This document shows positions 1 to 64,000 of a stretch of 64,000 nt of DNA, piece after piece; the stretch's first letter is position 1, and every line of letters starts with the position of its first letter. The notes below the pieces were generated by a model that made no database searches, was not told where the DNA came from, and saw only the letters and a list, made by a program, of their open reading frames with translations. Position numbers and translations under genes: made by a program. The stretch is taken from positions 4,526,001 through 4,590,000 of the forward strand of contig NZ_CP119758.1 in assembly GCF_029323795.1 (NCBI RefSeq), written 5' to 3'. The stretch is from Zobellia alginiliquefaciens. Its GTDB lineage: Bacteria > Bacteroidota > Bacteroidia > Flavobacteriales > Flavobacteriaceae.

Positions 1-66
1 GGGGAAATTATTGCTCTGGGTAAGCCTGATCATTATGCTATTTTTAAAGTGTACTTGCCTTTATAG
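1..66 (+). CDS. C-terminal end of an unidentified protein (partial)
   Basis: An open frame enters from the left edge and ends at TAG 64-66, giving only 21 residues that end in a hydrophobic KVYLPL-type tail. This is too little to identify a family. It may be the true end of a gene lying to the left, or chance, because an open frame of 21 codons is not significant on its own. Confidence 0.35.
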   Translation, partial: GEIIALGKPDHYAIFKVYLPL

Positions 67-608
67 AGAAATAGGTTTGGCAAAAAATTGACATGGATTG
101 TTCTACAACTCCGTTTATAATTCTACTTAAATCTTCTATAGGAGTTCAGTAATTTATTCTTCGAATATAAAATAGTATTCATTCCAGTGGGTAATTTAAA
201 AGGATGGAAAGATTCTTTCTTTTTTCATCGATAGCCTTGGACTATTTTAATCATTTAGGAAGGAATAGGTAGCTTTTGGGCTTTTATGTCATAAAAATCT
301 ACACGTTTTTCATCTTTTTGGTCATTTATTGACGAAATCTACCATACCCTCTAAAGGGGATAATATATTCTTAATTGTACGAATAAGGGATTTTTATCTG
401 CAATAAGTTAGTGTGTTGGCGATTATCAGGGTAAATAAGTACGATTTTACCTGATATCATAGCATAGCATACAAATTTTTTTTTGAAAAAACCTTTATTT
501 GTACCTTTAAAACCTTTAGATATACTTAACTTAAACTTGCGAGAGTATTGCGTTATATGTAATATAAAATGTCTAATGATGGACAGAGAGTCCCCTAATA
601 CTATAACT
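67..608. other. Gene-free AT-rich stretch
   Basis: No convincing coding frame is seen on either strand. The only structure noted is an imperfect hairpin at 424-456 (TATCAGG pairing with CCTGATA, extended by TAAA/TTTA around a one-base bulge). It has no following T tract, so it is not a clear terminator. A T-rich run at 477-484 precedes the redoxin-like gene. No clear TAnnTTTG promoter was found just upstream of 609. Confidence 0.4.
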
Positions 609-1196
609 ATGGCATTCGTATTATCCAGTATGATGGAATTGGGAAAGAAAGCCCCGGAGTTTAAATTGCCGGATGTGGTTTCAGGAGAGTTATTGTCTTT
701 AGAGCAATTAAAATCCGACAAAGCAACCGTTATAATATTTATTTGCAATCATTGCTTATTTGTGAAACATATAAATTCAAAACTTGTTGAAATAGCTAAT
801 AAATACCAAGCTTTGGGCATGCAGTTTATAGCTATTAGCAGTAATGATGTAAAACAGCATCCAGAAGACACTCCCTTTATAATGTCTCAAGTGGCTAAGT
901 ACCATAAATACCCTTTTCCTTATCTCTATGATGAATTCCAAGATGTGGCATTGGATTACGGTGCAGAAAGCAATCCGGATTTATTTGTTTTTGACCATAA
1001 TTTGGAATGTGTTTATACAGGAAGGTTTGATATGACCCGACCCAACATTCAACCAGCTACAGGAGCTGACCTTATTTTGGCCTTGGATCGACTTTTAGAA
1101 GGAAAAAGTGTTTGTTCTAATCAATACCCAAGTATGGGGACCAGTATAGCTTGGAGAAGAGGGGTGCATAGAAACGATAATGATATGTTCTACTAA
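609..1196 (+). CDS. Thioredoxin-family (redoxin/AhpC-TSA-like) protein
   Basis: A 195-residue cytosolic thioredoxin-fold protein of the family carrying a CNHCPFV-type active site; a role in thiol redox chemistry is inferred from the fold. The ATG at 609 gives the usual family N-terminus (MAFVLSSMMELGKKAPEF). The frame stays open upstream to 483, but that part is low-complexity and unlike the family. The CxxC pair is present (C46, C49), but the residue after the second Cys is Leu instead of the usual Pro. The other cysteines I expect in this family, in the CTPDF-type and IGCNI-type segments, are replaced (SNPDL, MGTSI). This suggests a diverged paralog. It is convergent with the AraC gene, 11 bases from its stop. 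Confidence 0.8.
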   Translation: MAFVLSSMMELGKKAPEFKLPDVVSGELLSLEQLKSDKATVIIFICNHCLFVKHINSKLVEIANKYQALGMQFIAISSNDVKQHPEDTPFIMSQVAKYHKYPFPYLYDEFQDVALDYGAESNPDLFVFDHNLECVYTGRFDMTRPNIQPATGADLILALDRLLEGKSVCSNQYPSMGTSIAWRRGVHRNDNDMFY

Positions 1197-1207
1197 AAGC
1201 AGCTCTT

Positions 1208-2119
1208 TTATAGCTGTGCGGTAGGAGCAGCGCAATTTTTATTGCGTTTTAAAAGCATGTATTCTCCGTTGCTTTTAAAGTCACGTATAGATGTTCCTGC
1301 GTATCGCTTAAATGTTTTAGACAGATGGCTCACATCCGTGAAACCTAGGTCATCCGCTATTTGGGTCAATGTAAAATCCGAATTCAATAAGCGTATTTCT
1401 ACTAATTTCAGCTTTGCTTTAATAATATATTCCCGCAAAGAGATGCTAACCTGTTTTTTAAAAAATTCACTTACATAGGTAGGGGACATCATAAATACCT
1501 CCGCTAAATTTTCAACTTTTAATAGCTCTGGTTTATCAATATTTTCGTTGATGAAAGTCAACATTTTTGTAATACGATCATCCATATTACTTTCTGGGAG
1601 TTCATAAAAGCTACCCTTTTTTATATTTCTGATCAATATTTCCATTACGGAAATCATCAAACTTTTTATTAAGGCCACAGATTCATTCCCAAAACTTCTA
1701 GATTCCTGTAAGATCATAGAAATCAGATTTAACAAATACTGTCTGTCGGTTTCATTTTTAATTATATCTCCCGGTAATTGATTGTAATTGGATAAAATGT
1801 AGGAAGCCTCCTTAAACCATTCATTTTTCTCCATTACCGATCCGTTTTCATTTTTGAAAAATGAATCAGTGAATTTTAAGAATACAAATTTAGTAGTTTT
1901 TTCAATGGTAAATGAGTGACACTTTAGAGGGGGAAGCAGAAACATGTTGCCCTTTCCGTAGTTGTGGTCATTATAGTTTATGCACTGCGAACCTTGTCCT
2001 TCTTTTATTAATACCAACTCAAAAAAATTATTCTTGACAGGGCGTTGCTTCCATTCTGTCATTTCAATTTCTTGTATTTCAAAAGGTTTATGAGCTTCCA
2101 ATATCCGCATAATAGGCAA
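1208..2119 (-). CDS. AraC-family transcriptional regulator
   Basis: A 303-residue regulator with an N-terminal cupin-like sensing region (about residues 10-100), a helical linker, and a C-terminal AraC double helix-turn-helix (about 195-290). The second helix-turn-helix ends with the conserved GFTDVSHLSKTFKRYAG segment. The start used is the first ATG; a second Met three codons later (2110) is equally possible. It shares overall layout with the AraC protein at 11760-12626, so the two may be paralogs. No ligand or target can be read from the sequence. The divergent AlkB-like gene starts about 320 bases away, so regulation of that gene is possible but unproven. Confidence 0.9.
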   Translation of the reverse strand: MPIMRILEAHKPFEIQEIEMTEWKQRPVKNNFFELVLIKEGQGSQCINYNDHNYGKGNMFLLPPLKCHSFTIEKTTKFVFLKFTDSFFKNENGSVMEKNEWFKEASYILSNYNQLPGDIIKNETDRQYLLNLISMILQESRSFGNESVALIKSLMISVMEILIRNIKKGSFYELPESNMDDRITKMLTFINENIDKPELLKVENLAEVFMMSPTYVSEFFKKQVSISLREYIIKAKLKLVEIRLLNSDFTLTQIADDLGFTDVSHLSKTFKRYAGTSIRDFKSNGEYMLLKRNKNCAAPTAQL

Positions 2120-2436
2120 TTTAGATTGCTAAAATACGATTTTGTACGAGCACGATCCATTTTTATATCCATTTTAACCTTTTAAAATACATAATTATCC
2201 TTTTTCTAACCTTCAGAAGAAAATATCTTTGTCTTGTATTTTATGACGATTCTGATTTTAAACTTAATAAAATCTAATACTAGAATCCGCTTTGGCATCA
2301 GTATTAATGATGTGTAAATCACCAAACGAAAAGCAGAATATTGGTTGAAGAATATATTGTAGCAGGCCTATGCTTTTGGTAAGTTTTGAGTCAATACCAC
2401 GACAAATTACTGCATAATTAAGAGGGAGAAATACAA
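2120..2436. other. Divergent intergenic region
   Basis: This lies between the AraC gene and the AlkB-like gene, which point away from each other. A TATCTTTG box on the + strand at 2224-2231 fits the Bacteroidota -7 element, but no good TTTG partner is seen at the right distance, and it is about 206 bases from the next ATG. Nothing else is recognised. Confidence 0.3.
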
Positions 2437-3066
2437 ATGGATTTATTTAATCAAACCAATTTATTTTCAGCTAAAGAAGTCCGTAAAACTACTTTTGACT
2501 TGCCAGGAGCGGATATTTCGTTGTTTGAAAATTTCTTTAGCATTGAAGAGAGTAACAAGCTGTATAAAAGTCTACTTCATAATACGCCGTGGCAGCAAGA
2601 ACAAATTGCCATTCACGGTAAATTGGTAGATTACCCTAGGTTGACCGCTTGGTATGGAGATGTTGACAAAGCCATTAATTACACGAATACCAAGAGTAAA
2701 ATGCATTTGTGGAATAACGATTTACTTTTCATTAAAGAACGCATAGAGAAGGAGGTAGCTATTAAATTTACACGCTGTTTGCTCAATTATTATCGCGACG
2801 GAAAAGATAGCGTAGACTGGCATCAAGATTATAAAGGGGAACAACGAAAAAATACGGTTATTGCTTCTGTTACCTTTGGTGCAACCAGACCTTTTCAATT
2901 AAAACATGTATCAAGAACAGATTTAAAACGTGTAGATATCCCATTAGCAAATGGAAGTCTTTTATTGATGCAAGACGCTACCCAAGAAAACTGGAAGCAT
3001 AAAATACCAAAGACCGCAAAACAGATTTCCCCACGAATTAACCTAACCTTTAGGTGGATCGGCTAA
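2437..3066 (+). CDS. AlkB-like 2-oxoglutarate/Fe(II) dioxygenase (alkylation repair)
   Basis: A 209-residue protein matching the bacterial/eukaryotic AlkB-homolog 2/3 type, which demethylates alkylated bases in DNA or RNA using 2-oxoglutarate, O2 and Fe(II). The metal triad is visible as H129-x-D131 (in VDWHQD) and H188. The 2OG-binding arginine region PRINLTFR sits at 199-206. The substrate-side motifs PRLTAWYG (68-74) and NYYRDG (117-122) are also present. The ATG at 2437 follows a purine-rich AGAGGGAG. It is a single gene, with the next gene 61 bases downstream. Its name follows from the motifs; its substrate (DNA or RNA) is not determined by sequence. Confidence 0.9.
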   Translation: MDLFNQTNLFSAKEVRKTTFDLPGADISLFENFFSIEESNKLYKSLLHNTPWQQEQIAIHGKLVDYPRLTAWYGDVDKAINYTNTKSKMHLWNNDLLFIKERIEKEVAIKFTRCLLNYYRDGKDSVDWHQDYKGEQRKNTVIASVTFGATRPFQLKHVSRTDLKRVDIPLANGSLLLMQDATQENWKHKIPKTAKQISPRINLTFRWIG

Positions 3067-3127
3067 TTTATCCGGCATCAATCTTTACTTTTATAGTTCT
3101 AACTTTAGAACCAATTTAAAGCATCTT

Positions 3128-3427
3128 ATGAAAAAATCTTATTTAACCTTAGTGGTACACATTTTAGTAAAAGAAGAATTTAGAGAAGAAATAAAAGCCG
3201 AGTTGCTAAAACTTATTAGTCCCACGAGAGGAGAAGAAGGTTGTATTGCCTATGACTTACATCAAGATAACGATAATCCGAATCTGTTTTTATTCCACGA
3301 GAAATGGGTGAATCAAGATTATTTGACCAAACATTCACAAAGTGACCACATTGCGGCTTATAGGCTTGCCTCAAAAGACAAATTAGAAAATGTTACTGCT
3401 TACAAGATGACTGAACTTACAAACTAG
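3128..3427 (+). CDS. Antibiotic biosynthesis monooxygenase (ABM/YgiN-like) domain protein
   Basis: A 99-residue ferredoxin-like alpha/beta protein of the ABM family. The pattern of a first beta strand (LTLVVHILVK), the GCIAYDLHQDNDNPNLFLFHEKW segment in mid-protein (about residues 38-60) and a final helix-strand is typical of YgiN-type quinol monooxygenases and related small dimeric proteins. It probably acts without cofactor on quinols or small aromatics, but many family members have no known substrate. It lies 61 bases after the AlkB-like gene and 213 bases before the nitroreductase, so it may be transcribed with either or alone. Confidence 0.8.
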   Translation: MKKSYLTLVVHILVKEEFREEIKAELLKLISPTRGEEGCIAYDLHQDNDNPNLFLFHEKWVNQDYLTKHSQSDHIAAYRLASKDKLENVTAYKMTELTN

Positions 3428-3591
3428 GCTTGTACTAATAAAGGTTTGCTCTTATTTTAAGGTATTAAAAACCGGTAATTTTACCGGTCCATGTCGCATT
3501 TTGGCAATATTTTAAGATTTAACCCCTAAAAAACCTTTTTTTATACCTTCTTCTCCTCTTTTTGTACCTTAAATAAGGTGTGTTGTGGATT

Positions 3592-3599
3592 TACCTTTG
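3592..3599 (+). promoter_or_regulatory. Candidate -7 promoter element (TACCTTTG) for the 3641-7824 operon
   Basis: TACCTTTG matches the Bacteroidota TAnnTTTG -7 box. The nearest TTTG upstream (3561-3564) is 27 nt away, longer than usual, so the -33 element is uncertain. The start codon at 3641 would leave a leader of about 35 nt. Confidence 0.4.
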
Positions 3600-3640
3600 T
3601 CTTCAGGAAAATTAAACAATACAATATAAATTACATAAGG

Positions 3641-4315
3641 ATGAACACACCAAACATTGCACAAGAAGACATTTTAAACGCGTTTAACTACAGACACGCT
3701 ACAAAAGAGTTTGATGCGTCAAAAACATTAACCGATGAGCAAATCAATTTCATTTTAAAAACAGCAAATTTATCTCCAAGTTCATTTGGTTTTGAACCTT
3801 GGCATTTTATCGTTGTGCAAGATAAAGAATTACGCGAGCTTTTAAAGCCAGTAGCTTGGGGCGCTCCCGTAAAATTAGATACTGCTAGTCACTTTATTCT
3901 AGGTCTGGCAATGAAAGCCCCTATGGTAAAACATGATGCGGCGTATATTGAACATATGATGAAAGAGGTAAAACAAATGCCTGTAGAGATTGTAGATGTG
4001 TACTCCAAATTTTACAGAGAGTTTCAGGAGCGCGATTTTACCTTAGATTCCGATAAAAAGTTATTCGATTGGTCATCAAAGCAAAGCTACATTGCTCTAG
4101 GTAATATGATGACTGCCGCGGCCTTAACAGGTATAGATTCTTGTCCTATAGAAGGTTTCCATATTGAAGATACCGAAGCTTTATTAAGAGATAAATTTGG
4201 AATAGATACGGATAAATATGGAATTTCTTTTATGGCTGCATTCGGATACAGAAAAGCGGATCCGGAATTTCCAAAATCTAGAAGACCATTAGAGGACATT
4301 GTAACTTGGAAGTAA
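3641..4315 (+). CDS. NAD(P)H-dependent nitroreductase (NfsB-like)
   Basis: A 224-residue FMN-dependent nitroreductase-family enzyme that reduces nitroaromatics, quinones or similar electrophiles with NAD(P)H. The family features are the N-terminal FNYRHATKEFD arginine motif, the SPSSFGFEPWHFIVV segment that binds FMN (about residues 45-60), and the C-terminal GYRKADPEFPKSRRP tail. The ATG at 3641 gives the expected N-terminus; an upstream in-frame extension to 3578 lacks similarity to the family. It is the first gene of a tight cluster, and the next gene starts 8 bases after its stop. Co-occurrence with an MDR reductase and secreted cupins suggests electrophile detoxification, which is inference. 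Confidence 0.88.
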   Translation: MNTPNIAQEDILNAFNYRHATKEFDASKTLTDEQINFILKTANLSPSSFGFEPWHFIVVQDKELRELLKPVAWGAPVKLDTASHFILGLAMKAPMVKHDAAYIEHMMKEVKQMPVEIVDVYSKFYREFQERDFTLDSDKKLFDWSSKQSYIALGNMMTAAALTGIDSCPIEGFHIEDTEALLRDKFGIDTDKYGISFMAAFGYRKADPEFPKSRRPLEDIVTWK

Positions 4316-4323
4316 GAAATATT

Positions 4324-5331
4324 ATGAAAGCAATAGGATACAAAGAGAACCTTCCAATTGACAATATAAAGTCTTTACAAGATGTAGAATTGGAAACTCC
4401 AAAAGCTACGGGAAGAGATATTTTAGTAGAAATAAAAGCTATTTCCGTAAATCCAGCAGATTATAAGGTACGTGCGGGAATGCCTGCAGAAGGTGACAGC
4501 TGGAAAGTTATTGGTTGGGATGCTACCGGAATAGTTACAGCAATTGGTGAAGATGTTACCCTTTTTAATGTAGGGGATGAAGTTTGGTATGCAGGCGATT
4601 TTACACGACAAGGGAGTTATGCAGAATACCAAATTGTAGATGAGCGTATTGTTGGTAAAAAACCTCAAAGCTTATCTTATGCCGAAGCTGCAGCATTACC
4701 TTTAACCACGCTTACAGCCTATGAAATGTTGTTTGATAGGTTAGAGGTATCTAAAGACGATTCCAACAAATCTATTTTGGTTATTGGTGCAGCCGGTGGT
4801 GTAGGTTCTATTTTGGTGCAATTGGCTAAAAAACTGACGAAGTTGAACATTATAGGTACGGCTTCTCGTGAAGAAACTACCTCTTGGTTAAAAGAATTAG
4901 GTGCAGACACGGTTATTAACCACAGAAATAAATTGAGCGAAGAGTTCGAGAAATACAATTTACCGGCTCCGGAGTATGTAGTAAGCTTAAATGCTACGGA
5001 ACACCACGTAGATGAAATTGCTAAACTGATAAAACCTCAAGGGAAATTCGGATTTATAGACGATCCAAAATCGCTAAATGTAATGCCTTTTAAAGGTAAA
5101 GCGGTTTCTACGCATATAGAGTTAATGTTTACACGCTCTATGTTTCAGACCGAAGATATGTTTGAGCAGCATAATATATTGAACAAAGCTTCTGAATTAA
5201 TCGACAACGGAACTATTAGAACTACGTTAGGAGAAAATTTTGGAACTATAAACGCTGAAAACCTTAGAAGAGCGCACGCTTTTTTAGAAACGGGTAAAGC
5301 AAAAGGTAAAATTGTTTTAGAAGGATTTTAA
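4324..5331 (+). CDS. MDR-family zinc-type alcohol dehydrogenase-like/quinone oxidoreductase
   Basis: A 335-residue medium-chain dehydrogenase/reductase. It has the GroES-like N-terminal half (NPADYKVRAGM, VIGWDATGIV) and a Rossmann domain with the AAGGVGSILVQLA nucleotide-binding loop near residue 155. The zinc-ligand pattern of true zinc alcohol dehydrogenases is not evident, so it is more likely a zinc-free NADPH quinone/enone reductase. The ATG at 4324 is chosen because an in-frame ATG at 4306 would overlap the nitroreductase and adds six atypical residues. It lies 8 bases from the upstream gene and 27 from the cupin downstream, consistent with one transcript. Confidence 0.88.
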   Translation: MKAIGYKENLPIDNIKSLQDVELETPKATGRDILVEIKAISVNPADYKVRAGMPAEGDSWKVIGWDATGIVTAIGEDVTLFNVGDEVWYAGDFTRQGSYAEYQIVDERIVGKKPQSLSYAEAAALPLTTLTAYEMLFDRLEVSKDDSNKSILVIGAAGGVGSILVQLAKKLTKLNIIGTASREETTSWLKELGADTVINHRNKLSEEFEKYNLPAPEYVVSLNATEHHVDEIAKLIKPQGKFGFIDDPKSLNVMPFKGKAVSTHIELMFTRSMFQTEDMFEQHNILNKASELIDNGTIRTTLGENFGTINAENLRRAHAFLETGKAKGKIVLEGF

Positions 5332-5358
5332 GTGTAATGAGCCAAAAAATATATTATA

Positions 5359-5832
5359 ATGAAAATTAAAATTACACTTGCAGCAGTAGCTATAACAGCA
5401 TTATTTATAAGTACTACGGCAAATGCTCAAGTAAATACCATAGATTCTGTAGCCACTTCAAAAGTGCAACATTTCAATTTTGATGAAATGGAATCTGAGT
5501 CCATAGGTGAAGGCATTAAAAGAAAATGGTTTCACGGTGAAAAAGGGCAAATGACCATTTTTGACTTGGAAAAAGGAGCACATATTCCTTGGCATAAACA
5601 CCCTAATGAGCAGATAACATACATTACGTCTGGTAAGGTAAAAATCAAGACTATAATTGATGGCAAAGAGGAATTTGTAATTGTTTCTGGCGGAGAAGTA
5701 ATTGTTTTCCCAGAAAATGTACCACACGAATTTTGGGCATTGGAAAAAACAGTGGATTTAGATGTTCACGTTCCTGTTCGCCAAGATTGGTTAAGTAAAG
5801 AATTACCAGATTATTTAAAGAAAAGCGAATAA
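5359..5832 (+). CDS. Secreted cupin-domain protein
   Basis: A 157-residue protein with a Sec signal peptide (hydrophobic residues 4-18, likely cut after ANA at 23) and one cupin domain. Cupin motif 1 is H79-x-H81-xx-E84 followed by the conserved glycine of TSGKV. Motif 2 is FPENVPHEFWA with H123. These would bind one metal ion (Fe, Mn or Ni). Its reaction is unknown; single-domain secreted cupins can be quercetinase-like, isomerases or sensors. It is third in the cluster starting at 3641, and the next gene is also a secreted cupin-type protein, suggesting a shared periplasmic pathway. Confidence 0.85.
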   Translation: MKIKITLAAVAITALFISTTANAQVNTIDSVATSKVQHFNFDEMESESIGEGIKRKWFHGEKGQMTIFDLEKGAHIPWHKHPNEQITYITSGKVKIKTIIDGKEEFVIVSGGEVIVFPENVPHEFWALEKTVDLDVHVPVRQDWLSKELPDYLKKSE

Positions 5833-5881
5833 AATTTGCATCAGCAATACTTATTAATAAAACATTATAAAATATATCAAA

Positions 5882-6715
5882 ATGAAAAAAACAATATTAC
5901 TTGCATTAGCAATAGCAACAACGGCATATACAAGTGCACAAACACCAACAACGGATCCTGCCAAATCTGCAAATGAGGTGGTAACGGCAGACAATGTAGA
6001 ATGGGGTTGGTTAAATCCGTTACGTGGGGACAAAAGTCCGGCTGCCGGAAAACTTTGGGGAGATCGTACAAAAAATGAACCTGCAGGTTTTTTAGTGAAA
6101 TTTAAAAAAGGGTTTTCATCGCCTCCACACATTCACAACATTACTTATAGAGGTGTTGTAATACAAGGTTTATTACACAATGACGATGAAAAAGCAGAAA
6201 AACAGTGGTTGCCAGCAGGATCTTATTGGCAGCAACCAGCAGGAGAAGCACATATTACAGCTGCTGACGATAATGAAAATATGGCTTTTTTAGATATTCA
6301 AGAAGGTCCGTATTTAGTACAACCAACATCGGAAGCTTTTGATAATGGGGAAAGACCAATTAATGTAGACAAAACCAATATGGTTTGGCTAAATGCTAAT
6401 GATATTGAATGGGTATCTGCAAAGAGTAATGTTGAAACTACATTTTTATGGGGAAGCCACGAGGAAAATCAATTGCGTGCAACACTTTTAAGGTTACCAG
6501 CAGGCTTCAGTGGAAAAATCAAAAATTTGAGTCCTAACTTTAGGGCAGTTGTTATTTCTGGAGGAATATCACATCAGTTTTCTAAAAAGGGAACTAAAAA
6601 TCAATTAGACGCTCCTTCATATTTTGGTGCAGAAGAAAACGCAACCTCAATCATTTCAACAGCTAAAGAAACGGTGATATACATAAGAAGTAACGGTGAT
6701 TTTGAAGTGAAGTAA
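5882..6715 (+). CDS. Secreted DUF4437 (double cupin-like) protein
   Basis: A 277-residue protein with a signal peptide (cut predicted after TSA, about residue 19) and two cupin-like halves. The first half has [14 protein letters not shown] with H83 and H85 and a later His in PAGEAHITA, matching a metal-binding cupin. The second half (about 150-277) keeps the fold pattern but has lost most of the histidines, as is usual for DUF4437 proteins. I know no established reaction for this family. Its stop codon overlaps the start of the next gene (TAATG), so the two are translationally coupled. Confidence 0.8.
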
Positions 6716-7824
6716 TGATGAAAAAGATTAGTATCATATTAAGTTTAGTTACTTCAGTTATGGCTTTGCAAGGACAAAACACCATTTCCGAAGTAGAAAC
6801 ATATGCTACGGTAGATCAAGCGGTGGGGAATATTGCTTTCACCAATGATGGTGAATTAGTGTATAGTCATCATCCATTTTTTTCTCCGGAAATAAGAGTG
6901 GTAAAGTTTGATAAAAAGGCGAATACAACTTCGCCTTTTCCTAATTTGGAATGGAACACACCACGAGAAACCGATGATAATTATTTAAGTAATGTTCTGG
7001 GAATCCGTAATGATGAAAATGGTGTTATCTGGATGATAGATATGGCGCAGCGTAATAATGTTACGCCAAAAATTGTAGGTTGGAATACAAAAACCGATAA
7101 ATTAGAACGTATATATTACTTGCCAGAGTCAAGTGTACCTTCAATTAACCAACCTAATGATATGGTGGTTGATACCAAACACGGTTATTTTATTATTGCC
7201 GATGAAGGTATTGGTAATGGAGGAGATGGAAGCAAGGCAGCTTTTATCATCGTAGATATGAAAACGGGAAAAACACCTCGGGTTTTGGAGGGTACACGTA
7301 CTACAAAACCAGAAAATACCCCAACGGTTATAAATAATAAGCATCTGGCAGTAAACGGAAAAGATTTGTTGATTGGTAATGACGGAATTACTGCCGATGC
7401 TAATTTTGAATACATTTATTACGGACCGTTAAACGGACCAAAAATCTATCGTATCAAAACAGTTGATTTGGTAAATGAAAAGTTTACAGATGTCGAATTA
7501 GATGCTAAAATTGAAACCTATTCAGACAAACCAAACAATGGAGGAATGTCCATTGATAAAGAAGGAAATATTTACTTAACAGCTTTGGAGACCAAAAGCG
7601 TAGCTGTAGTTTTAGCAAAAGACCGTAGTGTAAAAACTATGGTGCAAGATGAGAATATGGTATGGCCAGATGGTGTTAGTTACAATCACGCAGATGGGTA
7701 CATGTATGTTTCAGCCGCACAAGTAAATAGGGGAGCTCCTTTTAATGATGGTAAAAGTGTAGCGACCAGACCTTTTTATATTTTCAGGTTTAAACCTATT
7801 GTTGAAGGTTTTGCTTTTAGGTAA
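6715..7824 (+). CDS. Secreted MRJP/yellow-family (dopachrome-tautomerase-related) protein
   Basis: A 369-residue secreted six-bladed propeller protein of the major royal jelly/yellow family, with a signal peptide in residues 1-20 (ALQGQ end). Family features include the NDMVVDTKHGYFIIADEG segment (about residues 145-162), NDGITAD in mid-protein, and the C-terminal MVWPDGVSYNHADGYMYV and PFNDGK segments. Bacterial members are annotated as L-dopachrome tautomerase-related, but activity is not proven. The first ATG overlaps the previous stop by one base; an adjacent second Met (6718) could also serve. It is the last gene of the cluster and is followed by a weak hairpin. Confidence 0.85.
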   Translation: MMKKISIILSLVTSVMALQGQNTISEVETYATVDQAVGNIAFTNDGELVYSHHPFFSPEIRVVKFDKKANTTSPFPNLEWNTPRETDDNYLSNVLGIRNDENGVIWMIDMAQRNNVTPKIVGWNTKTDKLERIYYLPESSVPSINQPNDMVVDTKHGYFIIADEGIGNGGDGSKAAFIIVDMKTGKTPRVLEGTRTTKPENTPTVINNKHLAVNGKDLLIGNDGITADANFEYIYYGPLNGPKIYRIKTVDLVNEKFTDVELDAKIETYSDKPNNGGMSIDKEGNIYLTALETKSVAVVLAKDRSVKTMVQDENMVWPDGVSYNHADGYMYVSAAQVNRGAPFNDGKSVATRPFYIFRFKPIVEGFAFR

Positions 7825-7909
7825 TATATAGACAAATAGTATCTAGAGATTGATAAGAGTTAGGTTCTGTTCTTATTAAGCAACATCATTCTAACATGCA
7901 AAACAAATT

Positions 7910-7939
7910 AAAGCATCTTGTTGTAAAACGGGATGCTTT
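7910..7939 (+). terminator. Weak hairpin downstream of the MRJP operon
   Basis: AAAGCATC (7910-7917) pairs perfectly with GATGCTTT (7932-7939) around a 14-nt loop. There is no T tract directly after it, so termination is only possible. Confidence 0.35.
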
Positions 7940-8057
7940 GTCGGTAACCATGTGAGAGTTCTATAATGAATACCTGTAATCGATGGTATTTTTGAAAACC
8001 GTGGAGAATTGTTGCGGAAAGCCTTTCATTATATTAGTAATAACTTATTGAAGGTTT

Positions 8058-8065
8058 TACCTTTG
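8058..8065 (+). promoter_or_regulatory. Candidate -7 element (TACCTTTG) for the DEAH helicase gene
   Basis: TACCTTTG fits TAnnTTTG and lies 21 bases before the ATG at 8087. No clear TTTG is present at the usual distance upstream, so only half of the promoter is supported. Confidence 0.4.
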
Positions 8066-8086
8066 CAGACTTAAGAAAAAGATATC

Positions 8087-9640
8087 ATGCAAGAGCCCCC
8101 TTTTGAAATTCAGGAAAAGAAAACGGATAAAGAACTTTACAGTTACCAGCAAGGTGCTATTAATCAAATATTTGAAAAGTTTGATAATGAAAGAGATGAT
8201 TATCACCTATTATATCAACTACCAACAGGCGGTGGAAAAACCGTAATTTTCTCTGAAATAGTTAGACAATATCTTAAAAACCACTCAAAAAAGGTTTTGG
8301 TAATGACCCATCGTGTAGAGCTCTGTAACCAGACTTCTAAAGTGCTTACTAGTTTTGGGGTAGTCAATAAAGTAGTCAATAGCAAAGCCAATTTAGATGA
8401 CCAAGAACGCTACAATTGTTATGTGGCCATGGTAGAAACATTAAATAATAGGCTTAACGACGGTATATTGGATATCTCGGACGTTGGTTTGGTCATTGTA
8501 GATGAGGCCCATTATAACTCCTTTACAAAACTGTTCAAATTTTTCGAAAACTCTTTTGTCCTTGGGGTTACGGCTACGCCTTTAAGTTCCAATAAGGACT
8601 TGCCAATGAACAGTAACTATGATGAGCTGATTCCAGGAGAATCCATAGAGAATTTAATTGAAAACGACTTTTTGGCCAGGGCAGAAACGTATCAATATGA
8701 TATGGGGTTGACTTCTTTGGAGATAGGTTCCAATGGGGATTATACCGTTAAATCCTCTTCGGACCTGTATACGAGTCCGTCCATGTTAAATAAATTATTG
8801 GAAGCTTATACCGCACATTCCAAAGGAAAAAAAACATTAATATTTAATAATGGTATAGAAACCTCCATTCAGGTATACCATACGTTTAGAAACGCAGGGT
8901 TGCCCGTTATGCATTTGGACAATACGGCTACCAAAAAACAACGGAAACAAATTTTGAAGTGGTTTCATGAAACTCCGGACGCGATACTAACATCCGTAAG
9001 TATTCTAACAACTGGTTTTGACGAACCTACTATCGATACCATTATCCTAAACAGGGCCACTAAATCTTTGACCTTGTACTACCAAATGATTGGTAGGGGT
9101 TCTAGGGTGCTGAACAACAAATCTAAATTTACCGTTATAGATCTTGGAAATAATATCCATCGTTTTGGTCCTTGGGGAGCGGACCTAGACTGGGAGGCTA
9201 TTTTTAAATCTCCGAATTTCTACATAGACCGTATTAAGGACGATGAAGATATTGAAAGCACCTTTAAACATGAGTTGGCCGATGACATTCGTTCGGAATT
9301 TTCAAAATCCGAAAATACTTATCTGGATATTAAGGCTTTGTATAAGGATATCACCTTTTCGGGAGAATCCTCTAAAATGGTATTGGAAAAATCCATTGAA
9401 CAACATGCCTATATCTGTATAGAAAACAGTGAAGATTTGTACGATGCTCTTGCATTGGCAAAATTACTTAAAGAAGATATTGATAACAGGATACAAGTGT
9501 ACAGTAAATGTATAAGTAAGAGTACCTATAATTTTATCAGTTGGTTAAAACTGGATTACCAAAAAAAGCTTAACGCCTATCTTCGGGAAAATTTTGATTC
9601 CGTTTTTGAACAAATTCACGGTCATCCGCCAGAAGATTAA
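8087..9640 (+). CDS. DEAH-box superfamily 2 helicase
   Basis: A 517-residue SF2 ATPase with both RecA-like domains. It shows the Q-type N-terminal YQQGAI motif, Walker A PTGGGKT (46-52), DEAH at 139-142, motif III in GVTATP, and the C-terminal motifs LTTGFDEP and QMIGRGSR. The layout resembles stand-alone helicases of the RecQ/SSL2-like 'type III restriction enzyme, res subunit' annotation. No nuclease, methylase or DNA-binding appendage is visible, and no restriction partner is adjacent. The last 100 residues are helical and of unknown function. It is a single transcription unit with intergenic gaps of 262 and 181 bases, so the exact role in DNA or RNA metabolism is open. Confidence 0.85.
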   Translation: MQEPPFEIQEKKTDKELYSYQQGAINQIFEKFDNERDDYHLLYQLPTGGGKTVIFSEIVRQYLKNHSKKVLVMTHRVELCNQTSKVLTSFGVVNKVVNSKANLDDQERYNCYVAMVETLNNRLNDGILDISDVGLVIVDEAHYNSFTKLFKFFENSFVLGVTATPLSSNKDLPMNSNYDELIPGESIENLIENDFLARAETYQYDMGLTSLEIGSNGDYTVKSSSDLYTSPSMLNKLLEAYTAHSKGKKTLIFNNGIETSIQVYHTFRNAGLPVMHLDNTATKKQRKQILKWFHETPDAILTSVSILTTGFDEPTIDTIILNRATKSLTLYYQMIGRGSRVLNNKSKFTVIDLGNNIHRFGPWGADLDWEAIFKSPNFYIDRIKDDEDIESTFKHELADDIRSEFSKSENTYLDIKALYKDITFSGESSKMVLEKSIEQHAYICIENSEDLYDALALAKLLKEDIDNRIQVYSKCISKSTYNFISWLKLDYQKKLNAYLRENFDSVFEQIHGHPPED

Positions 9641-9821
9641 ATAAGTTTATAGTCTAAACTCAAACAGTAGGACCCAGAAGAGAAGGTTTTGGAACTCATT
9701 TCTTTTTGCTGATTAGCATGCTTAAAGAAAAAAAAGAGAATAATGTATAAAGCGGTTAAGTGTGAGTGGTGGTAGTACCAGGTACTTTCGCTAAATTTAT
9801 AAAACACCCAAAAAAGGTATT

Positions 9822-10091
9822 ATGCAACGAGAGCCATGCAACCATATAACTGCTATTTCAGAAATTAAAACAGCTATTGAGCATGTTTGTGACGAATGTG
9901 TAAAGTTAGGTGATGGTTGGGTGCATTTGCGAACTTGTCAAGAATGCGGTGTTACCCGTTGTTGTGATGATTCAAAGAACAAGCATGCAACAGCTCATTA
10001 TCATGCTACAAAACATCCGGTCATAAGTTCCGCGGAACAAAATGAACAATGGCTATGGTGCTATGCCGATGAAGCTTTTATAACTTACTAA
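9822..10091 (+). CDS. UBP-type zinc finger protein
   Basis: An 89-residue protein made almost entirely of one ZnF-UBP domain, best known in eukaryotic deubiquitinases, where it binds the free C-terminus of ubiquitin. Visible ligands include C6, H8, C23, C26, C39, C42, C47/C48, H59, H61 and H65, together with the WVHLRTCQECG and HATAHYHATKHPV signatures. Bacteria have no ubiquitin, so it may bind another protein's C-terminus. It ends 10 bases before the thioredoxin-reductase-like gene, implying an operon and a physical or functional partnership. Confidence 0.9.
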   Translation: MQREPCNHITAISEIKTAIEHVCDECVKLGDGWVHLRTCQECGVTRCCDDSKNKHATAHYHATKHPVISSAEQNEQWLWCYADEAFITY

Positions 10092-10101
10092 ACCAAAAAC
10101 T

Positions 10102-11748
10102 ATGATTGATCCTAAATATCCAGAACTTACCGATCTGCAAGTAGAGAAGCTTAAATCTTACGGTGAAATCGAATTTTATAAAGAGCCCACCGTGGTGTTG
10201 GATTTTGGTGATCAACACTACGATTTTTTCGTAGTGCTCACTGGCGGAATAAGAATTATTGATCCTGATAAAAAAGATGATAGCCTTACCATACATAGAA
10301 GGCATCAATTTTCCGGTTCAAGTAGTATTCTCTCTCATAGAACGGTTGGTGTATGTGGCGAAACTTTAGAAAACACACAACTAATACGTATTAGTCCCGA
10401 AAAGCTAAAAAGCGCTATTGCCAAATTCAGCGATATTAGCGATGTACTCTTAAATGCCTTTTTATTACGGGAAGATGCTCTTAAAAACAACGTTCAGGGT
10501 ATAAAACTAATAGGATCCGAACACTCCAATGAAACGTATGCTATCCGTGATTTTATGGATAAGAATGATATCTGGTACAATTTTATAGATTCTGACAAGG
10601 AGGACGGATTGGTACAGATGCTAGATACTTTCAACTTAAAGGAATCGGATTTACCGGTATTGATCAACAGTCAGAATAAGATTTCTGTTCGCCCATCGAT
10701 TGATGAAATTGGTATGTGTACGGGAGTTCGGTTAGAATTAGATGATGAAATCTATGATGTTTTGGTCGTGGGCGCTGGACCTGCAGGTTTGGCTTCTAGC
10801 GTATACGCATCTTCAGAAGGGTTAAATGTATTGACCATTGATAGTAATTCTCCTGGCGGACAAGCAGGTAAGAGCTCTAAGATTGAAAATTACCTCGGAT
10901 TTCCGACAGGTATTTCAGGTCGGGATTTAGCGAACAACGGCTACATTCAAGCTCAAAAGTTTGGCTGTACTATTTCCGTTCCGCATAGAGTGGAAGGCAT
11001 TGAACGTAAAGAAGGTTTCTATGAAATCAACTCTAACAACACTTCAACATTAAAAGCCAAAACAGTAATTGCTGCAACTGGCGCTGCATATAGAAGACTT
11101 CCTTTAGAGGGAATTGAAAAATTTGAAGGCTCTGGCATATACTATAGCGCCACATCTATGCATGCCAATATGTGCAAGAATAGTGAAATTGGTATTGTTG
11201 GCGGTGGTAATTCTGCAGGACAAGCAGCATTATTTTTAGCTAATTATGCACACAAAGTTTATGTAATCATCAGAAATGAGGATATTGGTGCCAAAATGAG
11301 CGATTATTTGGTGCAACGTATCATCGCTTGCGAAAATATTGAAGTATTGACCAGTAGTAACGTGGTTAAAGTTAGCGGGGATACGTATTTAGAAAAGGTT
11401 GAAATAAAAAAGAATGAAACGTTGATTGAGAATAACATCAATTACCTGTTCACTTTTGTTGGTGCCAAACCTTGTACCGAATGGCTAGACAATATTATCG
11501 ATACCGACGAAAAAGGTTTTGTGCACACGGGTCTCACCATTTGCGATAATGCCCTTAAAAGCGAATCTGTATTCAACAATAGAAAGCCTTATACATTCGA
11601 GACCAGTTTACCCGGACTTTTTGCTGTGGGTGATGTGCGTTCAGGTTCGGTAAAACGTGTAGCTTCGGCAGTAGGCGAGGGGTCTATTGTGGTGAGTGAT
11701 ATCCATAAGTTTTTAGCTCTGGAAAACGAAGTGAATACTGTATCGTAA
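10102..11748 (+). CDS. cNMP-binding + thioredoxin-reductase-like FAD oxidoreductase
   Basis: A 548-residue three-part protein: a cyclic-nucleotide-binding-type jelly roll (about 1-130), a small thioredoxin-like segment (about 135-205), and a two-domain thioredoxin-reductase-like flavoprotein (about 215-548). FAD binding is shown by VVGAGPAGL (222-230) and the C-terminal GDVRSGSVKRVASAVGEGS. NADPH binding is shown by GIVGGGNSAGQAA (364-376). The CATC redox-active disulfide of classical thioredoxin reductase is replaced by SATS at 349-352, with a lone Cys at 358. It therefore cannot use the ordinary dithiol relay. It lies in an operon with the zinc finger gene upstream and the AraC gene 11 bases downstream. 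Confidence 0.88.
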   Translation: MIDPKYPELTDLQVEKLKSYGEIEFYKEPTVVLDFGDQHYDFFVVLTGGIRIIDPDKKDDSLTIHRRHQFSGSSSILSHRTVGVCGETLENTQLIRISPEKLKSAIAKFSDISDVLLNAFLLREDALKNNVQGIKLIGSEHSNETYAIRDFMDKNDIWYNFIDSDKEDGLVQMLDTFNLKESDLPVLINSQNKISVRPSIDEIGMCTGVRLELDDEIYDVLVVGAGPAGLASSVYASSEGLNVLTIDSNSPGGQAGKSSKIENYLGFPTGISGRDLANNGYIQAQKFGCTISVPHRVEGIERKEGFYEINSNNTSTLKAKTVIAATGAAYRRLPLEGIEKFEGSGIYYSATSMHANMCKNSEIGIVGGGNSAGQAALFLANYAHKVYVIIRNEDIGAKMSDYLVQRIIACENIEVLTSSNVVKVSGDTYLEKVEIKKNETLIENNINYLFTFVGAKPCTEWLDNIIDTDEKGFVHTGLTICDNALKSESVFNNRKPYTFETSLPGLFAVGDVRSGSVKRVASAVGEGSIVVSDIHKFLALENEVNTVS

Positions 11749-11759
11749 TTTTATAGACC

Positions 11760-12626
11760 ATGCCACGTACCATAATTGAAAATATTGTAATTCAAGAATA
11801 CAAAGAGCAAACGTTTTTTGAATTTTGTAAATACACAACCATTCGGTTTTTTGAAATTGTTTACTTTGAAAAAGGTACGGGCACCATTAAAATTAATGGG
11901 AAAACGGTAAACTATTCAGCTAACAGTATTTTCGTTTTTGTGCCGGACGATATTTACATCGTAAATCCGGAATCGGCAACTACAACTGTAGCCATTAAGT
12001 TTTTAAAGAGCTTTTTTAGGGGAGATGCTCCGCAAAATGCAAATCTTCCGATAAACGATTGGTTTCGTAAAATTGAAGGTATTTTAAATAGTGAAAGTCA
12101 TCAATTACGTGAAATGCGTTTTGAAACGGAATCGGACAAAATACACCTAATATCACTGATAAAAATGGTGGCTGCTGAAAACGATAAAAAGAAATCCTAT
12201 GATCTCTTTATCATTCAAAATTCACTTTCTGTAATTCTTCATTTAATTGCGCGTAACATTCAGTTTTTAAATGCCGATATGAGCACTAAAATTGTTGAAT
12301 CGTCTAAAATTCAGCAAATCATCAACTTCATTCACGCTAATATTTACAATTCAGAATTGCTTACCACCAAAAACTTGGCAGAAGAGTTTCATATGGCGGA
12401 CAATTATATTAGTGAGTACTTTAAAAAACATACCGATGTTTCTTTAAAAAAGTACATTCTTAACTACAAATTAAAACTAGTAGAAACCCGTTTAAAATAT
12501 ACCGATTTGCAGTTTTCAGAAATTGCAATGGAATTAGGGTTTACAGATTCCAGTCACCTTAACAAAACTTTCCAAAGCTACAAAGGCATGACAATTGGGG
12601 CTTACAAGGCTAGTATTTCTGCTTAA
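11760..12626 (+). CDS. AraC-family transcriptional regulator
   Basis: A 288-residue AraC regulator with an N-terminal cupin-like domain (FFEIVYFEKGTGTIKING, about residues 30-55) and a C-terminal double helix-turn-helix (about 185-285, with GFTDSSHLNKTFQSYKGMT). The ATG at 11760 lies 11 bases after the flavoprotein stop, so it is probably co-transcribed with the zinc-finger/flavoprotein pair and may autoregulate them. Its stop codon overlaps the stop of the convergent hypothetical gene. It resembles the AraC protein at 1208-2119 in domain layout and several motifs. Confidence 0.9.
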   Translation: MPRTIIENIVIQEYKEQTFFEFCKYTTIRFFEIVYFEKGTGTIKINGKTVNYSANSIFVFVPDDIYIVNPESATTTVAIKFLKSFFRGDAPQNANLPINDWFRKIEGILNSESHQLREMRFETESDKIHLISLIKMVAAENDKKKSYDLFIIQNSLSVILHLIARNIQFLNADMSTKIVESSKIQQIINFIHANIYNSELLTTKNLAEEFHMADNYISEYFKKHTDVSLKKYILNYKLKLVETRLKYTDLQFSEIAMELGFTDSSHLNKTFQSYKGMTIGAYKASISA

Positions 12627-13036
12627 TTAAATACCATCAAAAATTCCTGAAATAAATTCACAACTCCTTCAAGTAACCCCTCAAATACGTCACCGAAATC
12701 CAACCAAGAAGCATCAATATCCAAGTCTGAAATTTCAGTCCAATCAGATGCTGATGTCAAAGACAGTCCGGTTAACATTTCAGTTTTCATCGCAACATAA
12801 TCACAAGCTTCACCCGCTAATTCATGATACAAATCAAAGGCTTCATGAGATGTAAAAACGGACATTGCCCAACATGACAAGTCCACATAATCATACCACT
12901 TACTCTTTTTATGCGCTTTTTTCACCTCTTCTGGTGTGTAATATTTTTTCTTACCATTATCTCTAACTAGTATTTCTCCTATATCAGAAATGAATTCTTT
13001 TTTATTCTGTGGTGCTGGCTTACAAGATGTACTCAT
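12623..13036 (-). CDS. Hypothetical protein
   Basis: About 137 residues if started at the ATG at 13036 (MSTSCKPAP); the frame also has an upstream ATG at 13072, which adds 12 residues. No known domain is recognised. The protein is acidic, rich in aromatic residues in its middle (WYDYVDLSCWAMSVF), and ends in a hydrophobic/acidic helix-like tail. No signal peptide is seen. It sits alone between two + strand genes, with its stop codon overlapping the AraC stop (12623-12626). Whether it is expressed is uncertain, but codon usage is sensible and the intact frame across 137 codons supports a real gene. Confidence 0.55.
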   Translation of the reverse strand: MSTSCKPAPQNKKEFISDIGEILVRDNGKKKYYTPEEVKKAHKKSKWYDYVDLSCWAMSVFTSHEAFDLYHELAGEACDYVAMKTEMLTGLSLTSASDWTEISDLDIDASWLDFGDVFEGLLEGVVNLFQEFLMVFN

Positions 13037-13152
13037 ATTAATCTCAATTGTATTGGAGTAATTTACTTCCATAAACTTAAAAAATCACCATTAACCTTTT
13101 TTTTTACCAGAAGCCCTTTGTTTTTTACCCATTTAAAAGTGTATGTCCAAGA

Positions 13153-13160
13153 TACCTTTG
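13153..13160 (+). promoter_or_regulatory. Candidate -7 element (TACCTTTG) for the crotonase gene
   Basis: TACCTTTG matches TAnnTTTG, 45 bases before the ATG at 13206. The nearest clear TTTG (13116-13119) is 33 nt upstream, so the -33 element is unclear. Confidence 0.4.
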
Positions 13161-13205
13161 TACTGAGATTAATACAGAATAAATATCAACCAAAAACTTA
13201 ATACT

Positions 13206-14051
13206 ATGGACTACAAGAATTTTCAAACATTTACGGCAAAACAAACAGGAGGAATTTTAACAATTGATATCAACTTTGGACCAGTAAACGTACAAGGACA
13301 AGAAATGCTAGCAGATTTAAGCAGTCTTTGTTTACGATTAGAACGCGATAGAAGTGTAAAAGTAGTCGTTTTTGAATCTTCAAATCCAGATTATTGGGTA
13401 TGTCATTATGATACCAACTTGCTTAGAGATATGTCTATAGAAGCAGTACCAAGAAACGAAGTGGAATTGTTGGACTTACAAGCTGTATTAGAACGCTTAA
13501 GCAACGTGCCACAAGCAACTATAGCAAAAATTGAAGGTTTTGCGCGTGGTGGCGGACATGAAATGGCATTGGCTTTAGATATGCGTTTTGCAGCCAGAGG
13601 AAGAGCCAAATTTATGCAAATGGAAGTAGGTATGGGCATTTTACCCTGTGGTGGTGGAGCTTCACGTATGGCAAGACAAGCAGGATTAGGAAAAGCATTA
13701 GAAATAATATTAGGAGCAAGAGATTGGGATGCTGATGAAGCTGAAAAATTTGGCACCATAAACAAAGCTTTAGACCCTGATGAAATAGGACCTTATGTGG
13801 ATGCTTTGGCAGAACGTATTTCAAAATTTCCGGCAGATTCTATTGCAGCTAGCAAACGCGCAGTTTATGCGTCTATAGACTTACCAATTAAAGAGGCTTT
13901 AAAAGAAGAAGCATACCAATTGTTTCAAGCAACAAGTAAAACACCAGCCGTTAAGCGTTTCCAATATGCAGATGATAACGGTGCCCAGTTTGACCATAAT
14001 AACCAAAAGAATTGGGAGCAAATGGTGATGGATATTCAAGAAGTAAATTAA
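13206..14051 (+). CDS. Enoyl-CoA hydratase/isomerase (crotonase) family protein
   Basis: A 281-residue crotonase-fold protein. The oxyanion-hole segments are visible as VVVFESSNPDYWVCHYD (about 56-72) and KIEGFARGGGHEMALALD (about 105-122), followed by the FMQMEVGMGILPCGGG loop and the usual C-terminal helices. The usual catalytic Glu of hydratases near GGHEMAL and MEVGMG is partly kept. Substrate cannot be read from the sequence, and there are no fatty-acid oxidation genes nearby. It is followed after 39 bases by an MDR oxidoreductase, so the two probably form one unit. Confidence 0.85.
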   Translation: MDYKNFQTFTAKQTGGILTIDINFGPVNVQGQEMLADLSSLCLRLERDRSVKVVVFESSNPDYWVCHYDTNLLRDMSIEAVPRNEVELLDLQAVLERLSNVPQATIAKIEGFARGGGHEMALALDMRFAARGRAKFMQMEVGMGILPCGGGASRMARQAGLGKALEIILGARDWDADEAEKFGTINKALDPDEIGPYVDALAERISKFPADSIAASKRAVYASIDLPIKEALKEEAYQLFQATSKTPAVKRFQYADDNGAQFDHNNQKNWEQMVMDIQEVN

Positions 14052-14090
14052 TAAAACAAGAATTATAATTAAATAAAAACAGAGATTGAT

Positions 14091-15074
14091 ATGAAAGCAA
14101 TGTTATTAAACAGTTACGGAGAAAATGCAAATTTTGAAGTTTCAGAAATAGCGAAACCAGAAGTTACCGCAAATCACGTTTTAGTAAAAATAGCGGCATC
14201 TAGTGTAAATACTATAGACACTATGATTAAAAATATGGGTAATGATTTGCCTTTGTCACCTGCAACTCCAGCATTATTGGGAATGGATTTTTCAGGTATT
14301 GTAGAAGCAGTTGGTGATGGTGTGGAAGGTTTTAATGTTGGTGATGAAGTATATGGTTGTGCAGGCGGACTTGCAGATTTACCAGGTACATTAGCAGAAT
14401 ACATTGTAGCAGATAGCAACCTTGTGGCTCACAAACCAAAAGGATTAACAATGCGCGAAACTGCAGCCTTACCATTAGTAGCTATTACAGCTTACGAAGG
14501 GTTGACAAGAGCAGGCGTAAAAGCAGGTCAAAAAGTATTGGTGCACGGTGGTTCTGGTGGCGTTGGTCACTTAGCGGTACAACTGGCTAAGTATTTTGGA
14601 GCAGAAGTTTTTGCTACAGGAACAGGAGAAAACCAGAAAGCAATTGTTGAAAAATTCGGGGCAACCTTTATTGACTTTAAAACTGAAAAGGTAGCAGATT
14701 ACACAGCAAAATATACCGATGGTGGTTTTGATGTTGTTTTTGATACCGTTGGTGGTCCAAACCTAACCAATTCTATTGATGCCGTTGCCTTAAACGGACA
14801 CATTTCTACTACAGTTTCATTATGTGAGTTAGATTTAACACCGTTACACTTTAAAGGAGCTACACTACACGTAGTATTTATGTTAATACCAATGTTACAT
14901 AATTTTAAAAGAGACGTGCACGGTAATGTATTAGAGCGTTTAGCAGAAATTTCTAACGAAGGACACTTAACTCCAATTGTAGATGAAAACAGCTTTTCTT
15001 TAGAACAAGTTGGTGATGCTTACGCACATTTACAAAGTGGTAAAGCTATTGGTAAAATAGTAGTTGAGAACTAG
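14091..15074 (+). CDS. MDR-family NADP-dependent quinone oxidoreductase-like protein
   Basis: A 327-residue medium-chain dehydrogenase/reductase without evident zinc ligands. It shows the GroES-like half (SVNTIDTMIKNMG, LLGMDFSGIVEAVGDGV) and a Rossmann domain with VLVHGGSGGVGHLAVQLA (about 145-163). It belongs to the quinone reductase/zeta-crystallin branch and would reduce quinones or enones with NADPH. It is distinct from the MDR protein at 4324-5331 in length and loop sequence. Together with the upstream crotonase it forms a short unit that ends at a strong terminator. Confidence 0.88.
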   Translation: MKAMLLNSYGENANFEVSEIAKPEVTANHVLVKIAASSVNTIDTMIKNMGNDLPLSPATPALLGMDFSGIVEAVGDGVEGFNVGDEVYGCAGGLADLPGTLAEYIVADSNLVAHKPKGLTMRETAALPLVAITAYEGLTRAGVKAGQKVLVHGGSGGVGHLAVQLAKYFGAEVFATGTGENQKAIVEKFGATFIDFKTEKVADYTAKYTDGGFDVVFDTVGGPNLTNSIDAVALNGHISTTVSLCELDLTPLHFKGATLHVVFMLIPMLHNFKRDVHGNVLERLAEISNEGHLTPIVDENSFSLEQVGDAYAHLQSGKAIGKIVVEN

Positions 15075-15135
15075 AATTAAATGTACGCGAAGGAATAGAT
15101 TTCATATGTATATATGTCGATTAATATGTTTGTTG

Positions 15136-15162
15136 AATGCCCCATTTATGGGGCATTTTTTA
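15136..15162 (+). terminator. Intrinsic terminator
   Basis: AATGCCCCAT (15136-15145) pairs with ATGGGGCATT (15148-15157), followed by a T run. It lies between convergent genes (the MDR reductase and the TonB-dependent protein) and could serve both strands. Confidence 0.85.
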
Positions 15163-15166
15163 TTAA

Positions 15167-17608
15167 CTATTGTCCTAATCTAGATTTTTCAGTTGCTGCG
15201 CCTGTTCTAGAATTGGACCGTTTTACTTTGTTATTGCCAAAAGGATAGGTATATCCAATAGTAAAGATTCGTGAAAAACCAGATTCTGGACTATAGGATA
15301 CATTAAATCTGTCTCCAAAAGCCTCTCTGGTTAAACTACCTACCTGAGAACGCATATCCATACTTTCAAAAATATCGGTTATCGTAAATTGCAAACTACT
15401 TCCATTTTTAAACTCTTTTTTTAGTCCCCCGTTTAAAGTTCCAAATCCCCTGAATTTAGTACTTCCGTTGAAATGTTGTGAAGTGTACCAACCCGATAAT
15501 TCTAAAGATACATTTGCAGGCAAACGTAAGGTTTGGCTTCCATTAAAATTATAATGTAAATAATTATGAGTTTTAGGTTCATCGGTATGTAATAGCTTAA
15601 ATGTTCTATAACCTACTGTAGCATTAAGGTTTACATTCCACCAATTTGCGAGCCTTATAGGTATGTTGCTCTGTACGTCTAAATTTCTTTGATAGTCCAA
15701 ATTTACAGGAGCAATTACCGCTACATTACTTTGGGCGTTTCTTGTAACTTGATAACGGGCAATTGGGTTTTTTTCATTCGATGCCATAATGGATACGCTA
15801 AAAGAGTGAATATTATAAGTTATACTTATGTTGTTGGTTATGGCGGGTAATAATTGTGGATTTCCACTAAATACGGAAGTGGGGCTATTGTACACTAAAA
15901 AAGAAGCCAAGTCTGAATAATTTGGTCTAGTTATACGTTTATTATATGCAATATTCAATGCCGTAGTATCAGAAAATGAATGGGTTAGAAACACTGTTGG
16001 GAAAATTTTCCCAAAACTTCGATTCAAGTCGGAGTTATCAAAGTTTTGATTCCAATATTCATATCGTAAACCCATTTGTGCTTTTGTTCCTTTCCCGAGA
16101 CCAACATCAAGTATGGAATAAATAGCACCTATATGTTCTATATTTTCAATGTTACTGATAAAGCGGTCATCGGGCTCATATTCATCATTCTGTAAAATTT
16201 CTATACGGGCATCGTTTTCGGTTTTGGACAGGGAACCTTTTACTCCACCTTCAAAAACCAAATCTTCTTTAAACTGGTGTTTATAATCTAGTTTAAGTAC
16301 GCCAACCTTAATGTCAGTTTCATTAAACCCTCTGTTTCCTCTATTGTAAATTTCATTTTCAGGCTGAAAAGAATTGCCATTTTCATCAAAATAAGAACTT
16401 TTGACTTGGTTGGGTGTTCTGGTATTGTATTTTATGAAATCTGCCGAGACCATAAAAGTATTATCATCTTTTTGTGTTTCATAAAAAGTGGACATGTTTA
16501 AATTAGTTAGCCTGCCATTTCCGTTTAAGATAATCTGTGCATCTAAAAAAGGATTGTTCGTAAACTCGTACATACCTCTATTTTTTGTTAGCACCAATGG
16601 TTTAGATATGTTGTACAATACATTGGCACCCCAAGTTGAAGTTTTGGTAATTTGCCTTTCGTATCCTAAGTTAAAATTATGATTTCTATTAATTTGTTTG
16701 GTATGACTTGCAAAATCAACCGAGGTAAATCCACCTAAAACGGGTATTTCAGTGGTGCCTTTTGCATTGAATCCACCATACGTATCATCATACGAAAAGG
16801 TATAGCTACCATAGAAATTTGCTAGTTCACCACCGTGGTTTATAGAAAGGCTAGTGGTCTGTTTTGGTCCTTCACCATGTCCGGCGCTTACATTTAAATT
16901 TCCCTGCGAGCCTAAAGTTTCATTCTTGAAGGTTACTATATTGATGATACCAGCATTACCGTCCACATCATACCGAGCGGAGGGATTGGTGAGCAGTTCT
17001 ATCTTTTCTATGGTATCTGCACTCATACCATTTAGCATAGCTATCAAATCTGAAGTAGGCATTCTTTGTGGTTTACCATTAATAAGCACCAAGGTTCCGC
17101 TTTTTCCGTTCAAAGAAAACGTATTGTTATATTGATCTAAGATCACTCCCGGTGAACGCTCTAATAGTCTTAATACGGTAGTACCCTTGCTCATAACACT
17201 GGCTTGTACATTTATTACACTACCTTCTTGTGTGCGCTGTATTAATCTACGTTGCCCTTGAACCGATACACCCTCTAACTCCGTTACCTCTTCATGCAGG
17301 TTGATGTTTGAGAAATCATGTGCATAAGGAAGTAAAGTAACCTCAAGCAAACCAGATTGCCATGTTTGGAAAGATAGTAGACTTATCTTTAATTTAAAAC
17401 TGCCCATACGAGTAACAGCTATATCAAAATATCCATCGTCATCACTAATTCCTCCAGAAATTAAGGTGTTCGTTTTTGCATCGTGCAGCGTTACATTGGC
17501 AAATGCAACAGGGTTGTTTAATTCATCCAATATTCTTCCTGTTATCTGTGCCGAAATACTAAATGAAATACTAAGGACAATTAGTGTAGTTACAAATCTT
17601 AAATTCAT
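15167..17608 (-). CDS. TonB-dependent outer-membrane beta-barrel protein (OMP_b-brl_3 type)
   Basis: About 813 residues. The start at 17608 (MNLRFVTTLIVL) gives a clean signal peptide ending in SISAQ; an earlier in-frame start at 17641 would spoil it. After the signal comes a carboxypeptidase-regulatory-like beta-sandwich (ITGRILDELNNPVAFANV), then a plug domain (GTTVLRLLERSPGVILDQ, LVLINGKPQRMP, IEKIELLTNPSARYDVDGNAGIINI), and an outer-membrane barrel. This is the TonB-dependent family without SusD partner that is often paired with LytS/LytTR genes in Bacteroidota. Such a pair starts divergently at 17844, suggesting co-regulation. The transported substrate is unknown. Confidence 0.9.
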   Translation of the reverse strand: MNLRFVTTLIVLSISFSISAQITGRILDELNNPVAFANVTLHDAKTNTLISGGISDDDGYFDIAVTRMGSFKLKISLLSFQTWQSGLLEVTLLPYAHDFSNINLHEEVTELEGVSVQGQRRLIQRTQEGSVINVQASVMSKGTTVLRLLERSPGVILDQYNNTFSLNGKSGTLVLINGKPQRMPTSDLIAMLNGMSADTIEKIELLTNPSARYDVDGNAGIINIVTFKNETLGSQGNLNVSAGHGEGPKQTTSLSINHGGELANFYGSYTFSYDDTYGGFNAKGTTEIPVLGGFTSVDFASHTKQINRNHNFNLGYERQITKTSTWGANVLYNISKPLVLTKNRGMYEFTNNPFLDAQIILNGNGRLTNLNMSTFYETQKDDNTFMVSADFIKYNTRTPNQVKSSYFDENGNSFQPENEIYNRGNRGFNETDIKVGVLKLDYKHQFKEDLVFEGGVKGSLSKTENDARIEILQNDEYEPDDRFISNIENIEHIGAIYSILDVGLGKGTKAQMGLRYEYWNQNFDNSDLNRSFGKIFPTVFLTHSFSDTTALNIAYNKRITRPNYSDLASFLVYNSPTSVFSGNPQLLPAITNNISITYNIHSFSVSIMASNEKNPIARYQVTRNAQSNVAVIAPVNLDYQRNLDVQSNIPIRLANWWNVNLNATVGYRTFKLLHTDEPKTHNYLHYNFNGSQTLRLPANVSLELSGWYTSQHFNGSTKFRGFGTLNGGLKKEFKNGSSLQFTITDIFESMDMRSQVGSLTREAFGDRFNVSYSPESGFSRIFTIGYTYPFGNNKVKRSNSRTGAATEKSRLGQ

Positions 17609-17740
17609 TGCGTTTAATTTTAAGACAAGTACCGCTAACAAAGCACAGCATAAAAAAGCGATTGATGAACAGAGGGATATTCATTATAAGAGGAGCATAT
17701 ATCCGATTTTTTGCTTCGATAGATACATATGTGTCATCAA

Positions 17741-17767
17741 TTACCTTTCGTCAATTATTAGTTACCT
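17741..17767. promoter_or_regulatory. Direct TTACCT repeats, possible LytTR operator
   Basis: TTACCT occurs at 17741-17746 and 17762-17767, exactly 21 bp apart (two helical turns). A second direct repeat, AGCAAGT, is at 17771-17777 and 17801-17807. LytTR proteins typically bind paired direct repeats with similar spacing. The location between the divergent TonB gene and the LytS/LytTR genes fits, but no match to a defined consensus is claimed. Confidence 0.3.
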
Positions 17768-17790
17768 GATAGCAAGTTCTAACGTAATCT

Positions 17791-17824
17791 TTTGATATAA
17801 AGCAAGTACCATTGTATCTTGTTG
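17791..17824 (+). promoter_or_regulatory. Candidate promoter of the LytS/LytTR pair
   Basis: TTTG (17791-17794) lies 20 nt upstream of TATCTTG (17815-17821), a slightly shortened form of the TAnnTTTG -7 box. The ATG at 17844 is 22 nt further on. Confidence 0.4.
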
Positions 17825-17843
17825 CAAAAGACTTTAAAAAACT

Positions 17844-18980
17844 ATGCCTGGTAGTTATGAAAATACAGTAGTATCATTTTTGATACGCTATAAGGTGCAT
17901 CATGTACTTTTTTGGGCATGTTATCATTTTGTTTGGTGGACGGTATATACCAATAGTATTAGTTCAGTTATAGACTCGTTTGAACATACCCATACCATTA
18001 TTAAGTATTTGGGTTATGTGGTAGTACAAGCGGTTGGAGTATATTTTTGTCTGTATGTTCTCATTCCAAAATACTTGATTAAAGGCAAGTACCTTCATTT
18101 TTTTATTTCAGTTGCTATTGTGATTTTAGGTATGGCTGCCCTAATAACAGCAAATTATTTTTTTGCGGCGAGCTTCTCTGAACAATCGGTTTATGTACTT
18201 TTCAAAATTAGCCCTGCGGCACCCGCTACTATTTTTTTACATAATGCCCTATCTTCCTGTATTTCGGCTACAACTTTAGGCATGAGCATTAAGTTGGCTA
18301 AGAATTGGCTAGATGCTCAAAAACGACAGCAACTATTGGAAAAAGAGAAGCTAGAAACCGAACTGAAATTTCTAAAATCACAATTCAATCCGCACTTCCT
18401 TTTCAATACCATAAATAGCATTTTTGTATTAATCAACAAGAATCCTGAAATGGCATCAGAATCGTTGGTGAAATTTTCCAGTCTAATGCGTTATCAATTG
18501 TATGAATGCAATAGCAATCAAATACCACTACGAAACGAACTTGCATACATTGAAAGTTTTATTGAACTGGAAAGTTTAAGACAGAATGATAATTTTGATC
18601 TTGAAATTAAGATTCCTAAAATAACAGCTGAAACTCTTACCGTTGCACCATTTATATTAATTCCGTTTATAGAAAATGCCTTTAAACATATTTCAGAAGA
18701 TAAAGAATTGCGAAAATGGCTTAACCTTTCTATCGGCATAGAAAATAATCAGCTTAATTTTGAACTGAGTAATAGTGCTAATTACGAGGTTCGCCATCAA
18801 TTGCCGGAAGGGATAAATTATGGTGGATTAGGACTCAAAAATGTAAAGCGTAGGTTAGATTTAATTTATCCAAATGCGCATGTGCTTCTTATTAAAAAAG
18901 GTAAAGATGTACACACCGTAAAGCTAGTTCTAACACTTGCCCATATTGTTAGGGCACACTTAAAAAAGGTTTCGGTATGA
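17844..18980 (+). CDS. LytS-type sensor histidine kinase
   Basis: A 378-residue membrane kinase. Four hydrophobic segments fall within about residues 15-145, followed by a coiled-coil linker (QKRQQLLEKEKLETELKFL). The His_kinase domain has the phospho-acceptor motif SQFNPHFLFNTINSIF (about 175-191), and a HATPase region has PFIENAFKH and GGLGLKNVKRRL. It senses through its membrane part, since no extracellular sensor domain is visible. Its last codon overlaps the response regulator start (ATGA), the hallmark of a co-translated pair. It is divergent from the TonB-dependent protein, a likely target. Confidence 0.92.
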   Translation: MPGSYENTVVSFLIRYKVHHVLFWACYHFVWWTVYTNSISSVIDSFEHTHTIIKYLGYVVVQAVGVYFCLYVLIPKYLIKGKYLHFFISVAIVILGMAALITANYFFAASFSEQSVYVLFKISPAAPATIFLHNALSSCISATTLGMSIKLAKNWLDAQKRQQLLEKEKLETELKFLKSQFNPHFLFNTINSIFVLINKNPEMASESLVKFSSLMRYQLYECNSNQIPLRNELAYIESFIELESLRQNDNFDLEIKIPKITAETLTVAPFILIPFIENAFKHISEDKELRKWLNLSIGIENNQLNFELSNSANYEVRHQLPEGINYGGLGLKNVKRRLDLIYPNAHVLLIKKGKDVHTVKLVLTLAHIVRAHLKKVSV

Positions 18981-19705
18981 TGCGATGTATTGTTATAGAT
19001 GATGAGCCGCTGGCTAGGGAATGTATAACCAACTATATAGACCAGATAGATATGCTAACCTGTGTAGGCACAGGTACGTCTGCTTTAGATATACCGCGTA
19101 TTTTAGAAAAAACTGATGTAGACTTGCTTTTTCTGGATGTACAAATGCCTCTTATGAACGGTCTAGAATATTTAAAATCTAATCCTAATGCACCTATGAC
19201 CATTTTAACTACAGCATTTCCAAATTACGCCATTGATGGGTTTAACCTTAATGTACTAGACTATTTGTTAAAGCCTATTTCCTTTAATCGTTTCTTTACC
19301 GCAATTACAAAAGCCCGCCACCAATATCAACTCATAAATAATGGTATAGCATTAGTGAAAGAAGAGGAGAGTGGTTGCTTTTTTATAAAATGCGATGGTA
19401 AATACGAAAAAATTAATCACCATGATATTCTTTTTGTACAAGCCATGCAGAACTATGTGATCATACAAACTGATAAACGTAAATACGTTACATTATTGTT
19501 CTTAAAAAATGTACAAGAGAAGTTAAGTCAAGATGCTTTTATACGAGTTCACAAATCATATATAGTCGCTATTGATAAAATTGAAGGTGTCGCCCAACAC
19601 GAACTACAAATAGGAGCACATAAAATTCCACTAAGCAGAAATTATCGTAAAGAGGTCGTGCCTAAAATAATTGGAGATAATCTTTGGGATAAAAAAGATA
19701 TCTAA
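18977..19705 (+). CDS. LytTR-family response regulator
   Basis: A 242-residue regulator with a receiver domain (IVIDDEPLAR, then the phospho-acceptor Asp in LLFLDVQMP at about residue 55, and Lys in LLKPI) and a C-terminal LytTR DNA-binding domain (about 135-235, with VQAMQNYVIIQT and FIRVHKSYIV). It begins within the stop of the kinase gene (4-base ATGA overlap); a second adjacent Met at 18980 is an alternative start. It would be phosphorylated by the kinase at 17844-18980 and bind paired direct repeats. Confidence 0.92.
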   Translation: MMRCIVIDDEPLARECITNYIDQIDMLTCVGTGTSALDIPRILEKTDVDLLFLDVQMPLMNGLEYLKSNPNAPMTILTTAFPNYAIDGFNLNVLDYLLKPISFNRFFTAITKARHQYQLINNGIALVKEEESGCFFIKCDGKYEKINHHDILFVQAMQNYVIIQTDKRKYVTLLFLKNVQEKLSQDAFIRVHKSYIVAIDKIEGVAQHELQIGAHKIPLSRNYRKEVVPKIIGDNLWDKKDI

Positions 19706-19831
19706 CCGCTTCCCTTATTTTCTTTTAATTTTTTTCAGGATTATACCTCCATCCTTTTGTTCTAATAAGTGTATGTATTGGTCTGGATATATATACCTTG
19801 TTTTTTACCTAAACTTCCATTTTTGTTACCA

Positions 19832-19861
19832 AACGCCAACAGGTTTTGGTCCTTAACTTTG
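19832..19861 (+). promoter_or_regulatory. Bacteroidota-type promoter of the 2OG oxygenase gene
   Basis: TTTG at 19832-19835 is followed 18 nt later by TAACTTTG at 19854-19861, a full match to the TTTG/TAnnTTTG promoter. This leaves a leader of about 45 nt before the ATG at 19914. Confidence 0.65.
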
Positions 19862-19913
19862 TATTAAATAACAAGAACATAAGCAGTTATACAACTTTTA
19901 AAAAATAAAAATC

Positions 19914-20876
19914 ATGAAAACAATAGAACATACAAATGCACTTGAACAAGCTCTTGCACTAGAAATTCCTACACGAGAAGCTTCTTTAAGACGCGATCCA
20001 TCTGTTGCTCAATTTTGGAATGACAACCGTACATTGTTAGAAGACGCTTGGGCAGAATGGGAAACTGAAAATAAAGACGATTTACTGGTTCCTGATGAAA
20101 CCTTGCTTGACCCACGTTTACGTAAAGCAATTAAAGACGCTTGGGAAAATCCAGAAAAAGAATCTGCCGTTGCCGATTTGTGGGAAGAAATTATTCCTGG
20201 TGTTTATGTTGCACAGTTTTTTGATGTTGAACGTTTAGCAGAATTCCGCAGTTATTTGGAAGATGTGGTCAACTCAAAGATTCCGAAACGCGCACCTTAC
20301 GGTATTCAATTGAATCGCTATGGTATGATGTTAGATCCACGATCGGAAGGTCATCTTGCAGCTCCTAATTTTCAGGCATTTTATAATGAAATGATGGATC
20401 GTTACATGCGTCCGATCGCTCGTTTGCTACTTGGCACTTATGGCTACGATAACCAAACCTTTGGTTTCTCTATTCAGTACAATCCAGATAAGGATAAAGA
20501 TTTACACGCACATACGGATGCCTCGGCTGCAACCTTAAATATCAACATTAACTTACCTGATGAAGAATTTACAGGTTCACAAGTTGATTTCTATGATAAA
20601 TCTTCCGGAAAAACGGTACAAACAACTTTTGAACCAGGTAAGGCAATACTACACCGTGGTAATGCACCACATGCTACACACCCAATCACCAGCGGACAAC
20701 GCAGTAACTTGGTAGTATGGCTATATGGAGACCGCATGCAAATACCAAGAGGTAGTACCAGCAGCTATGGTGGTGGCAATAACGCTGCATCCAAAGTTGT
20801 GACGGCAGAAGACATCACGGCACGCCAGCGTTGGAGTTTACCAGATGGTCCTAAAGATACCATTGCACCGTTTTAA
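19914..20876 (+). CDS. 2-oxoglutarate/Fe(II)-dependent oxygenase
   Basis: A 320-residue protein. The C-terminal half carries a 2OG-Fe(II) oxygenase domain: H200-x-D202 (in LHAHTDAS), the distal H256 in HATHPITSG, and R263, which would bind 2-oxoglutarate. The region matches the prolyl-4-hydroxylase-like superfamily. The N-terminal 120 residues are helical and acidic, with no known domain. No signal peptide is present, so it is cytosolic. It has a well-formed promoter of its own and is followed by a terminator-like hairpin, so it is monocistronic. Its substrate is unknown; hydroxylation of a protein or small molecule is possible. Confidence 0.82.
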   Translation: MKTIEHTNALEQALALEIPTREASLRRDPSVAQFWNDNRTLLEDAWAEWETENKDDLLVPDETLLDPRLRKAIKDAWENPEKESAVADLWEEIIPGVYVAQFFDVERLAEFRSYLEDVVNSKIPKRAPYGIQLNRYGMMLDPRSEGHLAAPNFQAFYNEMMDRYMRPIARLLLGTYGYDNQTFGFSIQYNPDKDKDLHAHTDASAATLNININLPDEEFTGSQVDFYDKSSGKTVQTTFEPGKAILHRGNAPHATHPITSGQRSNLVVWLYGDRMQIPRGSTSSYGGGNNAASKVVTAEDITARQRWSLPDGPKDTIAPF

Positions 20877-20938
20877 AAAGACATGAAGTATGCGTTATGC
20901 ACTTACTGCTTATAGTGCGGTCTAATAAATAACATTGG

Positions 20939-20968
20939 AAACTGGCAACGCTTGTGTTGCCGGTTTTT
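20939..20968 (+). terminator. Intrinsic terminator after the 2OG oxygenase gene
   Basis: An 11-bp stem with one G-T pair (20939-20949 with 20956-20966) around a six-base loop, ending in a T run. It lies just before the bestrophin ATG, so that gene may rely on read-through or on a promoter inside this stretch. Confidence 0.7.
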
Positions 20969-20984
20969 CACCAACAATAAAATT

Positions 20985-22064
20985 ATGTATACCAAACCAA
21001 AATACCCAATTTCAACAGTTCTTAAATGGACCAGGAGATATATTTATATCTTTTTTATAACCGCATTAATCCCGGTTCTACTTTACGAAGTGGCAGGTTT
21101 TAAATGGTTAACGTTACCGTGGCAACCTATTGGGCTAATTGGTATGGCACTGGCATTTATTACTGGTTTTAAAAACAATGCTTCTTACGACAGGCAATGG
21201 GAGGCTAGAAAAATTTATGGCGGTATAGTAAATGCCTCTCGTTGGTTTACAACAATGGTTAATGATTTTATAACCAATAGCTATGCCGATATTCATAAAA
21301 CAGAGGCCGAAATGTTTCAAATAAGAAAAACCATGGTTTTACGGCATGTCGCTTGGATGAGTGCTTTAAGACACGCCTTGCGCCAAAAGAAAACCTGGGA
21401 AACGGCCAAAACAAATAAGTCGGATCAAGAGCATATGAAAAAAATAAAGGTAATAGAATTTGAAAATACGCTATCAGATGAGTTAGAAGGTTATTTGTCC
21501 TTGGATGAAAAAGCAGCGGTGCTCTCTAAAACAAACAAGCAAACTGCGGTCTTAAATTTTCAGTCTAAACACATTAGGCAATTAGCTTCATTAGGATTAA
21601 TTGATAACTTTAGACACGTAGAATTTCAGACTGTAATTGGGGAATTATTTACCCTTCAAGGAAAAGCGGAACGTATTAAAAACTTCCCGTATCCCAGACA
21701 ATTTGCTACTTTAAACTCCTATTTTATTTGGGTTTTTATTTTCATAATGCCATTTGGGTTTATGCGTCAGTTCGATTTAACTGCCCAATCATTAGTTGCA
21801 TCTGGTGTACACAATGCGTTTTTTGGAATTTTTGTAGAACATTTTGTGTGGTTATCCATTCCGTTTACCATTATTATATCGTGGATATTTTTTGCTATGG
21901 AACGCGTAGGAGATACTTCTGAAAATCCGTTTGAAGGAATGGGTAATGATGTGCCAATATCCACCATTTCTAGGGCAATAGAAATTGATATTAGAGAAAT
22001 GATCGATGATGACAAGCATCACATTCCTGATCCATTACCAGAATATGCCAACACCCAAATGTAA
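20985..22064 (+). CDS. Bestrophin-family (UPF0187) anion channel
   Basis: A 359-residue membrane protein. The ATG at 20985 (MYTKPKYP) is preferred over the upstream frame, which runs through the terminator. Bestrophin features are the N-terminal helix followed by LALAFITGFKNNASYDRQWEARKIYGGIV-like signature (about residues 55-85), the long cytosolic helical region, and a second pair of membrane segments (about 225-305) with the acidic ENPFEG motif near residue 315. Bacterial members form pentameric channels. It is followed after 57 bases by an SDR gene, possibly co-transcribed. Confidence 0.9.
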   Translation: MYTKPKYPISTVLKWTRRYIYIFFITALIPVLLYEVAGFKWLTLPWQPIGLIGMALAFITGFKNNASYDRQWEARKIYGGIVNASRWFTTMVNDFITNSYADIHKTEAEMFQIRKTMVLRHVAWMSALRHALRQKKTWETAKTNKSDQEHMKKIKVIEFENTLSDELEGYLSLDEKAAVLSKTNKQTAVLNFQSKHIRQLASLGLIDNFRHVEFQTVIGELFTLQGKAERIKNFPYPRQFATLNSYFIWVFIFIMPFGFMRQFDLTAQSLVASGVHNAFFGIFVEHFVWLSIPFTIIISWIFFAMERVGDTSENPFEGMGNDVPISTISRAIEIDIREMIDDDKHHIPDPLPEYANTQM

Positions 22065-22121
22065 CGATTAACCTAAGATTTTATACTTAAAAAAATTTCA
22101 ATAGATAAAAAGTTTAAAAAA

Positions 22122-22913
22122 ATGAAACATATATTAATAACAGGAAGTACAGACGGCATAGGCAAACTTTTAGCGTTACGTTTAGCGAAAGAGGGACACT
22201 TTGTGGCTATCCATGGTAGAAACCAAACAAAATTAGAAACTACATTAAAAGAAATAAAAGAGCAATCCAATAACGAAAATGTAATTGGCTTTTTAGCGGA
22301 TTTTTCAAGCCTAGCAGATGTTGAAAAAATGGCTGCAGATGTCATTGAAAAAATGCCGAAAATTGATGTGCTGGTTAATAATGCAGGTATTTTTACCAGT
22401 AAGGTAGATAGTACTCCTTCGGGAATTGATATTCGTTTGGCAGTAAATTATTTAGCACCGTATCAACTTACCAATTCAGTTTTAAGTTTACTTAAAAAAT
22501 CAGAAGCCCCACGCGTGGTAAATTTGAGTTCAGCGGCACAGTCTCCGGTTTCATTGATCGCATTAGAAGGAAAAGCGAAATTAGGTGCTAATGAAGCCTA
22601 CGCGCAAAGCAAATTAGCCTTAACCATGTGGAGTTTTGATTTGGCTGCGAAAGAACCTATTATTCTTGTGGTAGCCGTTAACCCTGGTTCATTATTAAAT
22701 ACAAAAATGGCGAAAGAAGCATACGGACAGCATTGGTCTCCCGCTGAAAAAGGGGTAGACATTCTATACGATTTAGGTATGACCGATAGAGCTAAAACAG
22801 CATCTTATTTTGACAATGATAAAGGTGGGTATTCGCAAGCACATCCGGATGCTTATAATTCAAGAAAGATTGAAGAACTCATTGCATTAAGTGACACCAT
22901 CACTTTAGAATAG
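22122..22913 (+). CDS. Short-chain dehydrogenase/reductase (SDR)
   Basis: A 263-residue classical SDR. The NAD(P)-binding TGSTDGIG is at 8-14, the NNAG motif at 86-89, the catalytic Ser in NLSSAA (136-137), and Tyr160 and Lys164 in YAQSK, so the active site is complete. It resembles retinol-dehydrogenase/protochlorophyllide-reductase-like SDRs, which have the downstream NPGSLLNTKM motif. The substrate is not predictable. It lies 57 bases after the bestrophin gene and 90 bases before KefF, whose own promoter is clear. Confidence 0.9.
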   Translation: MKHILITGSTDGIGKLLALRLAKEGHFVAIHGRNQTKLETTLKEIKEQSNNENVIGFLADFSSLADVEKMAADVIEKMPKIDVLVNNAGIFTSKVDSTPSGIDIRLAVNYLAPYQLTNSVLSLLKKSEAPRVVNLSSAAQSPVSLIALEGKAKLGANEAYAQSKLALTMWSFDLAAKEPIILVVAVNPGSLLNTKMAKEAYGQHWSPAEKGVDILYDLGMTDRAKTASYFDNDKGGYSQAHPDAYNSRKIEELIALSDTITLE

Positions 22914-22972
22914 AATAAGTTATAAAGAAAAATACGGATGATTACTGTATAAAAAGTAAATAACAATGATTC

Positions 22973-22999
22973 TTTGCATTGTAGTTTCAGCTAAATTTG
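22973..22999 (+). promoter_or_regulatory. Promoter giving a nearly leaderless transcript for kefF-like
   Basis: TTTG (22973-22976) is followed 15 nt later by TAAATTTG (22992-22999). The ATG is at 23004, only 4 bases beyond the -7 box, so transcription would start at or next to the start codon. Confidence 0.55.
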
Positions 23000-23003
23000 C
23001 GTT

Positions 23004-23597
23004 ATGAAGAATATATTAGTTTTATTTTCTCACCCTAAGTTTGAAAAATCTAGGGCAAATTCCATTTTAGCGGATAAAATAAAGGATAAAGTTGGGGTAA
23101 CATTTCATGATTTGTATGAGTGTTACCCCGATTTTCATATAGATGTGGATGCTGAAAAAGCACTGGTAGAGTCTCATGATATTATTATTTTCCATCATCC
23201 ATTTTACTGGTATAGCTGTCCTCCTTTAATGAAGCAATGGATAGATATGGTTTTAGAGTTTGGTTGGGCTTATGGTCCTTCTGGAAACGCTTTGCTTGAA
23301 AAAAAATGGTTGAATGTGATTACTACCGGTGGTTCCAAAGCTATGTATTGTGAAAATGGAATTAACTGCTATGCTATCAATGACTTTTTACGTCCTTTTC
23401 AGCAAACGGCCAACTTGTGTGGCATGCGGTATTTACCTCCTTTTGCCGTTATGGGTACTCATAAAATAGAGGATGAAAAGTTGCATACCTACGCGGATCA
23501 GTATGATAAACTAATCGATTTATTAATGGATGATGTAGTAGTGGCCGAAGTAAGTACCATTTCTTTTTTAAACGATATTCCACAACTAAATACGTAA
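23004..23597 (+). CDS. NAD(P)H oxidoreductase, KefF/KefG-like ancillary protein
   Basis: A 197-residue flavodoxin-fold protein of the NAD(P)H dehydrogenase (quinone) family. Typical motifs are the N-terminal FSHPKFEKSRAN, HHPFYWYSCPPLMKQWID (about 72-89) and VITTGGSKAMY. In proteobacteria such subunits activate KefB/KefC potassium efflux, and here the KefC-type antiporter begins 4 bases after the stop. It is therefore very probably the regulatory partner, using NADH to sense electrophile stress. It has its own near-leaderless promoter. The gene name kefF or kefG is not asserted because the split between the two subgroups cannot be settled from sequence alone. Confidence 0.88.
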   Translation: MKNILVLFSHPKFEKSRANSILADKIKDKVGVTFHDLYECYPDFHIDVDAEKALVESHDIIIFHHPFYWYSCPPLMKQWIDMVLEFGWAYGPSGNALLEKKWLNVITTGGSKAMYCENGINCYAINDFLRPFQQTANLCGMRYLPPFAVMGTHKIEDEKLHTYADQYDKLIDLLMDDVVVAEVSTISFLNDIPQLNT

Positions 23598-23601
23598 AGC
23601 T

Positions 23602-25485
23602 ATGACAGGTAGTATTCTTTTTGAAGCCATAGTCTTTTTATTGGGCGCAATAATCTGTGTCTCTATTGCCAAGCGCTTGGGGCTAAGTTCTGTTCTGGGA
23701 TATTTACTGGCTGGGGTTTTAATAGGTCCTTATGTATTGGGTTTTATAGGAAACGAGGGCGAAGACATTCTTCATTTTGCGGAGTTCGGAGTAGTTATGA
23801 TGCTATTCTTAATTGGGTTGGAGATTGAGCCTAAGAACTTCTGGAAAATGAGGAAGACAATTGTGGGAATGGGAGGTATACAAGTTGCCGGGACCATGTT
23901 GCTTTCTTATTTTTTGTTCATATTATTTGATTTTGATTGGAAAGTGGCCTTAACTTTTTCTATGGCTGTTGCCTTGTCATCTACAGCAATAGCACTACAA
24001 ACGATAAAAGAAAAAGGGCTGTTGAATACCAATTTTGGGGCTTCCTCATTCTCTATTTTATTGTTTCAGGATATCGTGGTAATATTCATGTTGGGAGCTT
24101 TACCATTACTGGTAAATACAGACATACCTGCTGAAGAAAGCCATAGCGAACATGCTAACCTTCTCCAAAATTTACCATTAGGCTTACAGACTTTGGCCAT
24201 TCTGGGTTCAGTGGTAACCATAATAATAACCGGTCGTTATTTAATTGTTCCGTTATTGCGTAAAGTTGCAAAAACGGGAGTTAGGGAATTGCTGATAGCT
24301 GCGGCTTTGCTTATCGTTTTTAGCATTTCATTTTTAATGGAATTGGTAGGACTAAGTCCTGCTTTAGGAGCGTTTTTAGGTGGTGTAGTTTTATCCAATA
24401 GTGAGTTTAAGCACGAGTTGGAAAGCACATTGGAGCCCTTTAAAAATTTACTTTTAGGACTGTTCTTTATGGCGGTTGGTGCTTCCATAAACTTTATAGT
24501 TATTGCAAAAAGTCCGTTGACCGTAGGTGGTATCCTAGTAGCGGTTATTGTTTTAAAGGCATTGGTCTTATTTATTACAGGTTCCTTTTTTAAGTTGAAA
24601 TTGAATCAAAAATTATTACTTACGTTTAGTTTGGCACAGATTGGGGAATTCGCCTTTGTACTGCTCTCGTTCGCTTTTTCGTTGAATATTTTGGAACAGG
24701 ATCAATTAGATATTATGTTGGTGGTAACAGCATTGACCATGACGGTTACACCCATAATAGGAATTATAAATGAAAGACTTTTATTACCAAGATTGGGCAC
24801 CAGAGAGTCTATAAAAAGACCAATGGACCATATTGCAAGGTCGCAGAAAGTAATTCTAGTAGGTTTTGGACACTTTGGTAGTACTATTGGTAGGTTTCTG
24901 CGTACCCATGGGGTGGAAGCTACTATCTTAGATCATGATTCCAACCGAGTGGATTTTCTGCGCAAAATGGGTTTTGAAGTGTATTATGGGGATGCCACCA
25001 GAATGGACTTATTAGAATCCGCAGGTATTTCTGAGGCAAATATTCTAATCTGTGCCATGGATAATCCGGAGGTGATAAAACAACTGGCGAAAACCGTAAA
25101 AAGTAAATATCCCAAAGTAAAATTAATGGTCAGGGCAAGGGATAGGTATGCGGCCTATGAGTTTTTAAATTTGGAAATCGACCATATTTATAGGGAATCT
25201 TTAGAAACGTCATTAAAATTGGCTAGTGAGGTTTTAAGCCAAATGGGCTTTAGACGATATACGTTGCAGCGTCAAATCCAGAATTTTATTAAGTATGATG
25301 AAGATAGTATTAGACGTTTGGCCAAAGAGAAAATTGGTGATGAAAATTACATCTTTAAAGCGCGTAAGGAATTAGAACAACAAGAGAAACTACTGGAACA
25401 AGACTTTAAAAGAGGTGTTGTTGAATTTGACACCCATTGGGATGGCGAACAAATAAGAACTGCATTAGAAGAGAATCAAAATTAA
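23602..25485 (+). CDS. KefB/KefC-type CPA2 potassium:proton antiporter
   Basis: A 627-residue protein with about 12-13 hydrophobic segments in residues 1-390, including LGLSSVLGYLLAGVLIGP and ALSSTAIALQ, typical of CPA2. After the membrane part comes an RCK/TrkA-N nucleotide-binding domain (VILVGFGHFGSTIGRFLR, about 425-442, and YGDATRMDLLESAGI), and a C-terminal helical tail. It would exchange K+ for H+ across the inner membrane. Spacing of 4 bases to the KefF-like gene implies translational coupling. The regulation by glutathione adducts known in E. coli is not visible in sequence, since the Kef ligand-binding residues were not checked. Confidence 0.9.
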   Translation: MTGSILFEAIVFLLGAIICVSIAKRLGLSSVLGYLLAGVLIGPYVLGFIGNEGEDILHFAEFGVVMMLFLIGLEIEPKNFWKMRKTIVGMGGIQVAGTMLLSYFLFILFDFDWKVALTFSMAVALSSTAIALQTIKEKGLLNTNFGASSFSILLFQDIVVIFMLGALPLLVNTDIPAEESHSEHANLLQNLPLGLQTLAILGSVVTIIITGRYLIVPLLRKVAKTGVRELLIAAALLIVFSISFLMELVGLSPALGAFLGGVVLSNSEFKHELESTLEPFKNLLLGLFFMAVGASINFIVIAKSPLTVGGILVAVIVLKALVLFITGSFFKLKLNQKLLLTFSLAQIGEFAFVLLSFAFSLNILEQDQLDIMLVVTALTMTVTPIIGIINERLLLPRLGTRESIKRPMDHIARSQKVILVGFGHFGSTIGRFLRTHGVEATILDHDSNRVDFLRKMGFEVYYGDATRMDLLESAGISEANILICAMDNPEVIKQLAKTVKSKYPKVKLMVRARDRYAAYEFLNLEIDHIYRESLETSLKLASEVLSQMGFRRYTLQRQIQNFIKYDEDSIRRLAKEKIGDENYIFKARKELEQQEKLLEQDFKRGVVEFDTHWDGEQIRTALEENQN

Positions 25486-25502
25486 TTTAATAACACATAT
25501 AT

Positions 25503-25537
25503 AAAACGGCTGTTTACATATTAAACAGCCGTTTTTG
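25503..25537 (+). terminator. Strong intrinsic terminator after kefF-kefC-like genes
   Basis: A perfect 14-bp inverted repeat (25503-25516 with 25522-25535) with a 5-base loop (CATAT), an AAAACGG/CCGTTTT base and a short T run. Confidence 0.9.
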
Positions 25538-25777
25538 TATTTTTAAGTCTTCTCAAAATTCTGCTCGTGTGGGAAATAGAATATGCCTGGTCGTATTTCC
25601 TCTACCTCAAGCCTTTTTTTTAGTTAATAAAAAGAATACCAAACGTTTAGTGATTATTTGTTAGAAAAAGTAGAGTTTTTTTCTTCAATTGTCAAGTTTT
25701 TGATCAGTTCGTTTTCTTTTCTTAATTGGACACCTTCTGTATCTTGCCCATATCAATTTAACTCAAAATGCCCCTCA

Positions 25778-26743
25778 ATGAATTTTTCAAAATTAGTAGT
25801 TATAAGTGTTTGTCTACTTAGTTTCGCCTGCAAGAGTGAACCTGAACAAGAACCTGCTGTAGAACAGATGGAGCAAAAGTTACCTAATGAGGAAGAATTA
25901 ACCCCAACTGAAGTGGTTGAGGAGGAAGATACTGATGAAAATGCCAACAGTGATATCGTATATGATTTCACGGGAAAAACACCTCCACAGGCTCCGGAGG
26001 GAATGGAGTGGAACCGGATTGATGAACTTTCGGATGAGTTTGAAGATGCCGATTTAAATACTTCAAAATGGACTAAATCCCTGTGGAATTATGGGGTCCC
26101 GGTTCAAATGGTTGAAGAAAATTCGGGAGTGGCCGATGGTAATTTATGGATAAAAGCTACGCTGGGCAATGATAGTGAACGTTGGTTTGAAAGTTCAAGG
26201 GTTATGTCCATTGCCGATGTAAATTATCCGATGTTTACGGTGAGTAGAATCAAGAATGCCCATATATCGGCCTACAATACTTTTTGGTTGAACAATGGCA
26301 ATATTTCTAATCGTAATGAGATTGATGTTATAGAAAATAATTCAAACCCTTCTTGCGATTGCCAACCGGACTTTCCATGGCAGATGAACGCACAGTATTT
26401 TCATGTCATTGACGATGAAACCAAACGTAATAAAGGGAATTTTGATAATCGTGAGCTTTCAGACGAAAACCCTTTAAAAGGAGTGCCTTGGAATGAGGAC
26501 TACCATACGTTTGGGGTTTGGTGGAAAGATGCTACACACATTCAGTTTTATTTGGACGGGGAACCAGCGGGAAATGTGGTTTCTGCAAGAGAATTTACAA
26601 GAAACTTAAATATCATATGGGACCTGTGGACCGTAGATGCCGATTGGTTGGGCGGTTTGGCACAAAAAGAACATTTGTCGGATAGTACATTGAATACTAT
26701 GAAAATAGACTGGATTCACACCTACAAACTGGTTGATAAATAA
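25778..26743 (+). CDS. GH16 glycoside hydrolase lipoprotein (agarase/porphyranase-like)
   Basis: A 321-residue lipoprotein. The ATG at 25778 gives a signal ending in lipobox LSFA-C18, followed by a long acidic low-complexity linker. The GH16 catalytic motif is E181-I-D183-V-I-E186. Nearby segments NRNEIDVIENNSNPSC, WKDATHIQFYLDG and WDLWTVDADWLGG resemble beta-agarases and porphyranases of marine flavobacteria, enzymes that cut red-algal galactans. Lipobox targeting suggests surface or periplasmic anchoring. It lies alone: no SusC/SusD or other carbohydrate enzymes adjoin, unlike most such genes. The exact substrate needs phylogeny. Confidence 0.88.
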   Translation: MNFSKLVVISVCLLSFACKSEPEQEPAVEQMEQKLPNEEELTPTEVVEEEDTDENANSDIVYDFTGKTPPQAPEGMEWNRIDELSDEFEDADLNTSKWTKSLWNYGVPVQMVEENSGVADGNLWIKATLGNDSERWFESSRVMSIADVNYPMFTVSRIKNAHISAYNTFWLNNGNISNRNEIDVIENNSNPSCDCQPDFPWQMNAQYFHVIDDETKRNKGNFDNRELSDENPLKGVPWNEDYHTFGVWWKDATHIQFYLDGEPAGNVVSAREFTRNLNIIWDLWTVDADWLGGLAQKEHLSDSTLNTMKIDWIHTYKLVDK

Positions 26744-26775
26744 CATTTACAATTGAGAGTTGTTTAGTTTAGTTG

Positions 26776-26812
26776 AATAAGGCGTTGACGTTTAGTTGAT
26801 GCCTTATTTTTT
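26776..26812 (+). terminator. Terminator downstream of the GH16 gene
   Basis: AATAAGGC (26776-26783) pairs with GCCTTATT (26801-26808) around a 17-base loop that could pair further, and is followed by six T. Confidence 0.7.
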
Positions 26813-26964
26813 GTTCTTAACTATCTTACATATATTAAATTGTGAAAAATCAAAAAAAAATATTTTTAAAACATTTAGTATATTGTTACGGTACCAAAAG
26901 GTTTTGAACACCATACAGGTTGGGGTTTCAGGGTTTATAAAGGTTCACCCAACACCATCCGAAT

Positions 26965-27690
26965 ATGAAAATAAAAATTGCTGTACTTCTAACATTTTGT
27001 ACCATTGGAAGTCTATTTGCCCAAGTTGATAGTTTACAGATTCCACCGAAAAAGAAGTTGTTTAAAAAAACAATTGTTCCTCTTTCTTTGCTCACCGCAG
27101 GTATACTATTATCGGACAGTAATTTTGAAAAAAAACTTCACGAAACCGCGCAAGGTTGGGTGGGCAATGATTTTCGTACACATTTGGATGATTACACCCG
27201 TTATGCTCCCGTGGCTACTATTTTTGTTGCGAACGTAGCCGGAGTAAAAGCAAAACACCATTGGTTTGACCAAACTAAAAATCTAGCGGTATCCATGATA
27301 CTTACGGATGTGGTAACCAGAGCCATAAAAAATTCAGTGTATAAAATAAGACCGGACGGTTCTAATGACAATGCATTTCCTTCTGGGCATACTTCTATTG
27401 CTTTTGCTTCTGGTTCTGCTGTTTATGAAGAATATAAGGACACCAATGCCTATTTAGCATATAGTGGTTATGGTTTTGCCACAGTAACGGGTGGTTTAAG
27501 ATTATTTAATGATAAACACTTTATTTCTGATATTCTTGCAGGTGCTGGAGTAGGAATATTAATTACCAAACTCGTTTATCATTTTGATTATTTATGGAAG
27601 TATAATCCCTTCTTAAAATTTAAAAATGTAACACTGGTTCCTCGTTACGGTCAAGGAAATGTTGGGTTATATTTCTCAAAGTCTTTTTGA
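26965..27690 (+). CDS. PAP2-family phosphatase (secreted/outer envelope)
   Basis: A 241-residue PAP2 phosphatase with signal peptide (residues 1-19, ending FAQ). The three phosphatase motifs are complete: K122 to RP129-130 (KNSVYKIRP), PSGHT at 139-143, and R179...H185...D189 (LRLFNDKHFISD). Few long membrane spans are present, so this is a soluble or envelope-associated type rather than the six-helix lipid phosphatase. It would hydrolyse phosphate esters, perhaps lipid phosphates. No coregulated neighbours are evident, as gaps on both sides exceed 200 bases. Confidence 0.88.
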   Translation: MKIKIAVLLTFCTIGSLFAQVDSLQIPPKKKLFKKTIVPLSLLTAGILLSDSNFEKKLHETAQGWVGNDFRTHLDDYTRYAPVATIFVANVAGVKAKHHWFDQTKNLAVSMILTDVVTRAIKNSVYKIRPDGSNDNAFPSGHTSIAFASGSAVYEEYKDTNAYLAYSGYGFATVTGGLRLFNDKHFISDILAGAGVGILITKLVYHFDYLWKYNPFLKFKNVTLVPRYGQGNVGLYFSKSF

Positions 27691-27933
27691 CATAATTTTT
27701 CTCTTCTTTTTTATCGATAACGAAAGTCCAAAAAGGATGTAGTAATAGGTGGAAAATCTTCTTTTGGTACTTTAGGCTATTTTATTTGAATTGCTGAAAA
27801 ATTAACGTCTTTGAGCAGAACTCACTTGCCATTTTTATTAAGCTAAAATCTATTTTGATTGCAGCCCTTACCTCTTTGTATCTTTTATAGTTTGACGTCT
27901 ACTTGAAATAGTATTAATGACTCAAAATAATTC

Positions 27934-29052
27934 ATGAAAGAACAACATATATTAGAGCCTTACAAATTAGGAAGTTTAAAATTGCCGAACCGTGTGGTTA
28001 TGGCGCCTATGACCCGTAGCAGGGCTAATAACGACGAAAAGAAACCTACTGAAGATTTACACGTACCCTATTATACACAGCGGGCTACGGCCGGACTCAT
28101 TATAACCGAAGGAACACAAGTTTCGGAAAGAGCGGTAGGTTATATTAACACTCCGGGAATTCATTCTAAAGCCCAAGTAGATGGATGGAAAGAAGTAACC
28201 CAGTCAGTTCATAAAAGAGACGGTAGAATATTTGCCCAATTGTGGCACGTAGGAAGAATTTCGCATCCCGATTTCCATAACGGAGAATTACCTTGGGCGC
28301 CATCCGCAATAAACCCTGAGGCTGAAGTCTTTACTCCGGAAGGAAAGAAAAAGACGGTAACTCCCAAGGCAATGACTATTGAAGAAATAGAAATCACTAA
28401 AAAAGAGTTTGTCCGTGCAGCTAAAAATGCAATTGAAGCAGGTTTTGACGGTATTGAGATACACTCGTCCAACGGCTATCTTTTTCACCAATTCTTTAAT
28501 GCGACAAGCAATAAAAGAGATGACCAATATGGTGGTAGTATTGAAAACCGGGCGCGATTTTTCTTTGAAGTTCTAGAAGAAATCAAGAATGTGGTGCCAT
28601 TAAATAAAGTGGGGGCACGCTTTAATCCTTCCTTACATAATATTTTCGGAATGACTATGGATGAAGAAACCATTCCGGCCTTCGATTATATAATTGAAAA
28701 GCTGGACAGGGATTATGATTTGGCATATATCCATTTGTCCGAGCCGTTTAATGACGTGTCCGAAGTTGAGTTTGCCGAGCAACACATAGCCAAACGCTAT
28801 AGACCAAAATATAATGGCACACTGATTATAAATACCGGGTTTGACCAAGAAAAAGCAAATAAGGTATTGAGAGAAGGGAATGCCGATTTGGTGGCATTCG
28901 CAAAACTTTTCATCTCCAACCCTGATTTGGTCGGTCGCTTTCGCGAAGGAATTGAAAGGACCGAGTGGGATGAAAGTACATTTTATACCACCGGCAAAGA
29001 GGGCTACACAGATTATAAAGCAAAAACAAGAGAATTAATCCCCAACCTATAA
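27934..29052 (+). CDS. Old Yellow Enzyme family alkene reductase (NemA-like)
   Basis: A 372-residue FMN-dependent ene-reductase. Family features are NRVVMAPMTRSRA (19-31), GLIITEGTQVSERAVGY, QLWHVGRISHP (102-112), the substrate-binding HSSNGYLFHQF (H177, N180, Y182), YGGSIENRARF (199-209) and the C-terminal GFDQEKANKVL. It reduces activated alkenes such as enals, maleimides or nitrate esters using NADPH. It is 38 bases before an aldehyde dehydrogenase, so both may detoxify or convert unsaturated aldehydes. Confidence 0.92.
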   Translation: MKEQHILEPYKLGSLKLPNRVVMAPMTRSRANNDEKKPTEDLHVPYYTQRATAGLIITEGTQVSERAVGYINTPGIHSKAQVDGWKEVTQSVHKRDGRIFAQLWHVGRISHPDFHNGELPWAPSAINPEAEVFTPEGKKKTVTPKAMTIEEIEITKKEFVRAAKNAIEAGFDGIEIHSSNGYLFHQFFNATSNKRDDQYGGSIENRARFFFEVLEEIKNVVPLNKVGARFNPSLHNIFGMTMDEETIPAFDYIIEKLDRDYDLAYIHLSEPFNDVSEVEFAEQHIAKRYRPKYNGTLIINTGFDQEKANKVLREGNADLVAFAKLFISNPDLVGRFREGIERTEWDESTFYTTGKEGYTDYKAKTRELIPNL

Positions 29053-29090
29053 CCATACATTAAATATTAACCCTAAAATCTAAATTGAAA

Positions 29091-30485
29091 ATGGAAACTT
29101 TAGTAAACGGATTTTCTACAAAAAACCCGGCAACCGGAGAGGAAATCAAGGAATATGAATATATGAGCACCGAAGAAGCTCAAAATGCAGTTGAAAAATG
29201 TCATAAGGCCTTTAAAGAATGGCGGTTGACTTCGTTAGAAGAACGAGCCAAAATTATAAAGGCTATTGGTGAAGAACTCGCAAAGAACAAAGATAAATTC
29301 GTGAAATTAATGACCCAAGAAATGGGTAAAGTCATAAAACAGGGCGCTCCTGAAATTGACCTATGTAGCGGTATTTGCGAATATACGGCCACAGAAGGTC
29401 TAGAACTTTTAAAGGACGAGGAAAGAGAACTCCCAAATGGAGGGAAAGGAGTAATTAGCTATTCTCCAATAGGGGTAATCTATGGCATACAACCATGGAA
29501 TTTCCCGGCATATCAGGCGGTGCGGTATTCAATTGCTAATTTAATGGCTGGTAACGGCGTGCTACTAAAACACTCAAGTGGAGTAACAGGTTCGGCATTG
29601 CTATTAAAAGAAATTTATGAGAGCGCTGGTCTTCCAAAAGATTTATTTACGGTCTTGTTAATCGAACATGATCAATCTGATGAAATCATCAAAAATGAAT
29701 TGGTTCGTGGTGTTACCTTGACCGGGAGTCCGGATGCAGGAAAAATTATTGCTGAAAAAGCAGGAGCAGTTCTTAAAAAGACAGTTTTAGAGTTGGGTAG
29801 TAATGACGCGTACTTGGTATTGGACGATGCCGATATTGAGCTAGCGGCTAAAACGAGTGTTATGGGTAGAATCTATAACAATGGGGAAACCTGTGTGGCA
29901 GCGAAGCGATTTGTTGTAGTTGATAAAGTCTATGATCAGTTTCGTGATGCTTTTGTTAAAGCGATGAGAGATGTGAAACTAGGCGACCCAACCGATGAAA
30001 ACTCCGACTTAGGACCCATGGCTCGCGAAGATTTACGTGAAACTCTTCATAAGCAGGTGCAGAAGAGTGTGGAGAAAGGCGCTAAAGTACTTATTGGTGG
30101 TGAAATGCCAAGTGGCGCCGGATACTTTTATCCCGCAACAATTCTAGAGAATCTAGAACCCGGGCAGCCCGCATATGATGATGAGCTTTTTGGACCGGTC
30201 GCATCGCTTATTAGAGCAAAAGATAATGAAGACGCCATGCGTATAGCAAATGATAGCAGATTTGGTTTAGGTGGGGGTATTTTCTCAAAAGATGAGGATA
30301 AAGCCTTTGAGTTGGCCAAAAAGTATTTTGATACCGGAATGGTGTTTATCAATTCATTTGGATTGGCACAACCAAATATGCCTTTCGGAGGTGTTAAAAA
30401 TTCGGGTCACGGTAGGGAACACGGTGGTTTTGGAATACGGGAATTCGTAAATGTGAAGTCCGTGATGAAAGTGAATATGGACTAA
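29091..30485 (+). CDS. NAD-dependent succinate-semialdehyde-type aldehyde dehydrogenase
   Basis: A 464-residue ALDH. The ATG at 29091 is preferred over an in-frame TTG at 29085. The NAD-binding and catalytic signatures are present: SPIGVIYGIQPWNFP, GSPDAGK, the general base Glu in VLELGSNDAY (about residue 234) and the catalytic Cys in NNGETCVAAKR (about 268). It groups with semialdehyde dehydrogenases (GabD/YneI-like). It is probably co-transcribed with the Old Yellow Enzyme gene 38 bases upstream and ends at a strong terminator. Its native aldehyde is not known. Confidence 0.9.
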   Translation: METLVNGFSTKNPATGEEIKEYEYMSTEEAQNAVEKCHKAFKEWRLTSLEERAKIIKAIGEELAKNKDKFVKLMTQEMGKVIKQGAPEIDLCSGICEYTATEGLELLKDEERELPNGGKGVISYSPIGVIYGIQPWNFPAYQAVRYSIANLMAGNGVLLKHSSGVTGSALLLKEIYESAGLPKDLFTVLLIEHDQSDEIIKNELVRGVTLTGSPDAGKIIAEKAGAVLKKTVLELGSNDAYLVLDDADIELAAKTSVMGRIYNNGETCVAAKRFVVVDKVYDQFRDAFVKAMRDVKLGDPTDENSDLGPMAREDLRETLHKQVQKSVEKGAKVLIGGEMPSGAGYFYPATILENLEPGQPAYDDELFGPVASLIRAKDNEDAMRIANDSRFGLGGGIFSKDEDKAFELAKKYFDTGMVFINSFGLAQPNMPFGGVKNSGHGREHGGFGIREFVNVKSVMKVNMD

Positions 30486-30506
30486 TATTTTTCAAACTTT
30501 TTAGTA

Positions 30507-30552
30507 AAAAAGGGGTCTATGTTCAAATGTTTGTGAACATAGGCCCCTTTTT
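30507..30552 (+). terminator. Very strong intrinsic terminator
   Basis: A 19-bp stem with one T-G pair (30507-30525 with 30534-30552) and an 8-base loop. The stem carries AAAAAGGGG on one side and CCCCTTTTT on the other. Confidence 0.9.
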
Positions 30553-30624
30553 CATTTCAAGAATTTCAATAGAAAATGTATTTTTTTTATTTTCTCAATG
30601 TATATCAATCTAAAACAAATAAAA

Positions 30625-31305
30625 ATGAAAATCACGCATTACGGACAAAATAGCTTATCTATAGAGATAGGAAGCCAAACTATAATTGTAGACCCATTTA
30701 TCACACAGAACGAACTTTCAAAAGATAAGGTAGACATCATGCAATTAAAGGCAGATTATATTTTTCTGACCCACGCCCATTTTGACCATATCTTAGATGC
30801 GGAGGCCATTGCTAAAAATACAGGAGCCACCATTGTCAGCAATTTTGAGATTTACAAGTATTATGATGAGAAAGGTCTGGACGCCATGCCGATGAATCAT
30901 GGAGGTTCTCGCACTTTTGATTTTGGTAAAGTAAAGTATGTAAATGCGATACATACCAGTAGCTTTCCAGATGGAAGTTATGGGGGTAATCCTGGCGGAT
31001 TTGTGTTTTCAGCAGAAGGTAAAACTATTTATATATCCGGAGACACTGCACTTACGATGGATATGAAATTGTTACCGCTGCAATTTGAAATAGATTTGGC
31101 AATACTGCCCATAGGCGATGTGGTAACAATGGGCATAAATGATGCCGTTCTTGCCAGTGATTTTGTGGGTTGTAACCGCGTACTCGGTGTTCATTATGAT
31201 GCTTTGCCCTTTACAAAAATCAATCATGAAGAAGCAAAGCAAACATTTAAAAAAGTAGGAAAAGAGCTGATTTTGCTAGAGGTTGGGGAGACTATGAGCG
31301 TCTAA
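30625..31305 (+). CDS. Metallo-beta-lactamase-fold hydrolase (UPF0173/UlaG-like)
   Basis: A 226-residue MBL-fold protein. The metal motif THAHFDH gives H50, H52, D54 and H55. The later metal ligands are in NAIHTSSFPDG and YISGDTAL, and LGVHYDALPF at the C-terminus is typical of the UPF0173 group. These are zinc hydrolases of unknown physiological substrate. The ATG at 30625 is chosen because the family begins MKITHYGQNS; an in-frame ATG 27 bases earlier adds an untypical leader. It is monocistronic, with a terminator downstream. Confidence 0.9.
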   Translation: MKITHYGQNSLSIEIGSQTIIVDPFITQNELSKDKVDIMQLKADYIFLTHAHFDHILDAEAIAKNTGATIVSNFEIYKYYDEKGLDAMPMNHGGSRTFDFGKVKYVNAIHTSSFPDGSYGGNPGGFVFSAEGKTIYISGDTALTMDMKLLPLQFEIDLAILPIGDVVTMGINDAVLASDFVGCNRVLGVHYDALPFTKINHEEAKQTFKKVGKELILLEVGETMSV

Positions 31306-31331
31306 CAGGAAAATTAATATAAGCTAAAAGG

Positions 31332-31358
31332 CCTGAAAGTGTTTGCTTTCAGGTTTTT
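31332..31358 (+). terminator. Intrinsic terminator
   Basis: CCTGAAAG (31332-31339) pairs perfectly with CTTTCAGG (31346-31353) and is followed by five T. Confidence 0.85.
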
Positions 31359-31468
31359 GTATTAGATGGACTTTGTTTTGTATATGCCTGTCAATAGTTG
31401 AAAAACTTTAAATAGTACTAAAACAGAAAGTCTTAGGACCAAAGTAAAAAAGTAAAACTAAATCAGTT

Positions 31469-31966
31469 TTAAAATCTAAACCGTACAGATAATAAAAATT
31501 GGTTAGTAGGGGGTAGGTCAGGTATGATAGTCCTTCCAAGTTGCACACCTATTTCCAATTTCATCTTTTTCTTTATTCTATACCCAATACCCAGATTAAC
31601 ATTGATAAGATTTCCTTCGGCCTTTCCTGTAACTTGGTTAATGTCATAGGTTGGTCCGCCACGGAAGAATACGTACTTCTTTTCATTTACATCGTAAGTA
31701 AACACAACGGACGGACTTATGCGCTCATGGGTTCCAAATTTTGCGTAATCCCTTTCTAATCCTACACTTATTTTATCTGATACTTTGTAGTCGAAAGCTC
31801 CGTTGGTAAACACTTCGCCATTTAAGCTCACAGGAGTTTCAATACGGTATTGAGATAAATTGGTAATGAGCAAAGAGTCTAATGAGAGATATTCCTTTTG
31901 TGGGATTTGCGCTTGTATGTAAGAAGAGAAGTATAAACTGGAAATTACATATAGAAATTGTTTCAT
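31469..31966 (-). CDS. Small outer-membrane beta-barrel-like protein
   Basis: A 165-residue protein with a signal peptide (ending SYIQAQ, about residue 20), amphipathic strand-like stretches (VNLGIGYRIKKKMKLEIGVQLG), and a C-terminal Phe (LLSVRFRF), the signature for insertion by BamA. No family name is recognised. It is likely a small integral outer-membrane or porin-like protein. It is encoded alone on the minus strand, convergent with the MBL hydrolase. Confidence 0.65.
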   Translation of the reverse strand: MKQFLYVISSLYFSSYIQAQIPQKEYLSLDSLLITNLSQYRIETPVSLNGEVFTNGAFDYKVSDKISVGLERDYAKFGTHERISPSVVFTYDVNEKKYVFFRGGPTYDINQVTGKAEGNLINVNLGIGYRIKKKMKLEIGVQLGRTIIPDLPPTNQFLLSVRFRF

Positions 31967-32271
31967 TGGGTTATTTTAAACACTTTTCGTTATTAAAAAT
32001 AGGAAATAGATTACGGTATGTTTAGCCATATACTTCTTTTTGGTAGAAGTTTAACAGCATTGTCAATATTCAGAATTTGAAGTAATGGATGTGATTTAAG
32101 GCGTAGGGAGGTTGTTATACATATCTATAGAGATGAGCATCTTCTCTTTTGTAAAAATCTCGTCGATAAAATGGAGGCTTTTGTATAGATGATAACGGTA
32201 GACTTCTATTCCCTTTTAATAAAGAAGTTGAATGTTTCACTTTTGGGGTGTTAATTAAAAACACGCTTTAA
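31967..32271. other. Divergent intergenic region before the efflux operon
   Basis: This separates the small outer-membrane gene from the TolC-like gene. No complete TTTG/TAnnTTTG promoter, hairpin or open frame is convincing here. Confidence 0.4.
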
Positions 32272-33606
32272 ATGAAACAATACATAATCATAGTAACAAG
32301 CATTTTATTTGCACAACTTGCTTTTTCACAAGAAGCCGAAACAACTACAGCTTCAAAAATATGGTCCTTAGAAGATTGTATTGCGTACGCTATTGAAAAT
32401 AACATCACAGTTAAAGATGCGACGTTGAACGCAAGTATTTCAGAAGTAGATTATAGCAAATCAAAATCAGCTCGGCTACCAAACCTTTTCGGTAGTGCAT
32501 CTCAGAATTTTTCAAGTGGTACTTCTATTGATCCTATTACCAGTGATTATGTTTCGGATCAAATTCATAGTACCAATCTTGGAATTAACAGTTCAATGAC
32601 TCTTTTTCAGGGGAATCAACTTTCAAATCAAATTAAACAAAATAAACTTTTACTAGAACAAAATAGTCTGCTGGCGGAAGAAGCTAAAAACAGCATTGTC
32701 ATCAGTATTTTAGAAAGCTACTTGCAAACTTTATTTAGTAAAGAAGGAATTGCTATTGCTGAAAGCAATTTAGACGCATCCGAAAAAGAGGTACTACGTG
32801 CAAAATCTCGACTCGATGCCGGTTCTATAGCCCTAACCGATTACACCGAAGCTCAGAGTCAGGCTGCGACCAACAAATACAATGTTATTACCGCAAAAAA
32901 TGAGTACGAACAGAATATCATCACTTTAAAACAATTGTTAGAATTATCGCCTTTAGAAAATCTAGAAATCGAAACTATTGATCAGAACATGGATCTATTG
33001 AACCTGGAACTCAATAAAGAAGCAATTTATACGAATGCCTTAAACTATTTGCCTGAGGTGGAAGCAAGTAAGACCAACATTTCCGTGAATGAAAAGGAAT
33101 TGGATATCGCCAAAGGTGGTTACCTGCCCACATTGTCGCTTATAGGAAGCGTTGGTTCTGGGTATACCAGTATAAACGACAATACATTTTCTGATCAGCT
33201 GGATGTGAATTTCAACCAGAAATTGGGGTTGAGCTTAACCATACCCATTTTTAACAGGAATCAGACTAAGGCTGCCGTGCAGACCGCATCTTTTAATATA
33301 GAAAAAGCTGAGATACAAAAACAAACTGTAGAAAAAGAAGTCATTAAAAAGGTTGAAACCGCTTACCAAAATGCGCTTTCATCACAAGAACAATTGATTG
33401 CCGCCGAAGTTTCTAAAGAAGCTGCCGAGCAATCATATAATCTAGCACAGAAAAAATACGAGTTGGGCGATTTAAGTACAACTGATCTAGTTATAAGTCA
33501 GAACACATATACCAATGCCCAACAAAATTACCTACAGTCTAAATATCTAAATATTCTGTACCACCAATTATTACAATTCTATCAAGGAAACGAAATTAAA
33601 CTTTAA
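32272..33606 (+). CDS. TolC-family outer-membrane efflux channel
   Basis: A 444-residue TolC/OEP-type protein with a signal peptide (LAFSQ end, about residue 20). The OEP repeat pattern is visible twice: WSLEDCIAYAIENN with RLPNLFGSASQN, and QKYELGDLSTTDLVISQNTY with YLPTLSLIGSVG. These form the alpha-barrel/beta-barrel tunnel across the outer membrane. It is the first gene of a six-gene cluster (TolC-MacA-MacB ATPase-MacB permease-LytS-LytTR), with gaps of only 1 to 6 bases, so it provides the exit duct of an export system. Confidence 0.92.
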   Translation: MKQYIIIVTSILFAQLAFSQEAETTTASKIWSLEDCIAYAIENNITVKDATLNASISEVDYSKSKSARLPNLFGSASQNFSSGTSIDPITSDYVSDQIHSTNLGINSSMTLFQGNQLSNQIKQNKLLLEQNSLLAEEAKNSIVISILESYLQTLFSKEGIAIAESNLDASEKEVLRAKSRLDAGSIALTDYTEAQSQAATNKYNVITAKNEYEQNIITLKQLLELSPLENLEIETIDQNMDLLNLELNKEAIYTNALNYLPEVEASKTNISVNEKELDIAKGGYLPTLSLIGSVGSGYTSINDNTFSDQLDVNFNQKLGLSLTIPIFNRNQTKAAVQTASFNIEKAEIQKQTVEKEVIKKVETAYQNALSSQEQLIAAEVSKEAAEQSYNLAQKKYELGDLSTTDLVISQNTYTNAQQNYLQSKYLNILYHQLLQFYQGNEIKL

Positions 33607-33611
33607 CTAAA

Positions 33612-34829
33612 ATGAAAAATAAAAACAAAATCATATTAGGCGGTATTGCATTGGTAATCGTAGCCTTTGCAGCCTATAGCTTTATGAAAGGGGATGAAAA
33701 TACCACCATTGAAGCTAAAACTATAGTCGCCAAAAAAGGAGACGTCACTACCATGGTCACTGCTACAGGAACCATAGAGCCTATAAACCAAGTAGATGTT
33801 GGTACACAGGTATCCGGTGTAGTTGAAAAAATATATGTGGACTATAATAGCGTTGTTAAAGAAGGGCAGCTTATTGCAGAGTTGGATAAGACCAATCTAA
33901 AAGCTGCAACAGTACAAGCACAAGCCTCATATGATAATGCGGTAAGCAACCGAAATTATCTACAGACGATTTATGAAAGGCAAAAAACATTATATGACAA
34001 CCAGGTTATAAGTAAATCTGATTATGACGATGCTCTTTACAATTACGAAACCGCAAAGGGTACTGTAACGCAGCGTTTATCTGATCTACAGCAAGCGAGA
34101 ACCAACTTAGGTTACGCCAATATCTATTCTCCAATTGATGGTGTAGTGCTATCTAGAGATATTGAAGAGGGACAAACGGTAGCCGCAAGCTATAGCACAC
34201 CAACGCTATTTACCATAGCTCAAGATTTAAAGGAGATGCAGGTAGAAGCCGATGTTGATGAGGCAGATATAGGTGTTGTAAAACAAGGTCAGCGAGTAAG
34301 TTTTACGGTTGATGCATACCAAGGTCAAGAATTTGAAGGAGAAGTCACTCAGGTTAGGTTAGATCCTACAGTAACCTCAAATGTAGTTACGTATACTGTG
34401 GTTATAAAAGCCGACAATCCTGATTTGAGATTGAAACCCGGACTAACAGCAACGATATCTATTTACACATTAGAGTTAAAGGATGTGTTATCGGTAGAGG
34501 CAAAGGCTATCAATTTTAAACCTACCCCTCCGGAAATGATGGCTTATAATGAGCAAGAAAATTTAACCGTTGAACGTCCAGAAGGCGGACCTATGAACAA
34601 TGATGAAGAATCTACTAAGGTTTGGGTGATGGAATCTAACGGAGCTATTTCCCCAAAAGAAGTGACTTTAGGTGCGAGTGACGGAGTTAATGTTCAAATT
34701 CTCAGTGGTATAAACGAAGGAGACAAGTTGGTCTACAGTTTAAAGTCTGAAACCGGAATATCTGGACCACCAGCGGGCGGTTCTGAAGAGAGTCCGTTCA
34801 TGCCAAAACCACCGGGAGGTAAAAAATAA
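33612..34829 (+). CDS. MacA-like periplasmic adaptor subunit
   Basis: A 405-residue membrane-fusion protein. It has an N-terminal membrane anchor (residues 5-22), the lipoyl/barrel-sandwich pairs (VDVGTQVSGVVEKIYVDYNS and LGYANIYSPIDGVVLSRDI), a coiled-coil hairpin (about 90-160), and beta-barrel/MP domains. It links the inner-membrane transporter to the TolC-like channel. The start is 5 bases after the TolC stop. The C-terminal GPPAGG- and PPGG-rich tail is low-complexity. Homology to MacA is by layout and by pairing with MacB-like genes. Confidence 0.9.
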   Translation: MKNKNKIILGGIALVIVAFAAYSFMKGDENTTIEAKTIVAKKGDVTTMVTATGTIEPINQVDVGTQVSGVVEKIYVDYNSVVKEGQLIAELDKTNLKAATVQAQASYDNAVSNRNYLQTIYERQKTLYDNQVISKSDYDDALYNYETAKGTVTQRLSDLQQARTNLGYANIYSPIDGVVLSRDIEEGQTVAASYSTPTLFTIAQDLKEMQVEADVDEADIGVVKQGQRVSFTVDAYQGQEFEGEVTQVRLDPTVTSNVVTYTVVIKADNPDLRLKPGLTATISIYTLELKDVLSVEAKAINFKPTPPEMMAYNEQENLTVERPEGGPMNNDEESTKVWVMESNGAISPKEVTLGASDGVNVQILSGINEGDKLVYSLKSETGISGPPAGGSEESPFMPKPPGGKK

Positions 34830-34834
34830 AAATC

Positions 34835-35578
34835 ATGAGTAAAGAAATAATAAAGATAAAAGACCTTACACGTGAATTTACCATGGGCAATGAAACAGTT
34901 CATGCCCTACGTGGAATTTCATTTACCATACACGAGGGTGAGTTTGTAACCATTATGGGATCTAGTGGCTCTGGTAAAAGTACAATGTTGAATATTTTAG
35001 GATGTTTAGACCAACCAACATCTGGTTCGTACGAGATAGATGGTGTTGGTATGAAAGATTTGAGCCGTAATCAATTGGCAACCATCCGAAATGAGAAAAT
35101 AGGGTTCATCTTTCAATCATACAATTTATTGGCAAGAACATCTGCTATAGAAAATGTTGAACTACCGTTACTTTATAATAGTACCGTAGGTAATGATGAG
35201 CGTAGAGAACGTGCCGTAAAAGCATTGGAAATGGTCGGTTTAGGCGATAGGTTACATCACACCCCATCTCAGCTATCTGGGGGGCAACAACAGCGTGTTG
35301 CCATTGCCCGATCATTGGTAAATAATCCTGTTATGATTTTAGCAGATGAGGCCACCGGTAATTTAGATACAAGAACATCGTATGAAATAATGTCTTTGTT
35401 CCAGGATCTGAACAGTCAAGGTATTACCATCACATTTGTTACGCATGAGCCTGATATTGCCACCTTTAGTAACAGAACCATTGTTTTAAAAGATGGGAAT
35501 ATTATTCAAGACTATAAGAATGAAAATATACAGTCTGCAGCAAAAGAATTGGCAAAATTGCCTCAAGAAGACCATTGA
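34835..35578 (+). CDS. MacB-like ABC transporter ATP-binding protein
   Basis: A 247-residue ABC ATPase of the LolD/MacB type. It has Walker [10 protein letters not shown] (about residues 41-49), the Q-loop FQSYNLL, signature LSGGQQQR, Walker [14 protein letters not shown], and the switch His in VTHEPD. It lies 5 bases after the MacA-like gene. In classical MacB this domain is fused to the permease, but here it is a separate polypeptide, as in many Bacteroidota. The permease starts 2 bases after its stop. Confidence 0.93.
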
Positions 35579-35580
35579 TT

Positions 35581-36801
35581 ATGAGAATATTAAATCTACT
35601 TAAAATAGCATACAAAGCCATAGTTCTCAATAAAATGAGAACCCTGTTGACCATGTTAGGTATAATAATAGGTGTAGCATCGGTAATTGCCATGTTAGCA
35701 ATAGGGGAAGGTTCAAAAGAGAGTATAAGAAGTACCATTTCTAGCATGGGGTCTAATATGATCACCATAAGACCTGGTACCGATGATAGGGGTCCGGCGA
35801 GAGGTAGCGGTGGTGATGTTCAGACCTTAACGCTAGACAATTATGAGGTTATCAAAGAAAAATCTACGCTATTGAGTTACATTACACCAGTGGTGAATGG
35901 CGGCGGACAAGTAATTAGCGGAGCCAACAACTGGCCCAGTACCATTTACGGTGTCAATCCTGAGTATTTAGAGATTAAAGTAGTTGGCCTACAAAGTGGT
36001 AGCATGTTTACCGATGCAGAGGTAAAGTCAGCTTCTAAAGTCGTAGTACTTGGTCAAACTGTGGTCGAAAATGTTTTTCCAGATGGTCAAGATCCCGTAG
36101 GTCAAATGATACGTTTTGATAATATTCCTTTTAAGGTAATTGGCGTTTTGGAGGAAAAAGGAGAAAATACCTTTGGACAAGATCAAGATGATATTGTAAT
36201 AGCGCCTTATACGACAGTACAAAAAAGAATTTTGGCCATTAATTATTTGAATCAGATTATGGCTTCTGCCGTTAGTGAAGATGATGCACCTGATGCCGTT
36301 ATTGAGGTTACCGATATATTACGCTCAGAACACAAGTTGTTAGATAATGAAGAGGATGATTTTTCTGTGCGTTCTATGGAAGAATTAATTTCAACTTTTA
36401 GTTCAACCAGTGAAATGCTCACCATACTATTGGTTGCAGTAGCAAGTATATCTTTATTAATCGGTGGTATCGGTATTATGAACATTATGTATGTGTCTGT
36501 AAAAGAACGTACCAAGGAAATTGGACTACGTATGGCAGTTGGAGGAAAAGGCTCTGATATTCTATTACAATTCTTGATTGAAGCTATACTGATCAGTATT
36601 ACGGGCGGACTCTTAGGTGTAATCTTAGGTTTAAGCGCTACCGTTTTCATAGAAAAGTTCTTACATTGGCCTACAAGTGTAGCCATGTATTCCATTTTTG
36701 TGTCATTTGCCGTGTGTGCGATTACCGGTATTTTCTTTGGATGGTACCCTGCAAAAAAAGCTGCGGCGTTAGATCCTATTACAGCATTACGCTATGAATA
36801 A
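35581..36801 (+). CDS. MacB-like ABC transporter permease
   Basis: A 406-residue permease with one N-terminal transmembrane helix (MRTLLTMLGIIIGVASVIAM, about 15-38), a large periplasmic MacB_PCD domain (about 45-250), and three C-terminal helices of the FtsX domain (about 285-400). The ATG at 35581 is used; a TTG start at 35575 overlaps the ATPase stop and is less likely. Together with the ATPase, MacA- and TolC-like proteins it would form a tripartite mechanotransmission exporter for macrolide-like compounds, peptides or lipids. Confidence 0.92.
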   Translation: MRILNLLKIAYKAIVLNKMRTLLTMLGIIIGVASVIAMLAIGEGSKESIRSTISSMGSNMITIRPGTDDRGPARGSGGDVQTLTLDNYEVIKEKSTLLSYITPVVNGGGQVISGANNWPSTIYGVNPEYLEIKVVGLQSGSMFTDAEVKSASKVVVLGQTVVENVFPDGQDPVGQMIRFDNIPFKVIGVLEEKGENTFGQDQDDIVIAPYTTVQKRILAINYLNQIMASAVSEDDAPDAVIEVTDILRSEHKLLDNEEDDFSVRSMEELISTFSSTSEMLTILLVAVASISLLIGGIGIMNIMYVSVKERTKEIGLRMAVGGKGSDILLQFLIEAILISITGGLLGVILGLSATVFIEKFLHWPTSVAMYSIFVSFAVCAITGIFFGWYPAKKAAALDPITALRYE

Positions 36802-36807
36802 GTAACT

Positions 36808-37842
36808 ATGTATAAAAACAAAAAAATACTACTAGTACAGCACCTTCTTATTTGGTTGGTGCTGTTCAGCATGCCCTTCGTTCTATCATACGGACAAGAA
36901 TTGGATACCAATAGATTGGTAGCCCATTTCTTGATTCCTATGCTATTCTATGCAGTGATATTTTATTTAAATTTTTTTGTACTCATAGACAGGTTTCTTT
37001 TCTCTAAGAAAACACTGATTTTTGCCATCGTCAATTTAGTCTTAATCGGTTTCTTTATTTTATTGAAAGAGTTTATTGAAGATAATTATTTTAGCGAACT
37101 AATTAATAATAGACCCCCAAATGCAAATAGGGAAGGACCACCGTTTAAATTGTTCATATATGTGCAAATGTTATCCTATGCGGCTCCTGTATTACTGTCC
37201 ATAGCTATTAAATCGACTAAAAAATGGGTGAAGACAGAAGCAGAACGAAAAGAAGCTGATAATTTTAAGTTACAAACAGAATTACAACATCTAAGATATC
37301 AACTTCAACCACATTTCTTTTTCAACTCTTTAAATAACATATATTCATTAGTTGATATTTCACCGGATAAGGCTAAATCTACCATACATAGTTTAGGTAA
37401 ACTAATGCGGTATTTACTTTATGAAACAAATACAGAATTAGTGACACTTTCAAAGGAAATTGAATTCATGAGAAAGTATATCGAATTGATGAAGTTGCGC
37501 CTAACGGATAAAACCACGGTAGAGTCTAGTTTTCCACTAAGTGAGCCGCAAATTAAAATTGCCCCTTTGCTGTTTATTTCATTAATTGAAAATGCTTTTA
37601 AACATGGTGTTTCTGCCAATAAAGAAAGTGTAATTTCCATTGATATGGTTACCCAAGATAATAGTGTAATATTTCAAATAGAAAATTATAACTTTCCTAA
37701 AGAGCATACAGATAAAAGCGGTTCTGGTATTGGGCTACCTAACTTAGAAAAGAGATTACAATTACTATACCCCAATAAACACCAGTTCACACAAGAAACC
37801 AAAGATGGTATTTATTCGGTTTACCTGAAAATTATAACCTAG
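36808..37842 (+). CDS. LytS-type sensor histidine kinase of the efflux operon
   Basis: A 344-residue membrane kinase with four hydrophobic segments in residues 8-135, a short coiled-coil, the His_kinase motif RYQLQPHFFFNSLNNIY (phospho-His at about 172), and the HATPase N-box LIENAFKHGV and G-box SGIGLPNLEKRL. It starts 6 bases after the permease stop and is followed by a response regulator gene, with 1 base between them. The pair thus likely senses cell-envelope or toxic stress and controls the operon itself. Confidence 0.9.
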   Translation: MYKNKKILLVQHLLIWLVLFSMPFVLSYGQELDTNRLVAHFLIPMLFYAVIFYLNFFVLIDRFLFSKKTLIFAIVNLVLIGFFILLKEFIEDNYFSELINNRPPNANREGPPFKLFIYVQMLSYAAPVLLSIAIKSTKKWVKTEAERKEADNFKLQTELQHLRYQLQPHFFFNSLNNIYSLVDISPDKAKSTIHSLGKLMRYLLYETNTELVTLSKEIEFMRKYIELMKLRLTDKTTVESSFPLSEPQIKIAPLLFISLIENAFKHGVSANKESVISIDMVTQDNSVIFQIENYNFPKEHTDKSGSGIGLPNLEKRLQLLYPNKHQFTQETKDGIYSVYLKIIT

Positions 37843-37843
37843 T

Positions 37844-38587
37844 ATGGAAGCAGTTCAGATTACTTGTATAATTGTAGACGATGAACCTATGGCGGTGAAT
37901 CTAGTAAAAAGTTATGTGGAGAAAACTCCGTATTTAAAACTTAAAAAGAAATGTAATAGCGCAATCGAAGCTATGCAGTTTTTAAATACAGAACAGGTTG
38001 ACCTTCTTTTTCTTGATATTCAGATGCCAGATTTAACAGGAATTGAGTTTTCTAAAATGCTACCGAAAAATTCTAAGGTCATCTTCACTACTGCTTTTGA
38101 TCAATATGCGATAGAAGGCTTTAAAGTAGAGGCTTTAGATTATCTACTTAAACCTTTTGATTATGCTGAATTCTTAACGGCTTCTAATAAAGCTTTAGAG
38201 TGGTTTTCATTAGTGAGAGGAAATAAAACCGCTCAAAGTCAAGAAATACCTCAAGAAAAGGAGTTTCTTTTCGTAAAATCCGAATACAAACAATTACGCA
38301 TTAAATTGGCAGATGTACTCTATTTTGAGGGTTTAAAAGATTATATTAAAATTTGGTTGAAAGACAACCCGAAGCCAATTCTAACATTAATGAGTCTAAA
38401 AAGCCTAGAGGAAGATTTACCTTCTTCGCAGTTTATGCGCGTACATAGATCTTTTATAGTTGCCCTAAAATATGTTGAAGTGATTGAACGTAGCCAGATT
38501 ATCATCAACAAACAACGTATTACGGTCTCTGAACAGTACAAGGCCCAATTTCTAGAATACATTAATGACAACTCTTTGAATTCTTAA
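37844..38587 (+). CDS. LytTR-family response regulator of the efflux operon
   Basis: A 247-residue regulator with a receiver domain (CIIVDDEPMAVNL, phospho-Asp in LLFLDIQMP at about residue 58, Lys in LLKPFD) and a C-terminal LytTR domain (about 145-245, with YFEGLKDYIKIWL and FMRVHRSFIV). It lies one base after the kinase stop. It is the last gene of the six-gene efflux cluster and probably activates that operon. It is paralogous to the regulator at 18977-19705. Confidence 0.92.
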   Translation: MEAVQITCIIVDDEPMAVNLVKSYVEKTPYLKLKKKCNSAIEAMQFLNTEQVDLLFLDIQMPDLTGIEFSKMLPKNSKVIFTTAFDQYAIEGFKVEALDYLLKPFDYAEFLTASNKALEWFSLVRGNKTAQSQEIPQEKEFLFVKSEYKQLRIKLADVLYFEGLKDYIKIWLKDNPKPILTLMSLKSLEEDLPSSQFMRVHRSFIVALKYVEVIERSQIIINKQRITVSEQYKAQFLEYINDNSLNS

Positions 38588-38665
38588 AAGCCCGAAGGTA
38601 ATTTTATACCATCACCTTTTAATTTTCTGTACATTTAGGACTGACATCACAAACTTGTCCTATTT

Positions 38666-39493
38666 ATGAAAAGACTTATTAGTACTCCGGCAATAGTTGC
38701 TATACTGTTCTTTACTTCTTATTCCTGTGGAAATAAAAAAGCAAGAAAAAATACTGCGCAAACTACGGAGCAGGCAGCAGTTAGTACCGAGCCTAAATGG
38801 ACTTCCATCTTTAACGGGAAAGATTTAACCGGATGGACCATAAAAATTCCGGGACATGAGTTAGGTGAAAATTTTGGAAATACCTTACGGGTTGAGGATA
38901 GTATTTTAAAAATACGATATGATGCATACGGATCGGAATTTAAAGACCGATTCGGCACCGTTTATTTTGATAAATATTTAACTAATTACCGGCTAAAAGT
39001 TGTTTACAGATTTGTTGGCGAAACGGCACCTGGGGCACCTACTTGGGGTTATCGTGATAGTGGCATCCAATTCCACGGACAACCACCGGTTACGCAAAAA
39101 ATAGATCAAGCTTTTCCGGTATGTTTAGAATACAATTTTCATGGTGGTAATGGAACGGACGAGCGCCCTTTAGGTGCTGCCTGTACGAACGGTATGTTCA
39201 TTGAATATAATGGTGAAAAGAATACAACCACGTGTATTGCCGCTGATATTGCAAGAACATTTCATGGCGACCAATGGGTTACTGCCGAAATTGAAATTAA
39301 AAACGGGGTTATTACACATTTTGTAAACGGGGAAAAAATTCTAACCTATTCAAATCCCACATACAACCCAGCAAACGAAATGGCAAAAAAACTAATGGAT
39401 GGCGATGATACCAAGGTAAAAGGTGGCTATGTTTCCTTACAGTCCAATAGCCACCCAATAGATTTTAAAAGTATTGAACTAATTGAATTTTAG
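38666..39493 (+). CDS. 3-keto-disaccharide hydrolase (DUF1080) domain lipoprotein
   Basis: A 275-residue secreted protein with a probable lipobox Cys at 21 (TSYSC). It carries the 3-keto-disaccharide hydrolase / DUF1080 fold, a jelly-roll with the FNGKDLTGWTIKIPG segment (about 49-63), YRDSGIQFHG in the middle and the GGYVSLQSNSHPIDFKSIELIEF end. In Bacteroidota this family hydrolyses 3-keto-glycosides. A Gfo/Idh/MocA oxidoreductase, the enzyme class that makes 3-keto sugars, is encoded convergently at 39516-40622, which supports that role, although opposite strands preclude a shared operon. Confidence 0.85.
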   Translation: MKRLISTPAIVAILFFTSYSCGNKKARKNTAQTTEQAAVSTEPKWTSIFNGKDLTGWTIKIPGHELGENFGNTLRVEDSILKIRYDAYGSEFKDRFGTVYFDKYLTNYRLKVVYRFVGETAPGAPTWGYRDSGIQFHGQPPVTQKIDQAFPVCLEYNFHGGNGTDERPLGAACTNGMFIEYNGEKNTTTCIAADIARTFHGDQWVTAEIEIKNGVITHFVNGEKILTYSNPTYNPANEMAKKLMDGDDTKVKGGYVSLQSNSHPIDFKSIELIEF

Positions 39494-39515
39494 TTCCAAC
39501 AATTATCGGTTCAAT

Positions 39516-40622
39516 TTATAACATCACTTTATCTCCTGTTTTTGCCGCTAAGAATATGGCATCGATAATTTTCATGTCCTTAACACCTTCTTCGCCATCA
39601 ACGGAAACAATGGGTTGAACTCCTTCAAATATTAAAGCTGCCATACCATCCATTTGTAAAGTTTGATGGGTTACATGGGGCTGGGTCAGTTTTCCTTTAT
39701 GTGTTCTGCCTTCAATGGGTCCATATCCTGTTGAAGGTTGCATTTCAACAAAACCTTTAGAACCAGTCATAAAAAATCGATCTAAATTACTCATATTATA
39801 GGTGGATAAACAATTTGCAACGGCACCACTAGGAAAACCCATTTGAAATTGTATGGTTTCATCAATACCTTCTTTAAACTTCTCAGGATTGGTTTTCGTT
39901 TCTTGAGCGGTAACCCAAACAGGTTCTTCACCCAACATATAACGTGCACCATTAATTGAATAGATACCAATATCCATCATTGCACCGCCACCTGAAAGTT
40001 CTTTGTTTAAGCGCCATTGTGTTGGGTCGCCAATAGTGAAACCAGATTGACCTTGAAAAAATTTTGTTTCACCAAAAGCACCGTCTTTTCGCATCTGTAT
40101 TACTGCAACCGTTTTGGGTTCAAAATGCATTCGATACCCTATCAGTAATTTTACATTTGCAGCTTTACAGGCATCTACCATGGCTTGACCTTCTTCTGCA
40201 TTAACGCCCATTGGTTTTTCACAGATAACATGTTTACCCGCTTTGGCGACTCGTATAGACTGATCTTTATGCAATCCGTTGGGTGTAATTACATAAACGG
40301 CATCAATATCCGGATTGTCCTTAATAGCATCAAAATTCTCGTAGTTGTAGCAGTTTTTATCTGGTATATTATATTTTGATTGCCATTTTTTAATCTTAGA
40401 AGGTGTTCCGCTGATGACACCAACCAGTTTTGCCCTTTTACAATCTTCCATTGCCTTGGCAACACGGGTACCATAGCTACCCAATCCCATTATGGCAACT
40501 TTTAAAATGGGTCCGTCGTATGGATCTGTGGAATTTGCGAACAATTGAGCGGGACTATGCAATAACGGTAGACCTACCGCGGTTATGGATAGCTTTTCTA
40601 TAAAATTTCTTCTTGAACTCAT
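39516..40622 (-). CDS. Tat-exported Gfo/Idh/MocA family oxidoreductase
   Basis: A 368-residue NAD(P)-dependent sugar or polyol dehydrogenase-like protein. The N-terminus MSSRRNFIEKL is a twin-arginine signal (RR at 4-5) followed by a hydrophobic stretch, so it is exported folded with cofactor. The Rossmann motif is AIMGLGSYGTRVAKAM (about 45-60), with the EKP motif in VICEKPMGV (about 130-138), and the C-terminal domain has GGGAMMDIGIY. It likely oxidises a glycoside's C3 hydroxyl or a related alcohol. It is convergent with the 3-keto-disaccharide hydrolase gene, 22 bases apart. Confidence 0.88.
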   Translation of the reverse strand: MSSRRNFIEKLSITAVGLPLLHSPAQLFANSTDPYDGPILKVAIMGLGSYGTRVAKAMEDCKRAKLVGVISGTPSKIKKWQSKYNIPDKNCYNYENFDAIKDNPDIDAVYVITPNGLHKDQSIRVAKAGKHVICEKPMGVNAEEGQAMVDACKAANVKLLIGYRMHFEPKTVAVIQMRKDGAFGETKFFQGQSGFTIGDPTQWRLNKELSGGGAMMDIGIYSINGARYMLGEEPVWVTAQETKTNPEKFKEGIDETIQFQMGFPSGAVANCLSTYNMSNLDRFFMTGSKGFVEMQPSTGYGPIEGRTHKGKLTQPHVTHQTLQMDGMAALIFEGVQPIVSVDGEEGVKDMKIIDAIFLAAKTGDKVML

Positions 40623-40804
40623 GAGTAAATTGTTGTTTTATGATTTATAAGTACTTAAATATAATGAAACTACATCTTTTAAAATTACAATTGACAATGG
40701 ATTCTTGATATGTAAAGAATATCTCTTTTTTGAGACAAAGATGTGTTGTATGTCATCAATTAAGAAGGGAGACATCCAGTAAATTGCATGTTAAAATTAT
40801 TTCG

Positions 40805-41341
40805 ATGAGCAGAGGATTTGTAAAAGAAGAGGATCAGGAAGAAATACCAATGGTACCACCAAGGGCAGACTTGCCATTAGGCGCCACCAACTATGTAACC
40901 GAAACAGGTTTACATAAATTAGTAAGTGAGAAGGACAGACTGATAAAGGATAAAGAATTGTCCCATCAAGATAATGAAAAAGAACAACGCATTGCCATCA
41001 ATTTAATAAATGCGAAATTACAACTATTGAATGAGCGTATTTCTTCGGCAAAAGTTGTAAACCTAAAAGACCAACCGCTAAACGAAGTTCGGTTTGGCGC
41101 TATAGTCTCTTTATTAATTGGTGATGCCAAAACACCTAAAGAGTTTCAAATTGTAGGGGTAGATGAGGCTAATATTGCAGATGATAAAATTTCTTTTCTT
41201 TCACCCATTGCAAGAGTGCTAATTGGCAAAAAAGTAAATGAGGTTGCCGTGCTTAAAATTGGAAAAACAGACCGTACATTTAAAATTGTTGCGATAAGTT
41301 ATACAGCGAAACCATCTATTTACCCTTTGAATATTGACTAA
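40805..41341 (+). CDS. GreA/GreB-family transcription elongation factor-like protein
   Basis: A 178-residue protein with a Gre-type C-terminal domain (about 95-170, with VRFGAIVSLLI, EFQIVGVDEANIADDKISFLSP and ARVLIGKKVNEVAVL) and a shorter N-terminal coiled-coil (about 35-85) that would reach into the RNA polymerase secondary channel. The ATG at 40805 gives the characteristic flavobacterial start MSRGFVKEEDQEEIPMVPP; an upstream open frame from 40730 is Cys-rich and unlike the family. The usual acidic tip of the coiled-coil is not well conserved, so cleavage-stimulating activity is not certain. It could instead be a Gre-like antagonist. Confidence 0.82.
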   Translation: MSRGFVKEEDQEEIPMVPPRADLPLGATNYVTETGLHKLVSEKDRLIKDKELSHQDNEKEQRIAINLINAKLQLLNERISSAKVVNLKDQPLNEVRFGAIVSLLIGDAKTPKEFQIVGVDEANIADDKISFLSPIARVLIGKKVNEVAVLKIGKTDRTFKIVAISYTAKPSIYPLNID

Positions 41342-41424
41342 ATATTAATAAAACGAAAAACGTAAAAATTAACCTAAGTCGTTCAAAATAAAGACGTAGC
41401 TTCGCCGCTTCAAAAATTGGGTCT

Positions 41425-41874
41425 ATGAAACGTATTAGTCAGTACAAGAAGTTATTCGGAATTGAGAAGGAAATTGAATTGAAATCGCTTAAATCCACCT
41501 ACCGGAATTTGGTAAAAGAATGGCATCCAGATAAATTTCAAGAAGGAGACCCTAAACGTGAGGAGGCGGAAGTAAATAGCCGTGCTATCATTGATGGCTA
41601 TCATTTTTTAGTGAGTATTGCTCCTGAAACTATTGCGGCCAATCTAGACGCCTATAATGAAACCATTAATAATTCTGGTATAGCGGACTATGTACACAAA
41701 GGTATGCTCTTGGAAATTACTTTTTTGGATGGTACAACCTATGAATATTTTGGCGTTACCAAAGCGGTTTACATTAAAATGGTCAATTCCAATAAATTGA
41801 ATCGTTTTGCCAAACGTAGCATCTATCCTAAGTATATCTACAGAAAATCGAAACGTACGCTACAGGAAGCTTAA
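41425..41874 (+). CDS. J-domain/KTSC-domain fusion protein
   Basis: A 149-residue protein joining an N-terminal J-like domain (about 5-68, with HPD at 34-36 in KEWHPDKF) to a C-terminal KTSC domain (about 92-140, with ITFLDGTTYEYFGV). The J part would recruit DnaK. KTSC domains are small beta-rich modules originally noted at the end of certain lysyl-tRNA synthetases and phage or conflict-system proteins; their function is unknown. It lies 83 bases after the Gre-like gene and 122 before the DEAD helicase pair, whose own -7 box suggests separate transcription. Confidence 0.85.
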   Translation: MKRISQYKKLFGIEKEIELKSLKSTYRNLVKEWHPDKFQEGDPKREEAEVNSRAIIDGYHFLVSIAPETIAANLDAYNETINNSGIADYVHKGMLLEITFLDGTTYEYFGVTKAVYIKMVNSNKLNRFAKRSIYPKYIYRKSKRTLQEA

Positions 41875-41974
41875 ATTTCACCTATTTATAATAATGCTGG
41901 TTTACCGAGGGCTAATTGCTCGCTTTTGAAGGAATTAGCATCTCATTTTACACGACTCTCATGCTTCGTGTGCC

Positions 41975-41982
41975 TATCTTTG
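41975..41982 (+). promoter_or_regulatory. Candidate -7 element (TATCTTTG) for the DEAD-box pair
   Basis: TATCTTTG fits TAnnTTTG and lies 14 bases before the ATG at 41997. No clear TTG partner is found 17-23 nt upstream. Confidence 0.45.
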
Positions 41983-41996
41983 CTTAAAATTATTCT

Positions 41997-43328
41997 ATGT
42001 CCAAGTCATTTTCCGCATTAGGAATCAACGAACAATTACTACAGAGTTTAGCAGACCTTAAAATTTCCGTACCCACGGATATTCAGGAGAAGACCATTCC
42101 AATTGTATTATCCCAAAAAGATGACGTTGTTGCCTTGGCAAAAACGGGAACAGGAAAAACAGCTGCTTTTGGTTTGCCCTTGTTGCAGTTGGTCAATACG
42201 ACAAATACGGATGTTCAGGTAGTCATATTATCTCCCACGAGGGAACTAGGTCAGCAGATTTATGAGAACTTGGTTTCTTTTGCATCGCATAGTCCTGAGA
42301 TTTCCATTGCTTCGGTTTGTGGAGGTATTCCTATAAAACCTCAAATTGAGCGTTTAAAGGAACCTACTCACATTATTGTTGCTACTCCAGGACGATTAAT
42401 AGATTTGATTCAGCGAAAAGCGGTCACTATTAAAAAATTGAAATATTTGGTTTTGGACGAAGCCGATGAAATGGTAACAGCTCTAAAAGCCGACTTGGAC
42501 ACCTTAGATGCGGAAATGCCAAAATCACGTAGAACGCTTTTGTTTACCGCCACCATGCCCGGTACCGTAAAACAATTGGTACAGAATTATATGTCCAAGC
42601 ATGTGGTGCACCTAGAAGCGGATATGGCGCAAATGGGCCATAAAGGTATTGACCATAAATATATGGTAGTGGAGCCTATTGAAAAGCTCGAAGTTTTACT
42701 TCATTTTCTAAATTCCAAAGAAGGGGAGCGTGGTATTATCTTTTGTAAGACCAAAGCGGCCGTTAATAAGCTGGCAAAGAAATTGGCCATCAATAAATTT
42801 TCTTCGGGCTCTATTCATGGTAGTTTAACACAGGGCATCCGTGACCGGATTATGGGACAGTTTAGAGAAGGATATATTGATATTCTTGTGGCAACGGATT
42901 TAGCGGCACGTGGTATTGATGTAAAAGAAGTTTCTTATGTGGTAAATTACCATTTGCCAGATACCTATGAAGCGTATGTACACCGTAGTGGACGTACGGC
43001 CAGGGCAGGGGCAACCGGACTTTCATTGAGCATTATACAAGAAGAAGAACGCGCCGATATTCCTGAATTTGAAGAGGAATTGGGGTTGGTTTTCAATGAA
43101 ATGAAAAAGCAAGATGCTGAAAATAGGGAAGAAACCAATCTTGTACTTTGGGCCAAACGTATTTTTAAGACAAAGCCTAACCGTACGGTTTCCGTAGACA
43201 CCAAAGAGAAGCTAAAAACGGTTTTTCATCATTTGACCAAAGACGAACTAATAGAAAAAGTACTGGCAGACCATATCATGCAAAACACTCCAGCTGCACC
43301 TAAAACGGAACAACCACAAAAGAAATAA
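41997..43328 (+). CDS. DEAD-box RNA helicase
   Basis: A 443-residue DEAD-box helicase of the RhlE/CshA type. It has the Q motif (PTDIQEKTIP), Walker A AKTGTGKT (about 46-53), PTRELGQQ, GGIP, TPGRLID, DEAD in VLDEADEM (about 152-159), and the second domain with FCKTKAAV, ATDLAARGID and HRSGRTARAG. The C-terminal tail (about 370-443) is charged, with no added domain. It ends 3 bases before another helicase gene, and a cold-shock protein follows, suggesting roles in RNA remodelling or ribosome assembly in the cold. Confidence 0.93.
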   Translation: MSKSFSALGINEQLLQSLADLKISVPTDIQEKTIPIVLSQKDDVVALAKTGTGKTAAFGLPLLQLVNTTNTDVQVVILSPTRELGQQIYENLVSFASHSPEISIASVCGGIPIKPQIERLKEPTHIIVATPGRLIDLIQRKAVTIKKLKYLVLDEADEMVTALKADLDTLDAEMPKSRRTLLFTATMPGTVKQLVQNYMSKHVVHLEADMAQMGHKGIDHKYMVVEPIEKLEVLLHFLNSKEGERGIIFCKTKAAVNKLAKKLAINKFSSGSIHGSLTQGIRDRIMGQFREGYIDILVATDLAARGIDVKEVSYVVNYHLPDTYEAYVHRSGRTARAGATGLSLSIIQEEERADIPEFEEELGLVFNEMKKQDAENREETNLVLWAKRIFKTKPNRTVSVDTKEKLKTVFHHLTKDELIEKVLADHIMQNTPAAPKTEQPQKK

Positions 43329-43331
43329 GCC

Positions 43332-44645
43332 ATGGCCAACGACATTCGTACACAAGAGGATATTTTACGGAAAATGGGCATTGAGGCACTGAACCCTATG
43401 CAAGAAGAAGCATTGGAAGTTATTGGCAAAAACGCAAATACCGTGCTACTTTCTCCAACGGGTACAGGTAAAACCTTGGCGTTCTTATTACCGCTTTTAG
43501 AAACGCTGGATGCTGAGTGTAGTGAAGTGCAAGGATTGATTCTGGTGCCTTCCCGAGAATTGGCCATTCAGATTGAACAGGTGGTGCGTGAGATGGGTTC
43601 TGGTTTTAAGGTGAATGCAGTGTATGGCGGCAGACCTATCTCCAAAGATAAAATAGAATTAAAACATACTCCCGCTATTTTAATCGGTACACCCGGTAGA
43701 ATTGCGGATCATTTTGGAGGTGACCGTTTTACTAAATCTGATATCAAGACCTTGGTGCTCGATGAATTTGATAAATCGCTGGAAACCGGTTTTGAAGGTG
43801 AAATGAGTGAAATCATTAATCAGTTGCCAAATCTTGAAAAGCGGATTCTTACTTCCGCTACTCAAGGGGTTGAAATTCCTAATTTCGTTCGGTTGGATAA
43901 GCCAGCTTTTATTGATTATTTGGATACGAAAAGGAAATCTAGATTAGCGATTAGAACCGTAATCTCTCCTGATAAGGATAAGCTACAGACGCTGGTAGAT
44001 TTATTGTTCCATATTGGGAACCAGCCAGGGATTATTTTTTGTAATTATAAGGATAGCATAGAACGCGTGAGTACTTTTTTAGATAAAAACCGTATCGATC
44101 ACACCTGTTTTTCTGGGGGAATGGAGCAACGTGATCGTGAGCGTTCATTGATAAAGTTCAGAAATGGCACATGTCAGGTAATGATTGCAACGGATTTAGC
44201 GGCCAGGGGAATCGATATTCCAGAAATGAAATATATTATTCATTATGAACTGCCCAGGGCCGTAGAAGAATTTACCCACCGTAATGGGAGGACAGCTCGG
44301 GTCAATGCCAAAGGAACGGCATACGTTCTACAATCCAAAACGGAATATGTTCCTGAATTCATCAAAGATGTAGAACCGGTAGACATATCACAAAAAGGGG
44401 TGAGGAAACCACCGTATTGGGAAACTTTATTTATATCCGGTGGGAGAAAGGATAAAATTTCAAAGGGTGATATTGCGGGACTCTTCTTTAAGCAAGGTGG
44501 TTTAAAAAGAGACCAATTGGGCGTCATTGAACTCAAGCAAGATTGTGCTTTTGTGGCCGTACCGGTGTCCTTGGCGAACCAAATGATACAGAAGCTGAAC
44601 AACTCTAGATTAAAGAATAAAAAAGTTCGTGTAAGCGTATTATAA
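43332..44645 (+). CDS. Second DEAD-box RNA helicase (DEFD variant)
   Basis: A 437-residue DEAD-box-like helicase. Walker A is SPTGTGKT (about residues 37-44), with VPSRELAIQ and TPGRIADHF motifs. The normal DEAD box is DEFD (in VLDEFDKSLE), and motif III is TSATQG. The second domain retains FCNYKDS, ATDLAARGIDIPE and HRNGRTARV. The C-terminal 70 residues match the RNA-binding DbpA-type domain in layout (ISGGRKDKISKGDIAGLFFKQGG), a module in DbpA that binds 23S rRNA hairpin 92. It is 3 bases from the upstream helicase gene, so both come from one transcript. Confidence 0.88.
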   Translation: MANDIRTQEDILRKMGIEALNPMQEEALEVIGKNANTVLLSPTGTGKTLAFLLPLLETLDAECSEVQGLILVPSRELAIQIEQVVREMGSGFKVNAVYGGRPISKDKIELKHTPAILIGTPGRIADHFGGDRFTKSDIKTLVLDEFDKSLETGFEGEMSEIINQLPNLEKRILTSATQGVEIPNFVRLDKPAFIDYLDTKRKSRLAIRTVISPDKDKLQTLVDLLFHIGNQPGIIFCNYKDSIERVSTFLDKNRIDHTCFSGGMEQRDRERSLIKFRNGTCQVMIATDLAARGIDIPEMKYIIHYELPRAVEEFTHRNGRTARVNAKGTAYVLQSKTEYVPEFIKDVEPVDISQKGVRKPPYWETLFISGGRKDKISKGDIAGLFFKQGGLKRDQLGVIELKQDCAFVAVPVSLANQMIQKLNNSRLKNKKVRVSVL

Positions 44646-44675
44646 AAATTCGTTGTAAATAATTCAATTAAAATG

Positions 44676-44705
44676 TTGAATGTCAAAAAAATGGAGTCAT
44701 CTTTG
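44676..44705 (+). promoter_or_regulatory. Candidate promoter of the cold-shock gene
   Basis: TTG at 44676-44678 is followed 19 nt later by CATCTTTG (44698-44705), one base off TAnnTTTG. It leaves a leader of about 38 nt that is AT-rich. Confidence 0.4.
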
Positions 44706-44743
44706 CCCCTCAATTAGCATTATAAATTTTTAATTACATTACA

Positions 44744-44935
44744 ATGAGTAAAGGAACAGTAAAGTTTTTCAACGATACTAAAGGTTTTGGTTTTATCACT
44801 GAAGAAGGTGTTGAGAAAGATCATTTTGTACACGTTTCAGGTTTAGTAGACGAAATTCGTGAAGGCGATGAAGTTGAATTTGATCTACAAGAAGGTAAAA
44901 AAGGCCTAAACGCAGTAAACGTAACAGTATTATAA
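44744..44935 (+). CDS. Cold-shock domain protein (CspA family)
   Basis: A 63-residue cold-shock domain protein, the full length of the family. RNP1 is KGFGFIT (14-20) and RNP2 is HFVHVSG (27-33), which bind single-stranded RNA and DNA and act as RNA chaperones. It sits 98 bases after the helicase pair with its own promoter-like sequence and AT-rich leader, and is followed by a strong terminator. Cold induction through the leader is typical of the family but not shown here. Confidence 0.95.
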   Translation: MSKGTVKFFNDTKGFGFITEEGVEKDHFVHVSGLVDEIREGDEVEFDLQEGKKGLNAVNVTVL

Positions 44936-44962
44936 TTCTATATATACTTTAAGTTTTACAAG

Positions 44963-44991
44963 AAGCCCATCTATTTAGATGGGCTTTTTTT
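44963..44991 (+). terminator. Intrinsic terminator of the cold-shock gene
   Basis: A 10-bp perfect stem (44963-44972 with 44977-44986) with loop ATTT, followed by seven T (44985-44991). Confidence 0.9.
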
Positions 44992-45158
44992 GTGGAAAAT
45001 AAATTTTATAACTCATAGGATGGCTTTACGGTTTTATAATCGGTTTCGTCTATACTTTCAACTGGTATATAGATGCATATGCTGTTTTCGTATATAAGCC
45101 TTCTAATAATCACTGATTAAGATTAATTTTACGTTTAAATTTTATAAAACACAAAACC

Positions 45159-45458
45159 ATGAAAAAAGTAGTAGCATCATTCGTTCTTGTAGCAACATTA
45201 GCAAGCTGTAACAGCGTAAAAAATATGGATACCTCCACCGCTTCACAAGCGGCCTCATTATTAGGGTCATTGAGCTCAAATTCTACGGTTCAACAAGTAG
45301 CAAGCTTATTCAGTTTGTTGGATACGAATAATAATGACGCCATTAGCTCCACAGAAGCCATTGGTTCCGTTTCTGAAAATTTTGACACCTTGGATACGGA
45401 TAACGATTCAAACCTTAACCTTACGGAACTGCAAGGTATACTTGCCTTGTTGAACTAG
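45159..45458 (+). CDS. Small EF-hand lipoprotein
   Basis: A 99-residue lipoprotein: signal peptide with lipobox LAS-C17, a Ser-rich linker, and two EF-hand calcium loops. Loop one is D55-T-N57-N-N59-D-A61-I-S63-S-T-E66. Loop two is D79-T-D81-N-D83-S-N85-L-N87-L-T-E90, with ligand positions mostly preserved, so it may bind Ca2+ in the envelope. Partners are unknown. It is monocistronic, with a strong terminator 20 bases downstream. Confidence 0.8.
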   Translation: MKKVVASFVLVATLASCNSVKNMDTSTASQAASLLGSLSSNSTVQQVASLFSLLDTNNNDAISSTEAIGSVSENFDTLDTDNDSNLNLTELQGILALLN

Positions 45459-45477
45459 ACCACCGTTTTTAGGAAAT

Positions 45478-45509
45478 AAAAGGCGTGCACTTGGGTGTAC
45501 GCCTTTTTT
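45478..45509 (+). terminator. Intrinsic terminator after the EF-hand gene
   Basis: A 13-bp stem with one G-T pair (45478-45490 with 45495-45507) with a four-base loop TTGG, followed by a T run. Confidence 0.9.
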
Positions 45510-45693
45510 GCTGCTCATAACTCTTAAAATAGGGCAATTTTCCATCTATAAAATCTGCAAGTTGGTAGATAAAAAATATTTGCTCGTCTAGTTTTCGATG
45601 AAAAGCAGCCTTTTTCATTAAACCAGGCTTGAAAATTGCAGTCCAAGAAGTGATAGTATAAATGAAAGTTTAACCTTTTAAAATTTAGAAATC

Positions 45694-46281
45694 ATGAAAA
45701 CAAATACTAAAACATACTTTGTGTTACCATTGTTATTAATAGGATTCATTTTTGCGGGTACGGCCCAAACTAGGAAGCGTTCCACAAAAACAACGACTAC
45801 AACAACACGAACGGTAACGAAAAGTACGCCTAACCGGGTGTCAAGTAAAAAGGTAGTTTATAAAACACCTAGAAAGAAAGTGGTTTCCGTACGAACGGTT
45901 CCAAATAAGCGGGTCGTAAAATACCAAGGTCAGGATTATTACTATGCAAATAACAGATATTATACCTCTTCTAGGGGCCGTTATATTCCCATAGCTCCTA
46001 AAATCGGATTTAGAATTAGCACTTTGCCAACAGGGCATCACAGAGTTCGTTTCAACAATCATGTGTATTTCAATTTTGGTGGTATTTTTTATTCCGAAGT
46101 CGGTAATGAATATGAAGTAGTGGAACCAGAAGTAGGCACTATAGTCTACGAACTGCCAGATGATTATGAAAGAGTAACGATTGACGGTCAAACGTATTAC
46201 GAGTACGCTAATATTTTATATGAAAAAGTGCAGGTAGATGGTACTAGAGCGTATGAAGTAGTTGGGATTATTGATATGTAA
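45694..46281 (+). CDS. Secreted DUF6515-like protein
   Basis: A 195-residue secreted protein with signal peptide (ending AGTAQ, about residue 25). It is followed by a very basic Lys/Arg/Thr-rich low-complexity region (about 26-75) and a Tyr-rich C-terminal region. In that region the repeated pattern YYYANNRYY, VYFNFGGIFY and YEYANILYEKV recurs every 30-40 residues, as in DUF6515-type proteins. Function is unknown; the Tyr-rich repeats resemble envelope-associated beta modules. The positive region could bind nucleic acid or polyanions outside the cell. Confidence 0.75.
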   Translation: MKTNTKTYFVLPLLLIGFIFAGTAQTRKRSTKTTTTTTRTVTKSTPNRVSSKKVVYKTPRKKVVSVRTVPNKRVVKYQGQDYYYANNRYYTSSRGRYIPIAPKIGFRISTLPTGHHRVRFNNHVYFNFGGIFYSEVGNEYEVVEPEVGTIVYELPDDYERVTIDGQTYYEYANILYEKVQVDGTRAYEVVGIIDM

Positions 46282-46304
46282 TAATTTAGATTTCCACAAG
46301 AAGC

Positions 46305-46336
46305 AAGCGTTTACCATTTTTGGTAAGCGCTTTTTT
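46305..46336 (+). terminator. Intrinsic terminator after the DUF6515-like gene
   Basis: A 12-bp stem with one T-G pair (46305-46316 with 46321-46332), loop TTTT, followed by a T run. Confidence 0.88.
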
Positions 46337-46498
46337 GTTTGGTATAGGTTTGCTTTCGGATGAAAGTCATTTATTAACCTTCTGTTCAAGATTGAAATAA
46401 AACGACAGATTTACATAATGCAAAGCGAATAAAGGTGTAATTTCGCGCGGCATAAAATGTGATCGGGTCGTGGTTTACTACGGATAAAAATAGGCAGC

Positions 46499-48049
46499 AT
46501 GAAGAGTGAAGAATTGGATGATAATCAGGAGGTTTCTTTAGACGAGGTAAAACAAGCCATTGCTGTTCTAGAGCGATTGGTAGCGGACACCAATCAGATA
46601 TTTGAAATTCCTAAAGCGCAACGAACCGCTTTAATAAAGGCTTCCGGACAATTGTCTAGACCAAGCCGGGAAGAATTTTCTCGACGTAAAAAAGATGCTA
46701 AAAAAGCGGCAAAACGAAAGCAGGCTGCCAAAGATAAAAGTGCGCGTGCCGAGACGGGAATACGCTACGCACGTGAATCCTCGGTATTCGTAGCTCCAAA
46801 ATTATTGGGTGCTTCAGACCTGGCTCAAAAGGAAATGGGGGAACTGGAATCTCCTCGTGACTGCTATGTTTGCAAGGCCAAATTTACCAAGCTGCACCAT
46901 TTTTATGATACCATGTGTACGGAATGTGGCGACCTTAATTATGCCAAACGTTTCCAAACTGCGGATGTAAAAGGCCAAGTGGCCGTTATTACGGGTTCTC
47001 GACTTAAAATCGGATATCATATTTCTCTCATGTTATTGCGTGGTGGCGCAACGGTTATTGCTACCACACGTTTTCCTGTGGATTCCGCTTTGCGTTTTTC
47101 CCAAGAGGAAGATTTTATGGAATGGGGCCACCGACTTAAAATACACGGACTGGATTTACGGCATATTCCCAGTGTGGAGATTTTTTGTAATTATATAGAG
47201 CAGAATTATGAGAAATTGGATATTCTCATCAATAACGCAGCACAAACGGTACGTCGTCCCGCAGGTTTTTATGCGCATCTCATGCCAAATGAGGAAAGGT
47301 CTTTTGAGTCCTTGCCTGAGTTTGCCCAAGGGGTTTTAAAGGATCATAGAAGCTGTTTGGAAGAATTGACCACATTGACATCCACAGCATCCTCCAATAA
47401 GAATATGCCGGTTTCTTGGCACGGTCCGGAACCTGGTATCGGGTTACGGTCCTCGGCTAAACTATCCCAGATTCCCTATAGTTTTGATGCCAGTCTGGTT
47501 ACTCAGGAAGTGTTTCCTGAAAGTCAGTTGGATGCCGATTTGCAGCAAGTAGATTTACGTAAAACCAACAGCTGGCGCTTAAAACTCGGTGCCATTGAAA
47601 CCACCGAAATGGTAGAAGTACAACTCGTAAACTCCGTGGCTCCCTTTGTATTGTGCAACCGACTTTCAGAAGTCATGAAAAAGGAAAATACGGGGCAGAA
47701 GCATATCATTAACGTAACGGCCATGGAAGGCAAGTTCCATCGGTTTTTTAAAGAATCACGTCATCCGCATACCAATATGGCAAAAGCGGCCTTGAATATG
47801 CTTACGCATACCGCTTCTGGCGATTTGGCGAAATACGGCATATACATGAACGCGGTGGATACCGGCTGGGTAACGGATGAGGACCCTGCAGAACTGGCCA
47901 AAAGAAAACAGGAAGTTCACGATTTTCAACCACCGTTAGATATTGTAGATGGTGCCGCAAGGGTAGTGGACCCGCTTTTTGATGGTATCAATACCGGAAA
48001 ACACTGGTGTGGAAAGTTCCTAAAGGATTACTTCCCTATTTCTTGGTAA
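46499..48049 (+). CDS. SDR-like protein with an N-terminal zinc ribbon and lost catalytic Tyr
   Basis: A 516-residue protein. The first 90 residues are helical with a strongly basic stretch (about 61-84). Next comes a four-Cys zinc-ribbon-like pair (C122, C125; C140, C143), then a Rossmann SDR domain (TGSRLKIG at 165-172, NNAAQT at 245-250). An inserted segment of about 120 residues (255-375) interrupts the SDR core. At the active site the motif is T425-N-M-A-K429, so the Tyr of YxxxK is a Thr, and the Ser motif reads NVTAMEG. It binds a nucleotide, but classical reductase chemistry is doubtful. No operon partner is present. Confidence 0.82.
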
Positions 48050-48060
48050 TAAGCTTACAA

Positions 48061-48672
48061 TTATGCTTTTACAGTTCTAGAGTGCTCCATAAAATGACTC
48101 TTTAGACGCTCCAATTGTGGGTGTGGTTTTTCGGCATAAAGTACAAACTGACTCTTCTTTATACTGGCTGCCATTGCAATAAGGCCTGTAGACTCCTTTT
48201 TGTTGGAAAGGAATTCTGCATCGTCTACGCTAACGATTTTTAATTCGGAAATACTCACGCCGTTGGTCAAAAATAAGTTATGAAGTGTTTTAGGTGTGGT
48301 GATCAAAACATCTACGCCCATGTATATTTCGGACTTCTGAACGTCTATATGCAGTTGTTCGTAACTGGCATAAAGTCGTACCGTACTGTATTTGGTGTAT
48401 TCGGCAAAAGCATCGTAGAGTTCTAGAACTCTTTCTTTATTTTCTACTAGAACTACGGCTCTTGGCGCATCGCCCACGGCTTCGCATTTTAGCTTCTGTA
48501 AAGTAGTCAGGACTAACGCGGTGGTTTTTCCGCTTCCTTTTTTAGCAAAAGCAAAGACATTGATACCACTCTTAATCACCGGAATGCTACTTTTTTGAAA
48601 TGGCGTTGGCGTTTCTATTTCCAAACGCTCTAAATTTTCTAATAAGTGCGGGTGTAATTTTCTAAATGGCAT
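48061..48672 (-). CDS. Orphan N-terminal DEAD-box-like ATPase domain
   Basis: A 203-residue protein with only the first RecA-like domain of a DEAD-box helicase. It has the Q-like PTPFQKSSIP, Walker A FAKKGSGKTT (about 42-51), a TTPKTLH motif and VDDAE in place of DEAD. The second domain (motifs IV-VI) is missing entirely and is not encoded nearby, yet the frame is intact with a normal start. It therefore looks like a conserved small protein rather than a recent truncation; it may bind ATP and RNA or act as a helicase partner. It is convergent with the zinc-ribbon SDR gene, 11 bases apart. Confidence 0.72.
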   Translation of the reverse strand: MPFRKLHPHLLENLERLEIETPTPFQKSSIPVIKSGINVFAFAKKGSGKTTALVLTTLQKLKCEAVGDAPRAVVLVENKERVLELYDAFAEYTKYSTVRLYASYEQLHIDVQKSEIYMGVDVLITTPKTLHNLFLTNGVSISELKIVSVDDAEFLSNKKESTGLIAMAASIKKSQFVLYAEKPHPQLERLKSHFMEHSRTVKA

Positions 48673-48721
48673 ATGCTGTTTCTACTAAAATTGTGGTTCT
48701 AAATCAAACGGATCCTAAAAT

Positions 48722-48729
48722 GCAAAGAT
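48722..48729 (-). promoter_or_regulatory. Candidate -7 element for the orphan DEAD-box gene
   Basis: On the minus strand this reads TATCTTTG, matching TAnnTTTG, 49 bases before the start at 48672. No clear -33 TTTG was found. Confidence 0.35.
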
Positions 48730-48897
48730 AGGAACAACTACTGGGGAAAGTGAAATTTGTGCAGGAACTTATTTTTAGCGTGGTTTTGCGTTAACTTCAA
48801 TATTATGAATCAACTACTTTTGAAATTTAACGTTTTACATGCAAGATTGTTTCGTTTATTTCGTTTATTATTGTATCATAAAAAACAGTTAGACCAA

Positions 48898-49353
48898 ATG
48901 GAAACATATAATAACGTTAATAAAGCCACAAAAGAGGAGCAAAAGATTGCTATTCAATCATATGACGCTCTATCTTCCGTAATCAGGGAATTAAAGTCCA
49001 ACAACCCGGAAATTGAGATAGATGAAACTCAGGAAAGAATAAAAATTCCATTAAGTGCATTGAAACTTTTAGGAGATATACTAGAAGCAATGAGCAAAGG
49101 GAAGCCATTTTCGTTAGTGCCAATAGCTACGGAAGTTACAACTCAAAAAGCTGCTGAAATTTTAGGATGTTCAAGACCTCACTTTGTTAAGCTTTTAGAG
49201 AATGGAAAAATAGATTTCACGAAGGTTGGAAAGCATCGAAGAGTAAAATTTGAGGATGTAATGAGGTACAAAAGCAAAATGAAGGAAGCGCAGAAAAGCC
49301 ACATTATCCAAATTATGAAAGCGGACGAGGAAACTGGATTATATGATACATAG
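48898..49353 (+). CDS. Excisionase-type HTH antitoxin
   Basis: A 151-residue protein with a C-terminal excisionase-like winged helix (about 83-135): the QKAAEILGCSRPHFVKLLENG helix-turn-helix followed by GKHRRVKFEDVMRYK. The N-terminal half is helical. The ATG at 48898 is preferred; the frame is open upstream to 48757, but that portion is Leu/Arg-rich and unlike the family. Its end overlaps the PIN-domain gene by 11 bases, as in type II toxin-antitoxin operons. It would neutralise the toxin and repress the operon. Confidence 0.8.
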   Translation: METYNNVNKATKEEQKIAIQSYDALSSVIRELKSNNPEIEIDETQERIKIPLSALKLLGDILEAMSKGKPFSLVPIATEVTTQKAAEILGCSRPHFVKLLENGKIDFTKVGKHRRVKFEDVMRYKSKMKEAQKSHIIQIMKADEETGLYDT

Positions 49354-49906
49354 TGTTCGCTTTATCTGTGTCTTAGATACAAATGTTATTTATCCTATTG
49401 AGATTAGGGATTTGCTTTTTTGGTTTGCTCATTATGATTTATATACTCCTAAATGGAGTGAACATATTTTTCACGAATGGGCGGATGTAATGAAAAGAAA
49501 AGGAGTTTCTGAAGAAGAAATTTTAAAGCGTATGAACAGGGCTAATTTGGCATTTCCAGATGCTTTTGTATCGAACTACTCGGGGTTAATTTCGGGATTG
49601 GAATTACCCGACAAAAAAGATTGTCACGTACTTGCTGCAGCTATTAAGACGAATGCTAACATTATAGTAACGAATAATATAAAAGATTTTCCGAAAGAAT
49701 ATTTATCCTCTTTTGGTCTTTCCGCTAAGACCGCGGATGATTTTCTTACGGATATTATTGACTTAAATCCTGAGGAAGCGACAAAAGCATTTAAGGAGAT
49801 GGTGTTATACCGACGAAATCCTGATTTAGATGAATTTGAAGTTTTAGATATTCTAAGAAATAGGGGTTTGAAAGGTACTGCTGACTTCTTGCACTCACAA
49901 CTTTGA
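49343..49906 (+). CDS. PIN-domain toxin
   Basis: A 187-residue PIN-domain ribonuclease. The acidic active-site residues are visible as D12 (in VLDTNVI), E45 (HEW), D93 (KKDCHVLAAA) and the NNIKDF motif with D115. The core PIN domain spans residues 7-130, and the remaining 55 residues are a helical tail (FEVLDILRNRGLKGTADF) typical of this excisionase-linked subgroup. As a VapC-like toxin it would cleave RNA (tRNA or rRNA) in the cytosol. It overlaps the antitoxin gene by 11 bases and forms a two-gene module with no further partner. Confidence 0.83.
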   Translation: MIHSVRFICVLDTNVIYPIEIRDLLFWFAHYDLYTPKWSEHIFHEWADVMKRKGVSEEEILKRMNRANLAFPDAFVSNYSGLISGLELPDKKDCHVLAAAIKTNANIIVTNNIKDFPKEYLSSFGLSAKTADDFLTDIIDLNPEEATKAFKEMVLYRRNPDLDEFEVLDILRNRGLKGTADFLHSQL

Positions 49907-50028
49907 TTAATAATAAAGTTCATTTAAAATCTACGGGTAATCAAACTACCATTCATTTCGTTTTAAGATAAAATCTAGAGAAATTTGTAATTATTTTTTC
50001 ACTATCAAGTGAAAAATAACTAAAACCA

Positions 50029-51066
50029 TCACAACGAACTATTGAAAAAACCCAATGCCAATTGCAATGTTTTGTCATGGATGTTTTTTCTGTTGACACT
50101 GGGGTGGTCAACGGCTATTGCTGGTACTATATCCTTTCCTAAGGTCGTAGATTCATTTAAAAACACATAATGTCCTACGTTTTCATCAAAAAGATACATT
50201 TTACTGGTGTTAATTAATTTATGGTACTTTTCGGCATTGGTACCTACAGGTGCTACTGAATCTCCCTTTCCGGCAACTATATAAATTGGAGCTGTAATTT
50301 TATGGGTCTGCTCTTTGGAATGAAAGCCGAATCCTATGGCCGGAGCCATTACAAAAAAGGCCTTTATCCTATCATCTTTTACTAGATTACGGTATTGGTT
50401 GTATGACGAAACAATAAGGCTATCATTTTCATAATCTATAATTTCATCCGTGTCCGGGAATTCCGCTGGCATTTCCCGTTCTTCGGGTTTTTCATCTGCG
50501 GTTATGGTTCTGTCAACATAGCCGCCTGCCAAAGCGATATTGGTGTAACCACCCAAGGAAAAACCAACGCCACCAATTCTACTCGTATCTATTTTTGTCC
50601 CGATTTCGGTGTCTTTTAGAACTTCGGTCAGCACATATTGAACATCTATGGCCCTTTCCCACCATTTTACGAATTCCCTGGGTATTTTGTTGAAAGTAGA
50701 ATTCCCGTAGTGGTCCAGTGAAACGACTACGTAGCCTTCTTTTACCATTTCTGCTATGAACCAAGTCAGTGAAAACCGATTCCCTCCAGTTCCGTGAGAG
50801 ATAATCAGTAACGGGAATTTTTCATCAGGAATAGTGGCATTCGCAACTGTTTCTATGGTCTTAAAAAGTTCCTTTGGATTCTCTTTTGGCTCTTTATGAA
50901 TTATAGTATTTAAAGTAGGGAACCATATTTCAGCCGGTAAAGGTCTATCTCTAGATTGATCTACAAAGGTTACTGATTTTTGACCTATGCTATATGTTTT
51001 TTCATTTTGTGGACTACAAGAAGTAATTAGAAGTACAATGAAGATAAGTAGTGGTGTATTTCTCAT
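50029..51066 (-). CDS. Alpha/beta hydrolase lipoprotein (PAF-acetylhydrolase/chlorophyllase-like)
   Basis: A 345-residue lipoprotein with lipobox LITS-C17. It has the alpha/beta hydrolase fold: oxyanion segment LLIISHGTGG (about 103-112), nucleophile elbow GVGFSLGGYT (Ser about 170), an acidic residue around VAGKGDSVAP, and the terminal His in ENVGHYVF. The layout resembles platelet-activating-factor acetylhydrolase and dienelactone-hydrolase-like enzymes that cleave esters or acyl bonds in the envelope. It stands alone. Substrate is unknown. Confidence 0.85.
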   Translation of the reverse strand: MRNTPLLIFIVLLITSCSPQNEKTYSIGQKSVTFVDQSRDRPLPAEIWFPTLNTIIHKEPKENPKELFKTIETVANATIPDEKFPLLIISHGTGGNRFSLTWFIAEMVKEGYVVVSLDHYGNSTFNKIPREFVKWWERAIDVQYVLTEVLKDTEIGTKIDTSRIGGVGFSLGGYTNIALAGGYVDRTITADEKPEEREMPAEFPDTDEIIDYENDSLIVSSYNQYRNLVKDDRIKAFFVMAPAIGFGFHSKEQTHKITAPIYIVAGKGDSVAPVGTNAEKYHKLINTSKMYLFDENVGHYVFLNESTTLGKDIVPAIAVDHPSVNRKNIHDKTLQLALGFFNSSL

Positions 51067-51237
51067 GAGTTGGTCATTCGTTTCGCTTTAAAGACGAAAC
51101 TAACAGACGTTTGTTACAGTATTTTAAAATTTGACCTTTCTCTACCTTAAGGGTTTGGGTCCTTTTGAAAATACTGTTCAAACTAATCAGCAAATGGGAA
51201 ATACTAAAGGCTAATAGATTGCCTGTTCATTACAACC

Positions 51238-52140
51238 TCACTCCGAATACAAAATCAAAAACACCCCGATTAAAATACCGGCCAGCGGTACTAGCTTCTT
51301 GCGTTTGTTCTGTTCTTTAAAGATGAGTCCGCCTACCACTACGGCAATGATAATCTGGCTGCGTTTTATGGCGGAAAGCAGCATAATCAACGCATCAGGG
51401 TCTTGCAAGGCCTTAAAATAAAAGTAATCGGCTATTTGCAGGAGCATACCCACTAGAGGAATGGACCAGCGCCACTTGAACGCCTTGCGCTTCTCCGCAT
51501 GTGGAAACCAGGTGATGCTCAGGATTACCAACAGAATAAGAATGGTATAGAAACAAAACCAGAATTGCAGCGTCTGTGGGTTCAACGTAAGGTTCTGGAT
51601 CAGGAATTTATCGTACAGTCCACTGGAAGCCCCTAAAAAAGTAGCTCCGATAATAGCGAATATCCATTTGTTGCTTTTAAAATGAATACCTTCTTTCTTG
51701 CCGATTCTGGAATACAGCAGCACCGAAAATATGATCAGAAAGAATCCTATCCACTGCCAGCCGTTGGGCTTTTCTTGGTAAATGGTAATGGCGCCGATAA
51801 AAGTAAAAAACGGACCGGCAGACCGTATGGGCGTCACAATGGTAATGGGCAGATGCTTTAGCGCTTGGTACGCCAATAACCAAGAGGCCGCCATGATAGC
51901 GGACTTTATAAATATGTATCCGTGAGTCTTTAAGGGAATATCGGTAACGAACAGTTGCAAGTCAAGCATTTTAGTGGGAAACCAAAGGGAACCCAAATAA
52001 CAGGGCAGCAACAACAGAAAGCCCGAAGAAATGGTGCCCAAAAGCACCGGAAACACCTCGTTGCCCTGAACGGCATGTTTTTTAAGCAGGTTGTGAAACC
52101 CTAAGAATAAAGCGGCAAGAAGCCCAAGATACATCCACAT
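51238..52140 (-). CDS. EamA/DMT-family transporter
   Basis: A 300-residue inner-membrane protein with ten hydrophobic segments arranged as two EamA repeats (repeat one about 5-140, repeat two about 155-298, with IGFFLIIFSVLLYSR between). The family exports metabolites such as amino acids or nucleotides; the substrate is unknown. The first 96-bp repeat copy lies 71 bases upstream of its start, in the gap before the divergent patatin-like gene. Confidence 0.88.
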   Translation of the reverse strand: MWMYLGLLAALFLGFHNLLKKHAVQGNEVFPVLLGTISSGFLLLLPCYLGSLWFPTKMLDLQLFVTDIPLKTHGYIFIKSAIMAASWLLAYQALKHLPITIVTPIRSAGPFFTFIGAITIYQEKPNGWQWIGFFLIIFSVLLYSRIGKKEGIHFKSNKWIFAIIGATFLGASSGLYDKFLIQNLTLNPQTLQFWFCFYTILILLVILSITWFPHAEKRKAFKWRWSIPLVGMLLQIADYFYFKALQDPDALIMLLSAIKRSQIIIAVVVGGLIFKEQNKRKKLVPLAGILIGVFLILYSE

Positions 52141-52452
52141 AACGGGCGCGAAGATATTGGTTTTTTAGGGTATGTTCCGCATGTAAAAAGCCGTATTTCT
52201 CAAAAGGGAAAGTAAACTACCTCGGGGCAAGCCCACAAGGCATTAAAAGGAATACACTTGGATTTCGAGGCAAGCCTCGGAACATTTAATCTCGATTATC
52301 GAGTAAAATATCATCAGTCTAAAATGCTGTTTTGGTGCCATAGGTTTGCCCGTACGATCTTAGGGGCTATTACGTATTTCTGTAATCGTTTACGTATTAA
52401 ATTTTATATATTTAGCAGCTCCAAGACAGTACTTCAAAGAACCTGACCAAAC
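52141..52452. other. Divergent intergenic region carrying the first 96-bp repeat
   Basis: This lies between the EamA gene and the patatin-like gene. It holds repeat copy 1 (52211-52306); the rest shows no clear promoter or open frame. The EamA gene start lies at its left edge. Confidence 0.7.
52211..52306 (+). repeat. 96-bp three-hairpin dispersed repeat, copy 1
   Basis: This copy matches the inverse complement of 59567-59662 with 93 of 96 identical positions (differences at element positions 27, 50 and 72). It contains three small palindromes: 52220-52240 (CCTCG/GGGC hairpin, weakened here by one substitution), 52266-52279 (CGAGGC-AA-GCCTCG) and 52291-52303 (CTCGAT-T-ATCGAG type). It has AGTAA at both ends as short direct repeats. 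There is no coding frame, so it looks like a REP- or MITE-like mobile unit dependent on a transposase elsewhere. Confidence 0.85.
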
Positions 52453-53667
52453 ATGTATAAAATCTTATCGTTAGACGGTGGCGGCAGTTGGGCCATAATT
52501 CAATTGCTTACCCTTAGGGACCGCTACGGAAATATGGATGGCCATGAGGTACTCCGTAAGTTTGACTTGGTGATTGCCAATTCCGGGGGAAGTATTGTTT
52601 TGGCGGCCTTGGCAGAGAATTATTCCATTGATAAAGCCATTAGCCTGTTCAAGGAGAAAGAAAACCGAGAACGCATATTTTGTAAGAATGCCTTCTGGGA
52701 CCGCTTTTTTCCGGTGGATTATCTACGGTTCGTTGGTATTGGCTTTGGACCCAAATATAGCGCAACCAAGAAAAAAGAGGCTTTTGAATACCTGTTTCCC
52801 GAAGTGGATAAGGTGCAGATGAACGAACTGCCAAAAATCATTGGCAAGGAATCGCTGAAAATTGTGGTCTGTACCTATGATGCACTCAACAACCGAGCAA
52901 AGTTTTTTAAATCCTATGCGTTAACGCCTTCGCGATATGACTCGGTGCGATTAACCCAGGCCATTAACGGTTCTTCCAATGCGCCAGTGCAGTATTTTGA
53001 TTTTCCGGCACGGTTTAAAGCGCAGGAAAGCGGGGTGTTTTTTGAACTCTGGGATGGCGCCCTCGGTGGTTTTAACAATCCTATTTTAGCCGGCATCATA
53101 GAGGCCTATAAATTAGGTATTGCCCTAAAGGACATTAAGATAGTCTCCTTGGGGACCAGTAACCCTTTAATGTCTACGGATAAAAAAGAACAGTTCTGGA
53201 ATTGGAAACTGGACACCCTACAATACCGAAGAAAGAAATGGGCTATCCACAAATTTAAACCGCAGCTCAGTTTCTTTATGGAAACCGTTTTTAACCAGGC
53301 CAAGACCATTTTATACCAACCACCGGACACTGCTAATTATATGGCCATGATGTTCTTTAAAGCCGCTACGGGCAAAGATTTGAACGATAGCCTCATACGG
53401 TTATCCCCACTTGTTCATTATGACGACAAACTTGCTACGGATGCCGTACCGCTTATAAAACAACTCTATGAGCTGGATATGGACCTGACCAAAGACGCAC
53501 AGATAGACTTGCTTCTACAATGTTTTGAGGCTTGGAAAGCCGGAAAAATCTATAACCAGCCCGTAGAATTTGAGGTCGAGAGAAACAATGATTTGTTGTT
53601 TATTTCTGGGGATAGGTGGTATCAGGATGGGATGGATAGGTGGGTTAGTTGGGAAATAGGGGAGTAA
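52453..53667 (+). CDS. Patatin-like phospholipase
   Basis: A 404-residue patatin-domain protein. The glycine-rich oxyanion DGGG motif is at 8-11. The nucleophile elbow is ANSGGS, so the catalytic Ser is probably S44 but the first elbow position is Ala instead of Gly. The dyad Asp is D201 (in WDGALGG). A lipid acyl hydrolase activity is inferred. No signal peptide is seen, so it is cytosolic. The C-terminal 100 residues are helical. It is not adjacent to a CD-NTase, so there is no support for a CBASS phospholipase. It is the first gene inside the segment bounded by the 96-bp repeats. Confidence 0.85.
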   Translation: MYKILSLDGGGSWAIIQLLTLRDRYGNMDGHEVLRKFDLVIANSGGSIVLAALAENYSIDKAISLFKEKENRERIFCKNAFWDRFFPVDYLRFVGIGFGPKYSATKKKEAFEYLFPEVDKVQMNELPKIIGKESLKIVVCTYDALNNRAKFFKSYALTPSRYDSVRLTQAINGSSNAPVQYFDFPARFKAQESGVFFELWDGALGGFNNPILAGIIEAYKLGIALKDIKIVSLGTSNPLMSTDKKEQFWNWKLDTLQYRRKKWAIHKFKPQLSFFMETVFNQAKTILYQPPDTANYMAMMFFKAATGKDLNDSLIRLSPLVHYDDKLATDAVPLIKQLYELDMDLTKDAQIDLLLQCFEAWKAGKIYNQPVEFEVERNNDLLFISGDRWYQDGMDRWVSWEIGE

Positions 53668-53826
53668 ATCTAATTTTAACTGAGTTCAGTAATATTTTTT
53701 TTTATGCTGATTACAGAAAACTGTAAAAAAATATGAATTTTAGTTTTTAATTTTATCTCGTAATAATTAAGACTTAAAGTTCTCTTTTTCGTGGTGTTAA
53801 TTGTCTAGAATATATGTCAAATGAGT

Positions 53827-53857
53827 TTTGACAGCTAAGTTTAATATTCTAAATTTG
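53827..53857 (+). promoter_or_regulatory. Promoter of the DUF488-DUF488-dual-OB operon
   Basis: TTTG (53827-53830) is followed 19 nt later by TAAATTTG (53850-53857), a full match to the Bacteroidota consensus. The ATG at 53862 is 4 bases beyond the -7 box, implying a leaderless or near-leaderless transcript. Confidence 0.65.
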
Positions 53858-53861
53858 AGAA

Positions 53862-54407
53862 ATGAGGGAGTCAACAATTTATTCTATCGGTCATGGCAAT
53901 AAGAAATTTGAAGATTTAATAGATGAACTAAAAAAACATCAAATTGAATTTCTCTTAGATGTAAGGTCTAATCCTATGTCTAGGTTTAATTTTCATTTCA
54001 ATAAAACATGGCTTGAGAGAGACTTGCCTGAAAACAATATAACATATGAATTTTTAGGGGAACATCTCGGAGGGCTTCCTAAAGATAAAACATGTTACAC
54101 AGAAGGAAAGGTTGATTATGCCAAAATAAGGACTAAAAAGTTCTTTAAAGAAGGTATTCGTTTATTAGTTGATGCGAACAAAGAAAAAATGCGAATCGCC
54201 TTAATGTGTAGTGAATCGAAACCTGAAGAATGCCATAGGTGCAAGTTAATTGGTCAGGAACTATTAAACCATGAAATATCTGTTCAACATATAACTTCTA
54301 ATGGAATAAAATCTCAGGAGGAAGTTATTAAAATCCTTACTCAAGGATTTGGAACAAATGACCTCTTCGGAGAAAAAGATTTTACTTCGAGAAATACTTA
54401 TTTTTAG
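53862..54407 (+). CDS. DUF488-domain protein
   Basis: A 181-residue DUF488 protein. Conserved features are YSIGHGNKKFEDL (7-19), DVRSNPMSR (33-41), a middle EFLGEHLGG and the C-terminal CSESKPEECHR with C116, C124, H125 and R126. The family has no established reaction; the cysteine/histidine pair suggests a metal- or thiol-dependent enzyme. It starts at the first ATG after its own promoter. It is followed within 4 bases by a second DUF488 gene, then by a dual-OB-like gene, so the three form one operon. The region is visibly more AT-rich than the patatin-like gene upstream. Confidence 0.85.
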   Translation: MRESTIYSIGHGNKKFEDLIDELKKHQIEFLLDVRSNPMSRFNFHFNKTWLERDLPENNITYEFLGEHLGGLPKDKTCYTEGKVDYAKIRTKKFFKEGIRLLVDANKEKMRIALMCSESKPEECHRCKLIGQELLNHEISVQHITSNGIKSQEEVIKILTQGFGTNDLFGEKDFTSRNTYF

Positions 54408-54411
54408 TTCT

Positions 54412-54891
54412 ATGAATTTTTATACTATTGGTGTTTACAATTCAAGTGAGGAAGAATTTTTTGGCAAGTTAATTAATAATAACATTGACACGTTTTGTGA
54501 TATTCGGCAAAGGCGTGGTGTTCGTGGGGCCAAATATTCATTTGTCAATAGCATAAAATTACAGAGAAGGCTAAAAGACTTAAATATTAATTATCAGCAT
54601 ATATTAGAGTTAGCTCCGACAAAAGAAATAAGAGACAAACAAAAAGAAGCTGATATAAAAAATAATATATTTAAAAGAAACCGTGAAGAGTTAGGTCCCG
54701 TTTTCAAGAGTCACTATAAAGCCGAAGTTATAAGTAGATTCAATTTTTTAAAATTTTTTGATTCAATGAAAACTAACAATGCAGAAAATATTGTGCTGTT
54801 TTGTGTTGAAGAACGTCCAAAGGCTTGTCATCGTAGTTTGGTTGCTCAAAAAATAGAAGATGAGTACAAACTTGAATTCATTGATTTGTAG
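54412..54891 (+). CDS. Second DUF488-domain protein
   Basis: About 159 residues from the ATG at 54412, which leaves 4 bases after the first DUF488 stop; an earlier in-frame ATG at 54358 would overlap that gene by 50 bases. It is a diverged paralog of its neighbour: YTIGVYNSSEEEF, D30-IR32 in FCDIRQRRG, and the C-terminal CVEERPKACHR with C131, C139, H140 and R141. The pair retains the same Cys/His/Arg cluster, so both probably share a chemical mechanism, perhaps as a heteromer. Confidence 0.82.
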   Translation: MNFYTIGVYNSSEEEFFGKLINNNIDTFCDIRQRRGVRGAKYSFVNSIKLQRRLKDLNINYQHILELAPTKEIRDKQKEADIKNNIFKRNREELGPVFKSHYKAEVISRFNFLKFFDSMKTNNAENIVLFCVEERPKACHRSLVAQKIEDEYKLEFIDL

Positions 54892-54897
54892 GTAAAT

Positions 54898-55548
54898 ATG
54901 CGTATTTTAATTACTTCAAAAACAAGATATGGCTCAAAACATGCTTGCGTTGGTGGCTTAAATTTGGAAAATAAAAGTTTCGTTAGGCTCCTCAATCCTG
55001 GGGGAATTAAGAAACCTGAAGGATGGTATCAATTTTTGGATACACCATTGAACATTGGTGATATTTGGGATATTGATATTAAAATATCACCTTACACTAA
55101 AGCACCTCATATAGAGGATGTTTTTATTGGTAAAAAAACTAAAATTGAACAAATAGATGACCTTGATTCTTTTATAAAAGAATCAGGGGTTGAAATTTGG
55201 GAAGGTCACATAGATAAATTGTTTGACGGTTGTTTAAGCTGGTTAAAAAATGGTAGTGGGTATTTGGCTGAAACACAAGATGAATTTCCAAAATATAGTG
55301 TTGGTTTTTGGGTTAGTGACAAAGATTTGATATTACATAAGGAAAGATACTTTTATAAATATAAAACTCTAGGAATTTTTGAATCCGAAAAAAGTTTAAA
55401 ATGGGTTGGTTTTGAAAAACCTCCAAAATTAATACCTAAGGGCACTCTAATTAGAGTTTCTTTAGCTAAATGGTGGCCTCCGCGCTATAAACTTGAAAAA
55501 TACAATGCCCCTCACGGTTGTTATCTTCAAATATCCGGTTGGTACTAA
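54898..55548 (+). CDS. Dual-OB-fold-like protein of the DUF488 operon
   Basis: A 216-residue protein that resembles the 'dual OB-containing domain' (DuOB) family: beta-rich N-terminal part (MRILITSKTRYGSKHACVGG, then VRLLNPGG) and a C-terminal part with IRVSLAKWWP and the YLQISGWY end. No active-site motif is evident, so a nucleic-acid-binding or ligand-reading role is inferred from the fold. It begins 6 bases after the second DUF488 gene and is the last gene of the three-gene operon. The family call is moderate; the gene itself is solid. Confidence 0.7.
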   Translation: MRILITSKTRYGSKHACVGGLNLENKSFVRLLNPGGIKKPEGWYQFLDTPLNIGDIWDIDIKISPYTKAPHIEDVFIGKKTKIEQIDDLDSFIKESGVEIWEGHIDKLFDGCLSWLKNGSGYLAETQDEFPKYSVGFWVSDKDLILHKERYFYKYKTLGIFESEKSLKWVGFEKPPKLIPKGTLIRVSLAKWWPPRYKLEKYNAPHGCYLQISGWY

Positions 55549-55959
55549 AAAAGAATAGTAATAATTTTCTTTTATTTATCTGACAATTGATTACGAAGCG
55601 TTATTAAAATATTATGGTATTTTCTTCATGCTGTCAATCTTCCACCACAATTCAATAACTTCCACTGCATCAACCCATTACGTACAACAAGAAGGCAAAA
55701 ACAACAAACCTTGTTTTTGAGGTATTCTTGGCTTTAGGTATACTAAATGTAAGCCTATGCCTTTATTTTTAGATTTACACTACTATTTTTTGCGGTTGGT
55801 TTTCGGGTAAATTTATACCACCGGACTTCTGGGGCATCCCTTCTAAACTATATTCAAAATCAAATTTATACAGCAACATTTGCTTGAAGTTTACGTTAGA
55901 TTAAAGCTCTATTGAAGCATGTACGTAAATTGAAATATCGTCCCCAAAAACAACCTACC
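55549..55959. other. Intergenic region before the T9SS protein gene
   Basis: No terminator with a convincing stem, promoter or repeat was recognised. The AT-rich composition of the DUF488 operon ends within it, and the following gene has ordinary composition. Confidence 0.4.
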
Positions 55960-57435
55960 ATGAAGTTTTTATCCATTATTTGGATGTTCCTAGTCATGTC
56001 CGTTTTCCCAATGTTCGGTCAAAGTCCAGAAGAACTTCCTTTATTTTCAATGCCTCAATTGACCTATGAAGGTGCATTTCGTATCAGTTCACATTCCAAT
56101 GGTGTTTCCAACCTCAACTACAATCAAGGACCCATTGCCTATAATTATGAAAACCATTCCCTTTATATTGTTGGTCATTCGCACCACCAGGCCATAGCGG
56201 AATATGCGATTCCAGAAATCGTAAAGAGCGAAACCCTTTCAGAATTGAATATAGTAGAAACGCCCATTCAGGTTTTTAGTTCCGTATTAACGAAAACAAA
56301 TGACGGAAACCCTCAGAAAATCAATAGTGTAGGAGGGATGTATTATGTAAACCATGGCGGACAGGCCAAACTTATCGTGAACGGTTATGAATATTATGAT
56401 GCCCCGGCAGATAATACCATGACTACGGTAATCATTGAGGATGCCAATGCCATTGAAACTTCCCCAGTTAGTGGTTACTATAGTTTTAAAGGCGGTGCCG
56501 GCCATACTTCTGGATGGATTTCCCCAGTACCGGAAGCATGGAAAAAAGCATTGGAAGGTTCACATATTACGGGTCAGTCCAGTGGAATCCCCATTATATC
56601 CAGGGCCAGTGTGGGACCGTCTGCATTTTCCTTTGAAATGAGTGATGCTTTGAACGCGGTAACATCCATAGAAACCACTACTTTGTTAGACTTTAGTTTA
56701 TCCAACCCCTTGAACAAGGATTTGAGCAACGAATCTAAAACCAACAATATCTGGACGCACCTATCCAGGGCCACTTACAGTTTTATCGTACCCGGAACCC
56801 GAACGTATTTGACCCTAGGCAATAGTGGCGGGCACGAAAGTGGTGTATGCTACAAGTGTACCCAAGACAATGGTAACTTATGTGGCGGTTATTGCCCACC
56901 TGTGGCTAGTGATAGGTATCAATACTACTGGCTGTGGGATATGAACGATTTAATGGCCGTAAAAAACGGAACGTTAAAAGCATATGAGGTAATGCCCTAT
57001 GATCATGGCTTCTTTGAGTCCCCTTTTCAAGAAACCGGAAATAAAGGTATTGGTGGCGGTAGTTTTGACCCTAGCACCGGAAACCTCTATTTGACCATAC
57101 AAAGTGGCGACATGGAACAAGGTACCTACTCAAGACCACCAGTTGTGGCCGTTTATAATACCAATGGCAGTATTTCCGAAAATGAAATCCTAGAAAATGT
57201 AGAGGTAACTATGTATCCGAACCCCACTTCTGACATTCTTAATATTGAGGGAATGGTTTCGGAATCGGTCATTCAAATCACCGATATGAACGGAAAACAG
57301 GTTAAAAGTATTACTACAAGTGAGCCTTCTTATCCTTTTGATATGAGTAGTTTATCTGCAGGAATGTATGTGGTTTCCGTGCGAAATGTTGCTAAGTTCA
57401 CCGTACACACCGAAAAGGTGCTAAAAGTAGATTAA
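55960..57435 (+). CDS. Secreted protein with T9SS type A sorting domain
   Basis: About 491 residues starting at 55960 (MKFLSIIWMFL), which gives a signal peptide ending MFGQ; an earlier in-frame start adds a charged leader. The body (about 25-405) has no recognised fold; a cysteine-rich insertion at about residues 290-315 (CYKCTQDNGNLCGGYC) might bind metal or form disulfides. The C-terminal 80 residues are a type A sorting domain (VTMYPNPTSDILNIEG ... SLSAGMYVVSV), which directs export across the outer membrane by the type IX secretion system. Role: surface or extracellular protein of unknown activity. Confidence 0.8.
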   Translation: MKFLSIIWMFLVMSVFPMFGQSPEELPLFSMPQLTYEGAFRISSHSNGVSNLNYNQGPIAYNYENHSLYIVGHSHHQAIAEYAIPEIVKSETLSELNIVETPIQVFSSVLTKTNDGNPQKINSVGGMYYVNHGGQAKLIVNGYEYYDAPADNTMTTVIIEDANAIETSPVSGYYSFKGGAGHTSGWISPVPEAWKKALEGSHITGQSSGIPIISRASVGPSAFSFEMSDALNAVTSIETTTLLDFSLSNPLNKDLSNESKTNNIWTHLSRATYSFIVPGTRTYLTLGNSGGHESGVCYKCTQDNGNLCGGYCPPVASDRYQYYWLWDMNDLMAVKNGTLKAYEVMPYDHGFFESPFQETGNKGIGGGSFDPSTGNLYLTIQSGDMEQGTYSRPPVVAVYNTNGSISENEILENVEVTMYPNPTSDILNIEGMVSESVIQITDMNGKQVKSITTSEPSYPFDMSSLSAGMYVVSVRNVAKFTVHTEKVLKVD

Positions 57436-57743
57436 GCTGATATCAACTTTCTAAAAGCGAACCTTAAAACCCTAAATTTTAGGGTCGGGGTTTAAGGTGT
57501 TTTCTCCACCATCCTGCACCAAAAGTCGCATAACTACCTTTTATTTTTACCAAAAAACAACTTTTTCTTCTGACCGCAAATTCACTTACGGCTTACATTC
57601 CCCTGTTTACTGATTAGTAGTATCCCTTCACTGATTACCCCATTTTACAATGTAACCTCACCCTATATTTACCATCAAATAATACAACGGTATCTAACGA
57701 TAGGGCTATGGCCGTTATCTAATATACTCCTAAAATTTTGACC
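57436..57743. other. Intergenic region with a terminator-like hairpin
   Basis: It contains an imperfect hairpin at 57462-57497 (CCTTAAA pairing with TTTAAGG, with an inner CCCTAAA/TAGGG part) followed by a T-rich segment, so it is a likely terminator of the T9SS gene. No clear promoter is seen for the next gene. Confidence 0.5.
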
Positions 57744-59000
57744 ATGAACAAATTAAAAAGTAGAATTGGCTTATCATTTTCATATGTATTTTTGATTGTC
57801 TTAACTAGTTGTAGTAGTGATGATATAGACGCTTTAAGTGTAGTGGAAGATGAAGAAATTATAGATGATGATAACAGTGGCATAGACACAAATTCATACA
57901 TATTAGCGGTAGATCCAGATGATGGGGTAGAATTGATCAACCATGATGGCGAAACTTTGTTTGAATGGGCAATTAATGGCTTGGGAGATGATGCCGAATT
58001 GCAGAGTGATGGTAGTCTGGTGGCTATCCAAGCAGCTACTAACCCACGGATTAATTTTGGGGGTTATGGCGGTAAATTCATAAAAATAAATGCGGATCAG
58101 ACCACGGATTGGGAGTTTACCTATTCTAGTGATTCCTATATTTCGCACCATGATGTAAACTACCTTTCCAACGGTAATATTATTTTCTTAATATGGGAAA
58201 AGGTAGATTCGGACGATGCCGCTCAAATGGGCTTTTCAGGTAATTTTGATATTTACCCTGATGCCGTAATTGAAATGAATCCGTTGACCCAAGAAGTGGT
58301 TTGGGAATGGCATTTTACCGATCATGTAATTCAGGATTATGATAGCAATCTTGATAATTATGGAGTTGTGGCGGATTATCCGAATAAAATTGACATCAAT
58401 TATAATAGCACTCAGAATGACGGTGATATTACCCATGCTAACGGGCTAACTTTAGACGAAACCAATGACCTTTTGTATGTAACGGTCAATTATTATAGTG
58501 AAGTTTGGGTCATAGACCATAGTACTACTACTGAAGAAGCGGCTACGAGCGAAGGAGGCAATTATAATCTAGGTGGGGATTTGGTATATCGCTTTGGAAA
58601 TCCGCTAGCGTATGATAACGTTGGGGATGTTACGTTAAACCGGGTACATTACCCGAACCTTTTTGATGACAACAAAATGCTGGTTTTTGCCAATAACCTA
58701 TATAACGGGCAATCTGCAGTGGTGGAATATCAATTAAGTCCGCCCTACCAACTAGTTGCAGGGCAAGATAACGAGCCTACGGTAACTTGGGAGTTCACGG
58801 ACCCGGATCTATATAATTTATCTATTGGGGGTGCCGTACGTATGAGCAATGGCAATACTTTAATAGCGGAAGGTGATGGTACTATTTGGGAGGTAAACAA
58901 TAACGGTGATGTTCTATGGCAGACGACGGATATAAGAAGGCCATGGCGAGCTTATGCCTTTCCGGTAGACGATGAGGCTATAACAGCCTTGGGATTGTAA
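57744..59000 (+). CDS. Arylsulfotransferase-like (ASST) lipoprotein
   Basis: A 418-residue lipoprotein with lipobox VLTS-C23. The body is a beta-propeller of the arylsulfate sulfotransferase (ASST) type, with repeated strand motifs and His-containing segments SYISHHDVN and DGDITHANG, in which His serves as sulfate acceptor in known ASSTs. The end has SNGNTLIAEGDGTIWEVNNNGDVLW. It would move sulfate between phenolic compounds in the envelope, or be a catalytically silent relative. It is monocistronic, with a strong terminator. Confidence 0.82.
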   Translation: MNKLKSRIGLSFSYVFLIVLTSCSSDDIDALSVVEDEEIIDDDNSGIDTNSYILAVDPDDGVELINHDGETLFEWAINGLGDDAELQSDGSLVAIQAATNPRINFGGYGGKFIKINADQTTDWEFTYSSDSYISHHDVNYLSNGNIIFLIWEKVDSDDAAQMGFSGNFDIYPDAVIEMNPLTQEVVWEWHFTDHVIQDYDSNLDNYGVVADYPNKIDINYNSTQNDGDITHANGLTLDETNDLLYVTVNYYSEVWVIDHSTTTEEAATSEGGNYNLGGDLVYRFGNPLAYDNVGDVTLNRVHYPNLFDDNKMLVFANNLYNGQSAVVEYQLSPPYQLVAGQDNEPTVTWEFTDPDLYNLSIGGAVRMSNGNTLIAEGDGTIWEVNNNGDVLWQTTDIRRPWRAYAFPVDDEAITALGL

Positions 59001-59038
59001 AAATAATTATTTGACTTTAGCGGGTTAATGTTGAACGG

Positions 59039-59065
59039 CTCCGATAGAAATATCGGAGTTTTTTT
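59039..59065 (+). terminator. Intrinsic terminator after the ASST-like gene
   Basis: An 8-bp perfect stem CTCCGATA/TATCGGAG (59039-59046 with 59051-59058), loop GAAA, followed by seven T. Confidence 0.92.
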
Positions 59066-59067
59066 GT

Positions 59068-59430
59068 TTACAATAAGTGCTCAATATTTTCAATATTGGC
59101 TTTATGGTAGGAAATTAGTCGGTTTAAAGATAGTTCGTAGCTCAACTGTTTTACGGAATCACTAAGGTCGCTTTTGACGATTTCATCCAAGTTTTCGGTC
59201 ATTTCATTCACAATGGAATCTATAGTGTTACCAGGGTTTACCTGAAGATTTCTGAGCATTTCTGCGGTCTGTTCTTCATGCGTACAGCTAAACTTTACGT
59301 AATTACTCAGTAGGTTTTGTACTCTCGTCTTGAGAAAGCTGATATCGCTCCCGTTAAAATAGTGGTTGACCTGTTTTGCGATGGCGTAGAGGTTGCTCAT
59401 CTCTTTTCCTAATAAATCGTCTTTTGTCAT
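59068..59430 (-). CDS. Hypothetical helical protein
   Basis: A 120-residue all-helical protein without signal peptide or membrane segment. It has a faint resemblance to the ferritin-like DUF892 (YciE) layout in its helix pattern (SCTHEEQTAEML and YELSLNRLISYHKANI), but the expected Glu/His ferroxidase ligands are not convincingly placed. The family is therefore not asserted. It is encoded alone on the minus strand between the ASST terminator and repeat copy 2, with an ordinary start. Confidence 0.55.
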   Translation of the reverse strand: MTKDDLLGKEMSNLYAIAKQVNHYFNGSDISFLKTRVQNLLSNYVKFSCTHEEQTAEMLRNLQVNPGNTIDSIVNEMTENLDEIVKSDLSDSVKQLSYELSLNRLISYHKANIENIEHLL

Positions 59431-59566
59431 ATTTCCGGTTTAAGGTGATGTATCCAAACTTGCTGTTAATGGATATCACGGAAAATAGACGTTCGTTGCC
59501 ACTTCTGCGGGCTCATTCCGTAAAAATAGTGACACTTTTACAAGCGGCTTATAGAACCTTCAGACA

Positions 59567-59662
59567 TTACTCGATAATCGAGATTAAATGCTCCGAGGCT
59601 TGCCTCGAAATCAAAGTGTATTCCTTTTAATGCCTCGTGGGCTTGCCCCGAGGTAGTTTACT
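59567..59662 (-). repeat. 96-bp three-hairpin dispersed repeat, copy 2
   Basis: This is the inverted copy of 52211-52306 with 93 of 96 identical bases. The palindromes lie at 59570-59582, 59594-59607 (CGAGGC-TT-GCCTCG) and 59633-59653 (CCTCG/CGAGG with GGGC/GCCC, intact here). The right end extends over the stop codon of the deiodinase-like gene, supplying its TAA (59658-59660). Confidence 0.85.
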
Positions 59663-60350
59663 CATAGAACTCCGCAACTTCATCTAACGGCTTTCTTTTA
59701 ATATCCGGAACGTAGGTGGGTGATTTTGGATACCCTACGGGTAGCAGTAAATAGGCCCGTTCATTACTGGGCCTGTTCAATAACTTGGCAAGAAAATTCA
59801 TAGGGCTAGGGGTGTGGGTCAATGTAACCAGACCGGCTTTATGTATTGCGGTAATAAGCATGCCACAAGCAATACCTACCGATTCATTTACGTAATAGTT
59901 GTTTGTTTTTTCACCCTTCTCATCTATATCATGAACTTTTTTAAACACGATAATAAGCCACGGGGCAATTTCTAGAAAAGGTTTATGCATATCCGTACCC
60001 AGAGGTTCTAGGTCCTTTTTCCATCTTTCGCTCATTCTACTTTCGTAGCTCTCTTTTTCTTCAGCTTCGGCCGCCTCTCTTATTTTTGATTTTAATGCAG
60101 GGTTGGAAACCGCACAGAACGTCCAAGGTTGTTTGTGTGCTCCCGAGGGTGCCGTAGAAGCCGTTTTAATCAAGGTTTCAATCACTTCTTTGGGAACAGG
60201 AGTATCTGCGTATTCCCGAACGGATCTTCTTTTGTTCAAATGAAAATAAAGCGCCTGGCTTTGTTTCAGTAATTCTTTTTGGGACAGTATGTTCTCTTGG
60301 TAGCGTACATGTGTGTGTCCGTTGACTAAAATATGCGGTTTAGTGTCCAT
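59658..60350 (-). CDS. Iodotyrosine-deiodinase-like nitroreductase-fold flavoprotein
   Basis: A 230-residue FMN enzyme (start at 60350, MDTKPHIL; an upstream start at 60389 is less likely). It matches bacterial and animal iodotyrosine deiodinases, which reductively remove halide from mono- and di-halotyrosines. Diagnostic residues are all present: E98, Y102 and K123 (the substrate zwitterion trio; spacing 4 and 21 as in the known enzyme), T180 (in THTPSPMNF, which contacts the FMN N5), and the FMN-binding RRSVR and TASTAPSGAHKQPWTF motifs. The last codon before the stop meets repeat copy 2. It is plausibly used on marine halogenated tyrosines. Confidence 0.85.
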   Translation of the reverse strand: MDTKPHILVNGHTHVRYQENILSQKELLKQSQALYFHLNKRRSVREYADTPVPKEVIETLIKTASTAPSGAHKQPWTFCAVSNPALKSKIREAAEAEEKESYESRMSERWKKDLEPLGTDMHKPFLEIAPWLIIVFKKVHDIDEKGEKTNNYYVNESVGIACGMLITAIHKAGLVTLTHTPSPMNFLAKLLNRPSNERAYLLLPVGYPKSPTYVPDIKRKPLDEVAEFYE

Positions 60351-60589
60351 AGTTTTGGGTGCTATTTGGTTACGGAATAGGAATATCAAAGATATTGCTT
60401 TTTCGTGAATCCGTTTTTGAAGGAGAAAGTAGCGAAACCAACGCGCTTTTAATTGGATTCGGTTCTAGGCAGAAACATCACCATAAGGATGTTATGGAGG
60501 TGATTCGCATTAAAAAATCTATTTCCTGTAAGGTTTGTACATGTCACAGACTAATGCTCAATTAAAAACACAATACTTAACAAAGAAAG

Positions 60590-61390
60590 ATGAATTCAAA
60601 ACTTAAAAACGTATTAGCCGGAACTTTAATGGCTTTTGTAGCTGTAGGTACGGTAAATGCTCAGGAATCTGAGGCTAAAGTAACCGAGTTACTGGATGCT
60701 TTGGAAGAAGTGAATGGGGGTTACGGAACTTTGGCCGCTAAAAAAGATGTGGAATACCACTATGTGTATGACAACTTTGACAAAGGTAAAGATGTCTCCA
60801 CCGAACGTTATATTTTTAATGGTGAACAGTCTTGGGGTTCGTATGACCAACATGAAATTAATTTACTGCCCAAACAAGAAGGAGTAGCGGTACAATCGCT
60901 AGTAGATAACCAACCGGCCCTAACATTAGATGGTAAAAGTATTACCGACCCAAAAGCACTTGGAGGAACGGTTTTCTTGCGTAAGGTGAATTTTTACTGG
61001 TTTGCAATGATGTATAAATTGACGAATCCAGGTACGAACTATAAATACCTTGGCACCGAAAAAGTGGGTGATGTTACCTATGACAAAGTAAGCTTGACTT
61101 ACAATGCCGATGTGACCAAAAAAGAGCAAAACGATGAATATATTCTGTATTTCAATCCAGAAACACATTTGGTAGATCAGTTTTTCTTTTCGTTACCCGC
61201 ATTTGGTATCAACCAACCCATTTTAAAAATGACCTTGACTTACGAAACAGTAGATGGTGTTTTATTATCTACGGTACGTGAAAGTTATATGCCCAATAAA
61301 GAAGGGGGTTATGTAAAAAGTGGTGAATACACTATGACGGATATAAGATTCAATAATGGTTTTAAGAAAGAAGATTTTCTTTTGAAATAG
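60590..61390 (+). CDS. Secreted LolA-like/DUF6503-like protein
   Basis: A 266-residue periplasmic protein with signal peptide (ending GTVNAQ, about residue 24). The body is a single half-barrel resembling the LolA/LolB-like fold seen in DUF6503 and outer-membrane-lipoprotein-sorting relatives: alternating strands such as YHYVYDNFDKGKDVSTERYIFNGEQSW and VDGVLLSTVRESYMPN. It could carry a lipid or hydrophobic ligand, but no function is known. It ends 22 bases before a strong terminator, alone in its unit. Confidence 0.68.
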   Translation: MNSKLKNVLAGTLMAFVAVGTVNAQESEAKVTELLDALEEVNGGYGTLAAKKDVEYHYVYDNFDKGKDVSTERYIFNGEQSWGSYDQHEINLLPKQEGVAVQSLVDNQPALTLDGKSITDPKALGGTVFLRKVNFYWFAMMYKLTNPGTNYKYLGTEKVGDVTYDKVSLTYNADVTKKEQNDEYILYFNPETHLVDQFFFSLPAFGINQPILKMTLTYETVDGVLLSTVRESYMPNKEGGYVKSGEYTMTDIRFNNGFKKEDFLLK

Positions 61391-61412
61391 AATCACACCA
61401 ATATAAATTGTA

Positions 61413-61441
61413 AAAAGCCCAATCTATGATTGGGCTTTTTT
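61413..61441 (+). terminator. Intrinsic terminator
   Basis: A 12-bp perfect stem (61413-61424 with 61428-61439), three-base loop TAT, followed by a T run. Confidence 0.9.
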
Positions 61442-61529
61442 ATGGGGTCAATTCTCTGTCTTTCCGGCAGTAATAAGTCGTTTTCACGGCATAAAAAATT
61501 CTGCAACCTGAGCATTCAAAATAATAGAA

Positions 61530-63053
61530 CTACTCCATAAAATCAGGATTTACCAAAACTTCACCTTCTGCTCGGGCTTTCATATATACCGCTTTAGAAG
61601 GTCTTGGACGTATGCGATATTTGGTAGGCAAACCTGTTTCCCTAAAGAAATCATCCGGAGTTCTTTCCGAAGGAAGCACATCATTGGTTGCGGTTCTTAT
61701 TTTTTCTAATCTAGATTTCATGTCTTTCAGTATACTGCTGTATTCAGGATTGCTTGCTAGATTGTTCAGCTCGTACGAATCTGCGACAATGTCAAAAAGC
61801 TCATCTGTATCTCTGGGTGTGGTAAAACATTTAAGCTGAGCCTCGTTTAAAGTTCCTTTTTTCTTTTCTTCAAGCATACTTTGCCAGCCAAGCCCTCTTA
61901 TAATATCCGCTGAAGGCGTATTCGGCAAATCCGAATAGTAATTCTTTATGTACTTATATTGCTTGGTGCGTACTGCTCTGGTATAATCTTCAAAATCATG
62001 AAAATGGTCTTCCGCATATATTTCATCGTGAATGGCTACTTCTTTGTTTTCCAATAATGGCATAAAGCTAAGGCCATCAAACTCCTGTAAAGGCTCTAAT
62101 CCTGCCATTTGCATAAAAGTTGGTGCTATATCCACGGAGCTCACCAATTCCGTATTGGTTTGTCCGCCTTTAATTTTTGCAGGCCATTTTATAATCCATG
62201 GTGTTTTTATACCGCCTTCGTATAAGGTAGTTTTATCTCTTGGGAAAGCTCTCCCGTTATCCGAAATAAAGAGGATAATGGTGTTGTCGGCCACATTTTG
62301 AGCCTCCAGTTCCGCGACCACTTTGCCAATGTACGCGTCCATTCTAGAAATTTCGTCATAGTATAAAGCAAAGTCCTTTTTAACTCCGTCCGTATTTGGT
62401 ACATAAGGGGGTAAAATCACATCTTCGGGCGCATGCGGATTATCCGTTATACCTTCGTAAAAAGGCCTGTGCGCATCATAAGAAGCTAACCACGTAAAAA
62501 AGGGCGTGTCTTTTGGTCTTTGTTGTAGGAGTTTGATCCATTCATCACAACCACTACCGTCGCCAACTAATCTTCTATCCAATCCCTTTAGGCCAATATT
62601 ATCGTTCCATTGCATTTCCAACAACACATCAAAATCGTCGGTAACGGCTTCGCCTAGATGATATTTTCCGGCCAAACCGGTCCAATATCCTGTGTTTTTT
62701 AATTCCTGAACAAAGGTCCTTTTCTCCTCGGGCAGAGGCCATGCCAACTGTTCTGCATCGGTGTTATGGGGGTAGAGACCAGAAATAATACTGGTTCTAC
62801 TGGGGCTACAGGAGCTTGTAGTTAAAAAGGCATCTGTAAATAGCATTCCATCTTTTGCCAGTTGGTCCAAATTGGTAGTTCTGATATTTTTGTTACCATA
62901 AGGGCCAATATCATCCCAGTTTACATCATCGGCAATAATGAGAACAATATTTGGTTTTTGGGCAGTTGTGTTTTCCGATTTTCCCTCCTGACCGAATAGT
63001 AGAATGGGTAAACAAAAAAAAGATATATATAAAACGTACAGACTGTGATTCAT
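61530..63053 (-). CDS. Secreted S1-family sulfatase
   Basis: A 507-residue formylglycine sulfatase with a signal peptide (cleavage near LLFGQ). The modified Cys is C82 in the CSPSR motif (82-86), followed by the LYPHNT helper motif. Metal ligands D42/D43 (ADDVNWDD) and the later DNGRAFPRDKTTLYEGG segment complete the site. Conversion to formylglycine needs an activator not seen here. It would remove sulfate from polysaccharides or glycans in the periplasm or outside. It has no polysaccharide-utilisation neighbours, and the nearest carbohydrate enzyme (GH16) is over 35 kb away. Confidence 0.92.
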   Translation of the reverse strand: MNHSLYVLYISFFCLPILLFGQEGKSENTTAQKPNIVLIIADDVNWDDIGPYGNKNIRTTNLDQLAKDGMLFTDAFLTTSSCSPSRTSIISGLYPHNTDAEQLAWPLPEEKRTFVQELKNTGYWTGLAGKYHLGEAVTDDFDVLLEMQWNDNIGLKGLDRRLVGDGSGCDEWIKLLQQRPKDTPFFTWLASYDAHRPFYEGITDNPHAPEDVILPPYVPNTDGVKKDFALYYDEISRMDAYIGKVVAELEAQNVADNTIILFISDNGRAFPRDKTTLYEGGIKTPWIIKWPAKIKGGQTNTELVSSVDIAPTFMQMAGLEPLQEFDGLSFMPLLENKEVAIHDEIYAEDHFHDFEDYTRAVRTKQYKYIKNYYSDLPNTPSADIIRGLGWQSMLEEKKKGTLNEAQLKCFTTPRDTDELFDIVADSYELNNLASNPEYSSILKDMKSRLEKIRTATNDVLPSERTPDDFFRETGLPTKYRIRPRPSKAVYMKARAEGEVLVNPDFME

Positions 63054-63194
63054 GGGTGATGGTGGTTGGTTAAATCACGAATGTAATATAATTTGTTGGC
63101 ACAAAGTACGTTGAAAAAGAATAATTGTAAAATAGACACGTAATACTTGTCCGATTAGGTATGGGTAAAACAGTACACCCAATGTTTACAAAAC

Positions 63195-63223
63195 AAAAGC
63201 CGACTCGTTAAAAGTCGGCTTTT
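63195..63223 (-). terminator. Terminator of the sigma-factor gene (bidirectional stem)
   Basis: AAAGCCGACT (63196-63205) pairs with AGTCGGCTTT (63213-63222), with T-rich flanks on both strands. It lies downstream of the minus-strand sigma-factor gene, between it and the sulfatase start. Confidence 0.8.
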
Positions 63224-63245
63224 GTAATTATGTAAAGTTGTATGT

Positions 63246-64000
63246 TTACAGATATGCTTTTAAAATTTCGTTCTGAGACCTATTTCTGAGCATACGAATC
63301 GATTTCTCCCTTATTTGTCTTACCCGTTCTCTTGTAATATCAAAAAGTTCACCAATTTCACTTAAACTTCTTGGGCTGCGTTCTCCAATGCCATAGTATA
63401 ACTTAATGATGGCACTTTCTCTGTCCGGGAGTGTATTTAAAATATGGTCTAGATCGGTTCTAAGGGAATCGACCATCATATTAGCATCAGGGCTAGTTGC
63501 GTCTTTAGATTGAATAACGTCATATAAACTAGAAGATTCTCCTTCTTGAAAAGGGGCATCCATAGATAAATGCTTTCCAGAATTTTTCATAGCGAATTTC
63601 ACTTGAGCGGCATTCATATCTAATTCCTTGGCGATTTCTATGGCGCTAGGAGGTCTTTGGTGCCTTTGTTCCAAAGAAGAATGCACCTTATTGATTTTAC
63701 TGATTTCGCTTATTTTGTTCAGCGGTATCCGTACCATTCGCGAGTGATTGGAAATGGCCTGTAATATGGATTGTCTGATCCACCATACGGCATAGGAGAT
63801 AAATTTAAACCCTCTGGTTTCATCAAAACGTTTGGCTGCTTTTACCAACCCAATATTACCTTCATTGATCAGGTCAGAAAGTCGTAATCCGCTTCCTTGG
63901 TATTGTTTTGCCGTAGAAACTACAAATCGTAGATTGGCATTTACTAATCTATTAAGGGCAACATCATCTCCTTCACGAATTTTTCTTGTTAGTTCCACTT
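63246..64000 (-). CDS. Sigma-70 family RNA polymerase sigma factor (RpoD group, partial)
   Basis: At least 250 residues, cut by the right edge. The first visible codon (63996-63998) is read as GTG within a longer frame, because the family begins further upstream, so the start lies beyond the window. Regions 2 (NLRFVVSTAKQYQ, FDETRGFKFISYAVWWIRQSI), 3 (ERPPSAIEIAKELDM-like with MDAPFQEGE) and 4 (RESAIIKLYYGIG, DITRERVRQIREKSIRMLR) are all present, as in primary or primary-like sigma factors. Against my recollection of flavobacterial RpoD it looks divergent (for example QRHQRPP and SRMVRIPLNK), so it may be a second RpoD-like paralog. Confidence 0.88.
   Translation of the reverse strand, partial: VELTRKIREGDDVALNRLVNANLRFVVSTAKQYQGSGLRLSDLINEGNIGLVKAAKRFDETRGFKFISYAVWWIRQSILQAISNHSRMVRIPLNKISEISKINKVHSSLEQRHQRPPSAIEIAKELDMNAAQVKFAMKNSGKHLSMDAPFQEGESSSLYDVIQSKDATSPDANMMVDSLRTDLDHILNTLPDRESAIIKLYYGIGERSPRSLSEIGELFDITRERVRQIREKSIRMLRNRSQNEILKAYL

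Follow-up and report, generated by a model that had tools for sequence, protein, structure and literature searches.

The window that we analysed, a stretch of 64,000 nucleotides from the 5.07 Mb, single-contig genome of Zobellia alginiliquefaciens, carries behind a patatin gene a cassette of three genes, A1, A2 and A3. Its features are as follows.

52453..53667, + strand: patatin gene, conserved in the genus and outside the cassette, taken as the left anchor of the hotspot (congener identity; Pfam Patatin, 1.5e-13)
53668..55837, no strand: variable slot, taken as a defence hotspot, from the patatin gene to the right flank common to two congeners (synteny break and resumption)
53827..53857, + strand: Bacteroidota-type promoter, with TTTG at 53827-53830, 19 nt, TAAATTTG at 53850-53857, 4 nt and the A1 ATG (sequence reading; TAnnTTTG count in relatives)
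53862..54407, + strand: A1, DUF488 protein of 181 aa (Pfam, PADLOC, predicted model)
54412..54891, + strand: A2, second DUF488 protein, 159 aa (Pfam, PADLOC)
54898..55548, + strand: A3, DuOB (dual OB) protein of 216 aa, proposed exchangeable target-selecting subunit (Pfam, predicted model, exchange analysis)

A preliminary description of this DNA had read the three genes as one tight operon with a TTTG/TAnnTTTG promoter, and the coordinates confirm this: the intergenic gaps are exactly 4 (A1/A2) and 6 (A2/A3) bases, and the promoter ends 4 nt before the A1 ATG. Of 74 relatives tested, 24 have a TAnnTTTG motif that ends no more than 12 nt from the A1 start, with a spacing of exactly 4 nt in 19, and the other 50 have none, as against 13 of 1480 shuffled sequences that contain the motif. 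The cassette is also, as had been remarked, more AT-rich than the patatin gene, with a GC content of 0.319 (A1), 0.302 (A2) and 0.326 (A3), that is 30-33%, versus 0.438 (44%) in the patatin gene and 0.372 in the window. The inverted repeats said to enclose the genes fared less well, since the best 20-mer pair, although it exists and matches at 17/20 positions, is reached in 1 of 60 shuffles and hence is close to chance; one of its arms overlaps the patatin gene at its end. These repeats are weak candidates for the termini of a mobile element, and a cassette-bearing block common to two relatives (L026 and L027, below) has other ends.

What occupies the position behind the patatin gene varies within the genus. 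The patatin gene is 84-88% identical in seven of eight congeners (with no match in G008), and A1 is absent from all eight. All seven lose synteny where the patatin gene ends, and two regain it at 55838. The slots hold an HNH nuclease with part of an HpaII-type REase (L114), a KAP NTPase with a weak model match (L115), a C5 methylase with an HpaII REase, hence HpaII R-M (L116), SIR2 with HerA (L117), OloA with OloB (Olokun; L118), and a 790-aa AT-rich protein (L119, 7214-9583) that has weak matches only (nucleoside deoxyribosyltransferase, ORC-CDC6-like) and is a candidate defence gene. L120 is without an AT-rich insert and has a 422-aa gene directly after the patatin gene; this gene occurs in five of nine genomes and is absent from the window's genome, G004, G007 and G008. 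Clear restriction or defence models are matched in four of the six filled slots and weak ones in L115 and L119; the ten slot-insert genes scanned have 29-35% GC, the patatin genes 40-44%. Judging from gene content and synteny, we take the slot to be a defence hotspot of the genus, and because the slot of the congeners holds restriction and defence genes, the cassette is probably a mobile anti-phage element. The position in this slot and the lack of A1 in the congeners agree with the earlier expectation that these are not housekeeping genes. The patatin gene might have been a fourth component, but it is conserved in the genus where the cassette is absent and is therefore regarded as an anchor. 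The likeness of its protein to CBASS and anti-phage phospholipases stays below the NCBIfam cut-offs (61.5 bits versus 200 for CBASS_lipase).

Beyond the genus, the three genes form a conserved unit. Relatives were collected by searching a DuOB alignment against one genome per species, which gave 91 loci, of which 80 were kept, from Bacteroidota, Chloroflexota, Planctomycetota, Verrucomicrobiota and Pseudomonadota. All three genes are present in 69 of the 80, in the same order and strand in 68 of these, which bears out the co-occurrence that the preliminary description had made a test of its reading. The 11 incomplete loci comprise contig ends (L029, L032, L093), a locus in which A1 was undetected (L066), loci in which A2 was undetected (L036, L058, L067, L078, L082, L090), and a Winogradskyella locus (L064) with a lone 3' piece of A3. 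The remnant adjoins the gene that follows the whole cassette in Yeosuana (L034); similar genes of 305-309 aa lie after the cassette in Yeosuana and Flavobacterium (L045) and after the Winogradskyella remnant, and this downstream gene marks a second shared insertion place. Of 395 genomes of the phylum, 11 contain DuOB by an independent profile search, nine of them with A1- or A2-like genes at most 1.5 kb away. The two without such neighbours, L022 and L024, share their genus code with L021 and L023, where the DUF488 pair lies directly after the DuOB gene. By eye, a single frame in L014 (1058-1489) has an A1-like start and an A2-like end, as if a deletion had joined both DUF488 genes.

Company with known defence genes, which had been suggested as a check, is evident among the nearest neighbours of the 80 loci: 79 PADLOC models were matched at E<=1e-10 in 137 proteins (one of 138 was dropped for size), versus 7 models in 123 proteins from random regions, a count of models rather than genes with a control drawn from Bacteroidota only. 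The cassette also moves on its own. L026 (Cellulophaga) and L027 (a Maribacter MAG) belong to different genera and have 1.93 kb in common at 95.6% identity, a block that begins 241 bp upstream of A1 and ends 23 bp beyond the final A3 codon, with no other common stretch in their 20 kb, which on nucleotide comparison is a recent transfer of the cassette unit alone. Together with the synteny break at the slot and the absence from congeners, this block lends good support to the horizontal acquisition proposed earlier.

A3 does not share the history of the other two genes. Among the proteins of 65 of the 80 relatives and the window, pairwise identities correlate at 0.84 for A1 and A2, and at 0.61 and 0.60 for A3 with A1 and with A2. 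L041 and L050 are 98, 96 and 49% identical in A1, A2 and A3, L035 and L040 95, 93 and 48%, and L026 and L051, both strain-named isolates, 85, 78 and 41%; L044 and L056 present the reverse case (55, 72 and 81%). A1 and A2 taken together are at least 80% identical in 43 pairs, and A3 falls below 60% in 25 of them and reaches at least 60% in 18. Between L041 and L050 nucleotide identity is 92% before the A3 start and 58% after it, and between loci with the same A3 type (L041/L040, L050/L052) it continues to the A3 stop. On the well-supported branches of the A1+A2 tree, A3 types I, II and III require at least 3, 3 and 2 changes, respectively; types IV-VII (15 rows) each form one clade, as expected of plain descent. 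In AU tests that left out 10 of 66 rows and used groups chosen after seeing the trees, the A3 data reject L035+L040 (7e-71), L041+L050 (7.5e-6), L042+L044 (0.026) and L026+L027+L051 (0.031), and the core data reject a single clade for six rows of type I (1.4e-5) and one for type III (5e-6). These comparisons indicate that A3 is swapped between near-identical A1-A2 pairs with a break at the A3 start, an observation that is new here and that takes more than one sequence to make. Fast divergence of A3 in place does not account for a 98/96% core with an A3 at 49%, nor for the reverse pair. L026/L051 is the only one of the 25 exchange pairs that joins two strain-named records; for chimeric MAG contigs to explain the remaining pairs, several assemblies would need to have been misjoined exactly where A3 starts. 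In the window, identity to L026 and L051 is 81-82% for A1, 59-61% for A2, and 60 and 41% for A3; the fall lies in A2, close to 54628, so that in this case the segment exchanged may start inside that gene. Among the titles and abstract starts listed in a search of mainly open-access articles, which is no proof of absence, none concerns DUF488 with DuOB, OB folds or RecQ.

Both A1 and A2 match Pfam DUF488 (PF04343) above its cut-off of 22.2 bits (2.1e-21 and 77.2 bits; 1.3e-13 and 52.1 bits). A2 also exceeds the cut-off of DUF488-N3a (PF22751; 30.8 bits versus 27), and A1 stays below it (16.5 bits). To our knowledge no reaction has been established for DUF488, and within a search of mainly open-access articles no paper mentioning DUF488 carries it in its title. 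The C...CHR cluster noticed at the outset in both paralogs is indeed kept: 54 rows of A1 share D33, R35, S40, C116, E118, P121, C124, H125 and R126, and 52 rows of A2 share D30, R32, C131, E133, C139, H140 and R141. The predicted model of A1 (pLDDT 88.6) has a phosphatase/methylase-like fold, for which the closest solved folds among the matches listed are dual-specificity phosphatases and tetrapyrrole/diphthine methylases; among those listed, phosphatases are the best Foldseek matches and VIA places methylases as close as phosphatases. RapZ is not among the best 50 matches of either A1 fold list, which excludes nothing, and A1 and A2 have no credible sequence relatives in the PDB up to E 10. 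The signature of Cys-phosphatases is C-x5-R, which A1 does not fit, its spacing being C116-x9-R126 with both residues invariant in the 54 rows. For the related DUF4326 domain in viruses, processing of terminal phosphates is proposed in PMC9503650.

The preliminary description had called A3 a two-OB-fold binder. As to fold, this agrees with the match of residues 1-215 to Pfam DuOB (PF22557, 'Dual OB-containing domain') at 63.3 bits versus a cut-off of 27, and with a predicted model (pLDDT 93.3) that is OB-fold-like at least in residues 1-99. Its closest solved folds, among the matches listed, are HIN-200 DNA-binding domains, telomere end-binding proteins, RecO, RPA and SSB. Like the tandem-OB DNA sensors of the HIN-200 family (p202, AIM2, IFI16), which give the best Foldseek rows and bind DNA, A3 is predicted to have two OB folds; however, TM-scores with A3 are about 0.3 and there is no sign of common descent. 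A3 is fused to a RecQ helicase in four relatives (L062, L081, L083, L093). With the single A3 protein as query, a scan of the genome contigs gave no match.

The cassette resembles a system that PADLOC already lists, PDC-M45; PDC systems are PADLOC candidates from the 2024 preprint of Payne et al., as cited in PMC12988326. A1 matches PDC-M45B (2.1e-52) and A2 matches PDC-M45C (1.6e-17), but no PADLOC model matches A3, and the PDC-M45A models match none of 56 A3 rows of the window type at E<=0.01, which means that these profiles would see such systems only in part. The PDC-M45A model PDLC04656 was not found in G000, and one DuOB protein, that of L018, is weakly matched by a PDC-M45A model (16.3 bits). 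Gene order also differs, being A1-A2-A3 here and DuOB first in L018, L021 and L023. Because A3 is without a PDC-M45A match, we file the cassette outside PDC-M45, as a DuOB-type sister rather than a member, a placement by profile match. The description of the module as uncharacterised thus holds for A3 with respect to PADLOC, but not for A1 and A2, which PADLOC models, nor for the A3 domain as such, which Pfam has. The DUF488 conflict systems of Burroughs and Aravind (2023) reportedly have in common with the cassette the DUF488 domain, the resemblance to phosphatases and diphthine/tetrapyrrole methylases and the conflict-system setting; the exchange of DuOB and the RecQ fusion may or may not be part of that work.

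Comparison among genomes thus reveals a conserved operon, a hotspot position and an exchange of A3 apart from a stable A1-A2 pair. We consider it rather probable that the cassette is a self-contained, horizontally moving anti-phage (anti-mobile-element) unit, in which A1-A2 is the enzyme and A3 the target-selecting subunit. The enzyme-plus-exchangeable-sensor mechanism is what we infer, its exchange part coming from the comparison itself. A1 and A2 would form a paired enzyme with Cys-based active sites of the phosphatase/rhodanese type, the tandem OB folds of A3 would bind foreign DNA, single strands that lie exposed or the ends of DNA, and A3 would choose the target and bring or license the enzyme, which may then stop the invader by acting on nucleotides or on the phosphate of nucleic-acid ends. 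In a few lineages A3 carries a RecQ helicase of its own, and this would serve to open the DNA. In type I restriction, the target-choosing gene hsdS is exchanged between otherwise alike operons, and A3 would by analogy be its counterpart; unlike that system, the cassette has neither nuclease nor methylase. It is conceivable, and we put this forward tentatively, that the cassette represents a prokaryotic immune mechanism of a new class, in which an exchangeable sensor of DNA with tandem OB folds (A3) aims a paired enzyme of Cys-phosphatase fold (A1-A2). Such a system would evolve by swaps of whole sensor genes onto a catalytic core that stays constant, much as HsdS is swapped in type I restriction, with some sensors fused to RecQ. 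If A3 chooses the target, swapping A3 should swap the phage range, and the near-identical enzyme pairs with different A3 that exist in nature (L041/L050, L035/L040) provide a direct handle. The preliminary interpretation, a paired enzyme with a binding module, is supported in part: co-occurrence, OB fold, horizontal acquisition and a role outside housekeeping stand, and the inverted repeats and the unlisted status do not.

A1-A2 could instead mark nucleic acid, by sulfur transfer of the rhodanese type or by another modification, with A3 as reader, and the cassette would then resemble systems that modify nucleic acid or mark self from non-self. The two cysteines kept in both DUF488 proteins, the closeness of the A1 model to methylases by VIA and the likeness of A3 exchange to that of restriction specificity subunits all accord with marking; yet phosphatases lead the Foldseek matches of A1, and the conserved three-gene unit has neither a nuclease partner nor a sulfur donor, so we regard this as unlikely. 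It is quite unlikely that the cassette is a mobile DNA-repair or stress module, cleaning ends after damage without a specific anti-phage role: the RecQ fusion and OB folds like those of RecO, RPA and SSB would suit repair, but the defence hotspot, the sporadic presence (none of the eight congeners) and the repeated exchange of A3 are unexpected of repair genes. That it is a helper of mobile elements, processing DNA ends or countering defence on behalf of plasmids, integron-like arrays or prophages, is very improbable, since A3 has no match at E<=1e-3 among 50,697 phage records and restriction and defence genes are the alternatives in the congener slot, even though the cassette occurs on a plasmid, in an integron-like array and on two contigs of a viral collection.

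The plasmid is pRMAR01 of Rhodothermus, where cas1-cas2, a J-domain gene and cas6 come immediately after the three genes and csx2 and csm6 lie farther on. Seven of 71 relatives (L028, L038, L041, L050, L052, L055, L056), and none of 1420 shuffles, have a 9-mer starting with GTT 49-59 nt upstream of A1 together with its reverse complement, exact in five and with one mismatch in two, 11-19 nt after the final A3 codon. The window was outside this test, and by eye its 110 nt before A1 have no start of the GTT type. An attC-like palindrome (about 120 nt, arm score at least 13) follows in four of the seven (L038, L050, L052, L055) and not in the other three. As the integron integrase model TIGR02249 reached its cut-off in none of 18 genomes, that of L050 included, with weaker matches at E<=1e-30 in 10 of the 18, we call these arrays integron-like only. 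The array of L050 (Flavobacterium ichthyis) spans 1057-17406; within 20 kb there are about nine palindromes of the attC-like kind, 122-125 nt long, and the cassette sits between two of them.
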